Part shown: one piece after another, positions 1 through 64,000 of the stretch
How the letters are laid out: each line of letters begins with the position of its first letter
Position numbering within the stretch: position 1 is the stretch's first letter
Assembly (NCBI GenBank): GCA_028724885.1
Contig: JAQYTJ010000018.1
Span: 42,192 to 106,191 of the forward strand
DNA: 64,000 bases
Reading direction: 5' to 3'
Origin: Bacteroidales bacterium
Lineage (GTDB): Bacteria; Bacteroidota; Bacteroidia; Bacteroidales; UBA932
Translations under genes and position numbers: made by a program
The notes under the pieces: model-generated
Told to the model about the DNA's origin: nothing
Database searches by the model: none
What the model saw: only the letters and a program-made list of their open reading frames with translations

Positions 1-1084
1 ATCTGCCAGGCCTCAGAAGCGCCTTGTCCAAGCTGTCAGGGCGGTTCGTTGCAGCGAGAATCACAACGCCTTTGTTTGCATCGAAGCCGTCCATCTCGGT
101 AAGTAGCTGGTTCAGAGTCTGCTCTCGCTCGTCATTCGTGCTCAGGCTGCCTTCGCGGCTCTTGCCGATGGCATCTATTTCATCTATGAATATAATGCAT
201 GGAGCTTTCTTGTTTGCCTGCTCGAAGAGGTCGCGCACCTTGGCAGCTCCCATGCCGACGAACATTTGTACGAACTCGGAACCGGACATCGAGAAGAATG
301 GAACCTCAGCTTCTCCAGCCACAGCCCTTGCAATCAGGGTCTTGCCGGTGCCAGGGGGCCCAACCAAAAGAGCTCCTTTAGGAAGTTTCGCTCCCAATGC
401 AGTATATTTTTTAGGATTGTGCAAGAAGTCCACCATTTCCTTCAGGCTCTCCTTGGCTTCGTCCTGTCCTGCCACATCGGAGAATCGGGTCTTTATGTCG
501 TCCTCGGCGTAGACCTTTGCTCCGCTCTTGCCCAAGGACATGAAATTGCCCATGCCCCCACCGGCTCCTCCGCGGCTGGCGATTTTCCGCATCATGAACA
601 CGTAGATTAGGTAGAAAATGAGAGCCGGGAGTATCCACCATAGGATGAAATCCAAGATGGGGGAGTTCTTCTGCTCTATCTTCTTTACGAATTTTATTTT
701 GCCGTCCAGATTTGGGCTTCCTGCTGCCACGAGTCTGTTCACCAGCTCAGGGTCATTGACTTCGCCTGTGAAATAGGTCGTGTCATTGGCTTCGGTGCCT
801 TTCGAGTAATAGACTTTGTTGTCTTTTATCACGACTTCTCTTACCAGACTGTCGCTCACGTCTTTGACGAATTGGCCATAGTCTGTTTCGACCACCTTGC
901 TGCCTTTCATGCCTGGAAAGAAAAGCCCGTTCAGAAGGAAAAGAAACAGAATCGTCCAGAGGATTGTCCAGAACCAGCCGCCTGACGGGCTTCCACCTTG
1001 AGAAGCATTTCTATTATTGCTCTTATTCTTATTCTTGCCATCTTTGCTGGCCATATCATCTTCCGGGAATTCCACGTATTTCAT
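1..1084 (-). CDS. ftsH: ATP-dependent zinc metalloprotease FtsH (C-terminal part lies outside the window)
   Basis: Reverse-strand translation gives [14 protein letters not shown]...[18 protein letters not shown]...[88 protein letters not shown]...[11 protein letters not shown]. Walker A/B and FtsH motifs. Absent from the ORF track because the frame is open at the window edge; only antisense ORFs were listed. Confidence 0.95.
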
Positions 1085-1322
1085 ATTCGATAAGTATTAT
1101 ATTCCTGATTATTCATTAGTCTGCGCAGATGGCTTCCAGAGCGATGCTCGGCTTTGCGTCGCAATCAGCGTCAGAGCTGGCTGGCATAGCCAAAAATGCA
1201 ACTCCCATGCCTCTTGCGAGCTACTGACATTGTGTCATATGATTGTTTTCATGGCGAAACGAGCCTTCATAATTTCATTTTGCAACATGGTTGCAGATTA
1301 AAAATCATTATATTTGCGACTG

Positions 1323-1739
1323 ATGTTGAGAAAGGTAGCAATAATGCCAATAATTATGGCTTTATCGATGATGACTCTGGTCACCGTCATGCCTCATCAT
1401 CATCACCAGGCCATGGTTTGTTTCGTTAAAGAAATATGCTGCTTGGATGGTTGCTGTGACGACGAACACACTCAACACCACGATTCGAACCAAGAGGAAG
1501 ATGAGAGCCATTGCGTGGCGCATGAGCAGTACATGCCGTCGGAACGTCTTCAGATTAATGAATATGTCATATTAATAAATAATAATAGCGGCATATCGAA
1601 TTCGTTACATAATGCCTCGATTCCTGAGCCAATGGTTTATACGTCTATTGCCGATTCTTTCGAGGTTCGCTCCGTTCCTTTGCGAGATGCGCCCGTCCTT
1701 TCTTCTGCCGGGGCTAATGCACCTCCGTTCCTTGCTTAG
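1323..1739 (+). CDS. Small His/Cys-rich putative exported metal-binding protein (DUF6769-like), first gene of the efflux locus
   Basis: Hydrophobic N-terminus followed by MPHHHHQAMVCFVKEICCLDGCCDDEHTQHH; directly upstream of the CusB/CusA genes. ATG at 1323 preferred over the TTG at 1314. Confidence 0.6.
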   Translation: MLRKVAIMPIIMALSMMTLVTVMPHHHHQAMVCFVKEICCLDGCCDDEHTQHHDSNQEEDESHCVAHEQYMPSERLQINEYVILINNNSGISNSLHNASIPEPMVYTSIADSFEVRSVPLRDAPVLSSAGANAPPFLA

Positions 1740-1839
1740 AAGGCAGGCATTTATCACATGCTGGACTGTTACTCTTCGTTTAGTACGACGGCGACAGTTT
1801 GTTTTTAATGACGGCATTATAATCACAAGTTAAAAATCA

Positions 1840-3030
1840 ATGAGAAAAATATACATTCTGATGGCACTCTGCGGGGTTATTGCGGGGTGCGGAAAGGGAG
1901 TAAGCAAGAGGGCTGCTGGGCACGAGTCTGCCAAAGAACACGATCATGGGGTGATAGAGGCGCACGAACCCGGGGACGAGGCTGGAGAACATGGGGAGAA
2001 GGGGCATGGCGGAGACGAGATAGTTATTGCTCCGCAGAAGCAGGCTGCTCTCGGAGTCAGAGCCGACACGGTCAGATTCGAGGAATTTGCCGAAGTGATT
2101 CCGACCAGCGGCGAAATAGTCTCTGCTAATGGCGATGAAATGACAGTAGTGGCTGCCAGCGCAGGAATCGTGAGTCTGAGCAACATAGCGGAGGGTTCGG
2201 CAATACTGAAGGGTGGAAAAATCGCTACCATATCAACTAAAGAAATTGGCGGGGGCGACCAGCTTGCCAGAGCTAAAAGCGCCTACGAGACCGCCAAGAA
2301 AGAATACGAGCGCGACGAAGCTCTGCTCAAAGACAATATTGTGAGCGAGAGTCACTATGACCAAAGCAAGATGGCCTACGAAAACGCCAAGGCTGAGTAC
2401 GAGGCTCTTCTGGCAGGCGGGGTGTCAGACAAAGGCATAGTCGCATCTTCCCCCATAGGTGGCTTCGTCAAAAGCCTTCTGGTCCGCCAAGGGGAATACG
2501 TCGAGATCGGCCAGGCGATAGCCGTGGTCAGCCAGAATCGCAAGTTGCAGCTGAGGGCTGACGTCTCGGAAAAATATTACGATAAAATAGCCCAGATTTC
2601 CGATGCCACTTTCAAGGCATCATATGGCAATGAGACATATTCATTGAAAAACCTTGGTGGCAGGCTTCTGTCTCATGGAAGAGCCTCCGCCGGTGATTAC
2701 TATATTCCCGTAACTTTCGAGTTCGACAATAGAGGGAGCATCCTCCCAGGCTCCTACGTCGAGATATTCCTGAAAGCAAAGCCTTTGCGCAAGGCCCTCG
2801 TGGTGCCGCTAAGCGCAGTGGTCGAGGAACAGGGCGTGCATTACGTCTTCGTGAAGATGGACGAGGACTGCTTCGACAAGCGGGAGGTCAAGCTGGGTCA
2901 GTCAGATGGCATAAATGTGCCTGTCCTCGGCGGCCTGAAGGAAGGAGAGATGGTGGTAAACGAAGGAGCCATCAAAGTCAAGCTTGCCTCAGTCAGTGCA
3001 GCACCGGCTGGTCATAACCACAATCACTAG
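1840..3030 (+). CDS. RND efflux periplasmic adaptor (CusB/CzcB-like membrane fusion protein), lipoprotein with His-rich N- and C-termini
   Basis: Lipobox-like ALCGVIAGC, His/Glu-rich segment KEHDHGVIEAHEPGDEAGEHGEKGHGG, HlyD-type barrel-sandwich region, C-terminal HNHNH; followed by the RND pump. Confidence 0.9.
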   Translation: MRKIYILMALCGVIAGCGKGVSKRAAGHESAKEHDHGVIEAHEPGDEAGEHGEKGHGGDEIVIAPQKQAALGVRADTVRFEEFAEVIPTSGEIVSANGDEMTVVAASAGIVSLSNIAEGSAILKGGKIATISTKEIGGGDQLARAKSAYETAKKEYERDEALLKDNIVSESHYDQSKMAYENAKAEYEALLAGGVSDKGIVASSPIGGFVKSLLVRQGEYVEIGQAIAVVSQNRKLQLRADVSEKYYDKIAQISDATFKASYGNETYSLKNLGGRLLSHGRASAGDYYIPVTFEFDNRGSILPGSYVEIFLKAKPLRKALVVPLSAVVEEQGVHYVFVKMDEDCFDKREVKLGQSDGINVPVLGGLKEGEMVVNEGAIKVKLASVSAAPAGHNHNH

Positions 3031-3034
3031 GCCT

Positions 3035-6000
3035 ATGGAACAGTTGAATCGAGAAAGCGGACTGCTCAACGGAATCATCCGAGGTTCTCTCAACAACCGC
3101 TTGATAATCTTAGTGATAGCGCTACTGCTGCTAATTGCGGGCATATATTCCACCATGCACATGGATGTGGATGTGTTCCCAGACCTCAATGCTCCGACAG
3201 TCGTCGTGATGACAGAGGCCTCTGGAATGGCACCAGAAGAGGTCGAAAGACTGGTTACCTTCCCAATTGAGACAGCTCTGAACGGTGCGACAAACGTGCG
3301 TAGAGTGCGTTCGGCATCTTCCTCTGGATTCTCCACCGTGAATGTGGAATTCGACTGGGGTACGGACATATACAAGGCGAGGCAGATAGTGTCGGAGAAA
3401 ATCGCGATGGTCGGCGATGATCTGCCAGAAAATGTCGGGAAGCCCACTCTTGGGCCGCAATCCTCAATCCTAGGAGAGATGATGATAATCGGCCTCACCG
3501 CCGACACAACCTCGATGCAGGACTTGCGGACCATTGCTGATTGGACCATCAGGCCGAGGCTGCTCTCGACGGGCGGAGTGGCGCAGGTGTCGGTCATTGG
3601 CGGCGACATAAAGGAATATCAGATATTAATGAACCTTGGCAAGATGCGCCGCTACGGAGTGTCTCTGGACGAGGTAATCTATGCCGTCAGGGGAATGAAT
3701 CAGAATGCCTCAGGAGGAATCCTTTATGAATATGGCAATGAATATATCGTCAGGGGGGTCCTTTCCACCAACGACATAGAGGATATGAAAAAAGCCGTAG
3801 TGAAGACGACCGAGAGCGGAAAGCCAATCACCCTGGAGACAATAGCCGACATAAAAATAGGTTCGAAGACCCCTCGCCTGGGCGTTGCTTCCAACGATGG
3901 GAGGCCGGCGATCGTGCTGACTGTCACCAAGCAGCCCAACGTTAATACTTTGCTGCTGGACAAAAAGCTTAAATCTGCCCTGAGCGAGCTGCAGGTGAAT
4001 ATGCCAGTGGACGTGAATGTCAATTCGGAGATTTTCAGCCAGTCGAAGTTCATCCGAAATTCAATCGACAACGTGAAAGAATCGCTGATTGAAGGCGGCA
4101 TCTTCGTAGTCATTGTATTGTTCATATTTCTGATGAACTGGAGAACCACTCTCATCTCTCTGATTTCCATTCCGCTTTCCATCGTGATAGCATTGCTTGC
4201 GATAAGGTGGATGGGCCTCACAATCAACACGATGAGCCTCGGCGGCATCGCAATAGCGATTGGCTCGCTGGTGGATGACTCAATCGTGGACGTGGAGAAT
4301 GTGTTCAAGCGATTGCGGCAAAACCGACAGAAACCCACCGAAGAGCAGCAGAGTACTCTACGAGTGGTCTATGAAGCCTCTAAGGAAGTCAGAATGCCGA
4401 TGCTGAACTCCACTCTCATAATCGTAGCGAGTTTCCTGCCGCTTTTCTTCCTTTCGGGAATGGAAGGCAGGATGCTGAAGCCTCTGGGCATTACATTCAT
4501 AATTTCCTTGTTTGCTTCAACCCTAGTTGCTCTTACTGTGACTTCGGTGCTGAGTTCCTACCTGCTCGGGAACGCCAATAGCGATCGCAGCGGAAAGGAA
4601 CCTGGCCTTGTAAGATGGCTGAAAAAATATTACGAGAAGGCTCTGAAATGGTCTCTGAACCATAAGGCTGCGATTCTGATGCCTGTGGCAGCATTGCTGG
4701 TCATAGCGCTGGTTATGTTCTTCTCGATTGGCCGCAGCTTCTTACCTGCGTTCAACGAGGGTTCGCTGACGGTAGCAATCAGCACTATCCCAGGGATATC
4801 TCTGGACGAATCCGATGCACTAGGCCATCAGGCTGAGGAAATCCTGTTGAGCATACCTGAAATCAAGACCGTTGGAAGGAAGACTGGTCGCGCTGAGCTG
4901 GCAGAACATTCTTTTGGCGTGAATACTTCGGAATATGACTGCCCGTTCGAACTTGGAAAGAGGTCCAAAGCAGAATTCGTGGCTGAAGTACGGAAGAAAC
5001 TCTCCATGCTTCCAGGGGTGAACATCGAAATCCTTGGGCCTATAGCGCACAGAATCGATGAGATGCTGTCAGGAAGCAAGTCCAACATCGCAATCAAGAT
5101 TTTTGGAACGAACCTAGGTAAGATGCACTCTCTGGGCTCTCAGATAAAGACTGCTATTTCAGCCATTCCTGAGATTACAGACATCAACGTGGAGCAACAG
5201 ATCGAGAGGCCGCAGCTTAACATTGTGCCGAACAGGGAGATGCTCTCTCGTTACGGGATTTCGCTTCCAGAGTTCTCTGAGGCCATTTCAACAATGTTGG
5301 AGGGGCAGGCCGTCTCGCAGGTTTACGAGGGGAACCGCTCGTTCGACCTAACGCTGAAAGTCTCCGACGATGCAAAGTCGTCGATCGAGAGGCTTGCTGA
5401 CCTGACTTTGGATGCTTCCGACGGCAAGAAAGTTCCGCTGAGCTATGTCGCCGACATAGTTTCTTCGGCTGGCCCGAACACGATCAACAGGGAAAATGTG
5501 AACCGCAAGCTGGTGGTTTCGTGCAATGCCACAGGCGGCGAGTTGACTAAGGCAGTGGCGGCAATCAAAGAGGCCATTGCGCAAGAGGTTCAATTGCCTG
5601 AGGGTTACCATATTGAATATGGCGGCCAGTTCGAGAGCGAACAGAGGGCCTCGAAAACGATAGCCCTCGTAAGCATATTCAGCATATTTATAATATGCAT
5701 GCTTCTATTCGGGGAATTTAAGAATATGATGCAGACTCTTGTGGTGCTGCTGAATCTGCCGCTCGCCCTCATCGGTGGCATCATTTCCATCTATTTCACC
5801 GACGGCATCCTATCCATTCCGGCCATCATTGGGTTCATCTCACTGTTCGGCATCGCGACCCGCAATGGAATGCTGCTGATTGACAGGTACAACGTGCTCA
5901 CCAGCCAGGGAGCTTTGAAGGTTGACGCAGTGATGACTGGCTCCCTGGACAGGCTGAACCCGATTCTGATGACTGCAATAACGTCCGCCTTGGCACTCCT

Positions 6001-6160
6001 GCCGCTTGCCATCGGCGGAGACCTGCCTGGCAACGAGATTCAGTCGCCGATGGCGAAAGTCATTCTAGGCGGCCTATTCACATCCACCATCCTCAACGGT
6101 TTTGTCATTCCGATAATGTATATTATTACCAAGAAAAAGGCTTACGCTCCTGAAATTTAA
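3035..6160 (+). CDS. CusA/CzcA family heavy-metal efflux RND transporter
   Basis: MDVDVFPDLNAPTVVVMTEASGMAPEEVERLVTFPIE...; RND architecture >1000 aa. ATG at 3035 follows the adaptor stop; the listed start at 2984 overlaps it. Confidence 0.95.
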   Translation: MEQLNRESGLLNGIIRGSLNNRLIILVIALLLLIAGIYSTMHMDVDVFPDLNAPTVVVMTEASGMAPEEVERLVTFPIETALNGATNVRRVRSASSSGFSTVNVEFDWGTDIYKARQIVSEKIAMVGDDLPENVGKPTLGPQSSILGEMMIIGLTADTTSMQDLRTIADWTIRPRLLSTGGVAQVSVIGGDIKEYQILMNLGKMRRYGVSLDEVIYAVRGMNQNASGGILYEYGNEYIVRGVLSTNDIEDMKKAVVKTTESGKPITLETIADIKIGSKTPRLGVASNDGRPAIVLTVTKQPNVNTLLLDKKLKSALSELQVNMPVDVNVNSEIFSQSKFIRNSIDNVKESLIEGGIFVVIVLFIFLMNWRTTLISLISIPLSIVIALLAIRWMGLTINTMSLGGIAIAIGSLVDDSIVDVENVFKRLRQNRQKPTEEQQSTLRVVYEASKEVRMPMLNSTLIIVASFLPLFFLSGMEGRMLKPLGITFIISLFASTLVALTVTSVLSSYLLGNANSDRSGKEPGLVRWLKKYYEKALKWSLNHKAAILMPVAALLVIALVMFFSIGRSFLPAFNEGSLTVAISTIPGISLDESDALGHQAEEILLSIPEIKTVGRKTGRAELAEHSFGVNTSEYDCPFELGKRSKAEFVAEVRKKLSMLPGVNIEILGPIAHRIDEMLSGSKSNIAIKIFGTNLGKMHSLGSQIKTAISAIPEITDINVEQQIERPQLNIVPNREMLSRYGISLPEFSEAISTMLEGQAVSQVYEGNRSFDLTLKVSDDAKSSIERLADLTLDASDGKKVPLSYVADIVSSAGPNTINRENVNRKLVVSCNATGGELTKAVAAIKEAIAQEVQLPEGYHIEYGGQFESEQRASKTIALVSIFSIFIICMLLFGEFKNMMQTLVVLLNLPLALIGGIISIYFTDGILSIPAIIGFISLFGIATRNGMLLIDRYNVLTSQGALKVDAVMTGSLDRLNPILMTAITSALALLPLAIGGDLPGNEIQSPMAKVILGGLFTSTILNGFVIPIMYIITKKKAYAPEI

Positions 6161-6166
6161 TTTTTC

Positions 6167-7426
6167 ATGAATATGTTGACAAAAATATTAGAATACCCTG
6201 CATTCCGATCTTTATTGGCTTGCACCATCGGAGCGATTATGTTGGCACCCACTGCCCTTGCTCAATATTCCATAAAAGAGGTTCCGAAAGATCTTCCCAA
6301 GATTCCGATGCACATTCAGGAAGTACTGGACAGCATTGAGAAAAACAATCCTTCGTTGAAGGTCGCACAAGCGGAAATGGAAGCCGAGAAGCTGACAAAC
6401 AAAGGCGAGGAAATCCTGCCAGATCCAGAGGTGGAATTCAATTACCTATGGGGTGCGAACGGCATCGGAAACCGTCACGACGTTAGGGTCACCCAGTCTT
6501 TCGACTTTCCAACGATCTCCGGCATGAGGCATTCATTGGTGAAGGGCAAAGGCGAGCTTGCGTACTTGAAATACAAGGCAGATAGACAGGGCATACTGCT
6601 TTCGGCAAAACTAAACTGCATTGACCTCGTTTATTACAATGCTCTCGTGAAAGAGCTTTCTACCCATTTGGGACAGGCCAAGAGCCAAGTAAGATCATTT
6701 GAGAAAAAGATAAAAGTCGGGGACGCAAACGTAATGGACCTTAACAAGGCCAAGGTGCATCTGACAAGCGTACAGGGTAAGCTTTCCGGGGCTGAGGTTG
6801 AGCGTCAGAGACTTCTGGCCGAACTAAAGAGCATGAATGGCGGTATCCCGATATACTTCAATGCCGCCTACTACGAGCTAGGAGAGGATTTGCCGACCGA
6901 TTTCGAAGCATGGTTCCAAGCGGCTTCCGAAAAAAACCCTTCAATCCAGTACGTCAGGAAGGCGGTGGAGGTGGACAAGAAGCAGCTCTCAATCGACAAG
7001 ACTTCATGGATTCCGGAGCTGTCGGTCGGATATATGAGCGAAATCGCCAAAGAGGATAAGTACAGAGGACTCACATTAGGAGTCATCATCCCTCTATGGA
7101 CTAATGCCAATAAAGTGAAGCAGGCCAAAGCACGTCTGACTGCAGCCAAATCTCGCCAGACAGCTGCTGAGCAGAAATTCTACTACATGCTCCAAAGCCA
7201 GTATGCCGAGGCGGCCAGCCTGAAGGCTACCTCAGAGATGATGCGTCAAGCTCTAATCGTGACCGACAACAGAAATTTCCTGCTTGAGGCGCAGTCAAAA
7301 GGCGAAATTTCTATGGTTGAATATCTCGTAGAGATTGACCAGTACTACGAAGCCATCGAACAAACCCTCGCCACAGAGCGCAACTACCGTCACGTCCTTG
7401 CGCAGCTCAATGCCGTTGAGTTGTAA
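6167..7426 (+). CDS. TolC/CusC-family outer-membrane efflux protein
   Basis: Signal peptide then outer membrane factor pattern (NNPSLKVAQAEMEAEKLTNKGEEILPDPEVEF...); last gene of the RND operon. Confidence 0.88.
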   Translation: MNMLTKILEYPAFRSLLACTIGAIMLAPTALAQYSIKEVPKDLPKIPMHIQEVLDSIEKNNPSLKVAQAEMEAEKLTNKGEEILPDPEVEFNYLWGANGIGNRHDVRVTQSFDFPTISGMRHSLVKGKGELAYLKYKADRQGILLSAKLNCIDLVYYNALVKELSTHLGQAKSQVRSFEKKIKVGDANVMDLNKAKVHLTSVQGKLSGAEVERQRLLAELKSMNGGIPIYFNAAYYELGEDLPTDFEAWFQAASEKNPSIQYVRKAVEVDKKQLSIDKTSWIPELSVGYMSEIAKEDKYRGLTLGVIIPLWTNANKVKQAKARLTAAKSRQTAAEQKFYYMLQSQYAEAASLKATSEMMRQALIVTDNRNFLLEAQSKGEISMVEYLVEIDQYYEAIEQTLATERNYRHVLAQLNAVEL

Positions 7427-7490
7427 GCAGCCTTAACATTTCTTCGCGTCGTGTGGGTTGCCGATGACCTGCGAATAGGTCTATAAGTTT

Positions 7491-8279
7491 TTACCCCATG
7501 ACGACATCAAGAACCATCATTAGCGCAAATCCGATGGCGAACCCGATGATGCCGATGTTGGAGTGTCCTCCTTCGGTTGCTTCTGGGATAAGTTCGTCAA
7601 AGACGACGTAGAGCATTGCGCCTGCTGCAAACGCAAGAACATATGGAATGATGGGGACAGTTATGCTTGTCAGCAATATTACCAAAGCTGCTCCTATCGG
7701 TTCAACGATACCGCTAAGGCTGCCAATCACGAAAGATCTTGTCCTAGAATTCCCAGCAGCACGCATCGGCATGGAAATAATGGCACCTTCCGGAACATTT
7801 TGGATTGCTATTCCTAGAGCCAGAGTCACAGCGGCAGCCATAGATATATTCGCAGATCCAGAAATGAACCCTGCAACAGCTGCGCCAACGGCCATTCCTT
7901 CAGGAAAATTGTGTATCGTCACGGCCAGAGTCAGCATGGCCGTCTTCGAGAGATGGCTTTTAGGACCCTCTTCAACTCCATCCGGGTGAAGGTGAGGAGT
8001 TATATAGTCGACAAGGAGCAGGATTGCGAAGCCGGCCAACAAGCCTATCGTGGCTGGAATCACAGCCACCTTGCCTCTGTCTGCGTACATTTCCATGCTC
8101 GGTATCAGCAGTGACCAGATAGATGCCGCTATCATGATCCCTGACGCAAAGCCCGTAAGTCCTTTCTGGACATTCTGGCTTATTTCTTTCCTCATTACAA
8201 ACACAAAAGCCGAACCAAGGGCCGTGCCAAGGAAAGGTATAAGCAGCGATGAAATGACTATGGATGCTGAAGCGGACAT
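7491..8279 (-). CDS. ZIP family metal transporter (ZupT-like)
   Basis: Eight TM-like segments with TIHNFPEGMAVGAAVAG and IQNVPEGAIISMPMR metal-binding motifs; start chosen at MSASASIV. Confidence 0.9.
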   Translation of the reverse strand: MSASASIVISSLLIPFLGTALGSAFVFVMRKEISQNVQKGLTGFASGIMIAASIWSLLIPSMEMYADRGKVAVIPATIGLLAGFAILLLVDYITPHLHPDGVEEGPKSHLSKTAMLTLAVTIHNFPEGMAVGAAVAGFISGSANISMAAAVTLALGIAIQNVPEGAIISMPMRAAGNSRTRSFVIGSLSGIVEPIGAALVILLTSITVPIIPYVLAFAAGAMLYVVFDELIPEATEGGHSNIGIIGFAIGFALMMVLDVVMG

Positions 8280-8280
8280 A

Positions 8281-8655
8281 TTAAACCGCAGCGACGCATT
8301 CGATTTCAACCATTGCGTCCTTAGGGAGGGTCTTCACTGCGAAGGCACAGCGTGCTGGAAAAGGCGCTTTAAAATATTCTGAATATACTTCATTCATGGC
8401 GCCGAAGTCGCCCATGTCGGAAAGGAACACGGTGGTTTTCAGTACCTTGCCAAGGCCACTACCACCCGCTTCCAAGATTGCTTGAAGATTCTTAATCGAC
8501 TGTTCGGTCTGTGCCTTTATTCCGCCGTCGGGGAACGTCCCTGTGGCAGGATTGATTGGCAACTGCCCTGAAACATAGATGAAACCATTGTGCTCGATTG
8601 CCTGGCTATACGGTCCGATGGCCGCCGGTGCCTTTGAAGTAGAAATCTGAATCAT
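8281..8655 (-). CDS. ridA: RidA family protein (reactive intermediate/imine deaminase)
   Basis: MIQISTSKAPAAIGPYSQAIEHNGFIYVSGQLPINPATG...FPARCAFAVKTLPKDAMVEIECVA. Confidence 0.93.
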   Translation of the reverse strand: MIQISTSKAPAAIGPYSQAIEHNGFIYVSGQLPINPATGTFPDGGIKAQTEQSIKNLQAILEAGGSGLGKVLKTTVFLSDMGDFGAMNEVYSEYFKAPFPARCAFAVKTLPKDAMVEIECVAAV

Positions 8656-8966
8656 TTGAAATTTGTTTGTACGAATATAGCCAAAATTATTTTTGACGCA
8701 AAACAGAGTCTTGGCATAGCAAAACCTTGAACTTGGCAGGCAGCACAAAATGAACTTTCACTTTGCCTTGCGTTTTTCCCCGTTCCCATCCGTGGTTTAG
8801 TACAGCCGATTCCGCCTTTGCCGCCCTCTACCGCATATGCTCTGTATTACATCCGCATGGGAGTTTTTCCGCATACTCACTGAGCATCATCGCAGGGGTA
8901 CTCTGCCGCAGGCTTAACTTGACGATGTCTGTAGGAATGACTATATTAGCAAAAATTAATGATTAT

Positions 8967-9416
8967 ATGGAAGTTGGTCAAAAACTGCCGGAAGTGCTTG
9001 GCAAAGATCAAGATGGCAAAGAAATTAAGATTGATGATTTCAAGGGTAAGAAGCTTGTTCTGTACGTTTATCCTAAAGATAACACCCCTGGCTGCACCAC
9101 AGAAGCTTGTAATCTTAGGGACAACTACGAGCGTTTTCTTGCCATGGGCTATGCAGTAGTCGGGGTTAGCATTCAGGATGAAAAGTCGCACAAGAAATTC
9201 ATCGAGAAATATCAGCTGCCTTTCCCTCTAATAGCAGACACGGACAAGAGGCTAGTTAACGAGCTTGGCGTCTACGGTGAGAAGAAAATGTATGGGAAAG
9301 TGACAATGGGAGTGTTCCGAACAACTTTTATTGCAGATGAAGACGGTAAGATAGTCCGTATCATAGGTCCGAAAGAAATCAAGGTCAAGGAACACGCCGA
9401 ACAGATTCTTGTTTAG
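8967..9416 (+). CDS. bcp: Thioredoxin-dependent thiol peroxidase (peroxiredoxin, Bcp type)
   Basis: MEVGQKLPEVLGKDQDGKEIKIDDFKGKKLVLYVYPKDNTPGCTTEACNLRDNY. Confidence 0.93.
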   Translation: MEVGQKLPEVLGKDQDGKEIKIDDFKGKKLVLYVYPKDNTPGCTTEACNLRDNYERFLAMGYAVVGVSIQDEKSHKKFIEKYQLPFPLIADTDKRLVNELGVYGEKKMYGKVTMGVFRTTFIADEDGKIVRIIGPKEIKVKEHAEQILV

Positions 9417-9480
9417 GCTCATCCAAGGAAATAAAATTTCGAATCTCATACGTAGCAAGGCTGGCACGCCGCATGGCTGC

Positions 9481-10290
9481 TTATATGAAGCCTTCTCCGG
9501 CGTTGTCATCTTGCTCTTGGTCATCAGGGCGGCCAGTCCAGTCCTGATTGACATCGTATCCATTGCGAGAGATGCCGTAGCAAGAGCCGAGATATTCATT
9601 ATTCTCAGATTCTCGCTGAATACGTCTTCTTGTAACATTGAACATCTTGATGCAGAAATAGATAAGTGCAATAGTGATGAACACCGACCAGCCTGAGGTG
9701 AGGACATCGCTCATGAAGCAGAGCGTATCATAGATCCCGTGCAGAAGCACGGGAACGAGCCAGATTTTGATTTTCGTCCCTTCCGGAGCTCTGGATCCTT
9801 TGAAGTGATTAAGGGAGTAGTAGTATCCCATGGCAACTGCGAATCCGAAATGTCCGGGGATAGCGAGCAGGGCTCTTTGCACGGCCACATCCACCCAGTC
9901 GGCTCCTGCTCCTACCAGGTACAGCACGTTCTCGAATGCGGCGAATCCTAGGCCTATGACTGCGGCATAGACTATCCCGTCATAGCTTTCATTAAATTCT
10001 TTGCAATGTCTGAGCAGCAGCCATAGCATGAATAGCTTTGCCGTCTCTTCTGGAATTGCCGCTCCGAAAAACGCTATCTTTAAAGACTCAACGATGTTTG
10101 TCGGATTAGACATGTAGAACCCCATGTTCAACAGCGGCTCGGAGATGAGTGTCGAAAGTAGCGCCGAAAGGCCGCCGAAGCAGAAGCCTTTTAGAAGAAG
10201 TCTCGTCGGTTCTGGATTAGTGTCTTTGCTATGCACGTACCAAAGTAGTAGGAGTGCTGGTCCGATGGCCGCAAGGAGGAGCAGAAGCAT
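9481..10290 (-). CDS. PrsW family glutamic-type intramembrane protease
   Basis: Multi-TM; GAAIPEETAKLFMLWLLLR and AVIGLGFAAFENVLYL; ...LLHGIYDTL pattern of PrsW. Confidence 0.87.
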   Translation of the reverse strand: MLLLLLAAIGPALLLLWYVHSKDTNPEPTRLLLKGFCFGGLSALLSTLISEPLLNMGFYMSNPTNIVESLKIAFFGAAIPEETAKLFMLWLLLRHCKEFNESYDGIVYAAVIGLGFAAFENVLYLVGAGADWVDVAVQRALLAIPGHFGFAVAMGYYYSLNHFKGSRAPEGTKIKIWLVPVLLHGIYDTLCFMSDVLTSGWSVFITIALIYFCIKMFNVTRRRIQRESENNEYLGSCYGISRNGYDVNQDWTGRPDDQEQDDNAGEGFI

Positions 10291-11669
10291 TATGCTTTAT
10301 TGTGAATATATTCGTCAATGGCTTTGGCGGCTTTGCGACCGGCTCCCATGGCGAGAATCACGGTGGCTGAGCCTGTGACGGCATCGCCACCTGCGAATAT
10401 TCCAGGCCTAGAGGTCCTACCCTCAGAGTCCGCCTCAATTCCACCCTTACGGGTAGCTGTGAGGCCGTCTGTAGTCTTTACAATCAAAGGATTAGGGGAG
10501 GTGCCGAGAGCCATAATCACGGTCTCAGCAGGTATCTCGAACTCGGAACCTGGAATTGGGATAGGGGAGCGACGACCGCTTTCGTCTGGTTCGCCAAGTT
10601 CCATGCGGATGCATCTCACGGCACGAACCCAACCATTATCATCGCCCAGAATTTCCACTGGATTTGTGAGCATTCGGAATTCTATGCCTTCCTCTTTGGC
10701 GTGTTCGACCTCCTCACGGCGAGCCGGCAGTTCGACTTCGGTGCGCCTGTAAACTATAGTAGTCTCTGCTCCAAGGCGTAGCGCAGTCCTTGCAGAGTCC
10801 ATCGCCACGTTGCCACCCCCGACCACTATGCATTTCTTGCCAGCGTGGATAGGTGTCTGGTAATCATCCCTGAAGGCCATCATAAGATTGTTGCGAGTGA
10901 GGAATTCATTGGCAGAGAAAACCCCGTTCAAATTTTCTCCCGGAATATTCATGAACCTAGGCAGTCCGGCTCCTGTTCCTACGAACACAGCCTTGAAGCC
11001 TTCATTGTCCATCAGGCTGTCTATAGTGACTGTTCTGCCTACTATCACGTCGGTCTCGATTTTCACTCCGAGAGCTTTTACCTCATCGATCTCCCTGCGA
11101 AGCACTGTCTCTTTCGGCAGACGGAACTCAGGTATTCCATATTCAAGAACGCCTCCAGCCTTATGCAAGGCTTCGAATATGGTCACGTCGTACCCCATCT
11201 TGGCAAGGTCTGAGGCGCATGCTAGCCCAGAAGGCCCGCTACCGATGATTGCCACTTTATGGCCATTTTTTGGCGCAATCTCAGGCTTGGACTCTGGCGC
11301 ATTGTCTGCGACGTACCGTTCAAGCTTGCCGATGGCGACCGGCTCGCCTTTAATGCCCAGGATGCAGCTGCCTTCGCACTGAGTCTCCTGTGGACAGACA
11401 CGGCCGCAGACTGCTGGCAGTGAAGAGTCTTCGGCTATCACTGCAGCGGCACCAGAAACATCCCCTGCAACGAGTTTTGCAATGAATTCAGGAATCTTGA
11501 TTCCTACTGGGCAAGCGCCCACGCAGCGAGGATTCTTGCAATGGAGGCATCTGGAAGCCTCACGAGCTGCTTCCTCAGCATTGAAGCCATAGCAGACTTC
11601 GTCGAAATTATGAGCCCTGATTTTCGGGTTCTGCTCCCTGACTGGAGTACGAGATATTCTTTCAGCCAT
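10290..11669 (-). CDS. gltA: NADPH-dependent glutamate synthase small-subunit-like / NfnL-type flavoprotein
   Basis: CLHCKNPRCVGACPVGIKIPEF..., two Rossmann motifs (VAIIGSGPSGLACASDL; CIVVGGGNVAMDSARTA). Adjacent to an FAD/NAD-binding subunit. Confidence 0.92.
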   Translation of the reverse strand: MAERISRTPVREQNPKIRAHNFDEVCYGFNAEEAAREASRCLHCKNPRCVGACPVGIKIPEFIAKLVAGDVSGAAAVIAEDSSLPAVCGRVCPQETQCEGSCILGIKGEPVAIGKLERYVADNAPESKPEIAPKNGHKVAIIGSGPSGLACASDLAKMGYDVTIFEALHKAGGVLEYGIPEFRLPKETVLRREIDEVKALGVKIETDVIVGRTVTIDSLMDNEGFKAVFVGTGAGLPRFMNIPGENLNGVFSANEFLTRNNLMMAFRDDYQTPIHAGKKCIVVGGGNVAMDSARTALRLGAETTIVYRRTEVELPARREEVEHAKEEGIEFRMLTNPVEILGDDNGWVRAVRCIRMELGEPDESGRRSPIPIPGSEFEIPAETVIMALGTSPNPLIVKTTDGLTATRKGGIEADSEGRTSRPGIFAGGDAVTGSATVILAMGAGRKAAKAIDEYIHNKA

Positions 11670-11671
11670 GA

Positions 11672-12514
11672 TTATATTCTTATTTTTTCCTTAGCCTCGG
11701 CTTCTTCTATCTTGTATTGCCCAAGCCTCCTCAAAGCCTCATCGAAATCGACGTCATACCCATTGAATTCAGGCCCGTCCACGCAAGCGAACCGCGTATT
11801 CCCGGCGACCGAAACCCTGCAGGCACCGCACATTCCGGTGCCATCGACCATTAATGTATTGAGGCTCACGTCAATAGGTATGCCTAACTTCTTGCAGGTC
11901 ACAGTCGCGAACTTCATCATTATCATAGGCCCGATGGCGACGGCCTTGGTGTATTCATGACCCTCTGCTACAAGCTTTTCCAGCATGGCAGTGCCAACGC
12001 CCTTGAACCCTGCTGAGCCATCGTCTGTGCAGAGATAAAGGTTATCGCAAGCTGCAGCAATTCTATCTGTGAATATGAATAAGTCTTTGCTTCTTGCGCC
12101 GATGATTACATCCACGGCGATGCCCCTCTCGTGCAGCCATTTCGCCTGAGGATAGACAGGGGCCGTTCCAACTCCGCCTGCAATGAATATGTAGCGCCGC
12201 CCTCGCAGCTCTTCATCGCTCTTGCTTACGAATTCGGATGGATTCCCGAGAGGCCCGACCACATCGGCGAAATCGTCACCTGCCTCTTTTGCGACCAGCG
12301 CCGTTGAGGACGCGCCTATTTCCTGAGTCACAATCGTAACGGTGCCGTTATCTCTGTCGTAGTCGCTGATAGTTAGCGGAATGCGTTCGCCTTTCTCGTT
12401 CACTCGCACAATCAGGAACTGTCCCGGCTTGGCAGCGGCAGCTATACGAGGCGCTGACACATCCATCTCGCAGACGTTATGCGTCAGCATTTTTTTCGTT
12501 AAAATCTTAAACAT
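11672..12514 (-). CDS. Sulfide/dihydroorotate dehydrogenase-like FAD/NAD-binding protein (NfnS-like)
   Basis: FIAGGVGTAPVYPQAKWLHERG and DGTGMCGACRVSVAGNTRFACVDGPEFNGYDVDF. Confidence 0.9.
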   Translation of the reverse strand: MFKILTKKMLTHNVCEMDVSAPRIAAAAKPGQFLIVRVNEKGERIPLTISDYDRDNGTVTIVTQEIGASSTALVAKEAGDDFADVVGPLGNPSEFVSKSDEELRGRRYIFIAGGVGTAPVYPQAKWLHERGIAVDVIIGARSKDLFIFTDRIAAACDNLYLCTDDGSAGFKGVGTAMLEKLVAEGHEYTKAVAIGPMIMMKFATVTCKKLGIPIDVSLNTLMVDGTGMCGACRVSVAGNTRFACVDGPEFNGYDVDFDEALRRLGQYKIEEAEAKEKIRI

Positions 12515-12604
12515 CCTAGATGCGTGTTATTATTGAAACAAATGTAGGAATATTTTGCCGAAATAGCTATTCCTAATGAGAAGGCATAAAGGGCGTAGGA
12601 ATAT

Positions 12605-12982
12605 TTACTCCAAATTCATCGAATTCTTGGAAATAAACCTCTGCAGTTCATCTGGAACCTGAATATTATCGCAATGCACCTTATCCAGCAGTGCTGTGCC
12701 TTTCTTGCTGAGGCTGAATGTCATGCTGCGCCCGTCCAGTTTGGAGGCTTTGCGTAGAATGAGACCTGATTTCTCCATTGAGGCGATTACTTTTGATGCG
12801 TTGGAGCATGTAAGCCCCAGCTCTGCCGAAATGCGTCCAGCCGCAAGATGTTTTTTCTCAGACAGAAGACAGAGCAGCATTGCCTCATTGATATTAAGGC
12901 CGAGGAGCTTCTCGAGTTCTGACTCGAAAGCTCCTATAGCCCTGTATATTCTTCGAATCTCACAAATGCAATGAGTGTCCAT
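12605..12982 (-). CDS. MarR-like winged-helix transcriptional regulator
   Basis: LLCLLSEKKHLAAGRISAELGLTCSNASKVIASMEKSGLILRKASKLDGRSMTFSLSKKG. Confidence 0.75.
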   Translation of the reverse strand: MDTHCICEIRRIYRAIGAFESELEKLLGLNINEAMLLCLLSEKKHLAAGRISAELGLTCSNASKVIASMEKSGLILRKASKLDGRSMTFSLSKKGTALLDKVHCDNIQVPDELQRFISKNSMNLE

Positions 12983-12986
12983 TGCG

Positions 12987-13484
12987 TCATTTAATCATCT
13001 TGCTCACAACATCGTTCAGCTGAGCGTAACTCATCGCACCAACCTGAATGGATGGATCCCCATTCATAGGGATGAAGAGAATTGTAGGAATAGAACGTAT
13101 TCCGAACAGACCTGCTAGCTCTGGCTCTTTGTCGACATCCACCTTGTAAACGTCCAGCTTGCCGGCATAAGTCTCGGCGAGCTTCTCTATGTTAGGTGCT
13201 GTGGCCTTGCATGGGCCGCACCAAGTGGCATAGAAATCTATCACGGCCGGCTTGTCTCCGGCGAACACCCACTCATTCGGATGCTTATCGTAGTCCATTA
13301 CTTTCTGCTTGAAATCAGCTACATTCAATTCTTGAACTTTCATTTTCTTTGTCTCCTTTTTATCGTCCTGAGCCGTCTGGGCCTGCTGGTCATTATCGGA
13401 CTGTTTCTGCTGATTGTTTGCAGAGGCGTTGCATCCGGCGATCATCAGAGCTGCGGCGGACAAGATTAATAATTTTGTTCTCAT
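12987..13484 (-). CDS. Thioredoxin-fold lipoprotein
   Basis: Lipobox AALMIAGC; KPAVIDFYATWCGPCKATAPNIEKLAETYAGKLDVYKVDVDKEPELAGLFGIRSIPTILF. Confidence 0.92.
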   Translation of the reverse strand: MRTKLLILSAAALMIAGCNASANNQQKQSDNDQQAQTAQDDKKETKKMKVQELNVADFKQKVMDYDKHPNEWVFAGDKPAVIDFYATWCGPCKATAPNIEKLAETYAGKLDVYKVDVDKEPELAGLFGIRSIPTILFIPMNGDPSIQVGAMSYAQLNDVVSKMIK

Positions 13485-13577
13485 ATTATATTAAGCTTAA
13501 TTTTTTTATTTTCCATTGGAAAACTTTGCAAATATACGCAATAAAAATTAACTACAAAATTTTCCGATGGAAAATAT

Positions 13578-16157
13578 TTAAATATGTCTTTTCCCAGTTC
13601 CCCGGACGGCTGGTGCTTCCAGCGGGTTGTCCGGCCATGAGTGCTTGGGATAGCGACGACGGAGTTCCTTCCTGACCTCGAAGTAGGCTCCTTCCCAAAA
13701 GCTTCTAAGGTCGGAAGTCAGCTGGACTGGCTTGAAGCCTGGGGAAAGGAGCTCCATCAGGACTAGGCGCTTCCCGTCATCGACCTTTGGCGTGTCGGTC
13801 ATGCCAAAACACTCCTGTAGCCTCACGCGCAAGACGGGTGCCTCAGCGCCGAGGCGATATTCCACCCTGATGCGGCTTCCTGTCGGCACCTGAATATGCG
13901 AGGGTGCGAGACGGTCAACTTCTTTCTGCTGTTCGTAGTCTAGAAGGCTCCACATGACTTCGCAAAGGTTGATTTTTCTGAGTTCCGCCCTGGAGGTTGC
14001 TTTGCCTATGAATAGCGGCATCCACTGCGGAGCCCTCTGAAGAAATGTCTCGGTGGAAAGGTCTGGAAGCATGAGTTCAGGATGCCATGAGGCTACTGCA
14101 GCTATGCGGCGCTGAAGGTTCCCGACTTCAGAGGAGAAATCCAGCATTCCTGTTCCTTCCTTGACAGCGGCCTCGCAGATAACTTTTACGACCTTGTCCC
14201 TAATTTCCTCGTTTATGGGTCTTGAATCCAGGAGCAGGTGCCCGACTCTCCATTCCCTTCGCGCTACGGCTGTCCCGATTTTGGAATCCCATGAGATGTT
14301 TTCGACCTCCCGAAAGCGAGGAATGACATCCTTGGGGTCCAGCCTTGAGGCAAGGAATATCCTGCCGTCAGCACCTGCCTTGATGTTCACGCTGGCTACA
14401 GCCAGAAAGTCCTCCCTGGCAAGAGGGTCGCTGATATCCAGGCTGGCGATGTCTCCGGAAGCAAGCAGGAAACGACCGTGTCCTTCAGGAAGAGACTTGC
14501 CGATCCTTTCCGGATATGCAGCGGAAATCAAGTCCCCGGTTTCGAACGGATCCGGAATCCCATTGTCTAGAGGCGTTTTGATAATCCTGCGGTATTGTTC
14601 GGCGATCATTTCTATGCGATGCCACATCCTGCCAGAACGAGAGGAGCGGAGAGACAGGAGTCGGTCGTAGATGTCTGCGGTGTCTGCTGTCGCTGCAAGA
14701 GGGTCTTTTCCCTCAAGCAAGGCAGCAATGTCGGTGGCAAGGGCTTTCTTTTCTGGGGTCGAGGCTGCAAGAAGAATTTGGGCAATTCTTGGATGGCAGG
14801 GAAGCGCGGCCATTGCTCTGCCGTGAGCGGTAATGCTTGCCCGCCCGTTCATGTTTTCCGCTGCGCCGAGGGAATATAGAAGTTCCATTGCCTGCTGCAG
14901 GTGATATTCCGGAGGTGGGGTAAGCCACGGGAGTGCTTCAGGGGAGGATTCGCCCCATGCGAGGGTGTCGAGTGCCATCGCGCTCAAGTCCGCATCTATG
15001 ATTTCAGGGATGCGGCTCGCTGCCATATTCCTTTCCGTGGCAGCCGACCAGAGCCTGTAGCATATTCCTGGAGCTACGCGCCCGGCTCGCCCTGTGCGTT
15101 GAGCCGCCATGTCCATGCTGATCCGTAAGGTCTCCAGGCGGCTGAGCGAGGTCTGCGGATTGAAGACCAGCTTCCGGTAGAGCCCGGAATCCACCACGAC
15201 CCTCACTCCTTCTATTGTAAGAGATGTCTCTGCTATCGGAGTTGCAAGGACGACTTTTCTCTTTCCGGGAGTGCTGGGAGCGATTGCCAGCCGCTGCTCC
15301 GCAGGAGGAAGGTATCCGAAAAGCGGACAGACGGAAGTGCTCCCAAGAGCGTCACCCAGAAGTTCCTGGCATTTCCGGATCTCTCCCTCTCCAGGGAGGA
15401 AGGCAAGGATGTCCCCTTCCTGTTCTTGGTGAGCCTTTCGGACTATGTGTGCGACGGCATCGGTGCAGTTCTCCGCGGTTGCCTCACAGCCGGGATGTAA
15501 AATTTCGACGGGAAACATGCGGCCCTCGCTTGATATTGATGGTGCGTCCAGCGCCTTGCATATTCCTTCGGAATCGATGGTCGCCGACATTATGAGGATC
15601 AGTAGGTCTGGGCGGATGAGTCTCTGCGATTCTCTGACTAAGGCAAGAGCTAGGTCGCTCGTGAGGCTGCGCTCGTGGAACTCATCGAAGATTACGACGC
15701 TGATGCCTTCAAGGGTGGGGTCCGAGACTAGGATTCTGGTCATCACGCCTTCGGTAACCACTTCCACTCGCGTGCGCTGCGAAACTTTCCTCTCGAAACG
15801 CATGCTGTACCCGACGGTCTCTCCAACAGGTTCTCCCATAAGCGATGCCATCCTTTCTGCGACTTGGCGGGCAGCAAGGCGCCTAGGCTCAAGCATCAGG
15901 ATTTTTCCGTTGCTTATTGAGGAAAGCACTGTAAGGGGCAGCACGGTGGATTTTCCCGCTCCTGGAGGAGCGGTCACCACAAGTCGCCCATGTTCCGCAA
16001 GCATCGCATTGACTTGGGATGCGATGCCGCTCACGGGCAGGCCTGAGATAAGCTCGTTCATCATGAAACTTTTGGCAGACATCCTCGCTAAGGTAGGCAT
16101 ATTCTCACAATTATTGACTAAATTTACCTCTCGTATACCTTTAGTCACTGTATTCAA
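13578..16157 (-). CDS. hrpB: ATP-dependent helicase HrpB
   Basis: GRLVVTAPPGAGKSTVLPLTVL, DEFHERSLTSDLALAL, MSATID, TGRAGRVAPGICYRLW; C-terminal HrpB-type region. N-terminal start uncertain. Confidence 0.93.
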   Translation of the reverse strand: MNTVTKGIREVNLVNNCENMPTLARMSAKSFMMNELISGLPVSGIASQVNAMLAEHGRLVVTAPPGAGKSTVLPLTVLSSISNGKILMLEPRRLAARQVAERMASLMGEPVGETVGYSMRFERKVSQRTRVEVVTEGVMTRILVSDPTLEGISVVIFDEFHERSLTSDLALALVRESQRLIRPDLLILIMSATIDSEGICKALDAPSISSEGRMFPVEILHPGCEATAENCTDAVAHIVRKAHQEQEGDILAFLPGEGEIRKCQELLGDALGSTSVCPLFGYLPPAEQRLAIAPSTPGKRKVVLATPIAETSLTIEGVRVVVDSGLYRKLVFNPQTSLSRLETLRISMDMAAQRTGRAGRVAPGICYRLWSAATERNMAASRIPEIIDADLSAMALDTLAWGESSPEALPWLTPPPEYHLQQAMELLYSLGAAENMNGRASITAHGRAMAALPCHPRIAQILLAASTPEKKALATDIAALLEGKDPLAATADTADIYDRLLSLRSSRSGRMWHRIEMIAEQYRRIIKTPLDNGIPDPFETGDLISAAYPERIGKSLPEGHGRFLLASGDIASLDISDPLAREDFLAVASVNIKAGADGRIFLASRLDPKDVIPRFREVENISWDSKIGTAVARREWRVGHLLLDSRPINEEIRDKVVKVICEAAVKEGTGMLDFSSEVGNLQRRIAAVASWHPELMLPDLSTETFLQRAPQWMPLFIGKATSRAELRKINLCEVMWSLLDYEQQKEVDRLAPSHIQVPTGSRIRVEYRLGAEAPVLRVRLQECFGMTDTPKVDDGKRLVLMELLSPGFKPVQLTSDLRSFWEGAYFEVRKELRRRYPKHSWPDNPLEAPAVRGTGKRHI

Positions 16158-16215
16158 ATACTTATTGCGTTGAGGATATGGATGATGTGGCCGCTATGGC
16201 AAAAAATTATGGTCT

Positions 16216-16710
16216 ATGAAGGATTTCGCAGCAATAGATTTTGAGACGGCAAATGAATGTCGTTGCAGCGTGTGCAGCGTTGGAGTAGTAATCGTGCGCA
16301 ATGGCGAGATTGTGGCTTCATTCTATAGTCTGATTCATCCAGAGCCAGAGTACTATCAATGGTTCTGCCAGCAGGTTCACGGGTTAAGCGAAGAGGACAC
16401 AGAAAATGCACCGGTATTCCCTGAAGTATGGCGTCAGATAGAACCTAAAATAGAAGGACTGCCACTTGTGGCACACAACAGCCCGTTCGATGAAGGTTGC
16501 CTTAAAGAAGTCTTCAAAGTGTATCATATGGATTACCCCGACTATGAATTCTACGATACCCTCGCTGCATCTCGTAAGCACTTCGGGAATGATTTACCCA
16601 ATCACCAGCTCCAGACGGTTGCTGCTGTTTGCGGATATAAGCTAGATAACCATCACCACGCGCTTGCTGATGCCGAGGCCTGTGCGCATATCGCAATGAG
16701 TATTCTTTGA
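16216..16710 (+). CDS. DnaQ-like 3'-5' exonuclease
   Basis: FAAIDFETANECRCSVCSVGVVIV, LVAHNSPFDEGCL, LDNHHHALADAEACAHIA (DEDDh motifs). Confidence 0.9.
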   Translation: MKDFAAIDFETANECRCSVCSVGVVIVRNGEIVASFYSLIHPEPEYYQWFCQQVHGLSEEDTENAPVFPEVWRQIEPKIEGLPLVAHNSPFDEGCLKEVFKVYHMDYPDYEFYDTLAASRKHFGNDLPNHQLQTVAAVCGYKLDNHHHALADAEACAHIAMSIL

Positions 16711-16789
16711 CATACTCCCAGCCTTAAGGCGGAGGCTCTCTCGCTCACATTATCGTATAAGATAAAATTAAAAGGACTCAGGACACGTG

Positions 16790-17350
16790 TCACTGACCAG
16801 CCTTGGCATATTTCCATGCCATCCTAGTATAGTCTTCTCCGAAGAATGTCATCCGGTCTTCAGCCACAAAGTCCATGCTGCCGTAATATGCGAGCAAAGC
16901 AGGTGAGGCCGACTTTGCAATCAGCGTGATTCGTCTGAATCCTAGAGCGCAGCCTTTTGCGATTCCGTCTTTCATCAGCAGCCGGGCTATGCCGTGCCGT
17001 CTGCATTCAGGTTTTACAGCGAGCGAATCCAGGTAATATTCTCCCGGAAATGTTTCGCTCTCGAATTTCTGACGCACCATTTTATCCACAACGTTGCCCA
17101 AGAAGCGTTTCAAAGTTCTGTCGCGAAGCCGCTCGTATACTTCTCCTGGGTACGAAATCAGGCAGCCGGCAATCGTGCCATCTTCCGTGACAGCAATGCG
17201 TGCGTGTTTCCATGAATATAAGGAATCTTCTGCCTGGCACATAGGCAGCGCACGGTCCAGGTCGCCCAACTCAGTTCCAAGGGCCGTCATCAACGTCCAG
17301 GCGATGAATTCTGCGTCCGAGGGCACCGCATTTCTGATAATTGCCTCCAT
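16790..17350 (-). CDS. GNAT family N-acetyltransferase
   Basis: YLDSLAVKPECRRHGIARLLMKDGIAKGCALGFRRITLIAKSASPALLAYYGSMDF. Confidence 0.85.
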   Translation of the reverse strand: MEAIIRNAVPSDAEFIAWTLMTALGTELGDLDRALPMCQAEDSLYSWKHARIAVTEDGTIAGCLISYPGEVYERLRDRTLKRFLGNVVDKMVRQKFESETFPGEYYLDSLAVKPECRRHGIARLLMKDGIAKGCALGFRRITLIAKSASPALLAYYGSMDFVAEDRMTFFGEDYTRMAWKYAKAGQ

Positions 17351-17471
17351 ACTACAAAGATAATCACATTACGGACCAAGTCCAAAAACCTGTGATTGAG
17401 AAAATAATTGTGAATATGCACCAGCCCTTTCTAGGCTCGCCAGAAGTTGGATGGTGTCGGCAATCTTTAGA

Positions 17472-18503
17472 TTATGGCTTGAGGGGATTGCGGTCGGATT
17501 TGAACCATTCTATGAAGCGGCCTATGCCTTCGTGGAGTGTCACGGATGGCTTGTAGCCAAGGTCATGCTCGAGTGCAGAGGTATCTGCATAGGTCTGAGG
17601 CACGTCTCCGGGCTGCATTGGCAGGAATATTTTTTCGGCAGGCTTGCCCAGCGCAGATTCAATCTCGCTGATGAAATCCATGAGCCTGACCGGATTAGAG
17701 CAGCCGATATTATATGCCTTGAAAAAACCGGCTCCATTTGGCACCGCCTTGCTTGGCTCGTAATCAATTGCTTTTATTGTGCCGCTGACTATGTCGGAGA
17801 TGTAGGTGAAGTCCCTCATCATGTTTCCGTTGTTGAATACCTTGATTGGTTCTCCATTGCTGATTGCCGTGGCGAACAGCATAGGCGACATGTCCGGCCT
17901 GCCCCAAGGACCGTACACGGTGAAATAGCGCAGCCCTATTGCTGAAAAACCATAAAGATGGGCGTAGGAATATGCCAGCAGCTCATTCGATTTCTTGGTG
18001 GCAGCGTAAAGGCTGACGGGGGAGTCGGTCTTGAAGTCTTCCCTGAACGGAACTTCTTTCTGGTCGCCATAAATCGAACTTGAAGAAGCGAAAACCAGAT
18101 GTCCGACTTTAAAATTCCTGCACGCCTCCAGAATATTGAAGAAGCCCTCTATGTTGCTTTTAATATAAGAAAATGGGTTTGTGATGGAATATCTTACGCC
18201 TGCCTGAGCCGCCAGGTTCATGACCTTGTCGAAACCTTCCTCCTTGAAAAGTGAATAGATGCCCTCTTTGTCGCAGAGATCTATCTTTACGAAACGCAAG
18301 TTAGCGTATTCATCGCTCTTTACAATGTCCCTTTCGATGAAAGGTTTGCGCAGCCCATTGGCTTCCAGCCTCCTATATTTCAGCGCCACGTCGTAATATT
18401 CATTTATGTTGTCCAGACCAACGACCTCGTCGCCCCTTTCAGCGAGAGTCCTACATAATGCGGAACCAATGAAGCCAGCGGCTCCAGTAACCAGAATTTT
18501 CAT
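17472..18503 (-). CDS. NAD-dependent epimerase, UDP-glucuronate 4-epimerase type
   Basis: MKILVTGAAGFIGSALCRTLAERGDEVVGLDNINEYYDVALKYRRL...SYAATKK, FTVYGPWGRPDM; characteristic of UDP-GlcA 4-epimerases. Confidence 0.88.
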   Translation of the reverse strand: MKILVTGAAGFIGSALCRTLAERGDEVVGLDNINEYYDVALKYRRLEANGLRKPFIERDIVKSDEYANLRFVKIDLCDKEGIYSLFKEEGFDKVMNLAAQAGVRYSITNPFSYIKSNIEGFFNILEACRNFKVGHLVFASSSSIYGDQKEVPFREDFKTDSPVSLYAATKKSNELLAYSYAHLYGFSAIGLRYFTVYGPWGRPDMSPMLFATAISNGEPIKVFNNGNMMRDFTYISDIVSGTIKAIDYEPSKAVPNGAGFFKAYNIGCSNPVRLMDFISEIESALGKPAEKIFLPMQPGDVPQTYADTSALEHDLGYKPSVTLHEGIGRFIEWFKSDRNPLKP

Positions 18504-18537
18504 ATTCGTAAAAATATTAGCAAGGCAAAGTTAGTCT

Positions 18538-20226
18538 TTATGAGGGATTTTCGGAAGCGGGAGGGGCATCATTCTGCTCATTTCCGAAGAAAACCAAGGC
18601 ATATGGGCCGTGCCAGTCAATTAGGCTCCCATTCTGCTCGCACCATCCTAGAAAGCCCTTCCGGAGCATCTTGTCCGAAACTATCAGAGTAACAGGTTTC
18701 TGCAATGTCCCATTCGCCAAGTCGTTCTTGAAAGCGGTCGTGTCCTTGGCGTAGTCCTTTGAAATCTCCCTGTGGATGTAAACGTCGATGTTCTCCGGCC
18801 TCCTGACATTTATGACAGCCACATTCGTCCCCTCTGGAATGGCCTTGCAGAAATTCCCGTAGCCTATGATGTCATTGATCTGACTCATCTGGAAGGATGC
18901 TGAATAGACTGTCAGCAACCACCCTAGGGCCAGCCAGATTATGCTTTTCTGCCATTGCCGCTTCCAGAACAGCATAATGAGCGACATAGCGCCGCCTATC
19001 AGCATCATGGCTAGAGCCGCAGTCGTGAAATTGCTTTGAAGGAAAGGATAGCCGCTCAGAATCTTATGCAGGGCAGGGATGGAGCCAGTCCTAAAGACTA
19101 TTATCAGAGCGACTGCAGTAAGGCAGATGAGTCCTGCCGTGATTGCCAGCAGAATATTCATCCATTTCCGCCACCCAATGCGCTTAACGGTGAGGTAGAA
19201 ACAGTAAATGGCGAATGGCACTAGAGGCGTCAAGTAGAGGATGTGCTTTGAGCTAATGATGCAGAGCATCAGAAAAGTGCCCCAAAGGCTTATAAGGAAT
19301 ATTTTTTCGTCGTCCGACTTCTCTCCCGTTTCCATCTTTCGAGGGCTCAGAAGACCCGATAAAAGCACTGGAAAGACCAGAATGCTATAAGGAAATATAG
19401 TCAGCCATATATTCTTAAGATAGTAATATGTTGGCTCATTATGGTGGAAAGAGTTCACAGCCCTGCCAAAAGTCTGGTGCACCGTGAGTTCGTAAAGATA
19501 TTCCTTTCCTCCTGGCTCGACTGCCACCCCAAGGAACCAGAGAGCACAGAGACTTGCTATAACGCCTAATGTCTTAATCCCCAAATATCTCCCCAGTTTC
19601 TTCGCCTCTTTTTTCATGAACAGGAACGCCAGAATCACCAGAATTGGCATCAGTAGGCCGACAGGACCCTTGGTGAAAATGGCTAGGAATATCCAAAGCG
19701 GCAGCAGCCAGCTCTGAAGCTTAGAGTTACCCCGTCCTGAATACATTAGATGAAATGAATATAGCGCCAGCACTATGAACATGGTCATCATCATGTCCAT
19801 CCTGAAATAGAAGCTGAGGGTGAGGAAAAGACCAGAAGAGCATAGCATCAGCGCCATTGCGGCTCTGTCCAAAGCATTTTTCTTGTCATCTGCGAATATC
19901 CACTTGTCTAGCACGGCGGCGGTGATGAATGCAGGAATCAGCCCTAACATGCTAAGCAAAAATATGTTGTGGCCACCGGCAAGTTTTTTCAGCAATATGA
20001 TTAGCCAGATGTAAAGCGGAGGCTTGTCTGCGTAAGGCTCGCCATGATTCATCAATATGAATATATGGTCGTTCTCTATCGTCTCGTCTGCAATGCTAAG
20101 GTAACGCAGCTCGTTCATTGGAGTGAAATCCCTCTGCGTCAAGATAGGCATGAGACATATTATCACTGTGAGGAAGACAAAGGGAAGGGGATGTCTTCTC
20201 AAGATGCTGTCATTGCTTTTCGGCAT
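18538..20226 (-). CDS. ArnT-like GT39/GT83 family membrane glycosyltransferase
   Basis: TQRDFTPMNELRYLSIADETIENDHIFILMNHGEPYADKPPLYIWLIILLKK followed by many TM segments. Confidence 0.85.
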   Translation of the reverse strand: MPKSNDSILRRHPLPFVFLTVIICLMPILTQRDFTPMNELRYLSIADETIENDHIFILMNHGEPYADKPPLYIWLIILLKKLAGGHNIFLLSMLGLIPAFITAAVLDKWIFADDKKNALDRAAMALMLCSSGLFLTLSFYFRMDMMMTMFIVLALYSFHLMYSGRGNSKLQSWLLPLWIFLAIFTKGPVGLLMPILVILAFLFMKKEAKKLGRYLGIKTLGVIASLCALWFLGVAVEPGGKEYLYELTVHQTFGRAVNSFHHNEPTYYYLKNIWLTIFPYSILVFPVLLSGLLSPRKMETGEKSDDEKIFLISLWGTFLMLCIISSKHILYLTPLVPFAIYCFYLTVKRIGWRKWMNILLAITAGLICLTAVALIIVFRTGSIPALHKILSGYPFLQSNFTTAALAMMLIGGAMSLIMLFWKRQWQKSIIWLALGWLLTVYSASFQMSQINDIIGYGNFCKAIPEGTNVAVINVRRPENIDVYIHREISKDYAKDTTAFKNDLANGTLQKPVTLIVSDKMLRKGFLGWCEQNGSLIDWHGPYALVFFGNEQNDAPPASENPS

Positions 20227-20866
20227 TCGCTTTCTTTTTTGAAGAATACCATATCATTAAATTGCGAGTGTAGGCGATGAAGCCGAAGGATTGACCCAGA
20301 ATGAGCACAGGGTCTTTTCTGAATATTCCGTAAGAAATTATGACTGCCGAGCCGAAGAGGCTTATCATCCAGAACCCTGCAGGCAGCACGGATTCATGTT
20401 TTTTCTCTGAATATGCCCACTGGTAGATGAAGCGCAGAGTGAATATTATCTGCCCTGCGGAGCCATAGATAACCATCCAGAGTGGAATGTCTGCATTGTT
20501 GAGGAATTTGCTGAGGAACGAACCGGCATCTTTCAAGAGAAGAATCACTGCGGCAACAGGAGTTAGCAGGAGCACAGCTTTAAGCATGACGTGAAGCTTC
20601 TTCCAAACTCCTTTCGCATTCAGGTTCCAGAGGTAGATGTAATATGAAATCAGCTGTCCGAGGATGATTGAGAAGTCATTTCGCAGGACTCCGTAGAAAA
20701 ACATGGTCCAGGAGCCTATGACGCTGAAAACCCAATAAGATGTGGGGGAGGATACCTTCTTGGCTTTTTCCGACAAGAACCACTGCAGCAGCGTGCGCGC
20801 AGTGAAGAAAAACTGGGCTATGAACCCGATCGTGAATATCAGCCAGTTTGGTATCCCTTGGAACAT
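20210..20866 (-). CDS. Lipid-A-disaccharide synthase N-terminal domain (LAB_N) membrane protein
   Basis: IGFIAQFFFTARTLLQWFLSEKAKKVSSPTSYWVFSVIGSWTMFFYGVLRNDFSIILGQ, repeated as a second half (IIFTLRFIYQWAYSEKKHESVLPAGFWMISLFGS). Confidence 0.87.
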   Translation of the reverse strand: MFQGIPNWLIFTIGFIAQFFFTARTLLQWFLSEKAKKVSSPTSYWVFSVIGSWTMFFYGVLRNDFSIILGQLISYYIYLWNLNAKGVWKKLHVMLKAVLLLTPVAAVILLLKDAGSFLSKFLNNADIPLWMVIYGSAGQIIFTLRFIYQWAYSEKKHESVLPAGFWMISLFGSAVIISYGIFRKDPVLILGQSFGFIAYTRNLMIWYSSKKKANAEKQ

Positions 20867-20891
20867 ATTATTCAGTCATTGCAGTTTAGCC

Positions 20892-21665
20892 TCAGGATTC
20901 AGTTTGGGTCGGTTCGTTGCTGCCTGCCCGGAAGATGTTGTCATCGCCGACCTTGTAATTTATGTAGCGAGGCTTCATCCATCTGTATGCGAAGCAATCA
21001 TTGAATGGACCGATAAGCCTGTTCCAAAGGTGATATTTAGATTTTCCTGCCGTGCGGGGGAAATGCCTCACCGGAACCTGCTCGTAAGAGCCGCTTTCCT
21101 GCAGCAGCACCAGCGCAGGCAGGAATCGGTGCATCCCCTTGAACATTGGAATGCGTTTCGCCACATCTGTGTGCAAGACTTTCAACGGGCATCCGGTGTC
21201 TGTGGCACCATCGTGCGTCATCATATTCCGGAAACCGTTGGCGATTTTCGACTGCATATTCTTGAAGAATGAGTCTTTGCGATTCGCCCTTATCCCTATG
21301 ACCATGCTATAGCGGTCGATGTCTTTCAGCAGCATGTTGAAGTCTTCCGGCGCAGTCTGCAGGTCGGCATCGATGTAACCCACGAGTTTTGACTCGCAAT
21401 AGTCGAATCCTGCCTTGATGGCAGCGCTCAGACCGCAGTTCTTAACGAAACTGATGTAATAGAAATCATGGTTACGCTCGCATGCGGCCTTTATCCCTTC
21501 TAGGCTCATATCCTTCGACCCATCGTTCACGAACAGAACACAGGCCTTCCGCACCGCTTTCGAGAGAAACTCGGCCAGGGTCTTCTCCAGCCGCTCCATA
21601 TTCTCTTCCTCGTTATACACTGGGACAACTATCGTGAACTCGTAGCCAGCAGTCTTATTCGTCAT
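20892..21665 (-). CDS. Polyprenyl-phosphate glycosyltransferase (GT2, DPM/ArnC-like)
   Basis: FTIVVPVYNEEENMERL...VNDGSKDMSLEGI...GYIDADLQTAPEDFNMLL...FPRTAGKSKYHLWNRL. Confidence 0.9.
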   Translation of the reverse strand: MTNKTAGYEFTIVVPVYNEEENMERLEKTLAEFLSKAVRKACVLFVNDGSKDMSLEGIKAACERNHDFYYISFVKNCGLSAAIKAGFDYCESKLVGYIDADLQTAPEDFNMLLKDIDRYSMVIGIRANRKDSFFKNMQSKIANGFRNMMTHDGATDTGCPLKVLHTDVAKRIPMFKGMHRFLPALVLLQESGSYEQVPVRHFPRTAGKSKYHLWNRLIGPFNDCFAYRWMKPRYINYKVGDDNIFRAGSNEPTQTES

Positions 21666-22145
21666 AATTTTCGCTTCAATGGCCGCAAAATATGGTCAAC
21701 ATTCGTGCAAATTTAAAAATAAAGAAATTAGAACTGCAAACAATATTAAAAATTGCCTAATATAGACCTAGTTTTATCCGTTTAAACACAGCCAAACCAC
21801 ATCCAAATGTCTCTTGCAAGTCACAACCGAACCTCACACAATAGTCTCTTTGCAGGTCACTCGGGAGTAGATGTGGCTTACATGGCTGTGTAGTTGGGGT
21901 TGACCGACTTTTGCCTGCCTCAACTGGTCGCCTAAAGTCAGAGTAACCTCAACACAGGCCACTCAGAGGCATTTTGCCTCCCGAGCGATTTGCAAGGGGA
22001 AGACTGTTAAAACTCGATGACTAACATTCCGCACGAGCTCCACGTCGAATTCCGACTGGATGGCACTGCAAACTGCGCTCTCGCTTACTAGCTGTCTCAC
22101 GAAAATCCACTCAGGCTGCTGGTGGCGGCAATTACATTGTATTTT

Positions 22146-22295
22146 GTAAGCAAATACCGAGAGTGGGCCAAAGACAACGGTGTCATCATCACCGACCATA
22201 ATTATGCCTCCATCTCTACCGTTGCCGACAACCTCTTTGTCATTGGCGATGGCTACATCTGCTTCGTCCGCAGCCGGGAGGATTTGGTACTATGA
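22146..22295 (+). pseudogene. C-terminal remnant of an ABC transporter ATP-binding protein
   Basis: Frame from 22146 reads VSKYREWAKDNGVIITDHNYASISTVADNLFVIGDGYICFVRSREDLVL*, resembling the H-loop/C-terminal tail of ABC ATPases (IITDHN...DGYI); no upstream Walker motifs. Confidence 0.5.
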
Positions 22296-22389
22296 GAGAG
22301 GATGAGCCAGATAATGGGACAAGAGCAGTAAGCTATAAACCGGGCTTGACCATGAATCTAGGTTGCGAAAAACAGATCCTGAATAAAGT

Positions 22390-23142
22390 TCATGATGATT
22401 GGAGCGGATTCACTGCCACTATGGTAAGCGTGCGGCCTTGTACTCTGAATATGATGTCGTAACTGCCGAATGGCATGCCGTAGGTCTTGCTGGGGTCGTC
22501 CTGATAGCGTGGACGGGGATCCTGTGACAGAACTTGCCTCAGAATATCCCAGTCGAGACTCATTGATGCAAATTCTTCCGGGACGACTACTTGCAGCGGC
22601 TTCCATTCATGCTCGTCAACGAAGCCAGATCGCACTCCGGGATGGCTGTCAGTATATTCAATGTATGGCTTGATGTCGTAAATCGGCGTCCCATCCATGA
22701 GGTCGGCTCCTAATACGTAAATCACCGATCCGAGAGCTTTGCCTGTGCCATCTTTTTCGTCGCAGGAGATCCTCTCCAGTCTCACGGAAGATAGGCCTAG
22801 CCCATTCGGCCTGAAAGGGGAGCGGCTGGCGAAGACGCCTATGCGCGCATTCCCTCCCAGCCTTGGAGGCCTTACCGTAGGCTGGAACTTGGTCGCATCA
22901 GAAGGATGGTAGCCTGTCTCCGGTCCTGCTGCACGACAAGCGGAGCCGTGCTGGTTAGCGGAAAATCCCCAGACCAGCCAGATGTAGTCGAAACCCTCCA
23001 AGCCGCATATGGCATCGGCGTTCCTGCACCATGGCTCGAACACGATTCTGCCTTCTAATTCTGGCACGAGTCCTGCCTGCCGAGGAATCCCGAATTTGGA
23101 AGAAAACGGCGACCTGAAGACCGCAATTGGCTTGATATTCAT
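22390..23142 (-). CDS. trmO: tRNA (N6-threonylcarbamoyladenosine(37)-N6)-methyltransferase TrmO
   Basis: MNIKPIAVFRSPFSSKFGIPRQAGLVPELEGRIVFEP...YIWLVWGF...RPPRLGGNARIGVFASRSPFRPNGLGLSSVRL...GTPIYDIKPYIEYTDS. Confidence 0.93.
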   Translation of the reverse strand: MNIKPIAVFRSPFSSKFGIPRQAGLVPELEGRIVFEPWCRNADAICGLEGFDYIWLVWGFSANQHGSACRAAGPETGYHPSDATKFQPTVRPPRLGGNARIGVFASRSPFRPNGLGLSSVRLERISCDEKDGTGKALGSVIYVLGADLMDGTPIYDIKPYIEYTDSHPGVRSGFVDEHEWKPLQVVVPEEFASMSLDWDILRQVLSQDPRPRYQDDPSKTYGMPFGSYDIIFRVQGRTLTIVAVNPLQSS

Positions 23143-23223
23143 TTCTCCTTTCATTCTTCTAATTTAGCAATTATTTGGCAATCGCATTGGGCGTGCTGAT
23201 GAATTTTTATAAATTTGCGAAAT

Positions 23224-24465
23224 ATGAAACTCTGCAAGATATTCATAATTATATTCCTGTCAATAATTTTCATGCTTGGCGGCTGCAAGAGGAAGGCAGC
23301 CGAAGTGCCTGTCATAGAACAAACGGATTCCGTGCCGCCGATTGGCTTCTGGGCAGACTCTTTGGACATGTTCGAAGGAACCGTCCGAAACGGCGAGACC
23401 CTTACTACGCTCCTGACGCGGCTGGGGATGGACGCCGATTCGGCATATTCATTGGCAATGAAATGCGATACGGTCTTTGACGTGCGGAAAATGCGGGCTG
23501 GGAATAGGTACAGGGCTTATTATTTCATGGATTCTACTGCCATCGGCAGCACGGCGGAACATCCTCTCGAATACGTCGTCTATGACCATGACAAAGTGAA
23601 CATGACCATCTTCAAGTGCAACGATTCGCTGGCAGTATGGAATTTTTCGAAGCCTGTCGAGACAGAGGATGTTTACACCGACGTGACAATCTGCACGTCG
23701 CTTTGGAACGATATGGCTAAGGCAGGTGCCTCTGTGAATCTAATCGCTGCTCTGTCGGACATCTATGCCTGGACGGTGGATTTCTTCGGCTTGCAGGAGG
23801 GGGACCGGTTCAGGGTGCTGTACGAGCAGGAGTCCTGCGAAGGAGAAATTATAGATGTTCATCGAATATATTACGCTGAGTTCCAAAGAGATTCCTCAGT
23901 GCTCCCTGCGATTTATTTCGATCAGGGCGATGACGGAAATCTTTACTGGAACGAGAAAGGGGAGAGCATGCGCAAGGCCTTTCTTAAGGCGCCCCTGAAA
24001 TTCACCCGTATCAGTTCCGGCTTTTCCTATCACAGAAGGCATCCCGTGACCGGACAGGTCAAGGCCCACACTGCCGTGGACTATGCCGCCCCGACAGGAA
24101 CTCCGGTGATGAGCATCGGCGACGGAACAGTCGTAAGCGCTGGGTGGTCTGGAGGCGGTGGAAACACGGTGAAAATCCGGCACAATTCCGTTTATCAGAC
24201 GGCCTATCTTCATCTTTCCCGGTACGCTACAGGTATCAAGGCTGGAGCGAGGGTGCACCAGGGTGACGTAATAGGCTACGTTGGCTCTACGGGAATGTCA
24301 ACTGGCCCACACCTGGATTTCCGCGTCTGGAAAAATGGTTCGCCCGTGAACCCGCTGAAGCTGGAATCCCCACCTTCGGACCCTATCAAAGAAGAGAATA
24401 GGGTGGCGTTGGATTCGGTGAGGCTTGGCTTCCGTCAAGAAATGGACTCGCTTGCAAGAAAATAA
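23224..24465 (+). CDS. M23 family peptidoglycan metallopeptidase (lipoprotein)
   Basis: Lipobox IIFMLGGC; RISSGFSYHRRHPVTGQVKAHTAVDYAAPTGTPVMSIGDGTVVSAGWSGGGGNTVKI...YLHLS...VGSTGMSTGPHLDFRVW. Confidence 0.93.
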   Translation: MKLCKIFIIIFLSIIFMLGGCKRKAAEVPVIEQTDSVPPIGFWADSLDMFEGTVRNGETLTTLLTRLGMDADSAYSLAMKCDTVFDVRKMRAGNRYRAYYFMDSTAIGSTAEHPLEYVVYDHDKVNMTIFKCNDSLAVWNFSKPVETEDVYTDVTICTSLWNDMAKAGASVNLIAALSDIYAWTVDFFGLQEGDRFRVLYEQESCEGEIIDVHRIYYAEFQRDSSVLPAIYFDQGDDGNLYWNEKGESMRKAFLKAPLKFTRISSGFSYHRRHPVTGQVKAHTAVDYAAPTGTPVMSIGDGTVVSAGWSGGGGNTVKIRHNSVYQTAYLHLSRYATGIKAGARVHQGDVIGYVGSTGMSTGPHLDFRVWKNGSPVNPLKLESPPSDPIKEENRVALDSVRLGFRQEMDSLARK

Positions 24466-24471
24466 TATTAT

Positions 24472-26811
24472 ATGAATATGAAATATTCAATGAAAAATGC
24501 TCTGATACTCTTTCCTGTTCTGGTGCTTGCCCTCTATGGCTGCCGTCAGGAGGATAAGAGGAGCGCCATCCCTGTGGATAATGCGATCGAGGCCAAGGTG
24601 GACAGCGTGCTTAGAAATATGACGCTGGACGAGAAGGTCGGACAGCTTATTCAGCTGACGAGCTCTACTGTTACGAACGAGACAGGAGATGCCTTGGACA
24701 CTGCCAAGCTACGTCATGTTATAGCCGAGCTGAAAGTAGGCTCCATCTTGAATACTTTCGGCCCAGCTGCTCGCTCCCGAGAGGAAACCGCGAGGTTGGT
24801 GAGAGGACTCCAGGAATATTCCATGAAATATATCGGCATTCCTTGCATCTATGGAATGGACATGATTCATGGGGCTTCGTACCTGACCGATGCCGTGCTT
24901 TTCCCACAGGAAATCAACTTGGCTGCGACATTTGACAGAAATTATGCCGCCGCAATGGGGAAGACGACCGCATACGAGACGAGGGCAGCGATGGTTCCTT
25001 GGGTATTCTCTCCAGTCATGGATTTGGCTCGTACCCCAGTGTGGCCGCGCGTCTGGGAAAGCTGGGGAGAGGATCCTTATCTGACATCGGAAATGGCCGT
25101 AGCCGAGACGAAGGCGATGCAAGGCAATGACCCGAACCACATTGACCTGAAGCATGTCGGGGTGAGCATCAAGCATTACCTGGCTTACGGCGCACCGGCT
25201 TCGGGGCAGGACAGGACTCCGGCGTATATATCTGCCAGCGACTTGAGAGAAAAATATTTCCGTCCGTTCAAAGACTGCATGCAGGCAGGTGCCCTCACTC
25301 TGATGGTCAACTCTGCATCTATCAACGGCGTGCCGACCCATGCGAACCATGAACTTCTCACCGTATGGGCGAAGGAGCAGCTTGGCTGGGACGGAATGAT
25401 TGTTACCGACTGGGCAGACCTGGATAATCTCTACCAGAGGGATCATGTGGCGGAAGATGCAGTAGCTGCACTTGCAATGGGGATAAATGCTGGAATCGAC
25501 ATGGTGATGGATCCTATGGATCCAAGCAGCGTCGGGGAGCTTCGGAAGGCTATAGATGATGGTCTGATCCCAATGTCCAGAGTGGACGATGCTGTGCGGA
25601 GGGTTCTGCGCCTGAAATTCAGGCTTGGGCTCTTCGACCATCCGACCTGGGATGTCAATGAATATGACGCATTCGCTTCGAACGATGCTCAGGTGGCTTC
25701 CTTCAAGGCTGCCGTAGAGTCCGAAGTGCTGCTAAAGAACAATGACAACATATTGCCGCTCGAGTATGGGACAAAGATTCTGGTGACGGGTCCAAACGCC
25801 AATTCAATGAGGACTTTGAATGGCGGCTGGTCATACACCTGGCAGGGAGACGCTGACAAGTACGCCCAGGATTACAGCACCATCTATGAGGCGCTGAGCG
25901 AGAAATTCGGAGATTCGAATGTGATTTATGAGCCTGGTGTTGAATATGACTTCTCTAGTGCCTGGCAGGACGAGCTTGAGCCGCAGATTTCGAAGGCAGT
26001 CACGGCTGCTTCCAAGGCCCAGGTGATTGTTTGCTGCGTGGGCGAGAACTCTTATTGCGAGACGCCAGGAAACATCAATGACCTGAATCTTTCCGCAAAT
26101 CAGAAGGAACTGGTGAAGGCTCTGGCAAAGACAGGGAAGCCGATAGTGCTAGTCTTGAATGAAGGAAGGCCGAGAGTTATTAATGACATCGAGCCTCTAG
26201 CTAAGGCGATCATTGACGTGATGCTGCCTGGAAACTATGGCGGCGATGCCCTCGCAGCCTTGCTGAGCGGGGAAGAGAATTTCAGCGGAAAGCTACCTTT
26301 CACCTATCCTAGGCACGTAAATTCATTGCACGCCTACGATTACAAGGTTCAGGAGAGCCGCGAAACCATGCCTGGAGAGTACAACTATGACGCTGTGATG
26401 GACTTCCAATGGTCATTCGGAAGCGGCATCAGCTACACCGAATATGAATATTCCGGCTTCAATTGTCTATTTGGAGATGATTTCACCGCTTCCGACACTT
26501 TGGCGTTCCAGGTAACCGTGAAGAATGTTGGGAATCATAACGGTAAGGAATCCGTCCTGCTGTATTCTAGCGACATGGTTGCCAGCCTGATTCCAGATGC
26601 GAGGCGCCTTCGGGCGTTCACAAAAATTGAGTTGGGTAGCGGCGAGAGCAAGACGATTGATTTCAAAATTCCAGCACACGAGTTGGCTTTCGTAGGTGCA
26701 GACGGCAAGTGGCGCTTGGAAGAAGGTGGGTTCAGGATGTCCTGTGGCGACCAGTCCATAAAAATCAACTGCACTCAAACCCACGTCTGGGACACCCCGA
26801 ACATCGATTAG
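24472..26811 (+). CDS. bglX: Glycoside hydrolase family 3 beta-glucosidase
   Basis: MTLDEKVGQLIQL...FPQEINLAATFD...MIVTDWADLDNL..., C-terminal FnIII-like domain; lipoprotein-like N-terminus. Confidence 0.92.
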   Translation: MNMKYSMKNALILFPVLVLALYGCRQEDKRSAIPVDNAIEAKVDSVLRNMTLDEKVGQLIQLTSSTVTNETGDALDTAKLRHVIAELKVGSILNTFGPAARSREETARLVRGLQEYSMKYIGIPCIYGMDMIHGASYLTDAVLFPQEINLAATFDRNYAAAMGKTTAYETRAAMVPWVFSPVMDLARTPVWPRVWESWGEDPYLTSEMAVAETKAMQGNDPNHIDLKHVGVSIKHYLAYGAPASGQDRTPAYISASDLREKYFRPFKDCMQAGALTLMVNSASINGVPTHANHELLTVWAKEQLGWDGMIVTDWADLDNLYQRDHVAEDAVAALAMGINAGIDMVMDPMDPSSVGELRKAIDDGLIPMSRVDDAVRRVLRLKFRLGLFDHPTWDVNEYDAFASNDAQVASFKAAVESEVLLKNNDNILPLEYGTKILVTGPNANSMRTLNGGWSYTWQGDADKYAQDYSTIYEALSEKFGDSNVIYEPGVEYDFSSAWQDELEPQISKAVTAASKAQVIVCCVGENSYCETPGNINDLNLSANQKELVKALAKTGKPIVLVLNEGRPRVINDIEPLAKAIIDVMLPGNYGGDALAALLSGEENFSGKLPFTYPRHVNSLHAYDYKVQESRETMPGEYNYDAVMDFQWSFGSGISYTEYEYSGFNCLFGDDFTASDTLAFQVTVKNVGNHNGKESVLLYSSDMVASLIPDARRLRAFTKIELGSGESKTIDFKIPAHELAFVGADGKWRLEEGGFRMSCGDQSIKINCTQTHVWDTPNID

Positions 26812-26846
26812 TGCGAGATCGAACATTAATTTTAGCTACGAACAAT

Positions 26847-27518
26847 CTAGCGTGTATGCATGGATCTCATGGCAGAGATTATTTCCAAGCGGGAGCCGTG
26901 GATTTCATTGATGCCGGTGGCGGCTGCGATGGCCTTTGCGTTTGCAGCCGTTACCCCACAGCCAGCCATTATGCTAAGCCTGCCATGAGCCATGCAAACC
27001 ATCTCGGCAATGACCATCTTTCCTGAATATGCATCCGTAGCCCCTCCGGAGGTCAATATTCTGTCTATTCCGCCTATGCTCATGATGGCTTCAAGGCTCT
27101 TTAATATGTCGGCAGACTCGTCAATCGCCCTGTGGAATGTGGTCGAGAGGCTGTAATGACGAGCTTCTGCGATCATTCTCTCGGTTGCGACCAAATCTAT
27201 CGAGCCGTCTTTCTGCAACATTCCGAACACTACGCCGTTCACCCTCCGTCCATTTTCCCTAAGCTCTCCACAGAAACGGATGTCATCCATAATTTGCTCG
27301 ACCTCCGAATGAGCATAGACGAAATCGCCACCGCGAGGCCTGATGAGCACGTTCACGGGAATATTCAAGGCACCAACGACTTTCCTGATTGTCTCGTATG
27401 GCGGCGTCGTCCCACCGATGGCAAGCTCCTGGCAAAGTTCAATCCTGTCAGCGCCTGCCGCACAAGCAGATAGCGCCTTCTCGAAACCGTCACAGCATAT
27501 TTCTATAGTCATATTCAT
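26847..27518 (-). CDS. cutC: Copper homeostasis protein CutC
   Basis: MTIEICCDGFEKALSACAAGADRIELCQELAIGGTTPPYETIRKVVGALNIPVNVLIRPRGGDFVY; start ATGAATATGAC at 27518. Confidence 0.93.
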   Translation of the reverse strand: MNMTIEICCDGFEKALSACAAGADRIELCQELAIGGTTPPYETIRKVVGALNIPVNVLIRPRGGDFVYAHSEVEQIMDDIRFCGELRENGRRVNGVVFGMLQKDGSIDLVATERMIAEARHYSLSTTFHRAIDESADILKSLEAIMSIGGIDRILTSGGATDAYSGKMVIAEMVCMAHGRLSIMAGCGVTAANAKAIAAATGINEIHGSRLEIISAMRSMHTR

Positions 27519-27578
27519 AAACCTGCGTTTTGCAATCTCTAATTTAGAGATATATTTCTTATTTTTGTACGTGTTCAT

Positions 27579-30239
27579 TTGAATTCGATGAAAAAGATAT
27601 TATTAGCCATATCCCTTTTCCTTGCCGCCCTGCCTTCTTATGCTGTATTCAACGAGCGGAATCTTCCAATGACCTTGCAGGTGCTTCGCTATGAGCTTTC
27701 GCAGACGTATCGTGAAATGGAAGCCAACCAGCTTCAGTCCGAGACTCAGGACCAGTCCCAGCATGAGGATCTTGTTCGGCTGATTCAGAGCTGCAACGAA
27801 CTGTCTCTGATGCTATATTCGCAAAAGCAGAATTTCACGTTCGACCTCACCTATGCCCTGCATAAGGTGACGAATCAGTACAGTAGCTTCAAAGAAAGCC
27901 GGATGCCGTACGATAACATAATCTCCTATCTGGATGTGGAGATAGATCGGTACTCCAAGCTGGTGAATGCCCTAGAGGTTCTGCCTCCTTCCCTAGTGGA
28001 AATCCCGGACAGCCTTGGCCCGAAGCTGCTGGATTCTCTGGCGGCTACCCTTCAGCCAAAGGCATTTCCGAATTCATCCTACGAAGATCAGCAGGCCGAT
28101 GAACCAGGTCATGCCTTGTATAATCACGATAGCGAAGAAAGCGTTCATCTGAGCGACTTCAATCTGAGCGTATCCTCCCAGCAAGATCGCGACAGCTGCC
28201 TCTTCTATGCTAGGAAACTCCTTAAAGGTTTCACAGATCTTAGGGACCACATGAAGGAGGATAACGAATATTATGAAACGACGAGCAAGAGACTTAAGGA
28301 AAGCTATGAATATGCCCAGGAGCGTTACAAGCTGGTGCAGAAAAGAATTTTCATTGATGGGCAGGACAATTACTGGAGGGTGATCATGCATTTCGGCTCG
28401 TACCTTAAGCGGGCGGTGGTGGACTGCAAGGACAAGTATGGAAAAGACAATTTCACGCAGGTAAACAGCGAGTGGCGAGGGGTCATGGTAGTAGGTTTCT
28501 CTGTGATGGTGCTGCTGTACCTTGTCATAGCCACCGTGCTGAGCAATCTCTTGGTCAGGCTGCTTCAAAAGAAAGTCCGGTATTTCAAGACCGAGGATTT
28601 CAAGGAACGGCGTTTCGCATGGCTACTGCTCTCTGCTGACTTTCTGTTTGTTCTCGTTATAGGCATCGTGAGGGTATCCATGCCTAATTCCCATTTCTTC
28701 GAGATGGCATCCGGTCTCATCATAGAGTTCGCCCTTCTGCTGCTGGCAATCCTGATTTCCATGCTCATAAGGTATGTTGGGAATGAAATCAACCGCGGCA
28801 TCAACCTGTATGCTCCTGTGATGCTGCTCGGCCTCCTGGTCATAACATTCAGGATTATATTCATACCTAACAGTTTGATAACCTTACTGTTCCCTCCGCT
28901 GCTCCTGCTATTCGGCATTTGGCAGCTGGTTACTTTGGAAAGGAATGGCAGCAAGGTTCCAAAGCTTGATAAGAATTTTGCTGTGTCATCGTTGGTCATC
29001 ACTGGAATCGCCCTCGTGATGTCGCTTGTCGGCTATGCTCTGATGGCAGTCCAAGTTTACATCTGGTGGATTTTCCAGCTGACAGTGCTGCAGCTCATTC
29101 TCGCAGCGTCCGACCTTCTGAAGCGTTACCGCACTGCTAGGCTGGATGTTAAGGTTCGGGCATACAGGATCAAGAACCAGAAGCTTGTCAATAACGACAG
29201 GGGATCCGGAATCGAAGTCACCTGGCTCTATGATTTGGCGGAGATGGCGATATTCCCGATACTGGTTGTGCTGTCCGTCCCATTCTGCTTGTTCATGGCA
29301 TCAAAGGTGTTCGACCTCACCGAAATCGGAATGCAGCTGCTGTCGTATTCGTTCTTGAATTATGACTATATTCATCTTTCCATCATTAAGATATTGGTTG
29401 CAGTTGGGCTTTTCTATGTGTTCCACTACCTCAGCTATATGATCAAGGCTTTCTACAGGATTTTCAAGGTGCGCTCAGCTATGGAGCGTAGCGATGGCAG
29501 GTTTTTCCATGAGACCGACCTGAACCTTACCTTGGCGAACAATGTGATAGGAATACTCATCTGGGGAACTTATGCGATAGTGACCGTAAACTTGCTGAGT
29601 ATTCCAACCAAGTCGCTCTCGGTCATAACGGCAGGCTTGGCAGCCGGCTTAGGCTTCGCCATGAAGGACATATTGAATAACTTTTTCTACGGAGTGCAGT
29701 TGATGTCCGGGAGGCTGCGGGTAGGGGATTGCATCGAATGCGATGGCGTTCGTGGAGAGGTGGATTCCATTAATTATCAGATGACGCAGATAGCAGCCGA
29801 GGACGGCTCGGTAATGGCGTTTACGAATAGCACCCTCTTCAACAAGAATTTCAAAAATCTGACGAGGAATCATTCATACGAATATGTTCCATTGCAGATA
29901 GGCATTGCTTACGGTTCCGAAGTTGAGAGAACTCGCAAGGTGATCTTGAAAGCGCTTTCGCCTTTGCGTAAGCCAGACAGCTACGGAAGAGCGGTAGTGG
30001 AGCCGAAATATGGCATTAAGGTCATGCTGACGAGCTTCGGGGACAGCAGCGTGAACCTCACCGTGAAGCAGTTCGTGCTGGTGAGCGAGCGCTACAATTA
30101 CATCGACAAGGCTAACGATGCCATCTACAAGGCTTTGAATGAAAACGGAATAGAAATACCATTCCCTCAGGCAGACTTGCACGTGAAGGACCTGCCTGCC
30201 GGCAGGGATGTCAGGGACGATGATACAAAAAAGGAGTAG
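27579..30239 (+). CDS. MscS-family mechanosensitive ion channel with large N-terminal extension
   Basis: Signal peptide, extracytoplasmic region, many TMs, then VITAGLAAGLGFAMKDILNNFFYGVQLMSGRLRVGDCIECDGVRGEVDSINYQMTQI. Confidence 0.9.
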   Translation: MNSMKKILLAISLFLAALPSYAVFNERNLPMTLQVLRYELSQTYREMEANQLQSETQDQSQHEDLVRLIQSCNELSLMLYSQKQNFTFDLTYALHKVTNQYSSFKESRMPYDNIISYLDVEIDRYSKLVNALEVLPPSLVEIPDSLGPKLLDSLAATLQPKAFPNSSYEDQQADEPGHALYNHDSEESVHLSDFNLSVSSQQDRDSCLFYARKLLKGFTDLRDHMKEDNEYYETTSKRLKESYEYAQERYKLVQKRIFIDGQDNYWRVIMHFGSYLKRAVVDCKDKYGKDNFTQVNSEWRGVMVVGFSVMVLLYLVIATVLSNLLVRLLQKKVRYFKTEDFKERRFAWLLLSADFLFVLVIGIVRVSMPNSHFFEMASGLIIEFALLLLAILISMLIRYVGNEINRGINLYAPVMLLGLLVITFRIIFIPNSLITLLFPPLLLLFGIWQLVTLERNGSKVPKLDKNFAVSSLVITGIALVMSLVGYALMAVQVYIWWIFQLTVLQLILAASDLLKRYRTARLDVKVRAYRIKNQKLVNNDRGSGIEVTWLYDLAEMAIFPILVVLSVPFCLFMASKVFDLTEIGMQLLSYSFLNYDYIHLSIIKILVAVGLFYVFHYLSYMIKAFYRIFKVRSAMERSDGRFFHETDLNLTLANNVIGILIWGTYAIVTVNLLSIPTKSLSVITAGLAAGLGFAMKDILNNFFYGVQLMSGRLRVGDCIECDGVRGEVDSINYQMTQIAAEDGSVMAFTNSTLFNKNFKNLTRNHSYEYVPLQIGIAYGSEVERTRKVILKALSPLRKPDSYGRAVVEPKYGIKVMLTSFGDSSVNLTVKQFVLVSERYNYIDKANDAIYKALNENGIEIPFPQADLHVKDLPAGRDVRDDDTKKE

Positions 30240-30240
30240 A

Positions 30241-30819
30241 ATGACTAATGTTGCTATTTTCGTGTCGGGAGGCGGCACAAATTGCGAGAGGCTTATTGAA
30301 TATTTCAAAGGCTCTGAGGATGTGAACATAGCTGTCGTCCTTAGCAACAGGGCTGATGCGCAGGCCCTCGTGAGAGCCAGGAACCATGGAGTGCCTGCCG
30401 TGGTGATGAAAAGGGACGATATCGCTAAGAAGGAGGTCATGGGCGCTTTTTTAAGGGAATATTCAATTGACTTCATCGTCCTGGCTGGCTTTCTTGTCGT
30501 GGTGCCGGATTTTCTGGTGAATGAATATTCAAGGAGGATTATAAACCTGCATCCGGCGCTTCTACCGCGCCACGGTGGCCCAGGTATGTACGGTCATCAC
30601 GTGCATGAGGCAGTGAAGGCATGCGGAGAAACGGAGACTGGCATGACTGTTCACTGGGTAAGCAATGAGGTGGATGGCGGGCAGATTATCGCCCGGTTCC
30701 GCACCACGGTAGAGCTTTCGGACACGCCTGAAGAGATTGCCGGCAAAGAGCATGAGCTGGAAATGGCTTGGTTCCCGAAAGTCGTCGAGCAGACGATATT
30801 ATCGCTACGCTCATTCTGA
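30241..30819 (+). CDS. purN: Phosphoribosylglycinamide formyltransferase
   Basis: MTNVAIFVSGGGTNCERLIEYF...VLAGFLVVVPDFLVNEYSRRIINLHPALLPRHGGPGMYGHHVHEAVKACGETETGMTVHWVSNEVDGGQII. Confidence 0.93.
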   Translation: MTNVAIFVSGGGTNCERLIEYFKGSEDVNIAVVLSNRADAQALVRARNHGVPAVVMKRDDIAKKEVMGAFLREYSIDFIVLAGFLVVVPDFLVNEYSRRIINLHPALLPRHGGPGMYGHHVHEAVKACGETETGMTVHWVSNEVDGGQIIARFRTTVELSDTPEEIAGKEHELEMAWFPKVVEQTILSLRSF

Positions 30820-30820
30820 A

Positions 30821-30974
30821 CGTACCACCCCGTCATCCTGAGCGTACCATCCCGTCATCCTGAGCGTACCATCCCGTCATCCTGAGCGTACCACCCCGTC
30901 ATCCTGAGCGTACCATCCCGTCATCCTGAGCGTACCATCCCGTCATCCTGAGCGTACCACCCCGTCATCCTGAA
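30821..30974. repeat. Tandem array, 7 x 22 bp (CGTACCAYCCCGTCATCCTGAG)
   Basis: Seven consecutive 22-bp units read directly; the Y position follows C,T,T,C,T,T,C. Continues into CGTCATCCTGAACTTGATTCAGGATCT. Confidence 0.97.
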
Positions 30975-31030
30975 CTTGATTCAGGATCTAGTTCCCACAA
31001 ACCTAGATTCAGGGTCAAGCCCGAATGACG
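30962..31030. repeat. REP-like intergenic element (CCCGTCATCCTGAACTTGATTCAGGATCT ... AGATTCAGGGTCAAGCCCGAATGACG)
   Basis: Imperfect palindrome TCCTGAACTTGATTCAGGA and an outer inverted match to TCAGGGTCAAGCCCGAATGACG; similar sequences near 42028 and 63351-63530. Confidence 0.85.
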
Positions 31031-31049
31031 AGAGGAATCTATTATAACA

Positions 31050-31769
31050 ATGAATATTATGAAAAATAGTTCCTTAAAGACATTATTTGCGATGCTGTTC
31101 GTGACGGCATCGCTAGTGAATCTCGTTGCTCTGTCATACGACAATAACCTCGTAGCGTCTATTGCCAAGCCACTCTTGATGCCATTCCTGGCGCTGACCG
31201 CATATTTCTGGCTGAAAGAAAATGAGGTCCCATGGAGCAAGCTTTCCGCAAGCCTAATTTCAGCCCTTGCCTTCGGAACCATCGGCGACATATTCCTGAT
31301 GTTTAGCGGGAAAGGCTTTTTTATTGCCGGCATGGCAGCATTCTTTGCCGGACATGTCTGCTATTTCCTTATTCTGCTGAGGTTTCTAAAAGGCAGGAAG
31401 ATATCCGGCAATATGCGAGACTTGGGCATTGTCGCGGTGGCAGTCATGGCGATGATGATTCTTATGTGGGTCGCCGCAAAACAAGTGCTATCCTTCAAGC
31501 TGGACATTGCGATGGGCTTGATAGTCTTTATCTATGCCTTGGCCTTCCCTGCCAACGTGTATTTTTCAGCCTGCGGCACAATATTCTACAAGCCGTTGTG
31601 GATCACCGCCTTCGGCTATCTGTTCTTCGCATTTTCGGATGGCCTCATCGGGCTGAATGTTTTCAGAGGCATAGACTTCGATTCTCTCCACTTGCTCGTG
31701 ATGCTGACCTACCTCGTGGCACAAGCCATGATAGTGTGCGGAATAGCTAAATCAATACGCTCACGCTGA
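31050..31769 (+). CDS. Lysoplasmalogenase family (YhhN/TMEM86) membrane protein
   Basis: Multi-TM; KPLLMPFLALTAYFWLKE...ISALAFGTIGDIFLMF...FAGHVCYFLILLRF. Confidence 0.75.
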   Translation: MNIMKNSSLKTLFAMLFVTASLVNLVALSYDNNLVASIAKPLLMPFLALTAYFWLKENEVPWSKLSASLISALAFGTIGDIFLMFSGKGFFIAGMAAFFAGHVCYFLILLRFLKGRKISGNMRDLGIVAVAVMAMMILMWVAAKQVLSFKLDIAMGLIVFIYALAFPANVYFSACGTIFYKPLWITAFGYLFFAFSDGLIGLNVFRGIDFDSLHLLVMLTYLVAQAMIVCGIAKSIRSR

Positions 31770-31771
31770 AA

Positions 31772-32707
31772 TCATTTCAGCAGTCCGTTTCCTTTCCTAA
31801 TTACTGCTTTAGACGAAAGCGGAACCAAATCGTCCGATATTCGCAAATGAGTGCACCTGCTCCTGACAGCCGTCATAGCCCTGTATTCTTCGGAGACGGA
31901 GGCAGGCTTTCTGTAGCAATTCCTTATGTCCGCCATGGTGATTGTCATCGATTTGTCAACCATTCTGGGTGCGGCATTAGTGCTATGCTTGAAAAGCCAG
32001 TCATAGGTTTTCTGGACGTAAAATACCCTTGCGAGAGTGCCATGGGTGGCTTTCGGAATCCAGTCATAACGCAGCAGGCTGTCTTCGTGCTTCTCCTCTA
32101 GGTATCGTACTATCTTCTGTGACTGATCTATGTGAACGGCCTTGTCTGCCGTGCCATGAATTATCCAAAGGGGAAGTCCCCCCAGCCCGTCGTAGCTCTT
32201 AAGGTCGCAGCCCCCGCACAGCGCCATCGCTGCCGCCACTTTGTCAGGATATGTACCTACAAAATCCATTGTCCCATAGCCACCCATGCTCATTCCCAGG
32301 ACGTATATTCTGGAAGTATCTATGGCATAATTCTTCACGACCCAGTCCATCAGCCCCTTGACCTTGTTCGGAGCCCATCCGTTTCCCGGGGATTGAGGAG
32401 CAAGGACGACTGCCGGCACATTTTTCCCCTTCTTTATAGCATCCAGGACTCCATATTTGAGAACCTTGTTCAGATTGTGGCCTGAAAGGCTTTTGCCATG
32501 CAGGAAAATCACTAATGGCAATTCATCTCCATCCGTGGCATAGCCCGCTGGCGTGTAAATCCAGAAATCGTAATTGCCAGGCAGAACATCATGCTTCGCC
32601 TGCAGTTTTCCGTCTCCTATCCGCTGCGCTTGCGCGGATGCCGTAAAAAACAGCAGAAGGCAGAGAAATATTCCCCTGCCTGAAATATAAGATATATTAT
32701 GAGTCAT
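31772..32707 (-). CDS. Secreted alpha/beta hydrolase (prolyl oligopeptidase/esterase-like)
   Basis: LPLVIFLHGKSLSGHNLNKV...IYVLGMSMGGYGTMDFVGTYPDKVAAAMALCGG...LPLWIIHGTADKAVHIDQS. Confidence 0.87.
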   Translation of the reverse strand: MTHNISYISGRGIFLCLLLFFTASAQAQRIGDGKLQAKHDVLPGNYDFWIYTPAGYATDGDELPLVIFLHGKSLSGHNLNKVLKYGVLDAIKKGKNVPAVVLAPQSPGNGWAPNKVKGLMDWVVKNYAIDTSRIYVLGMSMGGYGTMDFVGTYPDKVAAAMALCGGCDLKSYDGLGGLPLWIIHGTADKAVHIDQSQKIVRYLEEKHEDSLLRYDWIPKATHGTLARVFYVQKTYDWLFKHSTNAAPRMVDKSMTITMADIRNCYRKPASVSEEYRAMTAVRSRCTHLRISDDLVPLSSKAVIRKGNGLLK

Positions 32708-32954
32708 CGATCACGAGTTAATGCATCCTCCGATTTCCCAAGCCGAAAGCTTGAATATGCTGGCGTAAGAAGCACATACCATGCCACTCGCGTGGTTTTC
32801 TTGTGCCCCCAAGTCTAAAATCATGTGTTTGAAGGTAGGCGGTGCTAATTTTCAGCAGGATACTTTGACCTTGGCTGCCATAGGCATTCGAGATTATGGA
32901 AGAGCTGATAAATGAATTAATGACGCATCTTTTCATATTCGTACCCTTTTTGGG

Positions 32955-33035
32955 TTTTTCTGGCACGAATATACTTAGCCGTCCGAACGGCTTTATGCGA
33001 AAATCGACCAAACCCGAGATTTGGTCGACGAATTC
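32955..33035 (-). terminator. Hairpin pair downstream of the TonB/TPR genes, probable terminator
   Basis: Perfect 9-bp stem TCGACCAAA-cccgaga-TTTGGTCGA followed on the minus strand by TTTTCG, plus a second stem AGCCGT...ACGGCT. Confidence 0.55.
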
Positions 33036-33052
33036 CGTTGTTTGGAGATGCC

Positions 33053-33583
33053 TCAATATGCTTTCTTCATTCCTTCCTGGAATTTTTCATATAGAAATTT
33101 CGTCAAGCTATTGTCAGGCTTCAGCTTCAGGGCCTTCTCGTAGTTTTCGATTACATTCAGGTAGTAGCGTTGCCCATTTGTCGCAGGGTCTTGCACTATC
33201 CTGACCATGTACAGATAACCTCGCAGGGTGCATACATCGGACATGTCTGCATTCTGCATCTTCTCCATCCTGCCTATCTGCTGCTGAGCTTCCTTCAAGA
33301 AGCTTTCTGCCTGTGCGGCGTGGGGATTCATCACTGAGTAATTCAGGCATTGCAATCCAATTTGGTACTTTGCCTGGAGGCTGTCAGGAAACATTGCGTC
33401 TATCCTTTTCAGCTTGGCGATGCAATTTGCATAGGACTCGGGTGAATCCTGCTGGATTGCGGATACAGATTCTGCGATTAGTGAGTCCAGGCTTGGTTCC
33501 TGGGCAAGAATGTTGCAACTGGCAGCCATCACGAAGATTGCAGCGATAGAAAGTGCGTAGCACTTAAAAATTTGAGATGTCAT
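33053..33583 (-). CDS. Exported small TPR-like protein
   Basis: Signal peptide; repeated helical pattern (SYANCIAKLKRIDAMFPDSLQAKYQIGLQCL ... NVIENYEKALKLKPDNSLTKFLYEKF). Confidence 0.6.
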   Translation of the reverse strand: MTSQIFKCYALSIAAIFVMAASCNILAQEPSLDSLIAESVSAIQQDSPESYANCIAKLKRIDAMFPDSLQAKYQIGLQCLNYSVMNPHAAQAESFLKEAQQQIGRMEKMQNADMSDVCTLRGYLYMVRIVQDPATNGQRYYLNVIENYEKALKLKPDNSLTKFLYEKFQEGMKKAY

Positions 33584-35621
33584 AAGCTTTCGTATTTTTT
33601 AAAGAAATGAATATGCCGACGTATAATGTCCGGTCGCGAGAAGCCGTTATGGCCGTTCCGTCGTCTTTATAGCGGAATATGTTCTTGCGTCCTAGAATGT
33701 TGTTCAAAGAAGCGTACAATATGATTTTGGGATTAATGAGCCATGTGAGAGAACCATCGAGACTGTTGTAGCCGGGTGTCTTTCCTGCCAGGCATTCCCT
33801 GCCGCTGGCATAGGATTCCGTAATGCCGAAAATCAGTTTGCCATAGGGATATTTTGCCGAGAGGCGGAGATTGTGCCGTGAAGCGAAATCCGGAGTCCGG
33901 GCTTTCGCATAGTCGAGCCAGAGTCTCTCCGAGTCATTGAATGAATACGACGCAGTGACGGTGAGATTCTCCAGCAGAGAAGCATCCTGGATGAAAAAAT
34001 CCACTCCTTTGCTCACGCCATGGCCGTCGCCCGTATATATTCCTTCAGACAACAGGGGAAGGCTAAGGTATTTCTTATAGTACGGTTCTATGCGCAAGAT
34101 TGTCTTCGGCGTATTGTACTGAAGGCTTAGTATTGCATGGTCGGCGACATTCTGTCCTATCTTCTTCTGGCTCCTGACGATGTAGTCGTCTTCGGCAGCT
34201 TGGCTGTATCTTCCATATGCCGCAGACATCTGGAATCGATTCCCTGGCACGAAGCTCAATGTTGCCCTGGGCATGAACTCCCAGCAGTGATTATATGTCA
34301 GTTGTTCAGCTCTGGCGGAAACGCTCAGGAAAAAATGAGACATCACTAGCCATAAGACATCGGCATGGACCCCGGGCAGGCTGTAATCCAGTTCATAATG
34401 CTGGCTGCCATAGCTTTTGCGGCTGTCCCTGACGTAATTTTCTGCCCCTGCCGTGAATTTCAGCACGGATGAGAACCTTTTGCTTAGTTCGGCTTTCAGG
34501 TGCACCTCGTTGCGGAAATTGTGAAAATGGTCTCCGGAGACGATGGCGTCATCGATGTTCTCCACGACTGAGGAATTGGCTAAGCCAGCGAACAGCGTGA
34601 ATGTCTCACTGAAATATTTCCTGTACGTCGCATTGGCGTACACGTTGTGTTCTATGAGAGAAAGCCTCCTGTCATCTAACCTCTGCCCTACAGAAGTGAG
34701 GTCGTATCCGATGTATGTCTTGAATATGTCGGACCGTGAAAATTCGGCCTTGTATTGCGCCTCTCCAGAGACTTTCCGGTATGGCCTGGTCCAGTCGAGC
34801 CTGTCGGGAAAAATCTCGTTGTAGAGGCCGAGGTCGGTGTATTCGGCATTGAAGGAAAGGCTGCTCTTGTCGAATGCCTTTGTCCCGCCGGCATTCCAGT
34901 TCAACAAGGAGGCGCTAACCCCAAGCTTGTCCCCGGACGATACGTCTGTGGTCTCCATCGGCAGCACGGAAGACAATGCCTGTCCGTATTCTCCGTTGTA
35001 TCCGCCGAGGGAAAAGCTCATTCCTTTGAAGAGGAACGGGGAAAAACGTCCGCGCGAGGCATTGTTCTCCGTGTTCGTGCCGTAAGGCACTAGGACGTGC
35101 ATGCCATTGATGAAAGTCTGGCATTCTTCGCTGGAGCCGCCTCTGACGTACAGTTTTCCATCTTCACCTACTTTCTGTGTGCCGGGGAGCGTTTGCAGCG
35201 CCGCCACGAGATCTCCGCATGAGTTGCCGCTCAGCACTACATCCAGGGCATCCATCGTCTTGAATTGATAGCTTTTCCCCATGCTGTAGGTACTTGCCGT
35301 GACTACGACATCGTCGATGGTGGCGGCTTGTTCGTACAAGGTGATTCTTATTCCCCGAAGTTTATCCAGCTCGGATTTACGAGCATATTCTTCATATCCT
35401 AATAGCGAAGCGCATAATGTGACCACTCCGGTTTTCTTCGTCGTGAACGAGAAATACCCCAGAGAATCGGTGATGCAGCCATCGACCGTGCCTAATACGT
35501 AGACATTCACGCCGATCAGCGGCTCTCTGCCATCCGTGACAGTGCCTGATATTTTGTTCTGGCAAAAGACATTTCCTGAAATTGTCAGGATGAACAATGA
35601 TGCCAATAGAAATCTTTTCAT
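33564..35621 (-). CDS. TonB-dependent receptor with carboxypeptidase-regulatory-like N-terminal domain
   Basis: ISGTVTDGREPLIGVNVYVLGTVDGCITDSLGYFSF...VVVTASTYSMG...AALQTLPGTQKVGEDGKLYVRGGSSEECQTFINGM; C-terminal beta-barrel. Confidence 0.9.
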   Translation of the reverse strand: MKRFLLASLFILTISGNVFCQNKISGTVTDGREPLIGVNVYVLGTVDGCITDSLGYFSFTTKKTGVVTLCASLLGYEEYARKSELDKLRGIRITLYEQAATIDDVVVTASTYSMGKSYQFKTMDALDVVLSGNSCGDLVAALQTLPGTQKVGEDGKLYVRGGSSEECQTFINGMHVLVPYGTNTENNASRGRFSPFLFKGMSFSLGGYNGEYGQALSSVLPMETTDVSSGDKLGVSASLLNWNAGGTKAFDKSSLSFNAEYTDLGLYNEIFPDRLDWTRPYRKVSGEAQYKAEFSRSDIFKTYIGYDLTSVGQRLDDRRLSLIEHNVYANATYRKYFSETFTLFAGLANSSVVENIDDAIVSGDHFHNFRNEVHLKAELSKRFSSVLKFTAGAENYVRDSRKSYGSQHYELDYSLPGVHADVLWLVMSHFFLSVSARAEQLTYNHCWEFMPRATLSFVPGNRFQMSAAYGRYSQAAEDDYIVRSQKKIGQNVADHAILSLQYNTPKTILRIEPYYKKYLSLPLLSEGIYTGDGHGVSKGVDFFIQDASLLENLTVTASYSFNDSERLWLDYAKARTPDFASRHNLRLSAKYPYGKLIFGITESYASGRECLAGKTPGYNSLDGSLTWLINPKIILYASLNNILGRKNIFRYKDDGTAITASRDRTLYVGIFISLKNTKAYDISNF

Positions 35622-35751
35622 TTTCCATGCGTTTTCCCTTGAGCGAAGATGGACAAGAAAAAACTGACGGCAAATTATTCGTGCCGTACAGCTAGGAAGA
35701 CGGACAGAAAACGTTCGCCGCTGACGAATCGCTAAAGAAAAAGACGAGTGT

Positions 35752-36591
35752 CTAGGCTATGAAAGACCGGAGCTTTGGCACGTACGAGCGAGACACTGGG
35801 ACAATGGCCATGTCATCGCCCATGGTCAGGAAATAACCGTTGGAGTTGCCTTTGGCCTTCGTTATGTTGTTCATGTTTACGATGAAAGAACGATGGGTCT
35901 GGAAAATGTTATCATAGTCCTTTAGCTCTTTCAAGACCGCAGCAAGGGTGGTGTGGACTTCTTCCCTCTGCATTTCCCCATTCTCGATGTAGTACACCGC
36001 GACATCGTTCTTCTGTGCCTCTATGTAGAGCAGGTCGTTGACGAAAATGGTCAGGTCGCTCCCTCTAAGACGGGTATCGCTGATCGTAATCTTAACATTT
36101 ACTTGCTCTTCCGTCGTCTTTTCGAGCATGGAATCCAGACTGTCTCTGAGGTACCGCTGGTATCTCAGGGTTACAGAGACTGAGGATATTATCGCTCCTA
36201 TGATCAGCGTCCAATATATGAATTGAAATAATATCCCAGATGAGTCGGCTGAGAGAGGATAATGGAAAAGAAAGGATGCTAGAAAAAAGTTCGCTATGCC
36301 CATGCACAGGATCATGGCAAGAATATCCGTTATCTCGTGCCAAATCTTCCAATGGCGCACATGTTTATGCAACGGGATGGAAACGCAGAAATTGAATGCT
36401 ATGCAGCACAGGAATGCCACAACGGTGAACAATGCCGACGCAAGTATCTTGTTCCCAGAATAATAGCTGAACCCGAACGGCTGAAGGAAATACAGTATCA
36501 GGAACACGATGCCGCAATAGAATGCGCAGTCGCCTATCCAGTGCTTGCTGTCAGGGAAGGGATACTTCTTTGAAAGAAAAGACTTTATCAT
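35752..36591 (-). CDS. Membrane-bound LytTR-domain transcriptional regulator
   Basis: Four TM-like segments then DLLYIEAQKNDVAVYYIENGEMQREEVHTTLAAVLKELKDYDNIFQTHRSFIVNMNNITKAKGNSNGYFL. Confidence 0.88.
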   Translation of the reverse strand: MIKSFLSKKYPFPDSKHWIGDCAFYCGIVFLILYFLQPFGFSYYSGNKILASALFTVVAFLCCIAFNFCVSIPLHKHVRHWKIWHEITDILAMILCMGIANFFLASFLFHYPLSADSSGILFQFIYWTLIIGAIISSVSVTLRYQRYLRDSLDSMLEKTTEEQVNVKITISDTRLRGSDLTIFVNDLLYIEAQKNDVAVYYIENGEMQREEVHTTLAAVLKELKDYDNIFQTHRSFIVNMNNITKAKGNSNGYFLTMGDDMAIVPVSRSYVPKLRSFIA

Positions 36592-36597
36592 ATTCGT

Positions 36598-37296
36598 TCA
36601 TTTCTCGCCGACGTACATGCGGCATATTCCTGCAGAGAGAGCCTTGTGGCTGACATTCCTGAAGCCAGCCGCAGTCATCATATTCATGAATTCCGTCTTT
36701 TTTGGGAAATGCATCACCGATGCCGGAAGATAGTTGTAAGCAGCCTTGTCACCGGATATTCTCCCACCTATGCGAGGCAGCAGATGCAGGAAATACAGGT
36801 TGAAGAGCCACTTCATGAATCCGTTCTCTGGCAGAGAGAGTTCCAGAAGCACCAGCCTGCCTCCTGGCCTCAGCACCCTAAGCATCTCTCGAAGCCCTTT
36901 GCCCTTGTCTTCGAAATTCCTTATGCCGAAGGCAATCGTGACTCTGTCGAACGTGCAATCTGGGAAACGCAAGTTTTCGCCGTCTCCGGTTTCGATGGTA
37001 ATCTTGTCGGAAAGGCTCAGGGAATCCACCTTCTCCCGCATCACGGCGAGCATTCCTTCGGAAATATCCGCTGCTGTGATGTGGCAGTCTTTGATTTTCT
37101 GTGCGATGGCGATTGAGAAGTCCCCGGTGCCGCAAGCCAAATCTAATATTTCCAGGTGGCCGAGGCCGCCTGTTATGCGCTTTATCGCCTTCCGGCGCCA
37201 GGATTTGTCTATGTTCAGCGACATTATGTGGTTCAGAGCATCGTAGTCACCTGCGATGTGGTTGAACATTTCCTGGACCTTTTCTTTCTTCGGCAT
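36598..37296 (-). CDS. menG: Demethylmenaquinone methyltransferase (MenG/UbiE)
   Basis: MPKKEKVQEMFNHIAGDYDALNHIMSLNIDKSWRRKAI...LDLACGTGDFSI...AFGIRNFEDKGKGLREMLRVLRPGGRLVLLELSLP; start chosen at 37296. Confidence 0.93.
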   Translation of the reverse strand: MPKKEKVQEMFNHIAGDYDALNHIMSLNIDKSWRRKAIKRITGGLGHLEILDLACGTGDFSIAIAQKIKDCHITAADISEGMLAVMREKVDSLSLSDKITIETGDGENLRFPDCTFDRVTIAFGIRNFEDKGKGLREMLRVLRPGGRLVLLELSLPENGFMKWLFNLYFLHLLPRIGGRISGDKAAYNYLPASVMHFPKKTEFMNMMTAAGFRNVSHKALSAGICRMYVGEK

Positions 37297-37301
37297 ATTC
37301 G

Positions 37302-38198
37302 TTAAATTATCAATCCGATTCCGCAGAGGATGCTGAAAATAAAAGTGGACATCACCAGAAGCGGCAGCATCTTGTCTAAAGCTCTGCCTTCCAGGCGGCT
37401 TACGCCGCTCATGTGAATGAAGTATAGCGGCATGGTGAGCATGAACAGCCAATGCCATATTCTTTGAGGTAGGAGTGCCATGAAAATCACCATCGCCACC
37501 CATCCGAAACAGATGAGCAGGAAATGGTAAATCCTAGCCCTGCGCAGCCCCAGCTTCATTGCTACGGTCACTCTCTTAGGCGCATCGGTTTCCATGTCTC
37601 GCATGTTGTTGACATTCAGCACGCCGACGCTGAAGAAGCCTATGCTGGCGGCAGGGAGTAGGAGGCTGGCATCTAGCGAGTGTGCTATGACATAATAGGC
37701 GCCCATTACAGAGACAAGGCCAAAGAATATGAATACGAATATGTCGCCGAGGCCTTTGTACCCATATGGCGATTTGCCTAAAGTATATTTCATTGCCGCG
37801 ACTATGGCGCAGGCACCAAGAATGAGCAGGCAGATAGGTTCCAACTTCAGCATGGTGCCGAAAGAGCAGAGGATCATGAATATGCCAAAGATCATGCATA
37901 GGAATGTGAAAGTGAGGATGAGCTTCCTCATGTCGGCTAAGCTCATCTCGCCACTGTTCAAGCCGTATTCCGGTCCAACTCTGTCTTCATTATCGTTGCC
38001 GCTCAGCACATCACCAAGCTCGTTCGAGAGGTTCGACAGAATTTGAAGGCATACTGTAGTTGCAAATAGTAATATGATTGTCCCCCAATTGAATAACACC
38101 TTAGAGGCTGCTAAGAAAGAGGCTAAAATCACCCCTGAGAGCGAGAGGGGGAGGGTCCTCAATCGCATTGACCTCACGGCCGCTTTCAATTTCGCCAT
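37302..38198 (-). CDS. menA: 1,4-dihydroxy-2-naphthoate polyprenyltransferase
   Basis: MRLRTLPLSLSGVILASFLAA...QILSNLSNELGDVLSGNDNEDRVGP; UbiA superfamily, adjacent to menG. Confidence 0.92.
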   Translation of the reverse strand: MAKLKAAVRSMRLRTLPLSLSGVILASFLAASKVLFNWGTIILLFATTVCLQILSNLSNELGDVLSGNDNEDRVGPEYGLNSGEMSLADMRKLILTFTFLCMIFGIFMILCSFGTMLKLEPICLLILGACAIVAAMKYTLGKSPYGYKGLGDIFVFIFFGLVSVMGAYYVIAHSLDASLLLPAASIGFFSVGVLNVNNMRDMETDAPKRVTVAMKLGLRRARIYHFLLICFGWVAMVIFMALLPQRIWHWLFMLTMPLYFIHMSGVSRLEGRALDKMLPLLVMSTFIFSILCGIGLII

Positions 38199-38282
38199 AG
38201 AATTTCGAACTAATTTTGTGTAAAGTTATTTAAATTGCTCATATTTGCAAAGTGGAAATCAGGAGCAGACTAGAGAAACGTT

Positions 38283-38714
38283 ATGAAAAGCAATTCTGAG
38301 AATTCGGAAAATTTGTCCAAAATACTGATGTTGAGCGCATTCGCTGCTTTGGTCGTGGCTGCTATAGTGCTTCTGGCTAAAACAGGGAAAAAACTGAGGA
38401 ATAATGCGGAGTCTCGCGGAACTGTTCCGGCGGACTCGGCGATGATGATGAACCTTTCTGGCACCTACGATGTGAGCTATTCCAGCTACGATTCGCTGGA
38501 TGCATCATCGGCGGAAATACTTCCGATAGATGGTAATGAATACGAACTCGTGACTATCAGCAAATACGGCCCTAGGACATACACCCTACAGGTAACTGGT
38601 ACGATGCTTCGCTCCGATATCCTAGGCGATGGCACGGTTGAATATAAGAAAAGCGTCGATAAGACAACTATAACATTCACGAAAGGAGGAGAGACATGCA
38701 CTTTCACAAGATAG
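38283..38714 (+). CDS. Hypothetical membrane-anchored protein
   Basis: N-terminal TM segment (ILMLSAFAALVVAAIVLLA) and a beta-rich C-terminus; overlaps the next gene. Confidence 0.6.
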   Translation: MKSNSENSENLSKILMLSAFAALVVAAIVLLAKTGKKLRNNAESRGTVPADSAMMMNLSGTYDVSYSSYDSLDASSAEILPIDGNEYELVTISKYGPRTYTLQVTGTMLRSDILGDGTVEYKKSVDKTTITFTKGGETCTFTR

Positions 38715-39466
38715 CATATTTTAGCGTAGCATTAATCCTAATGCTCCCGGGCTGTTCGAATCATGGTTTCGTTTCACAGTCGGACTACGACGACTTGAAA
38801 AAGGAATATGACGAATTGAAAGAATCGCATGAGAAAACTCGCGACAATTACGTCAATCAAGCTAACGAGATGAACGAGATCCTAAATGAGCTTTCGGCCA
38901 TCACGGGCAGGACTAATTCCCTGAAGCTGGATATAGAGAGTGGCACGGCTCATATTACCGAAGCAGATGAGATTCAGGGAAATATAGATGAAATAAAGAA
39001 GAAGCTGGACGATCTTGAAAAAATGGCTGCAAAGGACAAAGCAAACCAGAAACTCATTGGAAGCCTGCGTAAGACTATCGAGGAGAAAGAAAGCGAGATT
39101 GCTGAGCTGAAGAAAGAGATTCTTCAGAAGGACGAGACCATCAGGCAACAGGGAAAGACCATTGAGGAGCAAGAAGGTACAATCGGCCAGCAGAAAGAGA
39201 CGATCAGCTTGCAAGAGGAGCAGCTGCGAAAGAAAGTTGCTGAACAAGCTAAGATGCTGATTGAGGCCGGCAAGGACTTCGAGGCTCTTGCTGATTCCTC
39301 TCCTGACGTGTCTTGGAAGAAAAACAAACGCAAGGTGGACGACTGGACTCTGGAGATGTACAATAAAGCTCTTACATATTATCTTAACGCCCGAGATGCA
39401 GGCAACAGCGAAGCCGCGCCACTTATTGAGGGCGTGAAAGCGAAAATCAAGAATCTAGGAAAATAA
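38696..39466 (+). CDS. Hypothetical coiled-coil lipoprotein
   Basis: Lipobox LILMLPGC; long heptad pattern with KTIEEKE/ETIRQQGKTIEEQEGTIGQQKETISLQEEQL repeats. Confidence 0.7.
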   Translation: MHFHKIAYFSVALILMLPGCSNHGFVSQSDYDDLKKEYDELKESHEKTRDNYVNQANEMNEILNELSAITGRTNSLKLDIESGTAHITEADEIQGNIDEIKKKLDDLEKMAAKDKANQKLIGSLRKTIEEKESEIAELKKEILQKDETIRQQGKTIEEQEGTIGQQKETISLQEEQLRKKVAEQAKMLIEAGKDFEALADSSPDVSWKKNKRKVDDWTLEMYNKALTYYLNARDAGNSEAAPLIEGVKAKIKNLGK

Positions 39467-39470
39467 TGCG

Positions 39471-39557
39471 CGGAGGATACAGGATTCGAACCTGTGAGCC
39501 CCTTTCAGGACAACTTGTTTTCGGGACAAGCACCATAAACCGCTCGGACAATCCTCC
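39471..39557 (-). tRNA. tRNA-Ser (CGA)
   Basis: GGAGGAT...ATCCTCC acceptor, long variable arm, T arm ACAGG-TTCGAAT-CCTGT, anticodon arm CTTGT-CCCGAAA-ACAAG. Confidence 0.93.
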
Positions 39558-39665
39558 AATGCTGTTCTTGTTCAGTTTAGCTGTGCAAAATTAGCAATTT
39601 TTCCTATAATCCGAAATTCGCATTAAAATTTGAATCCTTCCCTAGGGAAATAATATATTTACGAA

Positions 39666-41327
39666 ATGGATTGGATATCTGGACTGTTAGTTGAGCAGAA
39701 TTCCTTGCAGGCGGTGGTCGTGATATTGCTTATAATAGCCATCGGGCTTGGACTGGGCAGGGTAAAGATCGCCGGGGTCTCGCTCGGCGTGACTTTCGTT
39801 TTCTTTTGCGGGATATTGGCTGGTCACCTCGGACTTAGGATCAATCAGCAGATGCTTCAATTCGCCGAGAATTTCGGCTTGATAATTTTTGTCTATGCCT
39901 TGGGTCTCCAAGTCGGGCCTGGTTTCTTCAATTCATTCCGCAAGGGGGGAGTGAAGCTTAATCTATGGGGGCTTGCAGTCCTGTTCTTAGGCACTCTGCT
40001 GACAATACTGTTCAGTTTCATTGCCCACGTCTCGCTACCAGACATGGTTGGAATAATGTGCGGAGCGACGACCAACACGCCCGCTCTCGCCGCGGCGCAG
40101 CAGACCCTTGAACAGATGGGTATTGAAAGCAGCTCTCTGGCAATCGGGACGGCGGTCACGTATCCTCTCGGGGTGGTCGGCGTTATAATCGCTTTGATCG
40201 TGCTGGCAAAGTTCCTCGGAGGAAAGGAAAATTTGCAAGCTGTCGGAAAGGGGGAGGAAAATCCTGTATTTATTGCGACTTATGTGGTGAGCAATCCTGC
40301 GATTTTCGGGAAAACTGTCAGAGAAGTGGCTAGAATGTCTGCAAGCGCCTTCGTGATCTCTCGAATCTGGCGCAATGGCACAGTGAGCATTCCGCAATCT
40401 GCAACGGTCTTGGATGAAGGCGATAAGCTGCTCGTGGTGACTTCGGAAAAAGAGTTGGAGGAATTGCGCATCATATTTGGGAAAGAAGAGGAGAGAGACT
40501 GGAATCGTGGGGATATCGATTGGAACGCTATCGACAGCACTCTCGTTTCCCGGGTGATTGTCATAACGAAAAGGCATATAAACGGCAAGACCATCGGCTC
40601 ATTGAAGCTCAGGAATCATTACGACGTGAATATCAGTCGTGTGTTCAGGGCTGGCGTTACGCTTCTTGCCGAGCCGGATCTGACATTGCAGATGGGCGAT
40701 AGGATAGTGGTAGTTGGCAAAGAATCGGACATAAATAATTTGGAAACGAAATTTGGAAATGCGGTCAGGAACCTAAACGAGCCGAACCTCATTTCCATTT
40801 GCATAGGAATAATAATAGGGCTTGCAATAGGCTCCATTCCAATATCGTTCCCTGGAATTTCCGCTCCGGTGAGGCTGGGAATCGCCGGTGGACCCATCAT
40901 TGCTGGAATATTGATGGGGTCTTTCGGACCTAGGATCCACATGGTGACTTACTCCACTGAAAGTGCCAACCTGATGCTGCGCCGCCTCGGCCTGTCCATG
41001 TACCTTGCGTGCCTGGGGCTATCTGCAGGCGAACATTTCTTCGAGACGGTAGTCCGGCCGGAAGGCCTGCTTTGGATAGGCCTAGGATTTGTCATCACTA
41101 TAGTCCCGGTGCTGCTGGTGGGGTGGCTAGCATTGAAATTCGGTCATCTGGATTTAGGCTCGGTGACCGGCATGCTCTGTGGCTCCATGGCTAATCCTAT
41201 GGCTCTGACTTACGCCAATGACACGATTCCAAATGACAATCCCGCCGTGACTTACGCCACGGTCTATCCTCTTTCAATGTTCGTCAGGGTGCTGATAGCC
41301 CAGCTTCTACTAGTGCTGTTTCTATGA
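39666..41327 (+). CDS. Putative transporter of the AspT/YidE-YbjL family with TrkA-C (RCK_C) domains
   Basis: Two 5-6-TM blocks flanking two RCK_C-like domains; MCGATTNTPALAAAQQ and MLCGSMANPMALTYAND motifs. Confidence 0.88.
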   Translation: MDWISGLLVEQNSLQAVVVILLIIAIGLGLGRVKIAGVSLGVTFVFFCGILAGHLGLRINQQMLQFAENFGLIIFVYALGLQVGPGFFNSFRKGGVKLNLWGLAVLFLGTLLTILFSFIAHVSLPDMVGIMCGATTNTPALAAAQQTLEQMGIESSSLAIGTAVTYPLGVVGVIIALIVLAKFLGGKENLQAVGKGEENPVFIATYVVSNPAIFGKTVREVARMSASAFVISRIWRNGTVSIPQSATVLDEGDKLLVVTSEKELEELRIIFGKEEERDWNRGDIDWNAIDSTLVSRVIVITKRHINGKTIGSLKLRNHYDVNISRVFRAGVTLLAEPDLTLQMGDRIVVVGKESDINNLETKFGNAVRNLNEPNLISICIGIIIGLAIGSIPISFPGISAPVRLGIAGGPIIAGILMGSFGPRIHMVTYSTESANLMLRRLGLSMYLACLGLSAGEHFFETVVRPEGLLWIGLGFVITIVPVLLVGWLALKFGHLDLGSVTGMLCGSMANPMALTYANDTIPNDNPAVTYATVYPLSMFVRVLIAQLLLVLFL

Positions 41328-41330
41328 TGG

Positions 41331-41801
41331 CTAAAGGTACAGGGCATAGCTCTCTTTTATTGTGTCCATTACGAACGTCGACTGTATGGAACCGACCGAG
41401 TCTATTGTGCCTAAAACATTGATGATAAAATCGTTGTAGTATTTCATGTCGGGCGCATTGATTCTTAGCAAGTAATCGAATTCCCCGGCTATGTTGAAGC
41501 AGTCTGCCACCTGTGGGATATCCTTGATGACTTTTACGAAATCGTTGGCGATGTCTCGATTCATCTGCTTGAGCTTAACGCTGCAGAAAACGGTGAAGCC
41601 CAGATTCATCTTATCGGCATCAAGTATGGCGACATATTTCTTTATGTAACCCTCCTTTTCCAGCCGCTTCATTCTCTCGAAGACTGGCGTCGTGGAAAGG
41701 TTCACTTTGGCTGCCAGTTCTTTAGTTGTGATGCGTCCTTCTTCCTGAAGGACTCTCAGAATCTTGAGATCAGTCGCATCGAGTTTAGATGGATATTCCA
41801 A
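41331..41801 (-). CDS. Lrp/AsnC family transcriptional regulator
   Basis: LDATDLKILRVLQEEGRITTKELAAKVNLSTTPVFERMKRLEKEGYIKKYVAILD. Confidence 0.92.
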   Translation of the reverse strand: MEYPSKLDATDLKILRVLQEEGRITTKELAAKVNLSTTPVFERMKRLEKEGYIKKYVAILDADKMNLGFTVFCSVKLKQMNRDIANDFVKVIKDIPQVADCFNIAGEFDYLLRINAPDMKYYNDFIINVLGTIDSVGSIQSTFVMDTIKESYALYL

Positions 41802-42025
41802 AATTTATAAGTATTAAATGAATATATTCTATTAATATTCTAAATTCTATCGCAAATATAGAATATTTTACCAAATATTTAAAAAATATTGTTTGAAGAT
41901 TCTTTTAAAGCTAAATTTGCAATCGCTTTGTTGAAAGAAAGATCCTGACTTTCGTCAGGATGATCATGATGGTGCAGGACTAATACATAAACGTAGCGAT
42001 TTGCCCAAGTCATCCTGAATGACCC

Positions 42026-42053
42026 CCCGTCATCCTGAACTTGATTCAGGATC
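42026..42053. repeat. REP-like element copy (CGTCATCCTGAACTTGATTCAGGATCT)
   Basis: Same word as at ~30962-30989; a related copy AGATCCTGACTTTCGTCAGGAT lies at ~41940. Confidence 0.85.
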
Positions 42054-42123
42054 TTGCTGGCAAAGGATAGAGTGCAGGAATGTAAAAGTGCTGATACACA
42101 GCAGGAATGCAAAAAATTGAACG

Positions 42124-43146
42124 ATGATTAAACGAACTATAACATTGGAGAACAGTTTTGGTTTCGAGGCAGGAGGGAGCGTGGAGGGGCTTAATATTGC
42201 CTTCCATGCTTCGAAGCCTGAATGGAACGGCAAGGACAAGGTCATTTGGATTTGCCATGCTCTCACCGCCAACTCAGATCCTTCGGACTGGTGGCCAGGA
42301 ATGGTGGGTGAAGGGAAATTCTTCGACACGAATGAATATTTCATAGTCTGCGTGAACATTTTGGGTTCGCCATACGGCACGACAGGCCCTTCCTCCGTCA
42401 ATCCTGCGAGCGGGAAGCCATATTTCTTCGGTTTTCCAAAAGTTACGGTAAGGGATATGGTGAAGGCTCAGAACATCGTCAGAGAACATCTCGGACTGAA
42501 CCATATAGATTTCCTGGTCGGAGCGTCCATCGGCGGCTTCCAGGCTGTGGAATGGGCCGTGACTTATCCGGAAATAATCAGGAACCTGGCATTAGTCGCC
42601 ACAGACATCCGCGTGTCGCCTTGGCTCACAGCCTGGGTGGAAGCTCAGAAGATGGCTCTGCGGGCAGACCAGACCTTCGAGAAATGCGAATCTCTCGATG
42701 GGGGGAAGGAAGGCTTGAAATGCGCCAGGGCTCAGGCTCTGATATCTTACAGAAGCTACGATGGCTACTGCCTGACCCAGGCCGAAGAGTCTCTGGACAC
42801 CTTGTTCGCAGACAGGGCTGCCTCCTACGAGCGTTATCAAGGCGAGAAGCTGGCGAATCGATTCGACGCATATTCATATCTCAGCCTTTGCGACTCTCTG
42901 AACAGCCACAACATAGGCAGAGGTCGAGGCGGAGTGGATGCTGCGCTGTCAAGAATAACGGCGGGCACTACCGTCGTCGGCATCGACAGCGACTATCTTT
43001 TCCCGGCCAAGACAATGAAAGAGTGGCATTCAAAAATCTCAGGGGCGAAGTACGCAACCATCAGCTCAGCTTTTGGTCATGACGGCTTTCTACTTGAAAA
43101 TGAACAACTTACAAATATATTCAAAGAAATAATATGCAAGTCTTGA
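42124..43146 (+). CDS. metX: Homoserine O-acetyltransferase (MetX-like)
   Basis: WICHALTANSDPSDWWPGMVGEGKFFDTNEYFIVCVNILGSPYGTTGPSSVNPASGKPYFFGFPKVTVRDMVKAQ...LVGASIGGFQAVEWA. Confidence 0.93.
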   Translation: MIKRTITLENSFGFEAGGSVEGLNIAFHASKPEWNGKDKVIWICHALTANSDPSDWWPGMVGEGKFFDTNEYFIVCVNILGSPYGTTGPSSVNPASGKPYFFGFPKVTVRDMVKAQNIVREHLGLNHIDFLVGASIGGFQAVEWAVTYPEIIRNLALVATDIRVSPWLTAWVEAQKMALRADQTFEKCESLDGGKEGLKCARAQALISYRSYDGYCLTQAEESLDTLFADRAASYERYQGEKLANRFDAYSYLSLCDSLNSHNIGRGRGGVDAALSRITAGTTVVGIDSDYLFPAKTMKEWHSKISGAKYATISSAFGHDGFLLENEQLTNIFKEIICKS

Positions 43147-45560
43147 AATTCGGTGGCACTTCAGTCGCCACAGCAGATAATATCTCAAAAGTAATTTCTA
43201 TCGTCAATAAGGCGGTTAAAAAGGACAGAACCATTTTGGTTTGTTCTGCAATAAGCAAATGCACCGATGCTCTCATTGCAATTGGCGGCACTGCGGCCAA
43301 GCGCGACGAGAAATATAAGAATATGATAGATGTCCTTCAGGCCAGGCATCACGAGATAATCAGCGAACTTCTTCCTCCGGAATATGTTTCTTCAGTGACA
43401 AAGACGGTAGACCAACTCTTCGATTCTCTCCGAGGCATCGCTTACGGAGTGTATTTGCTTGGGGAGCTGTCGCCTACCAGCCTGGATGCCATCCAGAGCT
43501 ACGGCGAGCTGTTCTCGACAAAAATCATTGCCGCAGGCTTTTCTGCCAAGGGTATTGATAACCACTGGGTTGATTCCAGGAAAATCGTCAGGACGAATGC
43601 CGATAGAAGCGTGGACATCCAGCAGACAAGCAAGAATATCTTTGCCGTAGTCGACAGCAGTCCTTCCGTCAATCTGTTCATACTTCCTGGCTTCATTGCC
43701 TCAGACGAGCAGGGAAGGACTTCAACTCTTGGCAGAGGAGGGTCCGACTACACTGCCTCGCTGCTTGCTGTTGGCGTGAATGCCCGCTTGCTTGAAATAT
43801 GGACAGATGTTTCAGGAATGATGACTGCCAATCCCAAGATCGTTCCCCAGGCTCGCACGATTCGGAACATTTCGTATAGAGCCGCATTGGAGCTGTCTCA
43901 TTTCGGAGCCAAAGTCATATTCCCTCCTACCATCCAGCCTGTAGTTGCAGAGGGCATACCGATTTACGTAAAGAACACTTTCTCTCCGCAGGATGCAGGA
44001 ACCCTCATCGAGAAGAATCCGCCTCGCGGGGACGGAAACGTGATTGGAATATCCAATTCCGATAATATTGCGCTGATATCGTTGGAAGGTAGCGGAATGG
44101 TAGGCGTCCCAGGCTTCTCCAGCAGGCTCTTCGATGCCCTGACTCGCGCAGGGATAAACATCATACTCATCACTCAGGCCTCTTCCGTGCACACTATGTG
44201 CATAGCGATTTCTGAGAAGGACGCTCCGAAAGCAAAGAAGGCTGCGGACGACTGCTTCGCATATGAAATCTCTTTGGGGAAACTCAGGCCGCTGAAGGTG
44301 GAAAAAGGATTCTCAATCGTCTGCTTGGTCGGGGATGACGTTATTGGCCATAGCGGCGCCACCGGAAGGATGCTGGTCGCCCTAGGCCGCAACGGAATCC
44401 CGGTGCGCGCAACTGCCCAGGGGTCTTCAGAAAGGAATATCTCGGTGATTGTCCCTTCTGGCAGGGTGGATGACGCAATACGGCATATTCATAATGAATT
44501 CTTCGAGGCGCATATCATTCGCACGGTGAATCTTTTCATCGCAGGCTATGGCACCGTTGGAAAAGCTTTCATGAACATACTGACTCAGAAGAGCAATTTC
44601 ATTGCGCTGAACACAGGAAAACGCATCAAGGTATGCGGACTTTCGAATTCCAGGAAATACATCATTGATGCTGAAGGAATTGACACGTCCAAGGCTGGGG
44701 AATTGCTTGAGAGAGGGGAGAGTGCCGAGGCAGGTGCTTTTTTTGAAGCGCTTTCAGGACTGTCCATCGCTGATTCCATATTCGTTGATTGCACTGCCAG
44801 TCCTACTACGTTCGTCAAATATTCATCGCTTTTCCATCACGGCTATTCAGTGGTAGCTTGCAACAAGATTCCGTTCTCGGGGCCATATTCGCAATATTCA
44901 GATTTGAAATTGGATGCGTTTCGCGCTGGAGTGAGACTGAAATATGAGACCACCGCAGGCGCTGCTCTCCCTATCATCTGCACCATTGCCCAGCTCGTTG
45001 AGGCGGGGGACAAAATTTCCAAGATCGAGGCGGTGGTTTCGGGAACATTGAATTATCTGCTGAGCAATTATGACGGTGGTGATTTGGATGCATTGGTGAA
45101 AGACGCGCATGACAAGGGCTACACAGAGCCGGATCCTTCGGTGGACTTGAGCGGAACCGATGTTCTGCGCAAGCTGCTCATCATGGCTCGCGAATGTGGC
45201 TGTCAATTGGAGGCGGAGGATGTGGAACTGGAGCCTTTCCCGGACGGAGAGACTCTAAAAAAGGAATATGCAAAAGCAGCAAAGGCCGGTAAGTGCCTTC
45301 GCTATGTGGCCACGCTCATCCCAGGACCACGTGTGAGCGGTCCTGATTCCGAGGACAATGTTGAAGTCGTCACTTGCGAGTCGGCCAAAATAGGCATTCA
45401 GGCCGTTGATGCTGACAGCCCGATGTACAATCTGGAAGGCACTGACAATGAAGTAATCATCACGTCGGAGAACTACCCTAACTCCATCGTTATTCGTGGA
45501 GCAGGAGCAGGTGCCCCTCAGACCGCCGGTGGCCTTCTCGGAGACATCCTCAGCATCTGA
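43134..45560 (+). CDS. thrA: Bifunctional aspartate kinase / homoserine dehydrogenase I
   Basis: MQVLKFGGTSVATADNISKV... kinase and ACT domains, then HSD (FIAGYGTVGKAFMNIL...KYETTAGAALPIICTIAQLVEAGDKISKIEAVVSGTLNYLLS). Confidence 0.95.
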   Translation: MQVLKFGGTSVATADNISKVISIVNKAVKKDRTILVCSAISKCTDALIAIGGTAAKRDEKYKNMIDVLQARHHEIISELLPPEYVSSVTKTVDQLFDSLRGIAYGVYLLGELSPTSLDAIQSYGELFSTKIIAAGFSAKGIDNHWVDSRKIVRTNADRSVDIQQTSKNIFAVVDSSPSVNLFILPGFIASDEQGRTSTLGRGGSDYTASLLAVGVNARLLEIWTDVSGMMTANPKIVPQARTIRNISYRAALELSHFGAKVIFPPTIQPVVAEGIPIYVKNTFSPQDAGTLIEKNPPRGDGNVIGISNSDNIALISLEGSGMVGVPGFSSRLFDALTRAGINIILITQASSVHTMCIAISEKDAPKAKKAADDCFAYEISLGKLRPLKVEKGFSIVCLVGDDVIGHSGATGRMLVALGRNGIPVRATAQGSSERNISVIVPSGRVDDAIRHIHNEFFEAHIIRTVNLFIAGYGTVGKAFMNILTQKSNFIALNTGKRIKVCGLSNSRKYIIDAEGIDTSKAGELLERGESAEAGAFFEALSGLSIADSIFVDCTASPTTFVKYSSLFHHGYSVVACNKIPFSGPYSQYSDLKLDAFRAGVRLKYETTAGAALPIICTIAQLVEAGDKISKIEAVVSGTLNYLLSNYDGGDLDALVKDAHDKGYTEPDPSVDLSGTDVLRKLLIMARECGCQLEAEDVELEPFPDGETLKKEYAKAAKAGKCLRYVATLIPGPRVSGPDSEDNVEVVTCESAKIGIQAVDADSPMYNLEGTDNEVIITSENYPNSIVIRGAGAGAPQTAGGLLGDILSI

Positions 45561-45600
45561 TGCCTCCGGGCTTCTCCCGTGGCTCGACACGTGGAGTGCG
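45524..45600. repeat. 77-bp perfect direct repeat, copy 1 (includes the last codons of thrA)
   Basis: CGCCGGTGGCCTTCTCGGAGACATCCTCAGCATCTGATGCCTCCGGGCTTCTCCCGTGGCTCGACACGTGGAGTGCG; identical to 54605-54681. Confidence 0.98.
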
Positions 45601-45620
45601 GAGTCACGGGGTACGTATGC

Positions 45621-46532
45621 CTAATCCAGCAGGAAAGTCGCAACGACAGCGCAATGATCGGACGCAGTGTTCTGGATCACCTTGTATCCGGTACATTTGA
45701 CATGGATGTCCGGCGTCATGTACATTACATAATCAATCATGGAAGTAGGTGAGGCTCCTTTCCAGAATGAAGGGAAGGTGTACTGCGTCTCGGACATATA
45801 GCATTTCTGCATGTATCCGAAGATGAGTTTCATCGTTTCGGAAGTTGGCACTGCATTCAGATCCCCTGCAAGAAACAGTCGTCCGGGCATGCTGGAAAGT
45901 ATGTCTTTCAATTGTTTTGCCTGGTAGATTCTGCTCAGTTCTATGCTCCGGTGATCCAGATGCGTCGACACCATCCAGAATTCTTGGCCGTCCACCTTGG
46001 TTCGTATCGCGGCAACGGATCTGACTTCTCGTTCTTCCGTACCCTGCGTCTCGTCAGGCTGCATTTGGAAGTCTCGGCTTTCAATGATTTCATGTTTGGT
46101 TAGGACGGCATCGCCATATGTCCCCACGCCGCTGTAGGCGCCTGGCGTTCCGAACTCGAAAGCAATCGCATAATTCCACTTCCAGATGTCCTTTCCTCCG
46201 CTTAGTGCGCTCAGCCTCTTGCACAACTCTTCCGTATGGATGGTTCCCTTTGACCTGTTGGTTGCCGAATCAACTTCATTGATAGAGACGAAATCGGGAT
46301 TCTGCGCATGAATTACTTCTGCCAAGGCATCGAAATCCTTGCTTAGGTATAGACCTCGGGCACCGTAGATGTTATACTGCATGATCTTCACGAGAGTGCC
46401 TGATGGCGGGATAATGGCCTTGCTAGGATCTACGTATTTGTCTAGAGGATTGTCCTCTTTGCAAGATACGGCTAAAAGCAGCAGTATCCATGCAAGAAGG
46501 ACAATTCCAGCCATTTTTTCATTATGTTTCAT
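45621..46532 (-). CDS. Endonuclease/exonuclease/phosphatase (EEP) family lipoprotein
   Basis: Lipobox LLLAVSC; VKIMQYNIYGARG, VSINEVD, VSTHLDHRS, FLAGDLNAVP, SMIDYVMY, ASDHCAVVATF. Confidence 0.88.
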   Translation of the reverse strand: MKHNEKMAGIVLLAWILLLLAVSCKEDNPLDKYVDPSKAIIPPSGTLVKIMQYNIYGARGLYLSKDFDALAEVIHAQNPDFVSINEVDSATNRSKGTIHTEELCKRLSALSGGKDIWKWNYAIAFEFGTPGAYSGVGTYGDAVLTKHEIIESRDFQMQPDETQGTEEREVRSVAAIRTKVDGQEFWMVSTHLDHRSIELSRIYQAKQLKDILSSMPGRLFLAGDLNAVPTSETMKLIFGYMQKCYMSETQYTFPSFWKGASPTSMIDYVMYMTPDIHVKCTGYKVIQNTASDHCAVVATFLLD

Positions 46533-46542
46533 TGTTGTTGAG

Positions 46543-47535
46543 TTAAAAAATGTTCAATTCAGAAATCGCTGCTTGGTAAAACTCGCTATTTGCGCCGCCA
46601 TAGCATCTGTCGACCGAAAATCTAAGGTAACGTCCTGAGGTGTGATAATTCAGGAAAAACGTGTTTTCCTTCTCGAACGGAAGCGAATATGTCCCTGCGT
46701 CAGTCCAGTGCTCGTTGTCATTGCTTAATGAAATGGTCACTATTTTTGCCTGTCCGTTGTTCACCATGTTGCCGTTTTTTTCAAGACGGCTTTTGATACG
46801 TCCGCCGTGGACAGTCATGGACTTCTTCATGTCGATGATGGTCACGTGAGGAGGGGCTACTCTGTTGGGACTGAATTCTGTACCCCAATATGTCTGGTCG
46901 TCTCCGTCAAGCATAAGTTCTGCCGGAGTGTATTCTTGGGGGATGGCGCTGAAAGATGAACATGAAAGCACGGCCCAGTCGGTGCGGTCGAAATCTGTCG
47001 TGAACGGATTTTCATTGTATGAGCCACGTATGACGAAATAGGCTGACCTCAGTTTTTCATTAACTTTTATTGAGGTATCGCTTACTTCTGTAATGCTTAC
47101 AGGTAGGAGGTAAGGACCAGGACCTGGGATCCCGGCAGTATTTATTCTGATGGACATAGGCTCTGATCCGGATTTTCCGTGAAGGATAGTTACTTGATTA
47201 TTTTCCAATGAATAACAATCTTCTGGGAGTAGTTGATAGGTTGTCAAATTCAAGTCGTTGTAGGTTTCTAGGAGATCTGTGGCAACACTGAACGTGACAG
47301 TTACGTCCTGCTTGAGAGGGACGATGCCTCCATAATTCGCATACATTAAGACGACAGTGTCCTCGGGAATGGTCATGTCAAGAACGATGTCTCCATTGAA
47401 ACCTTTTCCTGAATAAATTACGGAATAGCTCTCGGGGAACTTAACGTTGAAATTTTCATCGATGGCATTTCCACAAGAATAACTGCCCCCAAGAATCACG
47501 GTAGCTAAAAGTAAAAGTTGATAATTGCGTTTCAT
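46543..47535 (-). CDS. DUF1735 and F5/8-type C (discoidin-like) domain surface lipoprotein
   Basis: Lipoprotein N-terminus; VVLMYANYGGIVPLKQDVTVTFSVATD...PEDCYSLENNQVTILHGKSGSEPMSIRINTAGI (DUF1735-like), then LDGDDQTYWGTEF...HVTIIDMKKSMTVHGGRI. Confidence 0.8.
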   Translation of the reverse strand: MKRNYQLLLLATVILGGSYSCGNAIDENFNVKFPESYSVIYSGKGFNGDIVLDMTIPEDTVVLMYANYGGIVPLKQDVTVTFSVATDLLETYNDLNLTTYQLLPEDCYSLENNQVTILHGKSGSEPMSIRINTAGIPGPGPYLLPVSITEVSDTSIKVNEKLRSAYFVIRGSYNENPFTTDFDRTDWAVLSCSSFSAIPQEYTPAELMLDGDDQTYWGTEFSPNRVAPPHVTIIDMKKSMTVHGGRIKSRLEKNGNMVNNGQAKIVTISLSNDNEHWTDAGTYSLPFEKENTFFLNYHTSGRYLRFSVDRCYGGANSEFYQAAISELNIF

Positions 47536-47570
47536 TTTAATTCGAATGTTATAGAATTGGGTGCAAAATG

Positions 47571-49415
47571 TTACCAGCCTGGATTCTGCACGATGTTTGG
47601 ATCCTTGTCAATCTCGCTCTGCGGGATCGGAAACAGGTAGTATGCTTTACGGAACACCCTTGTCTCGAAAACGACTCTCTGGTAGAAGCCAATCGCCCCA
47701 CCTCCGGTTAGACTAGAGCCACCGTTCATGTTCATGCCATAAAAAGGCCCACCGTCTGTCTGTTCTGCAATGAGCCACCGCCGTGTGTCGAAATAACGCT
47801 TCCACTCTTCGCAAAGTTCAACCCTGCGTTCGTGACGAATCTTTTGCCTCATGATCTCTTGACTCATGCCGGATTCCAAGCCAGGAAGGCCAGCGCGTTC
47901 ACGTATCTGGTTTATGTACTTCAGAATGTCGGGATTACCAGGATCATATTCATTTAAGGCTTCAATATAGTTGAGGAGGACTTCACCGTAGCGAATGAGA
48001 AGGAACGGGGGATTGCCTTGTTGGCCTGCTTTGTAATTGTACGAAGGAGAGACATGCTTCAGCCTTACATAACCTGTCCTAGGAGAATCGTGGGATGTGT
48101 TGCCCTCTGTCCCCCCATGATAGAATTTCCACTGATACTTATCCTTTTGGTTATTATAGATGGCATAAGAGCCATTGAAAGCTACAGACACATAAAAACG
48201 AGGTTCCCGCTTATTGTACATGTTCCAGCAGTTCTTGGGTGCGAATACCCATCCGGTCTCCGGATCTTTGTAGTCTTCTGTAATGAATCCGGTTTCGACA
48301 TAGCCAGAAGTAGGGTCGGAAATATCCTTCCCATTGGCCATCTGAAACTCATCGACCAGTTGCTGGGTTACTCCACTGCTTTCGTAGCCATTGGCATAGC
48401 CACGCGGGGTTCCGTGCCTGTGAAGATTGTCCGAGTGTGTGGTAAGGTAAAAAATCGCCTCTTTATTCCAGTTATCGAGGAAAACGTCGCGGCAGGAAAG
48501 ATAGGGATTGATGGTCTTTCCATCTCTATAATAAGTCTTGTAAAGCTCAAGAATGCCCAAGTCAATGATTTCCTTGCAGGCTTTAGCTGCTTTTTCCCAT
48601 TTGGAAGAATCATAACTCTCTGAAAAGAGCGGTGATCCATCCTTATTGGCTAAACCTGAATATGCGGGATTCCCGTTGAACTGAGGACTGGCTGCGTAGA
48701 GCAGGCAGCGAGCCTTAATAGCTTTGCAGAATAATCCGGTGACTCGACCTCTGTCAGATTCAATCTGCTCTGTGAAATGTAGCGGAAGATCTTCTGCTGC
48801 GGCATCGAATTCTTGGCAGATGTAGTCAACACATTTGTCATAAGGATCTCTTGCGCGAGTCATTCTGGGATCTTGCGAAGGAAGATCCCCAGGGGCTAAT
48901 TCATCCTCGGGAATGATGAATGGGCCATACTGGCGTAACAGACAGAAACAGAAATAGGCTCTCAGGGCACGCGCTTCTGCTTTATACTGTTTGATTCTCG
49001 AGAATTCCCCGTTCTTGATCATTTCTGCATTGGCTTCGATGTGTTGCATGAAATATGTGGCGGAACGTATGCCTCTGTAACTGTCCAGCCACATATTGTA
49101 GTAGTTGGAAGATGCATTCCAGTTTCCTAGATTGGCTGGATACATAAAGTATGCGCTTTCTCCAGGGCGGTCATAGGATTGATCAAGGTCGTCGGACATG
49201 GCATCAAGTGTAAGGTAGGATACTCTCGACTCGTCCTGAATATAGGCGTATATGCCAGCGAGGAAACGTTCGGCGTAGTTCTTTTCATTGAACACATCCT
49301 CGATCGTAATTCTATCGTTCGGAACCTGATTGAAGAAATCGTCGTTGCAAGAAACAACTGCAAAAGCGATCGGTAATGCCATCGTGGCTTGTATGATAAT
49401 ATTTTTTGTTTTCAT
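47571..49415 (-). CDS. RagB/SusD family nutrient uptake outer-membrane protein
   Basis: DDFFNQVPNDRITIEDVFNEKNYAERFLAGIYAY...EARALRAYFCFCLLRQYGPFIIPED...IRYGEVLLNYIEALNEY...IRHERRVELCEEWKRYFDTRRW. Confidence 0.95.
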   Translation of the reverse strand: MKTKNIIIQATMALPIAFAVVSCNDDFFNQVPNDRITIEDVFNEKNYAERFLAGIYAYIQDESRVSYLTLDAMSDDLDQSYDRPGESAYFMYPANLGNWNASSNYYNMWLDSYRGIRSATYFMQHIEANAEMIKNGEFSRIKQYKAEARALRAYFCFCLLRQYGPFIIPEDELAPGDLPSQDPRMTRARDPYDKCVDYICQEFDAAAEDLPLHFTEQIESDRGRVTGLFCKAIKARCLLYAASPQFNGNPAYSGLANKDGSPLFSESYDSSKWEKAAKACKEIIDLGILELYKTYYRDGKTINPYLSCRDVFLDNWNKEAIFYLTTHSDNLHRHGTPRGYANGYESSGVTQQLVDEFQMANGKDISDPTSGYVETGFITEDYKDPETGWVFAPKNCWNMYNKREPRFYVSVAFNGSYAIYNNQKDKYQWKFYHGGTEGNTSHDSPRTGYVRLKHVSPSYNYKAGQQGNPPFLLIRYGEVLLNYIEALNEYDPGNPDILKYINQIRERAGLPGLESGMSQEIMRQKIRHERRVELCEEWKRYFDTRRWLIAEQTDGGPFYGMNMNGGSSLTGGGAIGFYQRVVFETRVFRKAYYLFPIPQSEIDKDPNIVQNPGW

Positions 49416-49421
49416 GACTGA

Positions 49422-52400
49422 TTAAAAACTGAAATTAAGTCCAAGACTGTAAGATGCAGTGTTCGGATAGACACTTCCTCTTCCGTCTCCCTGTTCAACA
49501 TCCCAGAGCTTGAAAGGAGTGAATGTCAAGATATTGACGCCTTGGAAAAAGACGCTTGCGCTACTTAGCCCAATGCGTCGGACAAAAGTCTTTGGCAAGG
49601 AGTAAGTCATTTGGCAGTTCTTGAGTCTCAGGTAATGGGAAGGTAGCACGAACCAAGAATTCGCCTTGTAATTCAGGTTGTAGGTGGAACTTGGAGCTAG
49701 TCTTGGGTAGAAGGCATTTGGATTGGGATTATCTTCGGTCCAGCGATCTGTTATATTGCTCATGATGTTCCCATACGCAGTTCCACTTTCGAATGGGGCA
49801 ACACCCACGCCTGAAACTAAGGCATCCACATGTGCTGCACCCTGTAGCATGGCTGAAATGGCAATATTCCGGAAGGCAATGTTGAGACCGAAACCATAGA
49901 TGATTTCTGGCACCGTACCCCAGCCTATTGGAGCCATGTCATAGTCATTGATTTGGCCATCGCCGTTGAGGTCTTTAAATTTGATGTCTCCAGCCCGAGT
50001 GTTGCTGGCCTGGTAGGCGGAGGCGGCCACTTCTTCATCACTTTCGAATAGTTTCTCGGCAATCAGGCCGAACCGCTGTCCGACCCGGTGGCCCCTACGG
50101 TCTTGCCAAGGGTACGTGTATGTCATATCATTCTCGACAACTTTGTTGCGATTGAACGAGAAATTACCCATCGCGCTTATGAACCAATCTTGGCTGACTT
50201 GGTTGTGGTAGTCAAGCGATATCTCGAATCCTTTATTATTTACCTTGCCGATATTGCCAAGCGGAGACTTTCGAATGCCTAGATAGGCAGGTATTACCTG
50301 TCTTGAAAGGAAAATGCCGTCTCGCTTATCCTTGAACACATCGACTTGTATGTTTAGATTATTGCCGAGGGTGATTATATCAATGCCCAGATTGTATTTC
50401 CTGGCAGTTTCCCATGACACATCTACACCTTCGTCGCCGATAGCCAGGCCGGAATAGGATACCTTCTGACTGTCACCGAAGGTGTAGCCGGTCACGGAAT
50501 CTACTGTAGACAAATATGCAAAACGGCGTCCCGTGATCTTGGCATTTCCGACCTTGCCCCATGTCGCACGGATCTTCATGAACTGCACGGCATTTTTCAG
50601 TGGCTCGAAAAAGCGTTCGTTGGAAATGACCCAGCCAAGGCCGAAAGATGGAAAGAACCCGTATCGCTTGTCTGGATTGAAATTCTCAGAGCCATTGTAG
50701 CCAAAATTGAATTCGGCGAAGTAGCGCTCGCTATAGGCATAGGTATAGCGACCAGCTAAGCCTCTGAATCTATAAGGAAGAGCTGTTTCTAGCGATGTAG
50801 CCAACGTGTTCATTTCGTCGCTTTGGTTGAAGAGCAGCATCCCAGTAACATCGTGCTTGCCGAATGTCTGCTTGTAGTTTGCTGCAGCCTCCAGATAAAT
50901 GTTTCTATTGCCTTGGTGGGAATTGGCATAGGAAAGGGTCGTCGTCGTGGACGAGCGCGTCTGCTGAAGGATCAGTTTCCCTTCATCATCGCGGCCCAAT
51001 GCCATCCATGTATTCGGGGTGCGAGTAAAGCGATTGGAGGAATAGCTGTATGCATCGAACGAGAACATGCCCGTGACGGAAAGCCCCGGAACGAATGGAA
51101 TCTGCTGTGTCAGACGCAGATTAGAGAATACCTGACTTCTCCATTGATTGGCGTACCCCATTTCATTAAGAACCGCATAGGGATTTTGGACGCTACCCGA
51201 AGGTCTGTCTCCAATCTCTCCGTTGGGATAAACCGGCGCTACATAGTTAGGAGTTGCGTAGAAGGCAGATCCGAAGATTGCCGAGTTGCTGGAAGCCGGA
51301 TAGTTGGCATTGGCAAGATAGCCTTGGATGCCTAGCTTGATTTCCGTTGTCACGAAAGGTTTTAGGGTCATGTTGGATGTGACTGAATATCTCCTGTAAT
51401 AGGTATTCGCATTGTAATCGTGACTTGCGGAATCATTATTGTACAAGCCCTGTTCTTCAAAATAACCAAGGCCAATATAATAGATTGCCTTGTCGGAACC
51501 GCCACGGATATTTGCATTGGCGGAACGGTTGTGGCCGAATTTCTTGAAAAGGAGATCCATCCAGTCCACATTTGGATAAAGATATGGATCTTCTCCGCTC
51601 TCGGTCTTTGAAATTGCCTCGTCAGTGTACATCGGTTCCTCTCTACGGGTCGTAAAGGCCTCGTTGGTGAGTCTCATGTATTCAGGAGCGTCCACGAAAT
51701 CTGGGAGTTGGATGAATCGCGTGATTCCCTCGGTGTAGCGGATGTCGAATTGAGGTTTTCCTGCGCTTCCTGATTTCGTGTTTATTATGATGACGCCGTT
51801 AGCGCCTCGCACACCGTAAATTGCAGTAGCGGAGGCATCCTTCAGGATGCTGAAACTCTCGATATCTTCAGGATCGACATTTGATATGCTTCTAGGAACA
51901 CCATCTACGAGAGTAAGCGGAGCGCTCATGCCAGCTGTGAGCGTGGAAATTCCTCGAATATAAATTGATGCATCGTCATAACCAGGCTCTCCTGTTCTCT
52001 GCATGGACACTACTCCCGATATCCTACCAGCGAGAGACTGGGTTAGATTGGCGACGGGAACCTTGATTTCAGGCACCGAGATGCTTTGAGTCGCTCCAAT
52101 GAGGCTGATTCGCTTCTGGGTTCCATAGCCGACCACGGCAGCTTGCTCAAGGATTTCTGTGTCAGGCTGCAAGAATATATCTACGGAAGAAGACTCGCCG
52201 GCCTTGATTCGGATACTGTTGTAACCTAGATAAGAAAATTCGATTTCTGCCCCTCGTGGCACATCAATGATGTAGTTGCCATTGATGTCGCTGGCTGTTC
52301 CCTTGTTCATGCTGTTTCTTGGAATGACATTGACCCCTATGAGAGGGGAACCGTCTGTGGCGTCTTTCACGGAACCGGTTATCCTGACTGTTTTTTCGGA

Positions 52401-52778
52401 CTCCCGTGCCTGTGGAGACGTGGCCTCGGATTTTTTCCCAGCTTCTCTTTGAAACAAGGCGACCATGTTGCCTTTGATTTTGTATGAAATACCGGCTTTC
52501 GAGAATGCGGCATCCATGATTTCTTCGGTGCTAGCATTCCTGAGGTTCAAGTCTACCCTTCCGATTTGAGTGTTGCCAAGCAAGAAGTCATAGGAAAAGA
52601 CTATTCCTGTCTGGTTTGTGATGGCATCCGTCACTTTTTTGACAGTAGCTTCCCCCATGGAAATCTTCACATCATGGTGAATCTGCTTAGCGATTGAAAA
52701 ATTCCCAAATGGAGGCAGAGAGAATAAGACCAAGACGAGAAATATTCTCATTAGCGATAAAGTTACCTTTTTCATCAA
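49422..52778 (-). CDS. SusC/RagA family TonB-linked outer-membrane protein with N-terminal STN domain
   Basis: STN-like domain, carboxypeptidase-regulatory-like domain (ITGSVKDATDGSPLIGVNVI), plug VVGYGTQKR..., ISTLTAGMSAPLTLVDGVPRSISNVDPEDIESFSILKDASATAIYGVRGANGVIIINTKSG. Confidence 0.96.
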   Translation of the reverse strand: MMKKVTLSLMRIFLVLVLFSLPPFGNFSIAKQIHHDVKISMGEATVKKVTDAITNQTGIVFSYDFLLGNTQIGRVDLNLRNASTEEIMDAAFSKAGISYKIKGNMVALFQREAGKKSEATSPQARESEKTVRITGSVKDATDGSPLIGVNVIPRNSMNKGTASDINGNYIIDVPRGAEIEFSYLGYNSIRIKAGESSSVDIFLQPDTEILEQAAVVGYGTQKRISLIGATQSISVPEIKVPVANLTQSLAGRISGVVSMQRTGEPGYDDASIYIRGISTLTAGMSAPLTLVDGVPRSISNVDPEDIESFSILKDASATAIYGVRGANGVIIINTKSGSAGKPQFDIRYTEGITRFIQLPDFVDAPEYMRLTNEAFTTRREEPMYTDEAISKTESGEDPYLYPNVDWMDLLFKKFGHNRSANANIRGGSDKAIYYIGLGYFEEQGLYNNDSASHDYNANTYYRRYSVTSNMTLKPFVTTEIKLGIQGYLANANYPASSNSAIFGSAFYATPNYVAPVYPNGEIGDRPSGSVQNPYAVLNEMGYANQWRSQVFSNLRLTQQIPFVPGLSVTGMFSFDAYSYSSNRFTRTPNTWMALGRDDEGKLILQQTRSSTTTTLSYANSHQGNRNIYLEAAANYKQTFGKHDVTGMLLFNQSDEMNTLATSLETALPYRFRGLAGRYTYAYSERYFAEFNFGYNGSENFNPDKRYGFFPSFGLGWVISNERFFEPLKNAVQFMKIRATWGKVGNAKITGRRFAYLSTVDSVTGYTFGDSQKVSYSGLAIGDEGVDVSWETARKYNLGIDIITLGNNLNIQVDVFKDKRDGIFLSRQVIPAYLGIRKSPLGNIGKVNNKGFEISLDYHNQVSQDWFISAMGNFSFNRNKVVENDMTYTYPWQDRRGHRVGQRFGLIAEKLFESDEEVAASAYQASNTRAGDIKFKDLNGDGQINDYDMAPIGWGTVPEIIYGFGLNIAFRNIAISAMLQGAAHVDALVSGVGVAPFESGTAYGNIMSNITDRWTEDNPNPNAFYPRLAPSSTYNLNYKANSWFVLPSHYLRLKNCQMTYSLPKTFVRRIGLSSASVFFQGVNILTFTPFKLWDVEQGDGRGSVYPNTASYSLGLNFSF

Positions 52779-52841
52779 GGAGTTAATTTTAGTTTGACAT
52801 ATGTGATTATTGGATTGTCCGTTTTGGAATTTCTTTTTTGA

Positions 52842-53804
52842 CTAGTCTGAAGAGAAAGTAAATTCATGCCCAGAAACAAGCTCGAGCATTTCAACTACGT
52901 CTCCTAATGCTGCGGATTTCTGAAATCTGAATGTGATCAACTGGTTTTCGGGTACAAAATCATTTGTTTTTAGCCGTGTGTGATATGTCTTTTGAATGAT
53001 ATCAATGACTTCGCATATTGGGGCTTCGGAAATCATCACGACATGGTACCGATCCAGCAATATGTTCCATGCCGGGATTTGCTTGACCTCAAGATAATCC
53101 TTATGCGGACTGAAAATTGCTTGCTGCCCTGGCTTGAGTTCAACTATGTCCTTGCCCCTAGTATTGCGCAGTGACACCGAACCGGATGCCAAGATGGTTT
53201 CTATTTCTTGTTCATGGCAGGTAGCCTTTACATTGAATACAGTTCCATGAACGATGACCAGTGCTTTTTCTGTCTTGACTATAAAAGGCTTTCCTGGGTT
53301 TTTCGTGACATCAAAAAAAGCCTCCCCGTTGAGCCAGACTTCTCGTTTTTTTATGTTGTATTTATTGTTGTAGGACAATGTTGTTCCTTCCCGCAGGCAC
53401 ACTGTGCTGCCATCCGGAAGATCGAGTCGCATCACGACAGAATCGGGATTGCAAAACGAGGCGATATTTCTGTTTAAAATTTGTTTTCGATTCAACGAAA
53501 AAACTGCGATGATGACGAGTAAACATGCTGCCACAGAGAGTGTCCAGAAGATTTTTACAGACTTGCGCAGATGTTTCTGGCTTTCTTTCAGGGAGATGGC
53601 GCGGTTTAGGGAATCACGTGCCTTAACAAACGCCTTCTCACTCGAGAACCCTGTATCATCAATGCTGAGCCAGTGATGTACGGCTTTCATGTCAGCTAGA
53701 TGCCGACGGTCTTCTTCCGAAGCGGAAATGTTTTTAAGTATCTCTTTTTCTTCTTCAGGTGTAGTTCTACCTTCTAGGTAGGCGATGATAAGGTTTTCGT
53801 CCAT
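52842..53804 (-). CDS. FecR-domain/DUF4974 anti-sigma factor
   Basis: Single TM; LPDGSTVCLREGTTLSYNNKYNIKKREVWLNGEAFFDVTKNPGKPFIVKTEKALVIVHGTVFNVKA; C-terminal DUF4974 region. Confidence 0.92.
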   Translation of the reverse strand: MDENLIIAYLEGRTTPEEEKEILKNISASEEDRRHLADMKAVHHWLSIDDTGFSSEKAFVKARDSLNRAISLKESQKHLRKSVKIFWTLSVAACLLVIIAVFSLNRKQILNRNIASFCNPDSVVMRLDLPDGSTVCLREGTTLSYNNKYNIKKREVWLNGEAFFDVTKNPGKPFIVKTEKALVIVHGTVFNVKATCHEQEIETILASGSVSLRNTRGKDIVELKPGQQAIFSPHKDYLEVKQIPAWNILLDRYHVVMISEAPICEVIDIIQKTYHTRLKTNDFVPENQLITFRFQKSAALGDVVEMLELVSGHEFTFSSD

Positions 53805-53885
53805 AAAGTCTAGTCGCTAGTACTTTATATACGCACGACCATGGAAAAGTGCCTATTCTGAATATGAAAAAGTCTGAATCGCGTG

Positions 53886-54545
53886 TCAGGAACGTGTGAG
53901 GAAATAGAGCATTAAGATGTAAACGAGTGCCTTGTACGGACAAAGGTTGCTTCGGAGGATCTTCAGTGCCTTGTGAATCTGATTGTTTACGGTTGATACG
54001 GAAATCCCTAGACTTTCACTGATCTCTTTTCCCGAGAGGCCGTCGATGTAACTCATCCTGAACACTTCCTGACATTTCGGTGGAAGCAGAGACATGGCTG
54101 TTTCAAGGTCTCGTGAAAGTTCTTTTGTGTATAGTGCTTTGATCACGTCATTCCGGTCGATGTCATATTCACTTGCCAGCGTTTCGTCTATCCGTCTGGC
54201 AAACCACGAACGATAGTGGATGCTGTTATCCTCCTTTCGGATAAAATTGATTGATGTGTGGTAGACCGCTTTCAGGAGATATTGCCTCATCGAATTTCCA
54301 TCTTTGAGCGAGGCTCTGTTCTCCCATACTTTCATGAATACGGATTGAACGACATCTTGTGCATTGTCGTTTCCAACAATCAAACTGGCATAGTCTACAA
54401 GTGGTTTCCAATGAATTCCGAATAGCTCATTGAAGGCACCCTTGTCTCCTCTGCGAATTTTCGTTATCAAATCCGGCAATTCCACAATGAAAGGTTGTAA
54501 TCGTTCCGGGAGCAAATTTAAACTTTTTTTTTTATTTTCCAGCAT
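53886..54545 (-). CDS. ECF-type RNA polymerase sigma-70 factor
   Basis: AFNELFGIHWKPLVDYASLIVGNDNAQDVVQSVFMKVWENRASL...LPPKCQEVFRMSYIDGLSGKEISESLGISVSTVNNQIHKALKIL. Confidence 0.92.
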   Translation of the reverse strand: MLENKKKSLNLLPERLQPFIVELPDLITKIRRGDKGAFNELFGIHWKPLVDYASLIVGNDNAQDVVQSVFMKVWENRASLKDGNSMRQYLLKAVYHTSINFIRKEDNSIHYRSWFARRIDETLASEYDIDRNDVIKALYTKELSRDLETAMSLLPPKCQEVFRMSYIDGLSGKEISESLGISVSTVNNQIHKALKILRSNLCPYKALVYILMLYFLTRS

Positions 54546-54604
54546 CGGATCAGTCTAGAGCCGGCCATCTGCGAGTTTGAGTATCATGTTATCGCCGGAT
54601 ATGT

Positions 54605-54681
54605 CGCCGGTGGCCTTCTCGGAGACATCCTCAGCATCTGATGCCTCCGGGCTTCTCCCGTGGCTCGACACGTGGAGTGCG
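54605..54681. repeat. 77-bp perfect direct repeat, copy 2
   Basis: Identical to 45524-45600; lies between the ECF sigma gene start and the porin gene. Confidence 0.98.
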
Positions 54682-54787
54682 TCAAGCGCTGTAATCGAAT
54701 CGTAATAAAATTGTGACAAACGTGTAACAAAAGAGTATTTTTTACGTTATTCATATGCCCGAAATTCGCAAGGGTAAATGAGATTTT

Positions 54788-55822
54788 ATGAACAGCAAGG
54801 CAATACTGCTCGTGCTAGCCGGTTTTATTCCCTGTCTAGCACATGCGCAAGACTCGACGAATGTTAAGAAAGTCCCTCAGATTGGTGGCACCATCAGAGC
54901 AAAATACGAATATCAGACGAGTGAAGGAGAAGGACGCTTCGAGGTCAGGAACGCTCGCATAAACGTGACGGGAGGCATCTCTTCTGCCGTTTCATATAAA
55001 GCCGAGATTGATCTCTGCGATGAGGGCGCCATAAAGATGCTGGATGCCTATGCTCGAATAAAGCCTTTCAGGAATTTCCAGTTCACGATTGGTCAGATGA
55101 GGGTGCCATTCACCATCGATGCCCACAGATCTCCTCATCAGCAATATTTTGCCAATCGCTCGTTCATAGCTAAGCAGGTCGGAAATATCCGAGATGTCGG
55201 TGCAGCCGTAGGCTATGCAATTGAAGGGACGGTTCCTGTGTTGTTGCAGGCTGGCCTTTTCAATGGTTCAGGATTGACGAACCAGAAGAATTACTGGACC
55301 AGCAGCGTGAATTACTCAGCCAAGGCTCAAATTTCTCTGCTCAGGCCTTTGACCATGACTCTGAGCGTGCAGAAGATAAAGCCGGATTCCATCTCGGTGA
55401 TGATGTACGATGCCGGGCTGAGCCTGAGACTTGGCGATTTCTTTGCCGAGGCCGAATACCTGTACAAGCGCTATGCATGCAATGCCTTTCATCCGGTGCA
55501 TTCAGTGGACGCTTTCATAAACTATGACATATTCATTGGGAAAAGTCTGGTTAAGAAAATATCACCTCTCGTTCGTTATGACTATATGAGTGACCATAGT
55601 GATGGGAACCGCTACTTGAATGGTTCAGCGGACGCCGCAGGAACCCTTATCATCAACGACTACCAGCGCAGCAGGGTGACAGCAGGAGTGACCATCAGCC
55701 TCTCCAAACCTTTTCTTTCGGACATCCGCATCAATTATGAAAAGTACTTCTACCGCGATGGCGCAGTTCCGAAGACCTCGGAAAAAGACAAAATAGTCAT
55801 CGAATTCATGACCCATTTCTAG
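54788..55822 (+). CDS. Phosphate-selective porin O/P-like outer-membrane protein
   Basis: Signal peptide; GTIRAKYEYQTSEGEGRFEVRNARINVTGGISSAVSYKAEIDLCDEGAIKMLDAYARIKPFRNFQFTIGQMRVPFTIDAHRSP. Confidence 0.82.
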   Translation: MNSKAILLVLAGFIPCLAHAQDSTNVKKVPQIGGTIRAKYEYQTSEGEGRFEVRNARINVTGGISSAVSYKAEIDLCDEGAIKMLDAYARIKPFRNFQFTIGQMRVPFTIDAHRSPHQQYFANRSFIAKQVGNIRDVGAAVGYAIEGTVPVLLQAGLFNGSGLTNQKNYWTSSVNYSAKAQISLLRPLTMTLSVQKIKPDSISVMMYDAGLSLRLGDFFAEAEYLYKRYACNAFHPVHSVDAFINYDIFIGKSLVKKISPLVRYDYMSDHSDGNRYLNGSADAAGTLIINDYQRSRVTAGVTISLSKPFLSDIRINYEKYFYRDGAVPKTSEKDKIVIEFMTHF

Positions 55823-56194
55823 ACAAACGTTCATCCTATGCTTCGCTCGTCATCCATTCCTCACCATAGTCATCCCATCTACACACGTCACCCAGAACCC
55901 GATTCTGTCCATACGTTTGCAATTAGCGGGCAGGCGTGTTTGCATCAGAAGGCGCTACACACCACGTTGGCCTGCCTCCACACCCTTTCAAGAAGCAGCC
56001 TGTTGACTGAATCTCCCTTGTCATGGTGATCCAAATTTAATGGCAACGGTGTTGTGCTACCGTATGGTCTGGAATGGAGGACCGCATTGCCCACCCAGTT
56101 TACCAGAACCGGGGTAAGCGATGGGAATATTACTTCTAGACCCATAGGATTCTGGTCGCCGTTGCCGTCAAGTATGGATAAATACGACATCGTT

Positions 56195-56475
56195 CCGTGG
56201 CCGCGGCTTCGGCGGGCGGATACGCCACAAGCACCAACTAGCGAGCCAGCGCAAGGGCACAGCCGTCACTGGACAAGATATGCTATGAAGCGCGTCATGC
56301 TTTTGCCGAGCGAGGTTCCGTGCCTCTGGGGTGGCTATAGTTAATGAGGCCATGCAACATCCAAGATGTCATGACATGGTGTTCGTATGGCGAACCATGC
56401 AGGAGAGCCTTGTTCATGGGATTGGTCCGCTCGGCAAAAGCATCCGGACTGGACTCCGCGCAATGGGCGCAGGAT
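56195..56475. repeat. Dispersed ~260-bp element, copy A, with long-range 16-bp inverted repeat
   Basis: ATGCTTTTGCCGAGCG (56297-56312) / CGCTCGGCAAAAGCAT (56428-56443); alignable by eye to 63058-63325. Confidence 0.75.
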
Positions 56476-56662
56476 GACGAGGGAAAACGCTCTAAACCTT
56501 GTGCTAGACCCGGAATCATGGCTTGCGGAAGCAGATCCTGGACTTGATTCAGTTCCTATGCGTGCGAGCCTAGCACTAGGTGGTGTGGGTTTCTTGCATG
56601 TTCCTTGCAGAGATTCCAAAAGTTGTTTTAGATTTACAATATATTAGAGAAAAATTATTGCA

Positions 56663-57301
56663 ATGATGAGGAATATATTGACTGCCATTCTGCTGTGCGT
56701 CATCTTGGTTTTGAATGGCGCTGGAGCAGATGGAAAAGACAAGGTTGCCGTGCAGCTAGGCATGACCAAACAGGAAGTGACTGCGATATTGGGGCAGCCA
56801 GATGATATCAGTTTCGATTATCGCAGCGAGCAGTGGGAATATTATATAGACGGAGGTTTTACCAAATATGACAAACACATATTCGTAGGCTTTGATTCGG
56901 AAGGCCGGGTGGTTACGTACAGGTCGGTTTCTTTGAGGCCAGATGACAGGGACGATGATTATCATAGGAGGGGAACGGAGGTAGGACCAATGAGGCGTTA
57001 TTCCGTCGATGAGTTTTGCATGGATGAGCGAGCCTTTTCTGTCTTGTACGATAAAATCAAAACCGCAAGCTTCAGCGACAGCAAGTTTGACTTGGTAGAG
57101 GTAGCAAGCCTTGGATGCTATTTCAGCTGCAGCCAGTGCGCAAGAATCCTCAGCCGATTTTCTTTTTCAAGTGACAAATTAAAGGCTTTGCAGTTCATGG
57201 CTCCTCGCATTTCAGACTATCAGAATGCGAACATGATATACAGCGTGTTCGATTTTGATAGCGATAAGGCCTTGGCTGCGGAAATCCTCGGAGGGCGTTG
57301 A
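56663..57301 (+). CDS. Exported protein with BamE/OmlA-like N-terminal region and DUF4476-like C-terminus
   Basis: LGMTKQEVTAILGQPDDISFDYRSEQWEYYI; C-terminal IKTASFSDSKFDLVEVASLGCYFSCSQCARILSRFSFSSDKLKALQFMAPRISDYQNANMIYSVFDFDSDK. Confidence 0.65.
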   Translation: MMRNILTAILLCVILVLNGAGADGKDKVAVQLGMTKQEVTAILGQPDDISFDYRSEQWEYYIDGGFTKYDKHIFVGFDSEGRVVTYRSVSLRPDDRDDDYHRRGTEVGPMRRYSVDEFCMDERAFSVLYDKIKTASFSDSKFDLVEVASLGCYFSCSQCARILSRFSFSSDKLKALQFMAPRISDYQNANMIYSVFDFDSDKALAAEILGGR

Positions 57302-57369
57302 GCAGCATCATGGATTGCTAGAAGAAAGATCCCCAAAATATTCCCTCTATGCCATTTGCATATTTAAGA

Positions 57370-57395
57370 ATTGTTCGTATTTTTGCGAACAGTTC
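57370..57395. promoter_or_regulatory. Putative ArsR operator 1: AAGAATTGTTCG-TATTTTTG-CGAACAGTTCTT
   Basis: 11/12 matched inverted repeat immediately upstream of the ArsR-like gene. Confidence 0.65.
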
Positions 57396-57406
57396 TTAGG
57401 TTCTAT

Positions 57407-57742
57407 ATGGAAGAGATTAAGGAATATACTCTTAAGCAGGAGCTTCTTGCAAAGTTTGCTCGGGTTCTGGGACATCCTGCGCGGATTGCGATAATGGATT
57501 TCCTTGCTAAACAGCCCAATTGCTATTTCGGTGACATCAATGAAGAACTGCCTATTGCAAAGGCGACCGTTTCACAGCATCTTTCTGCTTTGAAAGAGGC
57601 CGGGCTGATTCAGGGTGAGATTGAAACTCCAAAGGTGCGGTATTGCATAAATAAAGAGAATTGGACTCTTGCCAGCCTGCTATTCAAAGATTTCTTTGAC
57701 AAACCAATCAATAAGAACGGAAACTGCGGCTGCTCCGGTTGA
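57407..57742 (+). CDS. ArsR-family winged-helix regulator
   Basis: FARVLGHPARIAIMDFLAKQPNCYFGDINEELPIAKATVSQHLSALKEAGLIQGEIETPKVRYCIN...NCGCSG. Confidence 0.9.
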   Translation: MEEIKEYTLKQELLAKFARVLGHPARIAIMDFLAKQPNCYFGDINEELPIAKATVSQHLSALKEAGLIQGEIETPKVRYCINKENWTLASLLFKDFFDKPINKNGNCGCSG

Positions 57743-57793
57743 CGTTGCCTGCCTAGGTTCTGCGCCATAGCTTGTTTTATTATAAAAATATTG

Positions 57794-57809
57794 TTCGTAA
57801 TATTACGAA
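57794..57809. promoter_or_regulatory. Putative ArsR operator 2: TTCGTAATATTACGAA perfect palindrome
   Basis: 16-bp palindrome just upstream of the thioredoxin-like gene; same TTCG-N8-CGAA spacing as operator 1. Confidence 0.65.
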
Positions 57810-57829
57810 TATATAAAAATACATCTGAA

Positions 57830-58084
57830 ATGGAAATAAAAGTAATGGGTAGTGGTTGTGCCACTTGCAAGGCTTTGCATGCTGCGATGCAGGAAGCCGT
57901 AAGAAGTCTTGGAATGAATGAATGCGTCATCTACGACACAGATATCCAGCACGCAGTCGAGATGGGAATCTTGCGTCTGCCGGCAGTCGTGATAGATGGC
58001 AGGATTGCTGCGCAAGGGCGCAAGTTCTCGGTAAGGGATGCACAGGAGCTCATCAAGAGCCATCTTCCGAAAGTGAACATCTGA
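57830..58084 (+). CDS. Small thioredoxin-fold redox protein
   Basis: MEIKVMGSGCATCKALHAAMQEAVRSLGMNECVIYDTDIQHAVEMGILRLPAVVIDGRIAAQG. Confidence 0.9.
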   Translation: MEIKVMGSGCATCKALHAAMQEAVRSLGMNECVIYDTDIQHAVEMGILRLPAVVIDGRIAAQGRKFSVRDAQELIKSHLPKVNI

Positions 58085-58134
58085 CAAAGGAATCCAGCCC
58101 TTTCTGGGCTGTGCCCGATTTATTTTAGAAGTAT

Positions 58135-59103
58135 ATGTTGCAAAGATTTGCGGATTGGATGGCATTCGGGATATTCGGTCTCGAACCGGCATCCAAGTGG
58201 GGCGATGCCTTAAGTTTTTTCATCTATGACAGCATAAAGATTCTGCTGCTCTTGTTCATCATAAGCGCGATCATGGGCATAATCAATGCCTATTTGCCGG
58301 TAGGGCGACTGCAACGATATTTGGCGACGCACAAAATGTTTGGGCTGCAGTATTTCCTTGCCTCGCTTTTTGGGGCGCTGACCCCGTTTTGTTCCTGTTC
58401 CTCCATTCCGCTTTTCATAGGTTTCGTAAAAGGTGGAATTCCTCTAGGAGTAACATTTGCGTTTCTCATCACTTCCCCGTTGGTAAATGAGGTGGCTTTG
58501 GCAATGTTTCTTGGATCTTTCGGAATAAAGATCACTGTAGTCTACGTGGTGAGCGGCATTTTGCTAGGCATGGTTGGCGGGGTGATTCTAGGTAAGATGA
58601 ATCTGGAGCTGCTACTATCGGATTGGGTGAAGAATATCCAGCGTCAGAGCGAAATGCGCACCGAGGAGTGGGAAGAGGAAAATCTGTCGTTCAGGAAACG
58701 GCTGCCGGGGATTCTGAGTGATTCCTGGAGCATTGTACGCGGAGTGCTGGCGTACGTGCTGATCGGCATTGGCATCGGGGCGGTGATGCATGGTTTTGTA
58801 CCGGAGGGGTTTTTCGCGCAATATATGGGCAAGTCCAATCCGTTTGCCGTGCCGATTGCTACGATTCTGGCGGTGCCGATGTATGCGAATGCTGCGGGAG
58901 TAGTGCCTATCATGGAGGTATTCGTGGCAAAGGGCATTCCCATTGGGACCGCCATTGCTTTCATGATGGGCGTCGTCGGACTTTCTGTTCCAGAAGCTGC
59001 GTTGCTGAAAAAAGTCATGACCTGGAAGCTCATAGGAATATTTTTCGGCGTTGTTACAGCGTGCATCATAGTCTCCGGATATTTGTTCAATGCAATATTG
59101 TGA
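58135..59103 (+). CDS. Permease (ArsP/DUF318 family)
   Basis: ALTPFCSCSSIPLFIGFVKGGIPLGVTFAFLITSPLVNEVALAMFLGSFG; ~8 TM. Confidence 0.9.
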   Translation: MLQRFADWMAFGIFGLEPASKWGDALSFFIYDSIKILLLLFIISAIMGIINAYLPVGRLQRYLATHKMFGLQYFLASLFGALTPFCSCSSIPLFIGFVKGGIPLGVTFAFLITSPLVNEVALAMFLGSFGIKITVVYVVSGILLGMVGGVILGKMNLELLLSDWVKNIQRQSEMRTEEWEEENLSFRKRLPGILSDSWSIVRGVLAYVLIGIGIGAVMHGFVPEGFFAQYMGKSNPFAVPIATILAVPMYANAAGVVPIMEVFVAKGIPIGTAIAFMMGVVGLSVPEAALLKKVMTWKLIGIFFGVVTACIIVSGYLFNAIL

Positions 59104-59145
59104 TGGTCGGGAATTGCCAACGCAATATTCCGCATCGGGCTTCTG

Positions 59146-59690
59146 TCAGTACCAGGGAAGCCCGTACGCAGGCGGCGGAAGATAAATTATGATGCTTTGA
59201 ATTTTCTGCAATCCCTGTTCTATGTCCTTGATGATGTCGGAGACATCCTCTACTCCCACCGAAAGCCTGATAAGGTCTTGGGCTATGCCAGCTTCACGGA
59301 GATGCTCGTCTAAAAGCTGCCTGTGGATATGGCTGGCATGATGGAGAACGCATGAACGTGCTTCCGTAAATCTCGTTTGAAGACACGATGTGGTCTCCGG
59401 CTCCGAGTATGTTGATCGCGGCTAAGTAATGCGCCGCGTGGCTAGAATATGTCAGCAATGCTCCGCCTCTGCTCTCAAGCTCAGCTATCTTTTCAGTTAC
59501 GGCATCGTTGATAGGGTTCTGGAGACGAGTATAAAAATACCCGTCCTTCTTGAGGTCGAAGATCATCGCCATCTCTTCGCTGTTATCGTACTTGAATGTT
59601 GTGCTTTGGATGATTGGGAGCTCGACAGGCTCACCATTTTTTCGGCTCGTACCCTGCCAGTATTCAAAGTGCAGTTTAACATGTTCGTTG
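59146..59690 (-). pseudogene. O-acetylhomoserine sulfhydrylase (MetY-like) pseudogene, internally deleted and frameshifted
   Basis: Minus strand reads HFEYWQGTSRKNGEPVELPIIQSTTFKYDNSEEMAMIFDLKKDGYFYTRLQNPINDAVTEKIAELESRGGALLTYSSHAAHYLAAINILGAGDHIVSSNEIYGSTFMR, then in another frame HHASHIHRQLLDEHLREAGIAQDLIRLSVGVEDVSDIIKDIEQGLQKIQSIIIYL. Confidence 0.88.
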
Positions 59691-59807
59691 TATATATGTC
59701 ATGAAAATATACTCTTTTTTATCTCTATTGGAAGCATTTCCCATGTAAGAGTTTTTGCATTTAGGCTTGAAATAGCGTAATTTTATACAGCTGTAGAAGA
59801 AATTATC

Positions 59808-60866
59808 ATGAAAAGTAAATATCAGAGCATCGGATTAATGTCTGGCACGTCCCTAGATGGGCTTGATGTCTGCTGTGCGACCTTCACTAGGAGGAAGCAG
59901 GGGTGGGGCTTCAACATTGATTGCGCAAAGGTTTATGAATATTCCGACGAGCTGTGCCGGAAGCTTGGAACTGAGGCGCAGAATATGAGTGCAAAGGATT
60001 TTTGCGCACTTCATAGCGAATATGGCTTCTTTCTAGGGGAGAGGGTCAATGATTTCATCAAAGAGTACGGCGTGAAGCCAGATCTGATTTCTTCTCACGG
60101 ACACACGATATTTCACGAGCCTGTAAAGAAGCTGATGTGCCAGATTGGGGATGGGGCTGCGATTGCTGCCGTGACAGGGATTCCTGTGGTGTCTGATTTC
60201 CGCCGGTTGGACATAATGTTGGGCGGCCAAGGTGCTCCGCTGGTACCGATAGGGGACAGGCTGCTTTTCGGTGAATATGATTACTGCCTGAATATAGGAG
60301 GCTTTAGTAATATATCGTATGAATCTTCCGAAGGGAGGATTGCTTTCGATGTCTCTCCTGTTAATTACGTGATTAATCATTATTGTCGCCAGATTGGAGT
60401 GGCCTTTGACAAAGATGGAGAAATCGCTAGATGCGGCTGCGTGAATAAGGAAACGCTAAAAGTCCTTGACGACCTGCAATATTATCATCATAAGCCTCCG
60501 AAGTCACTTGGCCGCGAGTGGGTTGAGAATAACATATTCCCAATCCTGGATTCATCCGGACTGTCAATTGAAGACAAGCTCCGAACTTTCTACGAGCATG
60601 CTGCAATACAGCTTTCCAAGGTCACTCAGCCAGGACGAAGCCTTTTTATAACAGGCGGAGGCACTTATAATAAGTTCTTGATTTCCAGAATATCCGAACT
60701 CTCCAAAGACGAAATCATCATACCCGACAGCCAGGTAATTGAATATAAGGAAGCTCTGATTTTTGCCCTTCTAGGCATCATGTACATGGAGAATCAGCCA
60801 TCATGCTTATCCTCCGTCACAGGTGCTACCCACGACAACATAGGAGGCATGCTTTTCAAGATTTAA
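59808..60866 (+). CDS. anmK: Anhydro-N-acetylmuramic acid kinase
   Basis: YQSIGLMSGTSLDGLDVCCATF...HGHTIFHEPVKKLMCQIGDGAAIAAVTGIPVVSDFRRLDIMLGGQGAPLVPIGDRLLF...NIGGFSNIS. Confidence 0.93.
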   Translation: MKSKYQSIGLMSGTSLDGLDVCCATFTRRKQGWGFNIDCAKVYEYSDELCRKLGTEAQNMSAKDFCALHSEYGFFLGERVNDFIKEYGVKPDLISSHGHTIFHEPVKKLMCQIGDGAAIAAVTGIPVVSDFRRLDIMLGGQGAPLVPIGDRLLFGEYDYCLNIGGFSNISYESSEGRIAFDVSPVNYVINHYCRQIGVAFDKDGEIARCGCVNKETLKVLDDLQYYHHKPPKSLGREWVENNIFPILDSSGLSIEDKLRTFYEHAAIQLSKVTQPGRSLFITGGGTYNKFLISRISELSKDEIIIPDSQVIEYKEALIFALLGIMYMENQPSCLSSVTGATHDNIGGMLFKI

Positions 60867-61016
60867 TATATTATCTGGATCATTTAGCTGTTTCGAGAAA
60901 ATATCCTTGCTTGCTCATTGCCTCAGAAGGTTGTTCATTCTTTATGTTCAATATTGTCAAAGGGGCCGATTCACAGTCACTATATGGTTGATGATGCAAG
61001 AATGACTGTAAGGATA

Positions 61017-61671
61017 CATGGAAATGTATCTCCGCGAAGAAATCCTGGACGAGGCCTCTGTCTAGGATGTCGAGGCTTTTGATCAGTTCATGGAGGCCGC
61101 AGCCATTTCGGACGGTGAGATGATCAATTATTCCAATATCGCCAGCGACTGTAGAGTTGCGGCGATTACCGTCAAGGCCTACTATCAAATACAGAAGGAC
61201 ACTTTGATGGGATACGAGATTCCGGCCTACGCGAAAGTGGTCAAGAGGAAGATGGTCCAGGATCCCAAGTTCTATTATTTTGATGTAGGTCTAACAAATT
61301 ATCTGATGGGTAGGCATCGCCTCAGGCGCGGCTCCGACGATTACGGGCACGCCTTCGAGCACTTTGTCATGCAGGAATTAATGGCCTATCGTGGGTATTA
61401 TCGCCGCCGTGAGAAGATTTCCTACTGGCACACCTATAACAATCAGGAAGTGGATGCCATCATCGGATACGCTAAGGTGGCCATCGAAATCAAAGCCAGC
61501 GAGGAGGTGAAGACCCACCACAAAAACGGGCTGAACTCTTTTAAGGAAGATCATCCTGATTGCCGGTTGATCCTTGTCTCTCTTGACCCTATAACGAGGC
61601 CTTCCGGAGAGATAGAACTCATTTATGTGGACGATTTCCTGAAGGTGCTCCGGAACTGTGAAATCTTCTAA
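61017..61671 (+). pseudogene. Truncated DUF4143-type ATPase: C-terminal part only, with an in-frame stop
   Basis: Frame reads MEMYLREEILDEASV*DVEAFDQFMEAAAISDGEMINYSNIASDCRVAAITVKAYYQIQKDTLMGYEIPAY...VGLTNYLMG; no N-terminal AAA domain before it. Confidence 0.8.
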
Positions 61672-61993
61672 TAACACTATGGCATCTGTAAGCAAATTGA
61701 AAACAATGGATCTTCCAGAACGAACTGCTTGCCTTCGCTCTCCCCAAGATTGAGAATTGGAAAGACCGGCTGAGCGTGAACCTGGTATTCATCCATATCT
61801 AGCCCGAAAGTGCCCACGTAATCAGCAATGTCGCTGGAACTGGGCACCATCGACCAGAATGATGGCGTACACCCAGTGGATAGAGGTGTACGGGGTGGGC
61901 ACCGGTGGACAATGGTGGACAGTTGTATGGCTTGTTGAGACTGAATTCGGTCACGTCGCGGGAAATGCGTAACTTTCGCAAAATTTGAATTAT

Positions 61994-62797
61994 ATGAAGA
62001 AACTGGAGAGATATTCAAAGAAATGGTGGTTCTTCGCCCTCCTGCTATTAGCACAGTTTATATTTCCACCCATTGTGAGCCGTAACTTTGACTCGCAGGA
62101 TATATCCCGTATGGTGTATGTAACGCTTGGCAATGCGCCACAGTGCCATCTGGGCAACCTCAACATTGTGTTTCAGTCGCTTTCTCTGCTTATTCTTATT
62201 CTGCTTTTCGTATTCAAGAACAAAATGCGTACGGCATTCAATGCGTATGTCGCGGTTTCCTATTTAACAGTCGCCTTTATCCAGAACATGGCTGTAACGG
62301 AACAATACGGATTCAGCATAGTGACCGTGAATCTGGTGATGTTTCTGTTTGTGGCTTATGTATGGATTAGGGAGACATTGCGTCCGGAGAACAATTACGT
62401 CTTCAGCGGTTTCAAATGGAAATATGCATGGATGATTGTTCTCGCTATATTTGCCTATTGGTTCCCGTTTACGCCTCAAGGTAAGCTGGACTTTAATCCT
62501 CTGCACTTCTTCGCTAACAATACAGCTACTGCATATTGTATGATGACACCGGCCTTCTTGACAATTTTGACGCTGAATCTTCCCAATGTGAACATCGTAA
62601 CATACAGGATTACAGCAATAATTGGCTTCATCATCGGTATCTACAATATGTTCAACTTCTTCAACCCGTATACAGTCTGGCTTGGAGTCGCCCATATTCC
62701 ATTGTTCTTAATTTCGCTTTACTGTGCAATCCTCAGTTACAGATTTGCGGCACCAATGAATGGAGAAAATATTCCAATCTATCGACCTGAAAACTGA
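61994..62797 (+). CDS. Hypothetical polytopic membrane protein
   Basis: Intact 268-aa ORF with about seven hydrophobic segments; family not recognised. Confidence 0.65.
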   Translation: MKKLERYSKKWWFFALLLLAQFIFPPIVSRNFDSQDISRMVYVTLGNAPQCHLGNLNIVFQSLSLLILILLFVFKNKMRTAFNAYVAVSYLTVAFIQNMAVTEQYGFSIVTVNLVMFLFVAYVWIRETLRPENNYVFSGFKWKYAWMIVLAIFAYWFPFTPQGKLDFNPLHFFANNTATAYCMMTPAFLTILTLNLPNVNIVTYRITAIIGFIIGIYNMFNFFNPYTVWLGVAHIPLFLISLYCAILSYRFAAPMNGENIPIYRPEN

Positions 62798-62824
62798 TGC
62801 CCCCTTACCCTTCATACCTGGACC

Positions 62825-63037
62825 TCAGCATATAAAGAAGCGCTGATGGCGCTGTGCAATGCTGTGGACAGGACTGTCCTGTCGGACCGGTTGCCGTATC
62901 CTTATACTGAGGCGGTGCAGCAGACGTGCGGGATTGCTTTTGGAGAGCTTGGCCTTGGCCGTATTACGGCTACAGTGTTTGAGAGGAAGGGTCAGATGCA
63001 AAACCCTGTGTTTAAGAGCAAAATCATGAATACGTGA
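62825..63037 (+). pseudogene. Possible C-terminal gene fragment of unknown family
   Basis: Open frame KEALMALCNAVDRTVLSDRLPYPYTEAVQQTCGIAFGELGLGRITATVFERKGQMQNPVFKSKIMNT* looks protein-like but has no convincing start. Confidence 0.35.
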
Positions 63038-63057
63038 GTGCCTCCCCGATTGTGCCA

Positions 63058-63325
63058 CGGGTTCGGCGGACGAATCCTCCGGGCGGATCCCAACCAGAGA
63101 GCCATTGCAAGAGCATATCCGTCTCTGGAAGTGACTTGCTATGTGGTGCGTCATGCTTTTGCCGCGCGAGGTAGTGTGGCCCTGGAGTGGCCGTAATTGA
63201 TGTGGGTATACAAACACCCATGATGACATGGAGGGGGTTTGCATGGCAAACCGAACTAGAGAGCATTGTACATTATAATGGTTCGCGTGGCAAAAGCATT
63301 CGGACTGATATCCGCTCATTGGTTG
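63058..63325. repeat. Dispersed ~260-bp element, copy B
   Basis: ATGCTTTTGCCGCGCGA (63153-63169) / TCGCGTGGCAAAAGCAT (63283-63299); also internal hairpin GGTTTGC-ATG-GCAAACC. Confidence 0.75.
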
Positions 63326-63350
63326 CAGTATTACAAAATAACTGCCCCGT

Positions 63351-63530
63351 TCATCCTGACGAAAGTCAGGATCTATATTATCGAAGGCCTAGATCCTGAA
63401 ACAAGTTCAGGATGACGTGGCGAGTTGTTCGGGACGACGGGGAGTACAGTTCAGGATGACGTGGCGAGTCGTTCGGGACGACGGGGAGTACAGTTCAGGA
63501 TGACGTGGCGAGTCGTTCAGGATAACGGAA
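63351..63530. repeat. REP-like palindromes plus tandem ~44-bp repeat (about 2.8 copies)
   Basis: Unit AGTTCAGGATGACGTGGCGAGTCGTTCGGGACGACGGGGAGTAC, preceded by ATCCTGACGAAAGTCAGGAT and AGATCCTGAAACAAGTTCAGGATGACG. Confidence 0.93.
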
Positions 63531-63771
63531 GTGTTTGGATAGGATGGCGATTAATAAGTGATCACTTACTTTAATTCGAGCATGTGTCTAAAAGGACAAT
63601 GAGAGTGTTCTCTATTCCGGAACCCGTGTTACCCTCTGAGGATCGTTCGTTTCAAGGTGATCACATACATTCTTTAACACAGGGTTTTGCATCTACCCGA
63701 TGGGGGTGGGTGTGTGGATAGGAGCAGATTCAAAAAAAATGGCTCACAAATAGATTGCAAGCCATTTTCCG

Positions 63772-63844
63772 TGGAGCATAGGAGGATCGAACTCCTGACC
63801 TCAAGATTGCGAACCTTGCGCTCTACCAGCTGAGCTAATACCCC
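63772..63844 (-). tRNA. tRNA-Ala (CGC)
   Basis: 73-nt cloverleaf; acceptor GGGGTAT/ATGCTCC with G3:U70, anticodon loop TTCGCAA, T arm AGGAG-TTCGATC-CTCCT. Confidence 0.92.
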
Positions 63845-64000
63845 ATTTACCTTGCAAATATAGCAAGAACTTGCGTAATAATGGCAGAATGAGGGCAAAA
63901 TATGATAAGTGGTTGGTACTTATACCATTTTTGTGTTACCCCGCCATATTTCTAATTTCGGCAGAAATAGCCGTATATGGTGGGTATCAGAGAAAGAATT

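Follow-up and report, generated by a model that had tools for sequence, protein, structure and literature searches.

The window analysed here is a stretch of 64,000 nucleotides from a rumen Bacteroidales genome, in which a nine-kilobase SusCD nutrient-uptake gene set is located directly after thrA. The six cargo genes of this island, whose gene calls are backed by Pfam and NCBIfam profiles, lie between two copies of a short direct repeat. The features of the locus are the following (window coordinates; the empty relatives, including G132, are described below).

43134 to 45560, plus strand: thrA (aspartate kinase - homoserine dehydrogenase), the intact target gene (open reading frame; Pfam AA_kinase, ACT and Homoserine_dh)
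45524 to 45600, plus strand: repeat copy 1, made of 37 nt of the thrA end including TGA and 40 nt thereafter; same as the single copy in the empty G132
45621 to 46532, minus strand: EEP-family lipoprotein (Exo_endo_phos, Pfam PF03372; PDB relative 4ruw)
46543 to 47535, minus strand: DUF1735 (BT_3987-like_N) and F5/8 type C (discoidin) protein (Pfam PF08522 and PF00754)
47571 to 49415, minus strand: SusD homologue (Pfam PF07980; PDB SusD homologues)
49422 to 52778, minus strand: SusC/RagA TonB-dependent transporter (TIGR04056, 974.7 bits)
52842 to 53804, minus strand: FecR-type anti-sigma factor (Pfam PF04773)
53886 to 54545, minus strand: ECF sigma factor (Bacteroidetes Sig70_bacteroi1; TIGR02985, above cut-off)
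54605 to 54681, plus strand: repeat copy 2, made of a remnant of the thrA 3' end and 40 nt thereafter, abutting the porin-side flank
54788 to 55822, plus strand: porin O/P family gene, directly after thrA in the empty relatives (Pfam PF07396; synteny)

When the two repeat copies are compared, 77 of 77 positions match, and this identity ends abruptly on both sides. The repeat consists of the final 37 nt of thrA with the TGA stop codon, and of 40 nt of non-coding downstream DNA, and its copies are 9,081 bp apart. It occurs exactly twice in the 2.74-Mb genome and is, local tandem repeats excepted, the sole exact direct repeat of more than 30 bp in the ~104 kb of the 106-kb contig that were read; a match of 77 bases is not expected to arise by chance. 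No structured RNA or att-like RNA family is found within the repeat. With a sigma factor, FecR, SusC and SusD in one operon, the island has the composition of an ECF-regulated SusCD locus. Its non-genic DNA is limited to 20 bp (45601-45620) on the left and 59 bp (54546-54604) on the right, each between a repeat and the cargo gene next to it, which leaves no room for an integrase remnant. There is no recombinase gene beside either repeat, the interval being occupied by six non-recombinase genes, and the island contig has no Phage_integrase match, the ten matches of this genome all being on other contigs. The anatomy described in the first-pass annotation, with a perfect thrA 3'-end repeat whose ends are exact and which encloses only these six genes and no recombinase, is confirmed in each of these aspects.

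Three close relatives were found by scanning species representatives with ThrA, being G132 (RUG142, locus L147), G411 (UW_MP_BACTE5_2, locus L145) and G159 (UBA1680, locus L146). In G132 and G411, thrA is followed by a single repeat and then by the porin gene, with no island; when these genomes are aligned with the left and the right flank of the island, the two alignments share 77 bp. The single copy of G132 is identical to both window copies, and the copy of G411 differs at five positions. In G159, six homologous cargo genes are present directly after thrA (70-96% identity by 250-bp window); on the far side of this island there is a decayed thrA 3'-end remnant whose border codon matches that in the window, and it is followed by other DNA, the porin gene being missing. 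Judged from these alignments, the thrA island is a genuine insertion that is polymorphic among strains, and it is bracketed by repeats in two genomes, the window genome and G159. The empty site that had been predicted from the window (thrA, one 77-bp copy, porin gene) is found in two close relatives, and G159 has the same cargo next to thrA. It had been proposed that a six-gene block ancestral at this position without repeats would speak against an insertion; in the occupied G159, the thrA-end repeat is present as well. Homologous six-gene sets also occur in G050, G182 and G048, as longer loci at other places with ~60-68% identity in SusD, and no such bracketing repeats are found around them. 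A word search of 400 genomes gave doubled words in G000 and G159 only; its spacing-to-stop pattern missed most thrA genes, and it is informative little beyond the four close genomes.

The repeats are also informative when their alleles are compared. Repeat positions 7 and 19 are T and A in the window and in G132, and both are C in the thrA end and in the far copy of G159; this far copy has three further changes. The far copy thus tracks the thrA of each occupied genome, and the repeats have been remade or homogenised per lineage. Such lineage-matched repeats suggest either that insertion has occurred twice at the same thrA codon or that the copies have been homogenised within each lineage, and both origins require recombination at the thrA site. 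The gap between thrA and the island is 40 bp in the window versus 27 unrelated bp in G159, with the left island boundary at the same place, and the 40-bp non-coding part of the repeat is not present in the left copy of G159. The repeat extent varies from 33-41 bp in G159 to 77 bp in the window. The island junctions are homologous between these two genomes.

The divergence of the sequences around the island is not uniform. Between the window and its relatives, dS is 0.2 to 0.35 across most of the aligned stretch, and higher in places, whereas the metX-thrA and porin flanks have a dS of just 0.02 to 0.045 when compared with G132, which indicates that the DNA around the island has recently undergone homologous exchange. 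This G132-like block has two parts.

42012 to 45600, no strand assigned: left part of the G132-like block, 98.8% identical to the empty G132 (rest of the genome stretch ~90-92%)
54605 to 55836, no strand assigned: right part of the G132-like block, 99.2% identical to the empty G132

The window region 32907-38198 is mostly 98-99% identical to G159 (mostly dS 0.01-0.08), the neighbouring genes being ~88-94% identical, and it points to a recent exchange in which the partner lineage was not that of the thrA block. The island itself, compared with G159, has a core-like half, with dS values of 0.15 for the sigma factor and 0.22 for FecR, and a divergent half, with values of 0.61 for SusC, 0.71 for SusD, 1.59 for DUF1735 and 0.81 for EEP, which suggests that the operon is a mosaic or that its transport half is evolving faster. 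Elsewhere in the window, at 39666-41801, a transporter and an Lrp-type regulator have a dS near 0.75-1.1 versus all three relatives, the proteins being 90-97% identical, and this looks like a replaced allele. An interspersed palindromic repeat family, GTCATCCTGAACTTGATTCAGGATCT, is seen at window positions 30821-30989 and 42009-42054, at L146:21507-21554 and in L283, and its members are often located at insertion/deletion borders between relatives.

A second example in the same genome is found in stretch L236 (contig C13), one of the 29 stretches by which the SusD genes of this genome were surveyed. The order is SusC1-SusD1, repeat, SusC2-SusD2, repeat, and the copies (L236:10498-10651 and 16413-16566; 154 bp, 89% identity) comprise the last 43 nt of susD1 and ~110 nt that include an intrinsic terminator. 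The repeats at thrA and in L236 both start close to 40 nt upstream of a stop codon. In G411, this locus has SusC1-SusD1, a single repeat and the downstream gene, the second unit being absent; in G132 the second unit is also absent and the single repeat is truncated; in G159 the second unit and a repeat are present and the first unit is absent. The occupancy of the second unit across the relatives is the same as the occupancy at thrA. Two states are seen at thrA, the operon or none, and at L236 there are alternative SusCD units in G132 and G411 versus G159.

Two further SusD stretches can be mentioned. In L234 (contig C5), two copies of a gene for a small secreted protein (1068-1668 and 9575-10178; a 604-bp whole-gene repeat, 88% identical) enclose an 8.5-kb SusCD unit that has two oxidoreductase genes, and this unit is present in all three relatives; the segment L234:700-980 belongs to a dispersed repeat of ~250-280 bp, of which each relative has some 20 or more copies with identities of 80-93%. 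In L253 (contig C21), a 75-bp repeat (79% identity) of the mdh 3' end and terminator is found at 880-954 and 10260-10332, with the repeat of the mdh end located at a susD 3' end. All three relatives lack the SusCD unit of this mdh/SusD candidate, yet a clean empty site is not seen, and as a third case of a bracketed islet it is unproven. Repeat bracketing around SusCD is seen in three of the 29 SusD stretches versus none of 20 SusD-free stretches when an interspersed repeat family is set aside in the latter; enrichment is not established by these counts (Fisher p = 0.26).

It is probable, in our assessment with modest confidence, that the thrA island is a strain-variable, recombinase-free SusCD islet at a gene 3' end, which is gained, lost and reshuffled by general homologous recombination. 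The donor DNA would carry the operon with a thrA 3' end attached, either as a circle or as part of a longer fragment. The donor thrA 3' end would pair and recombine with the resident one, leaving an intact thrA on the left and the remnant on the right; a crossover between the direct repeats would remove the operon cleanly, giving thrA, one repeat and the porin gene; and flank exchange with relatives, together with conversion between the copies, would keep the repeats alike. In this scheme the circular intermediate, RecA dependence and the order of gain and loss are hypothetical, the four genomes being compatible with gain as well as with loss. The lack of a recombinase, taken with the strong signal of homologous exchange around the island, favors general homologous recombination, and the fact that the target genes and the repeat sequences at thrA and L236 are unrelated, and the repeat lengths different, also argues for a general rather than a site-specific process. 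However, 77 bp, like the 33-41 bp of G159, is short for efficient RecA-dependent recombination, site-specific islands at the 3' ends of genes likewise typically have repeats that start close to 40 nt before the stop codon, and the left boundary lies at the same place in both occupied genomes despite the differing DNA before it.

Because the same thrA codon serves as the border in two genomes and the repeats start ~40 nt before a stop codon, a site-specific recombinase acting in trans has to be considered. The repeats would then be attL and attR of an integrase-free, cis-mobilisable island, a mode of movement that has been proposed for the microcin H47 island of E. coli and for CIMEs, and the recombinase would be encoded elsewhere, for which the ten Phage_integrase proteins on other contigs are candidates. 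The reconstituted gene 3' end and the direct repeats agree with this explanation, and so does the exact empty site, at which G132 and G411 retain one repeat as is the case for integrase-driven islands. Nevertheless, we regard it as unlikely. There is no space for recombinase arm sites, the core is not constant between the occupied genomes, and the L236 islet has an unrelated core. No copy of the 77-bp core is found in phages, plasmids or viral contigs, so that no relative of these kinds with the thrA 3' end is seen. Likewise, no thrA-end repeat is present within up to 10 kb downstream of thrA in 17 more distant thrA loci, so that, by this repeat test, no integrase-bearing element is seen at these loci, and a thrA 3' hotspot in the genus is unsupported. 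Of the origins put forward in the first-pass annotation, homologous exchange thus fits best, whereas a trans-mobilised or decayed element of the integrase type fits poorly with the lack of arm-site space, the unrelated core at L236, the variable repeat extent and the 17 loci lacking a thrA-end island.

It is rather improbable that the island was inserted a single time, before the four genomes diverged, was lost from G132 and G411 by deletion between the repeats and has been immobile since. The homologous island junctions in the window and G159 and the core-like dS of the sigma factor and FecR are in agreement with such a history, and deletion between direct repeats is a simple event. On the other hand, two separate losses are required, conversion is needed to keep 77 bp identical, including 40 non-coding bp, and the part from SusC to EEP is far more divergent than the core (dS 0.6-1.6). 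A more speculative idea, to which we give little credence, is that a trans-acting recombination system with relaxed specificity accumulates SusCD units at the 3' ends of genes and each time copies the last ~40 coding bases and the terminator region; if this were true, both the target gene and its terminator would be regenerated, and a general integrase-free route to Bacteroidales nutrient loci would exist.

Finally, 77 is a common assembler word length, being the default k of SPAdes, and the genome is a draft assembly of metagenome type in 58 contigs. That the second repeat copy was made by the assembler or by the merging of two strains is nevertheless very improbable, since dozens of contig-end pairs in this genome overlap by exactly 141 bp, not 77 bp (the top k looks like 141, by inference that of MEGAHIT), so that longer unique words embed each copy and the two copies are not one graph node that is traversed twice, which excludes a k = 77 artefact, and since the independently assembled G159 has the matching order of thrA, operon and thrA 3' end.

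SusCD sets differ greatly among Bacteroidales, and for the most part the known routes of their acquisition involve conjugative elements. In the present case, one operon either occupies a precisely defined site or is missing from it, the empty allele is available and the same genome contains a second example. General homologous recombination at gene 3' ends would provide a concrete model for the gain and loss of SusCD loci without mobility genes, with two sites, thrA and L236, for tests.

The thrA islet can be compared with several known systems. When integrase-driven islands insert at gene 3' ends (tRNA, ssrA), the target 3' end is regenerated and a second copy is left at the far end. This is also the arrangement at thrA; unlike such islands, the thrA island has no integrase, and its core is constant neither across loci nor across the occupied genomes. 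CIMEs are bordered by attL/attR direct repeats, have no integration or transfer genes and derive from ICEs or IMEs with which they share att sites (PMC5704250). The thrA island likewise has attL-/attR-like repeats at a gene 3' end and lacks integration and transfer genes, but no related ICE or IME sharing these sites, or remnant thereof, was found among the phages, plasmids, viral contigs and 17 more distant thrA loci. In Neisseria, minimal mobile elements (Saunders and Snyder 2002, described in PMC3898611) are cassettes of whole genes; strains differ in the cassette that they have at a given chromosomal site, and its movement requires homologous recombination alone, the homology being supplied by two conserved flanking genes. 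The logic of the thrA islet, if it moves in this way, is close to that of these elements; unlike them, with their distinct conserved flanks and no direct repeat, the thrA cassette is an addition to its site and has on both sides the 77-bp repeat derived from the 3' end of a single gene. The microcin H47 island of Escherichia coli is 13 kb, has direct repeats and contains no integrase; its recombination functions are supplied by other strains or K-12, hybrid junctions occur at several identity segments, and its exchange, measured by experiment, is independent of homologous recombination functions (PMC3191183). The thrA islet differs in that its repeats include the 3' end of a housekeeping gene, in that it is known from sequence alone and in that a matching anatomy is found at two unrelated loci, thrA and L236. 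Like the H47 island, it is small, bracketed by repeats, without a recombinase and present or absent among strains, and its anatomy is closest to that of integrase-free islands such as H47.
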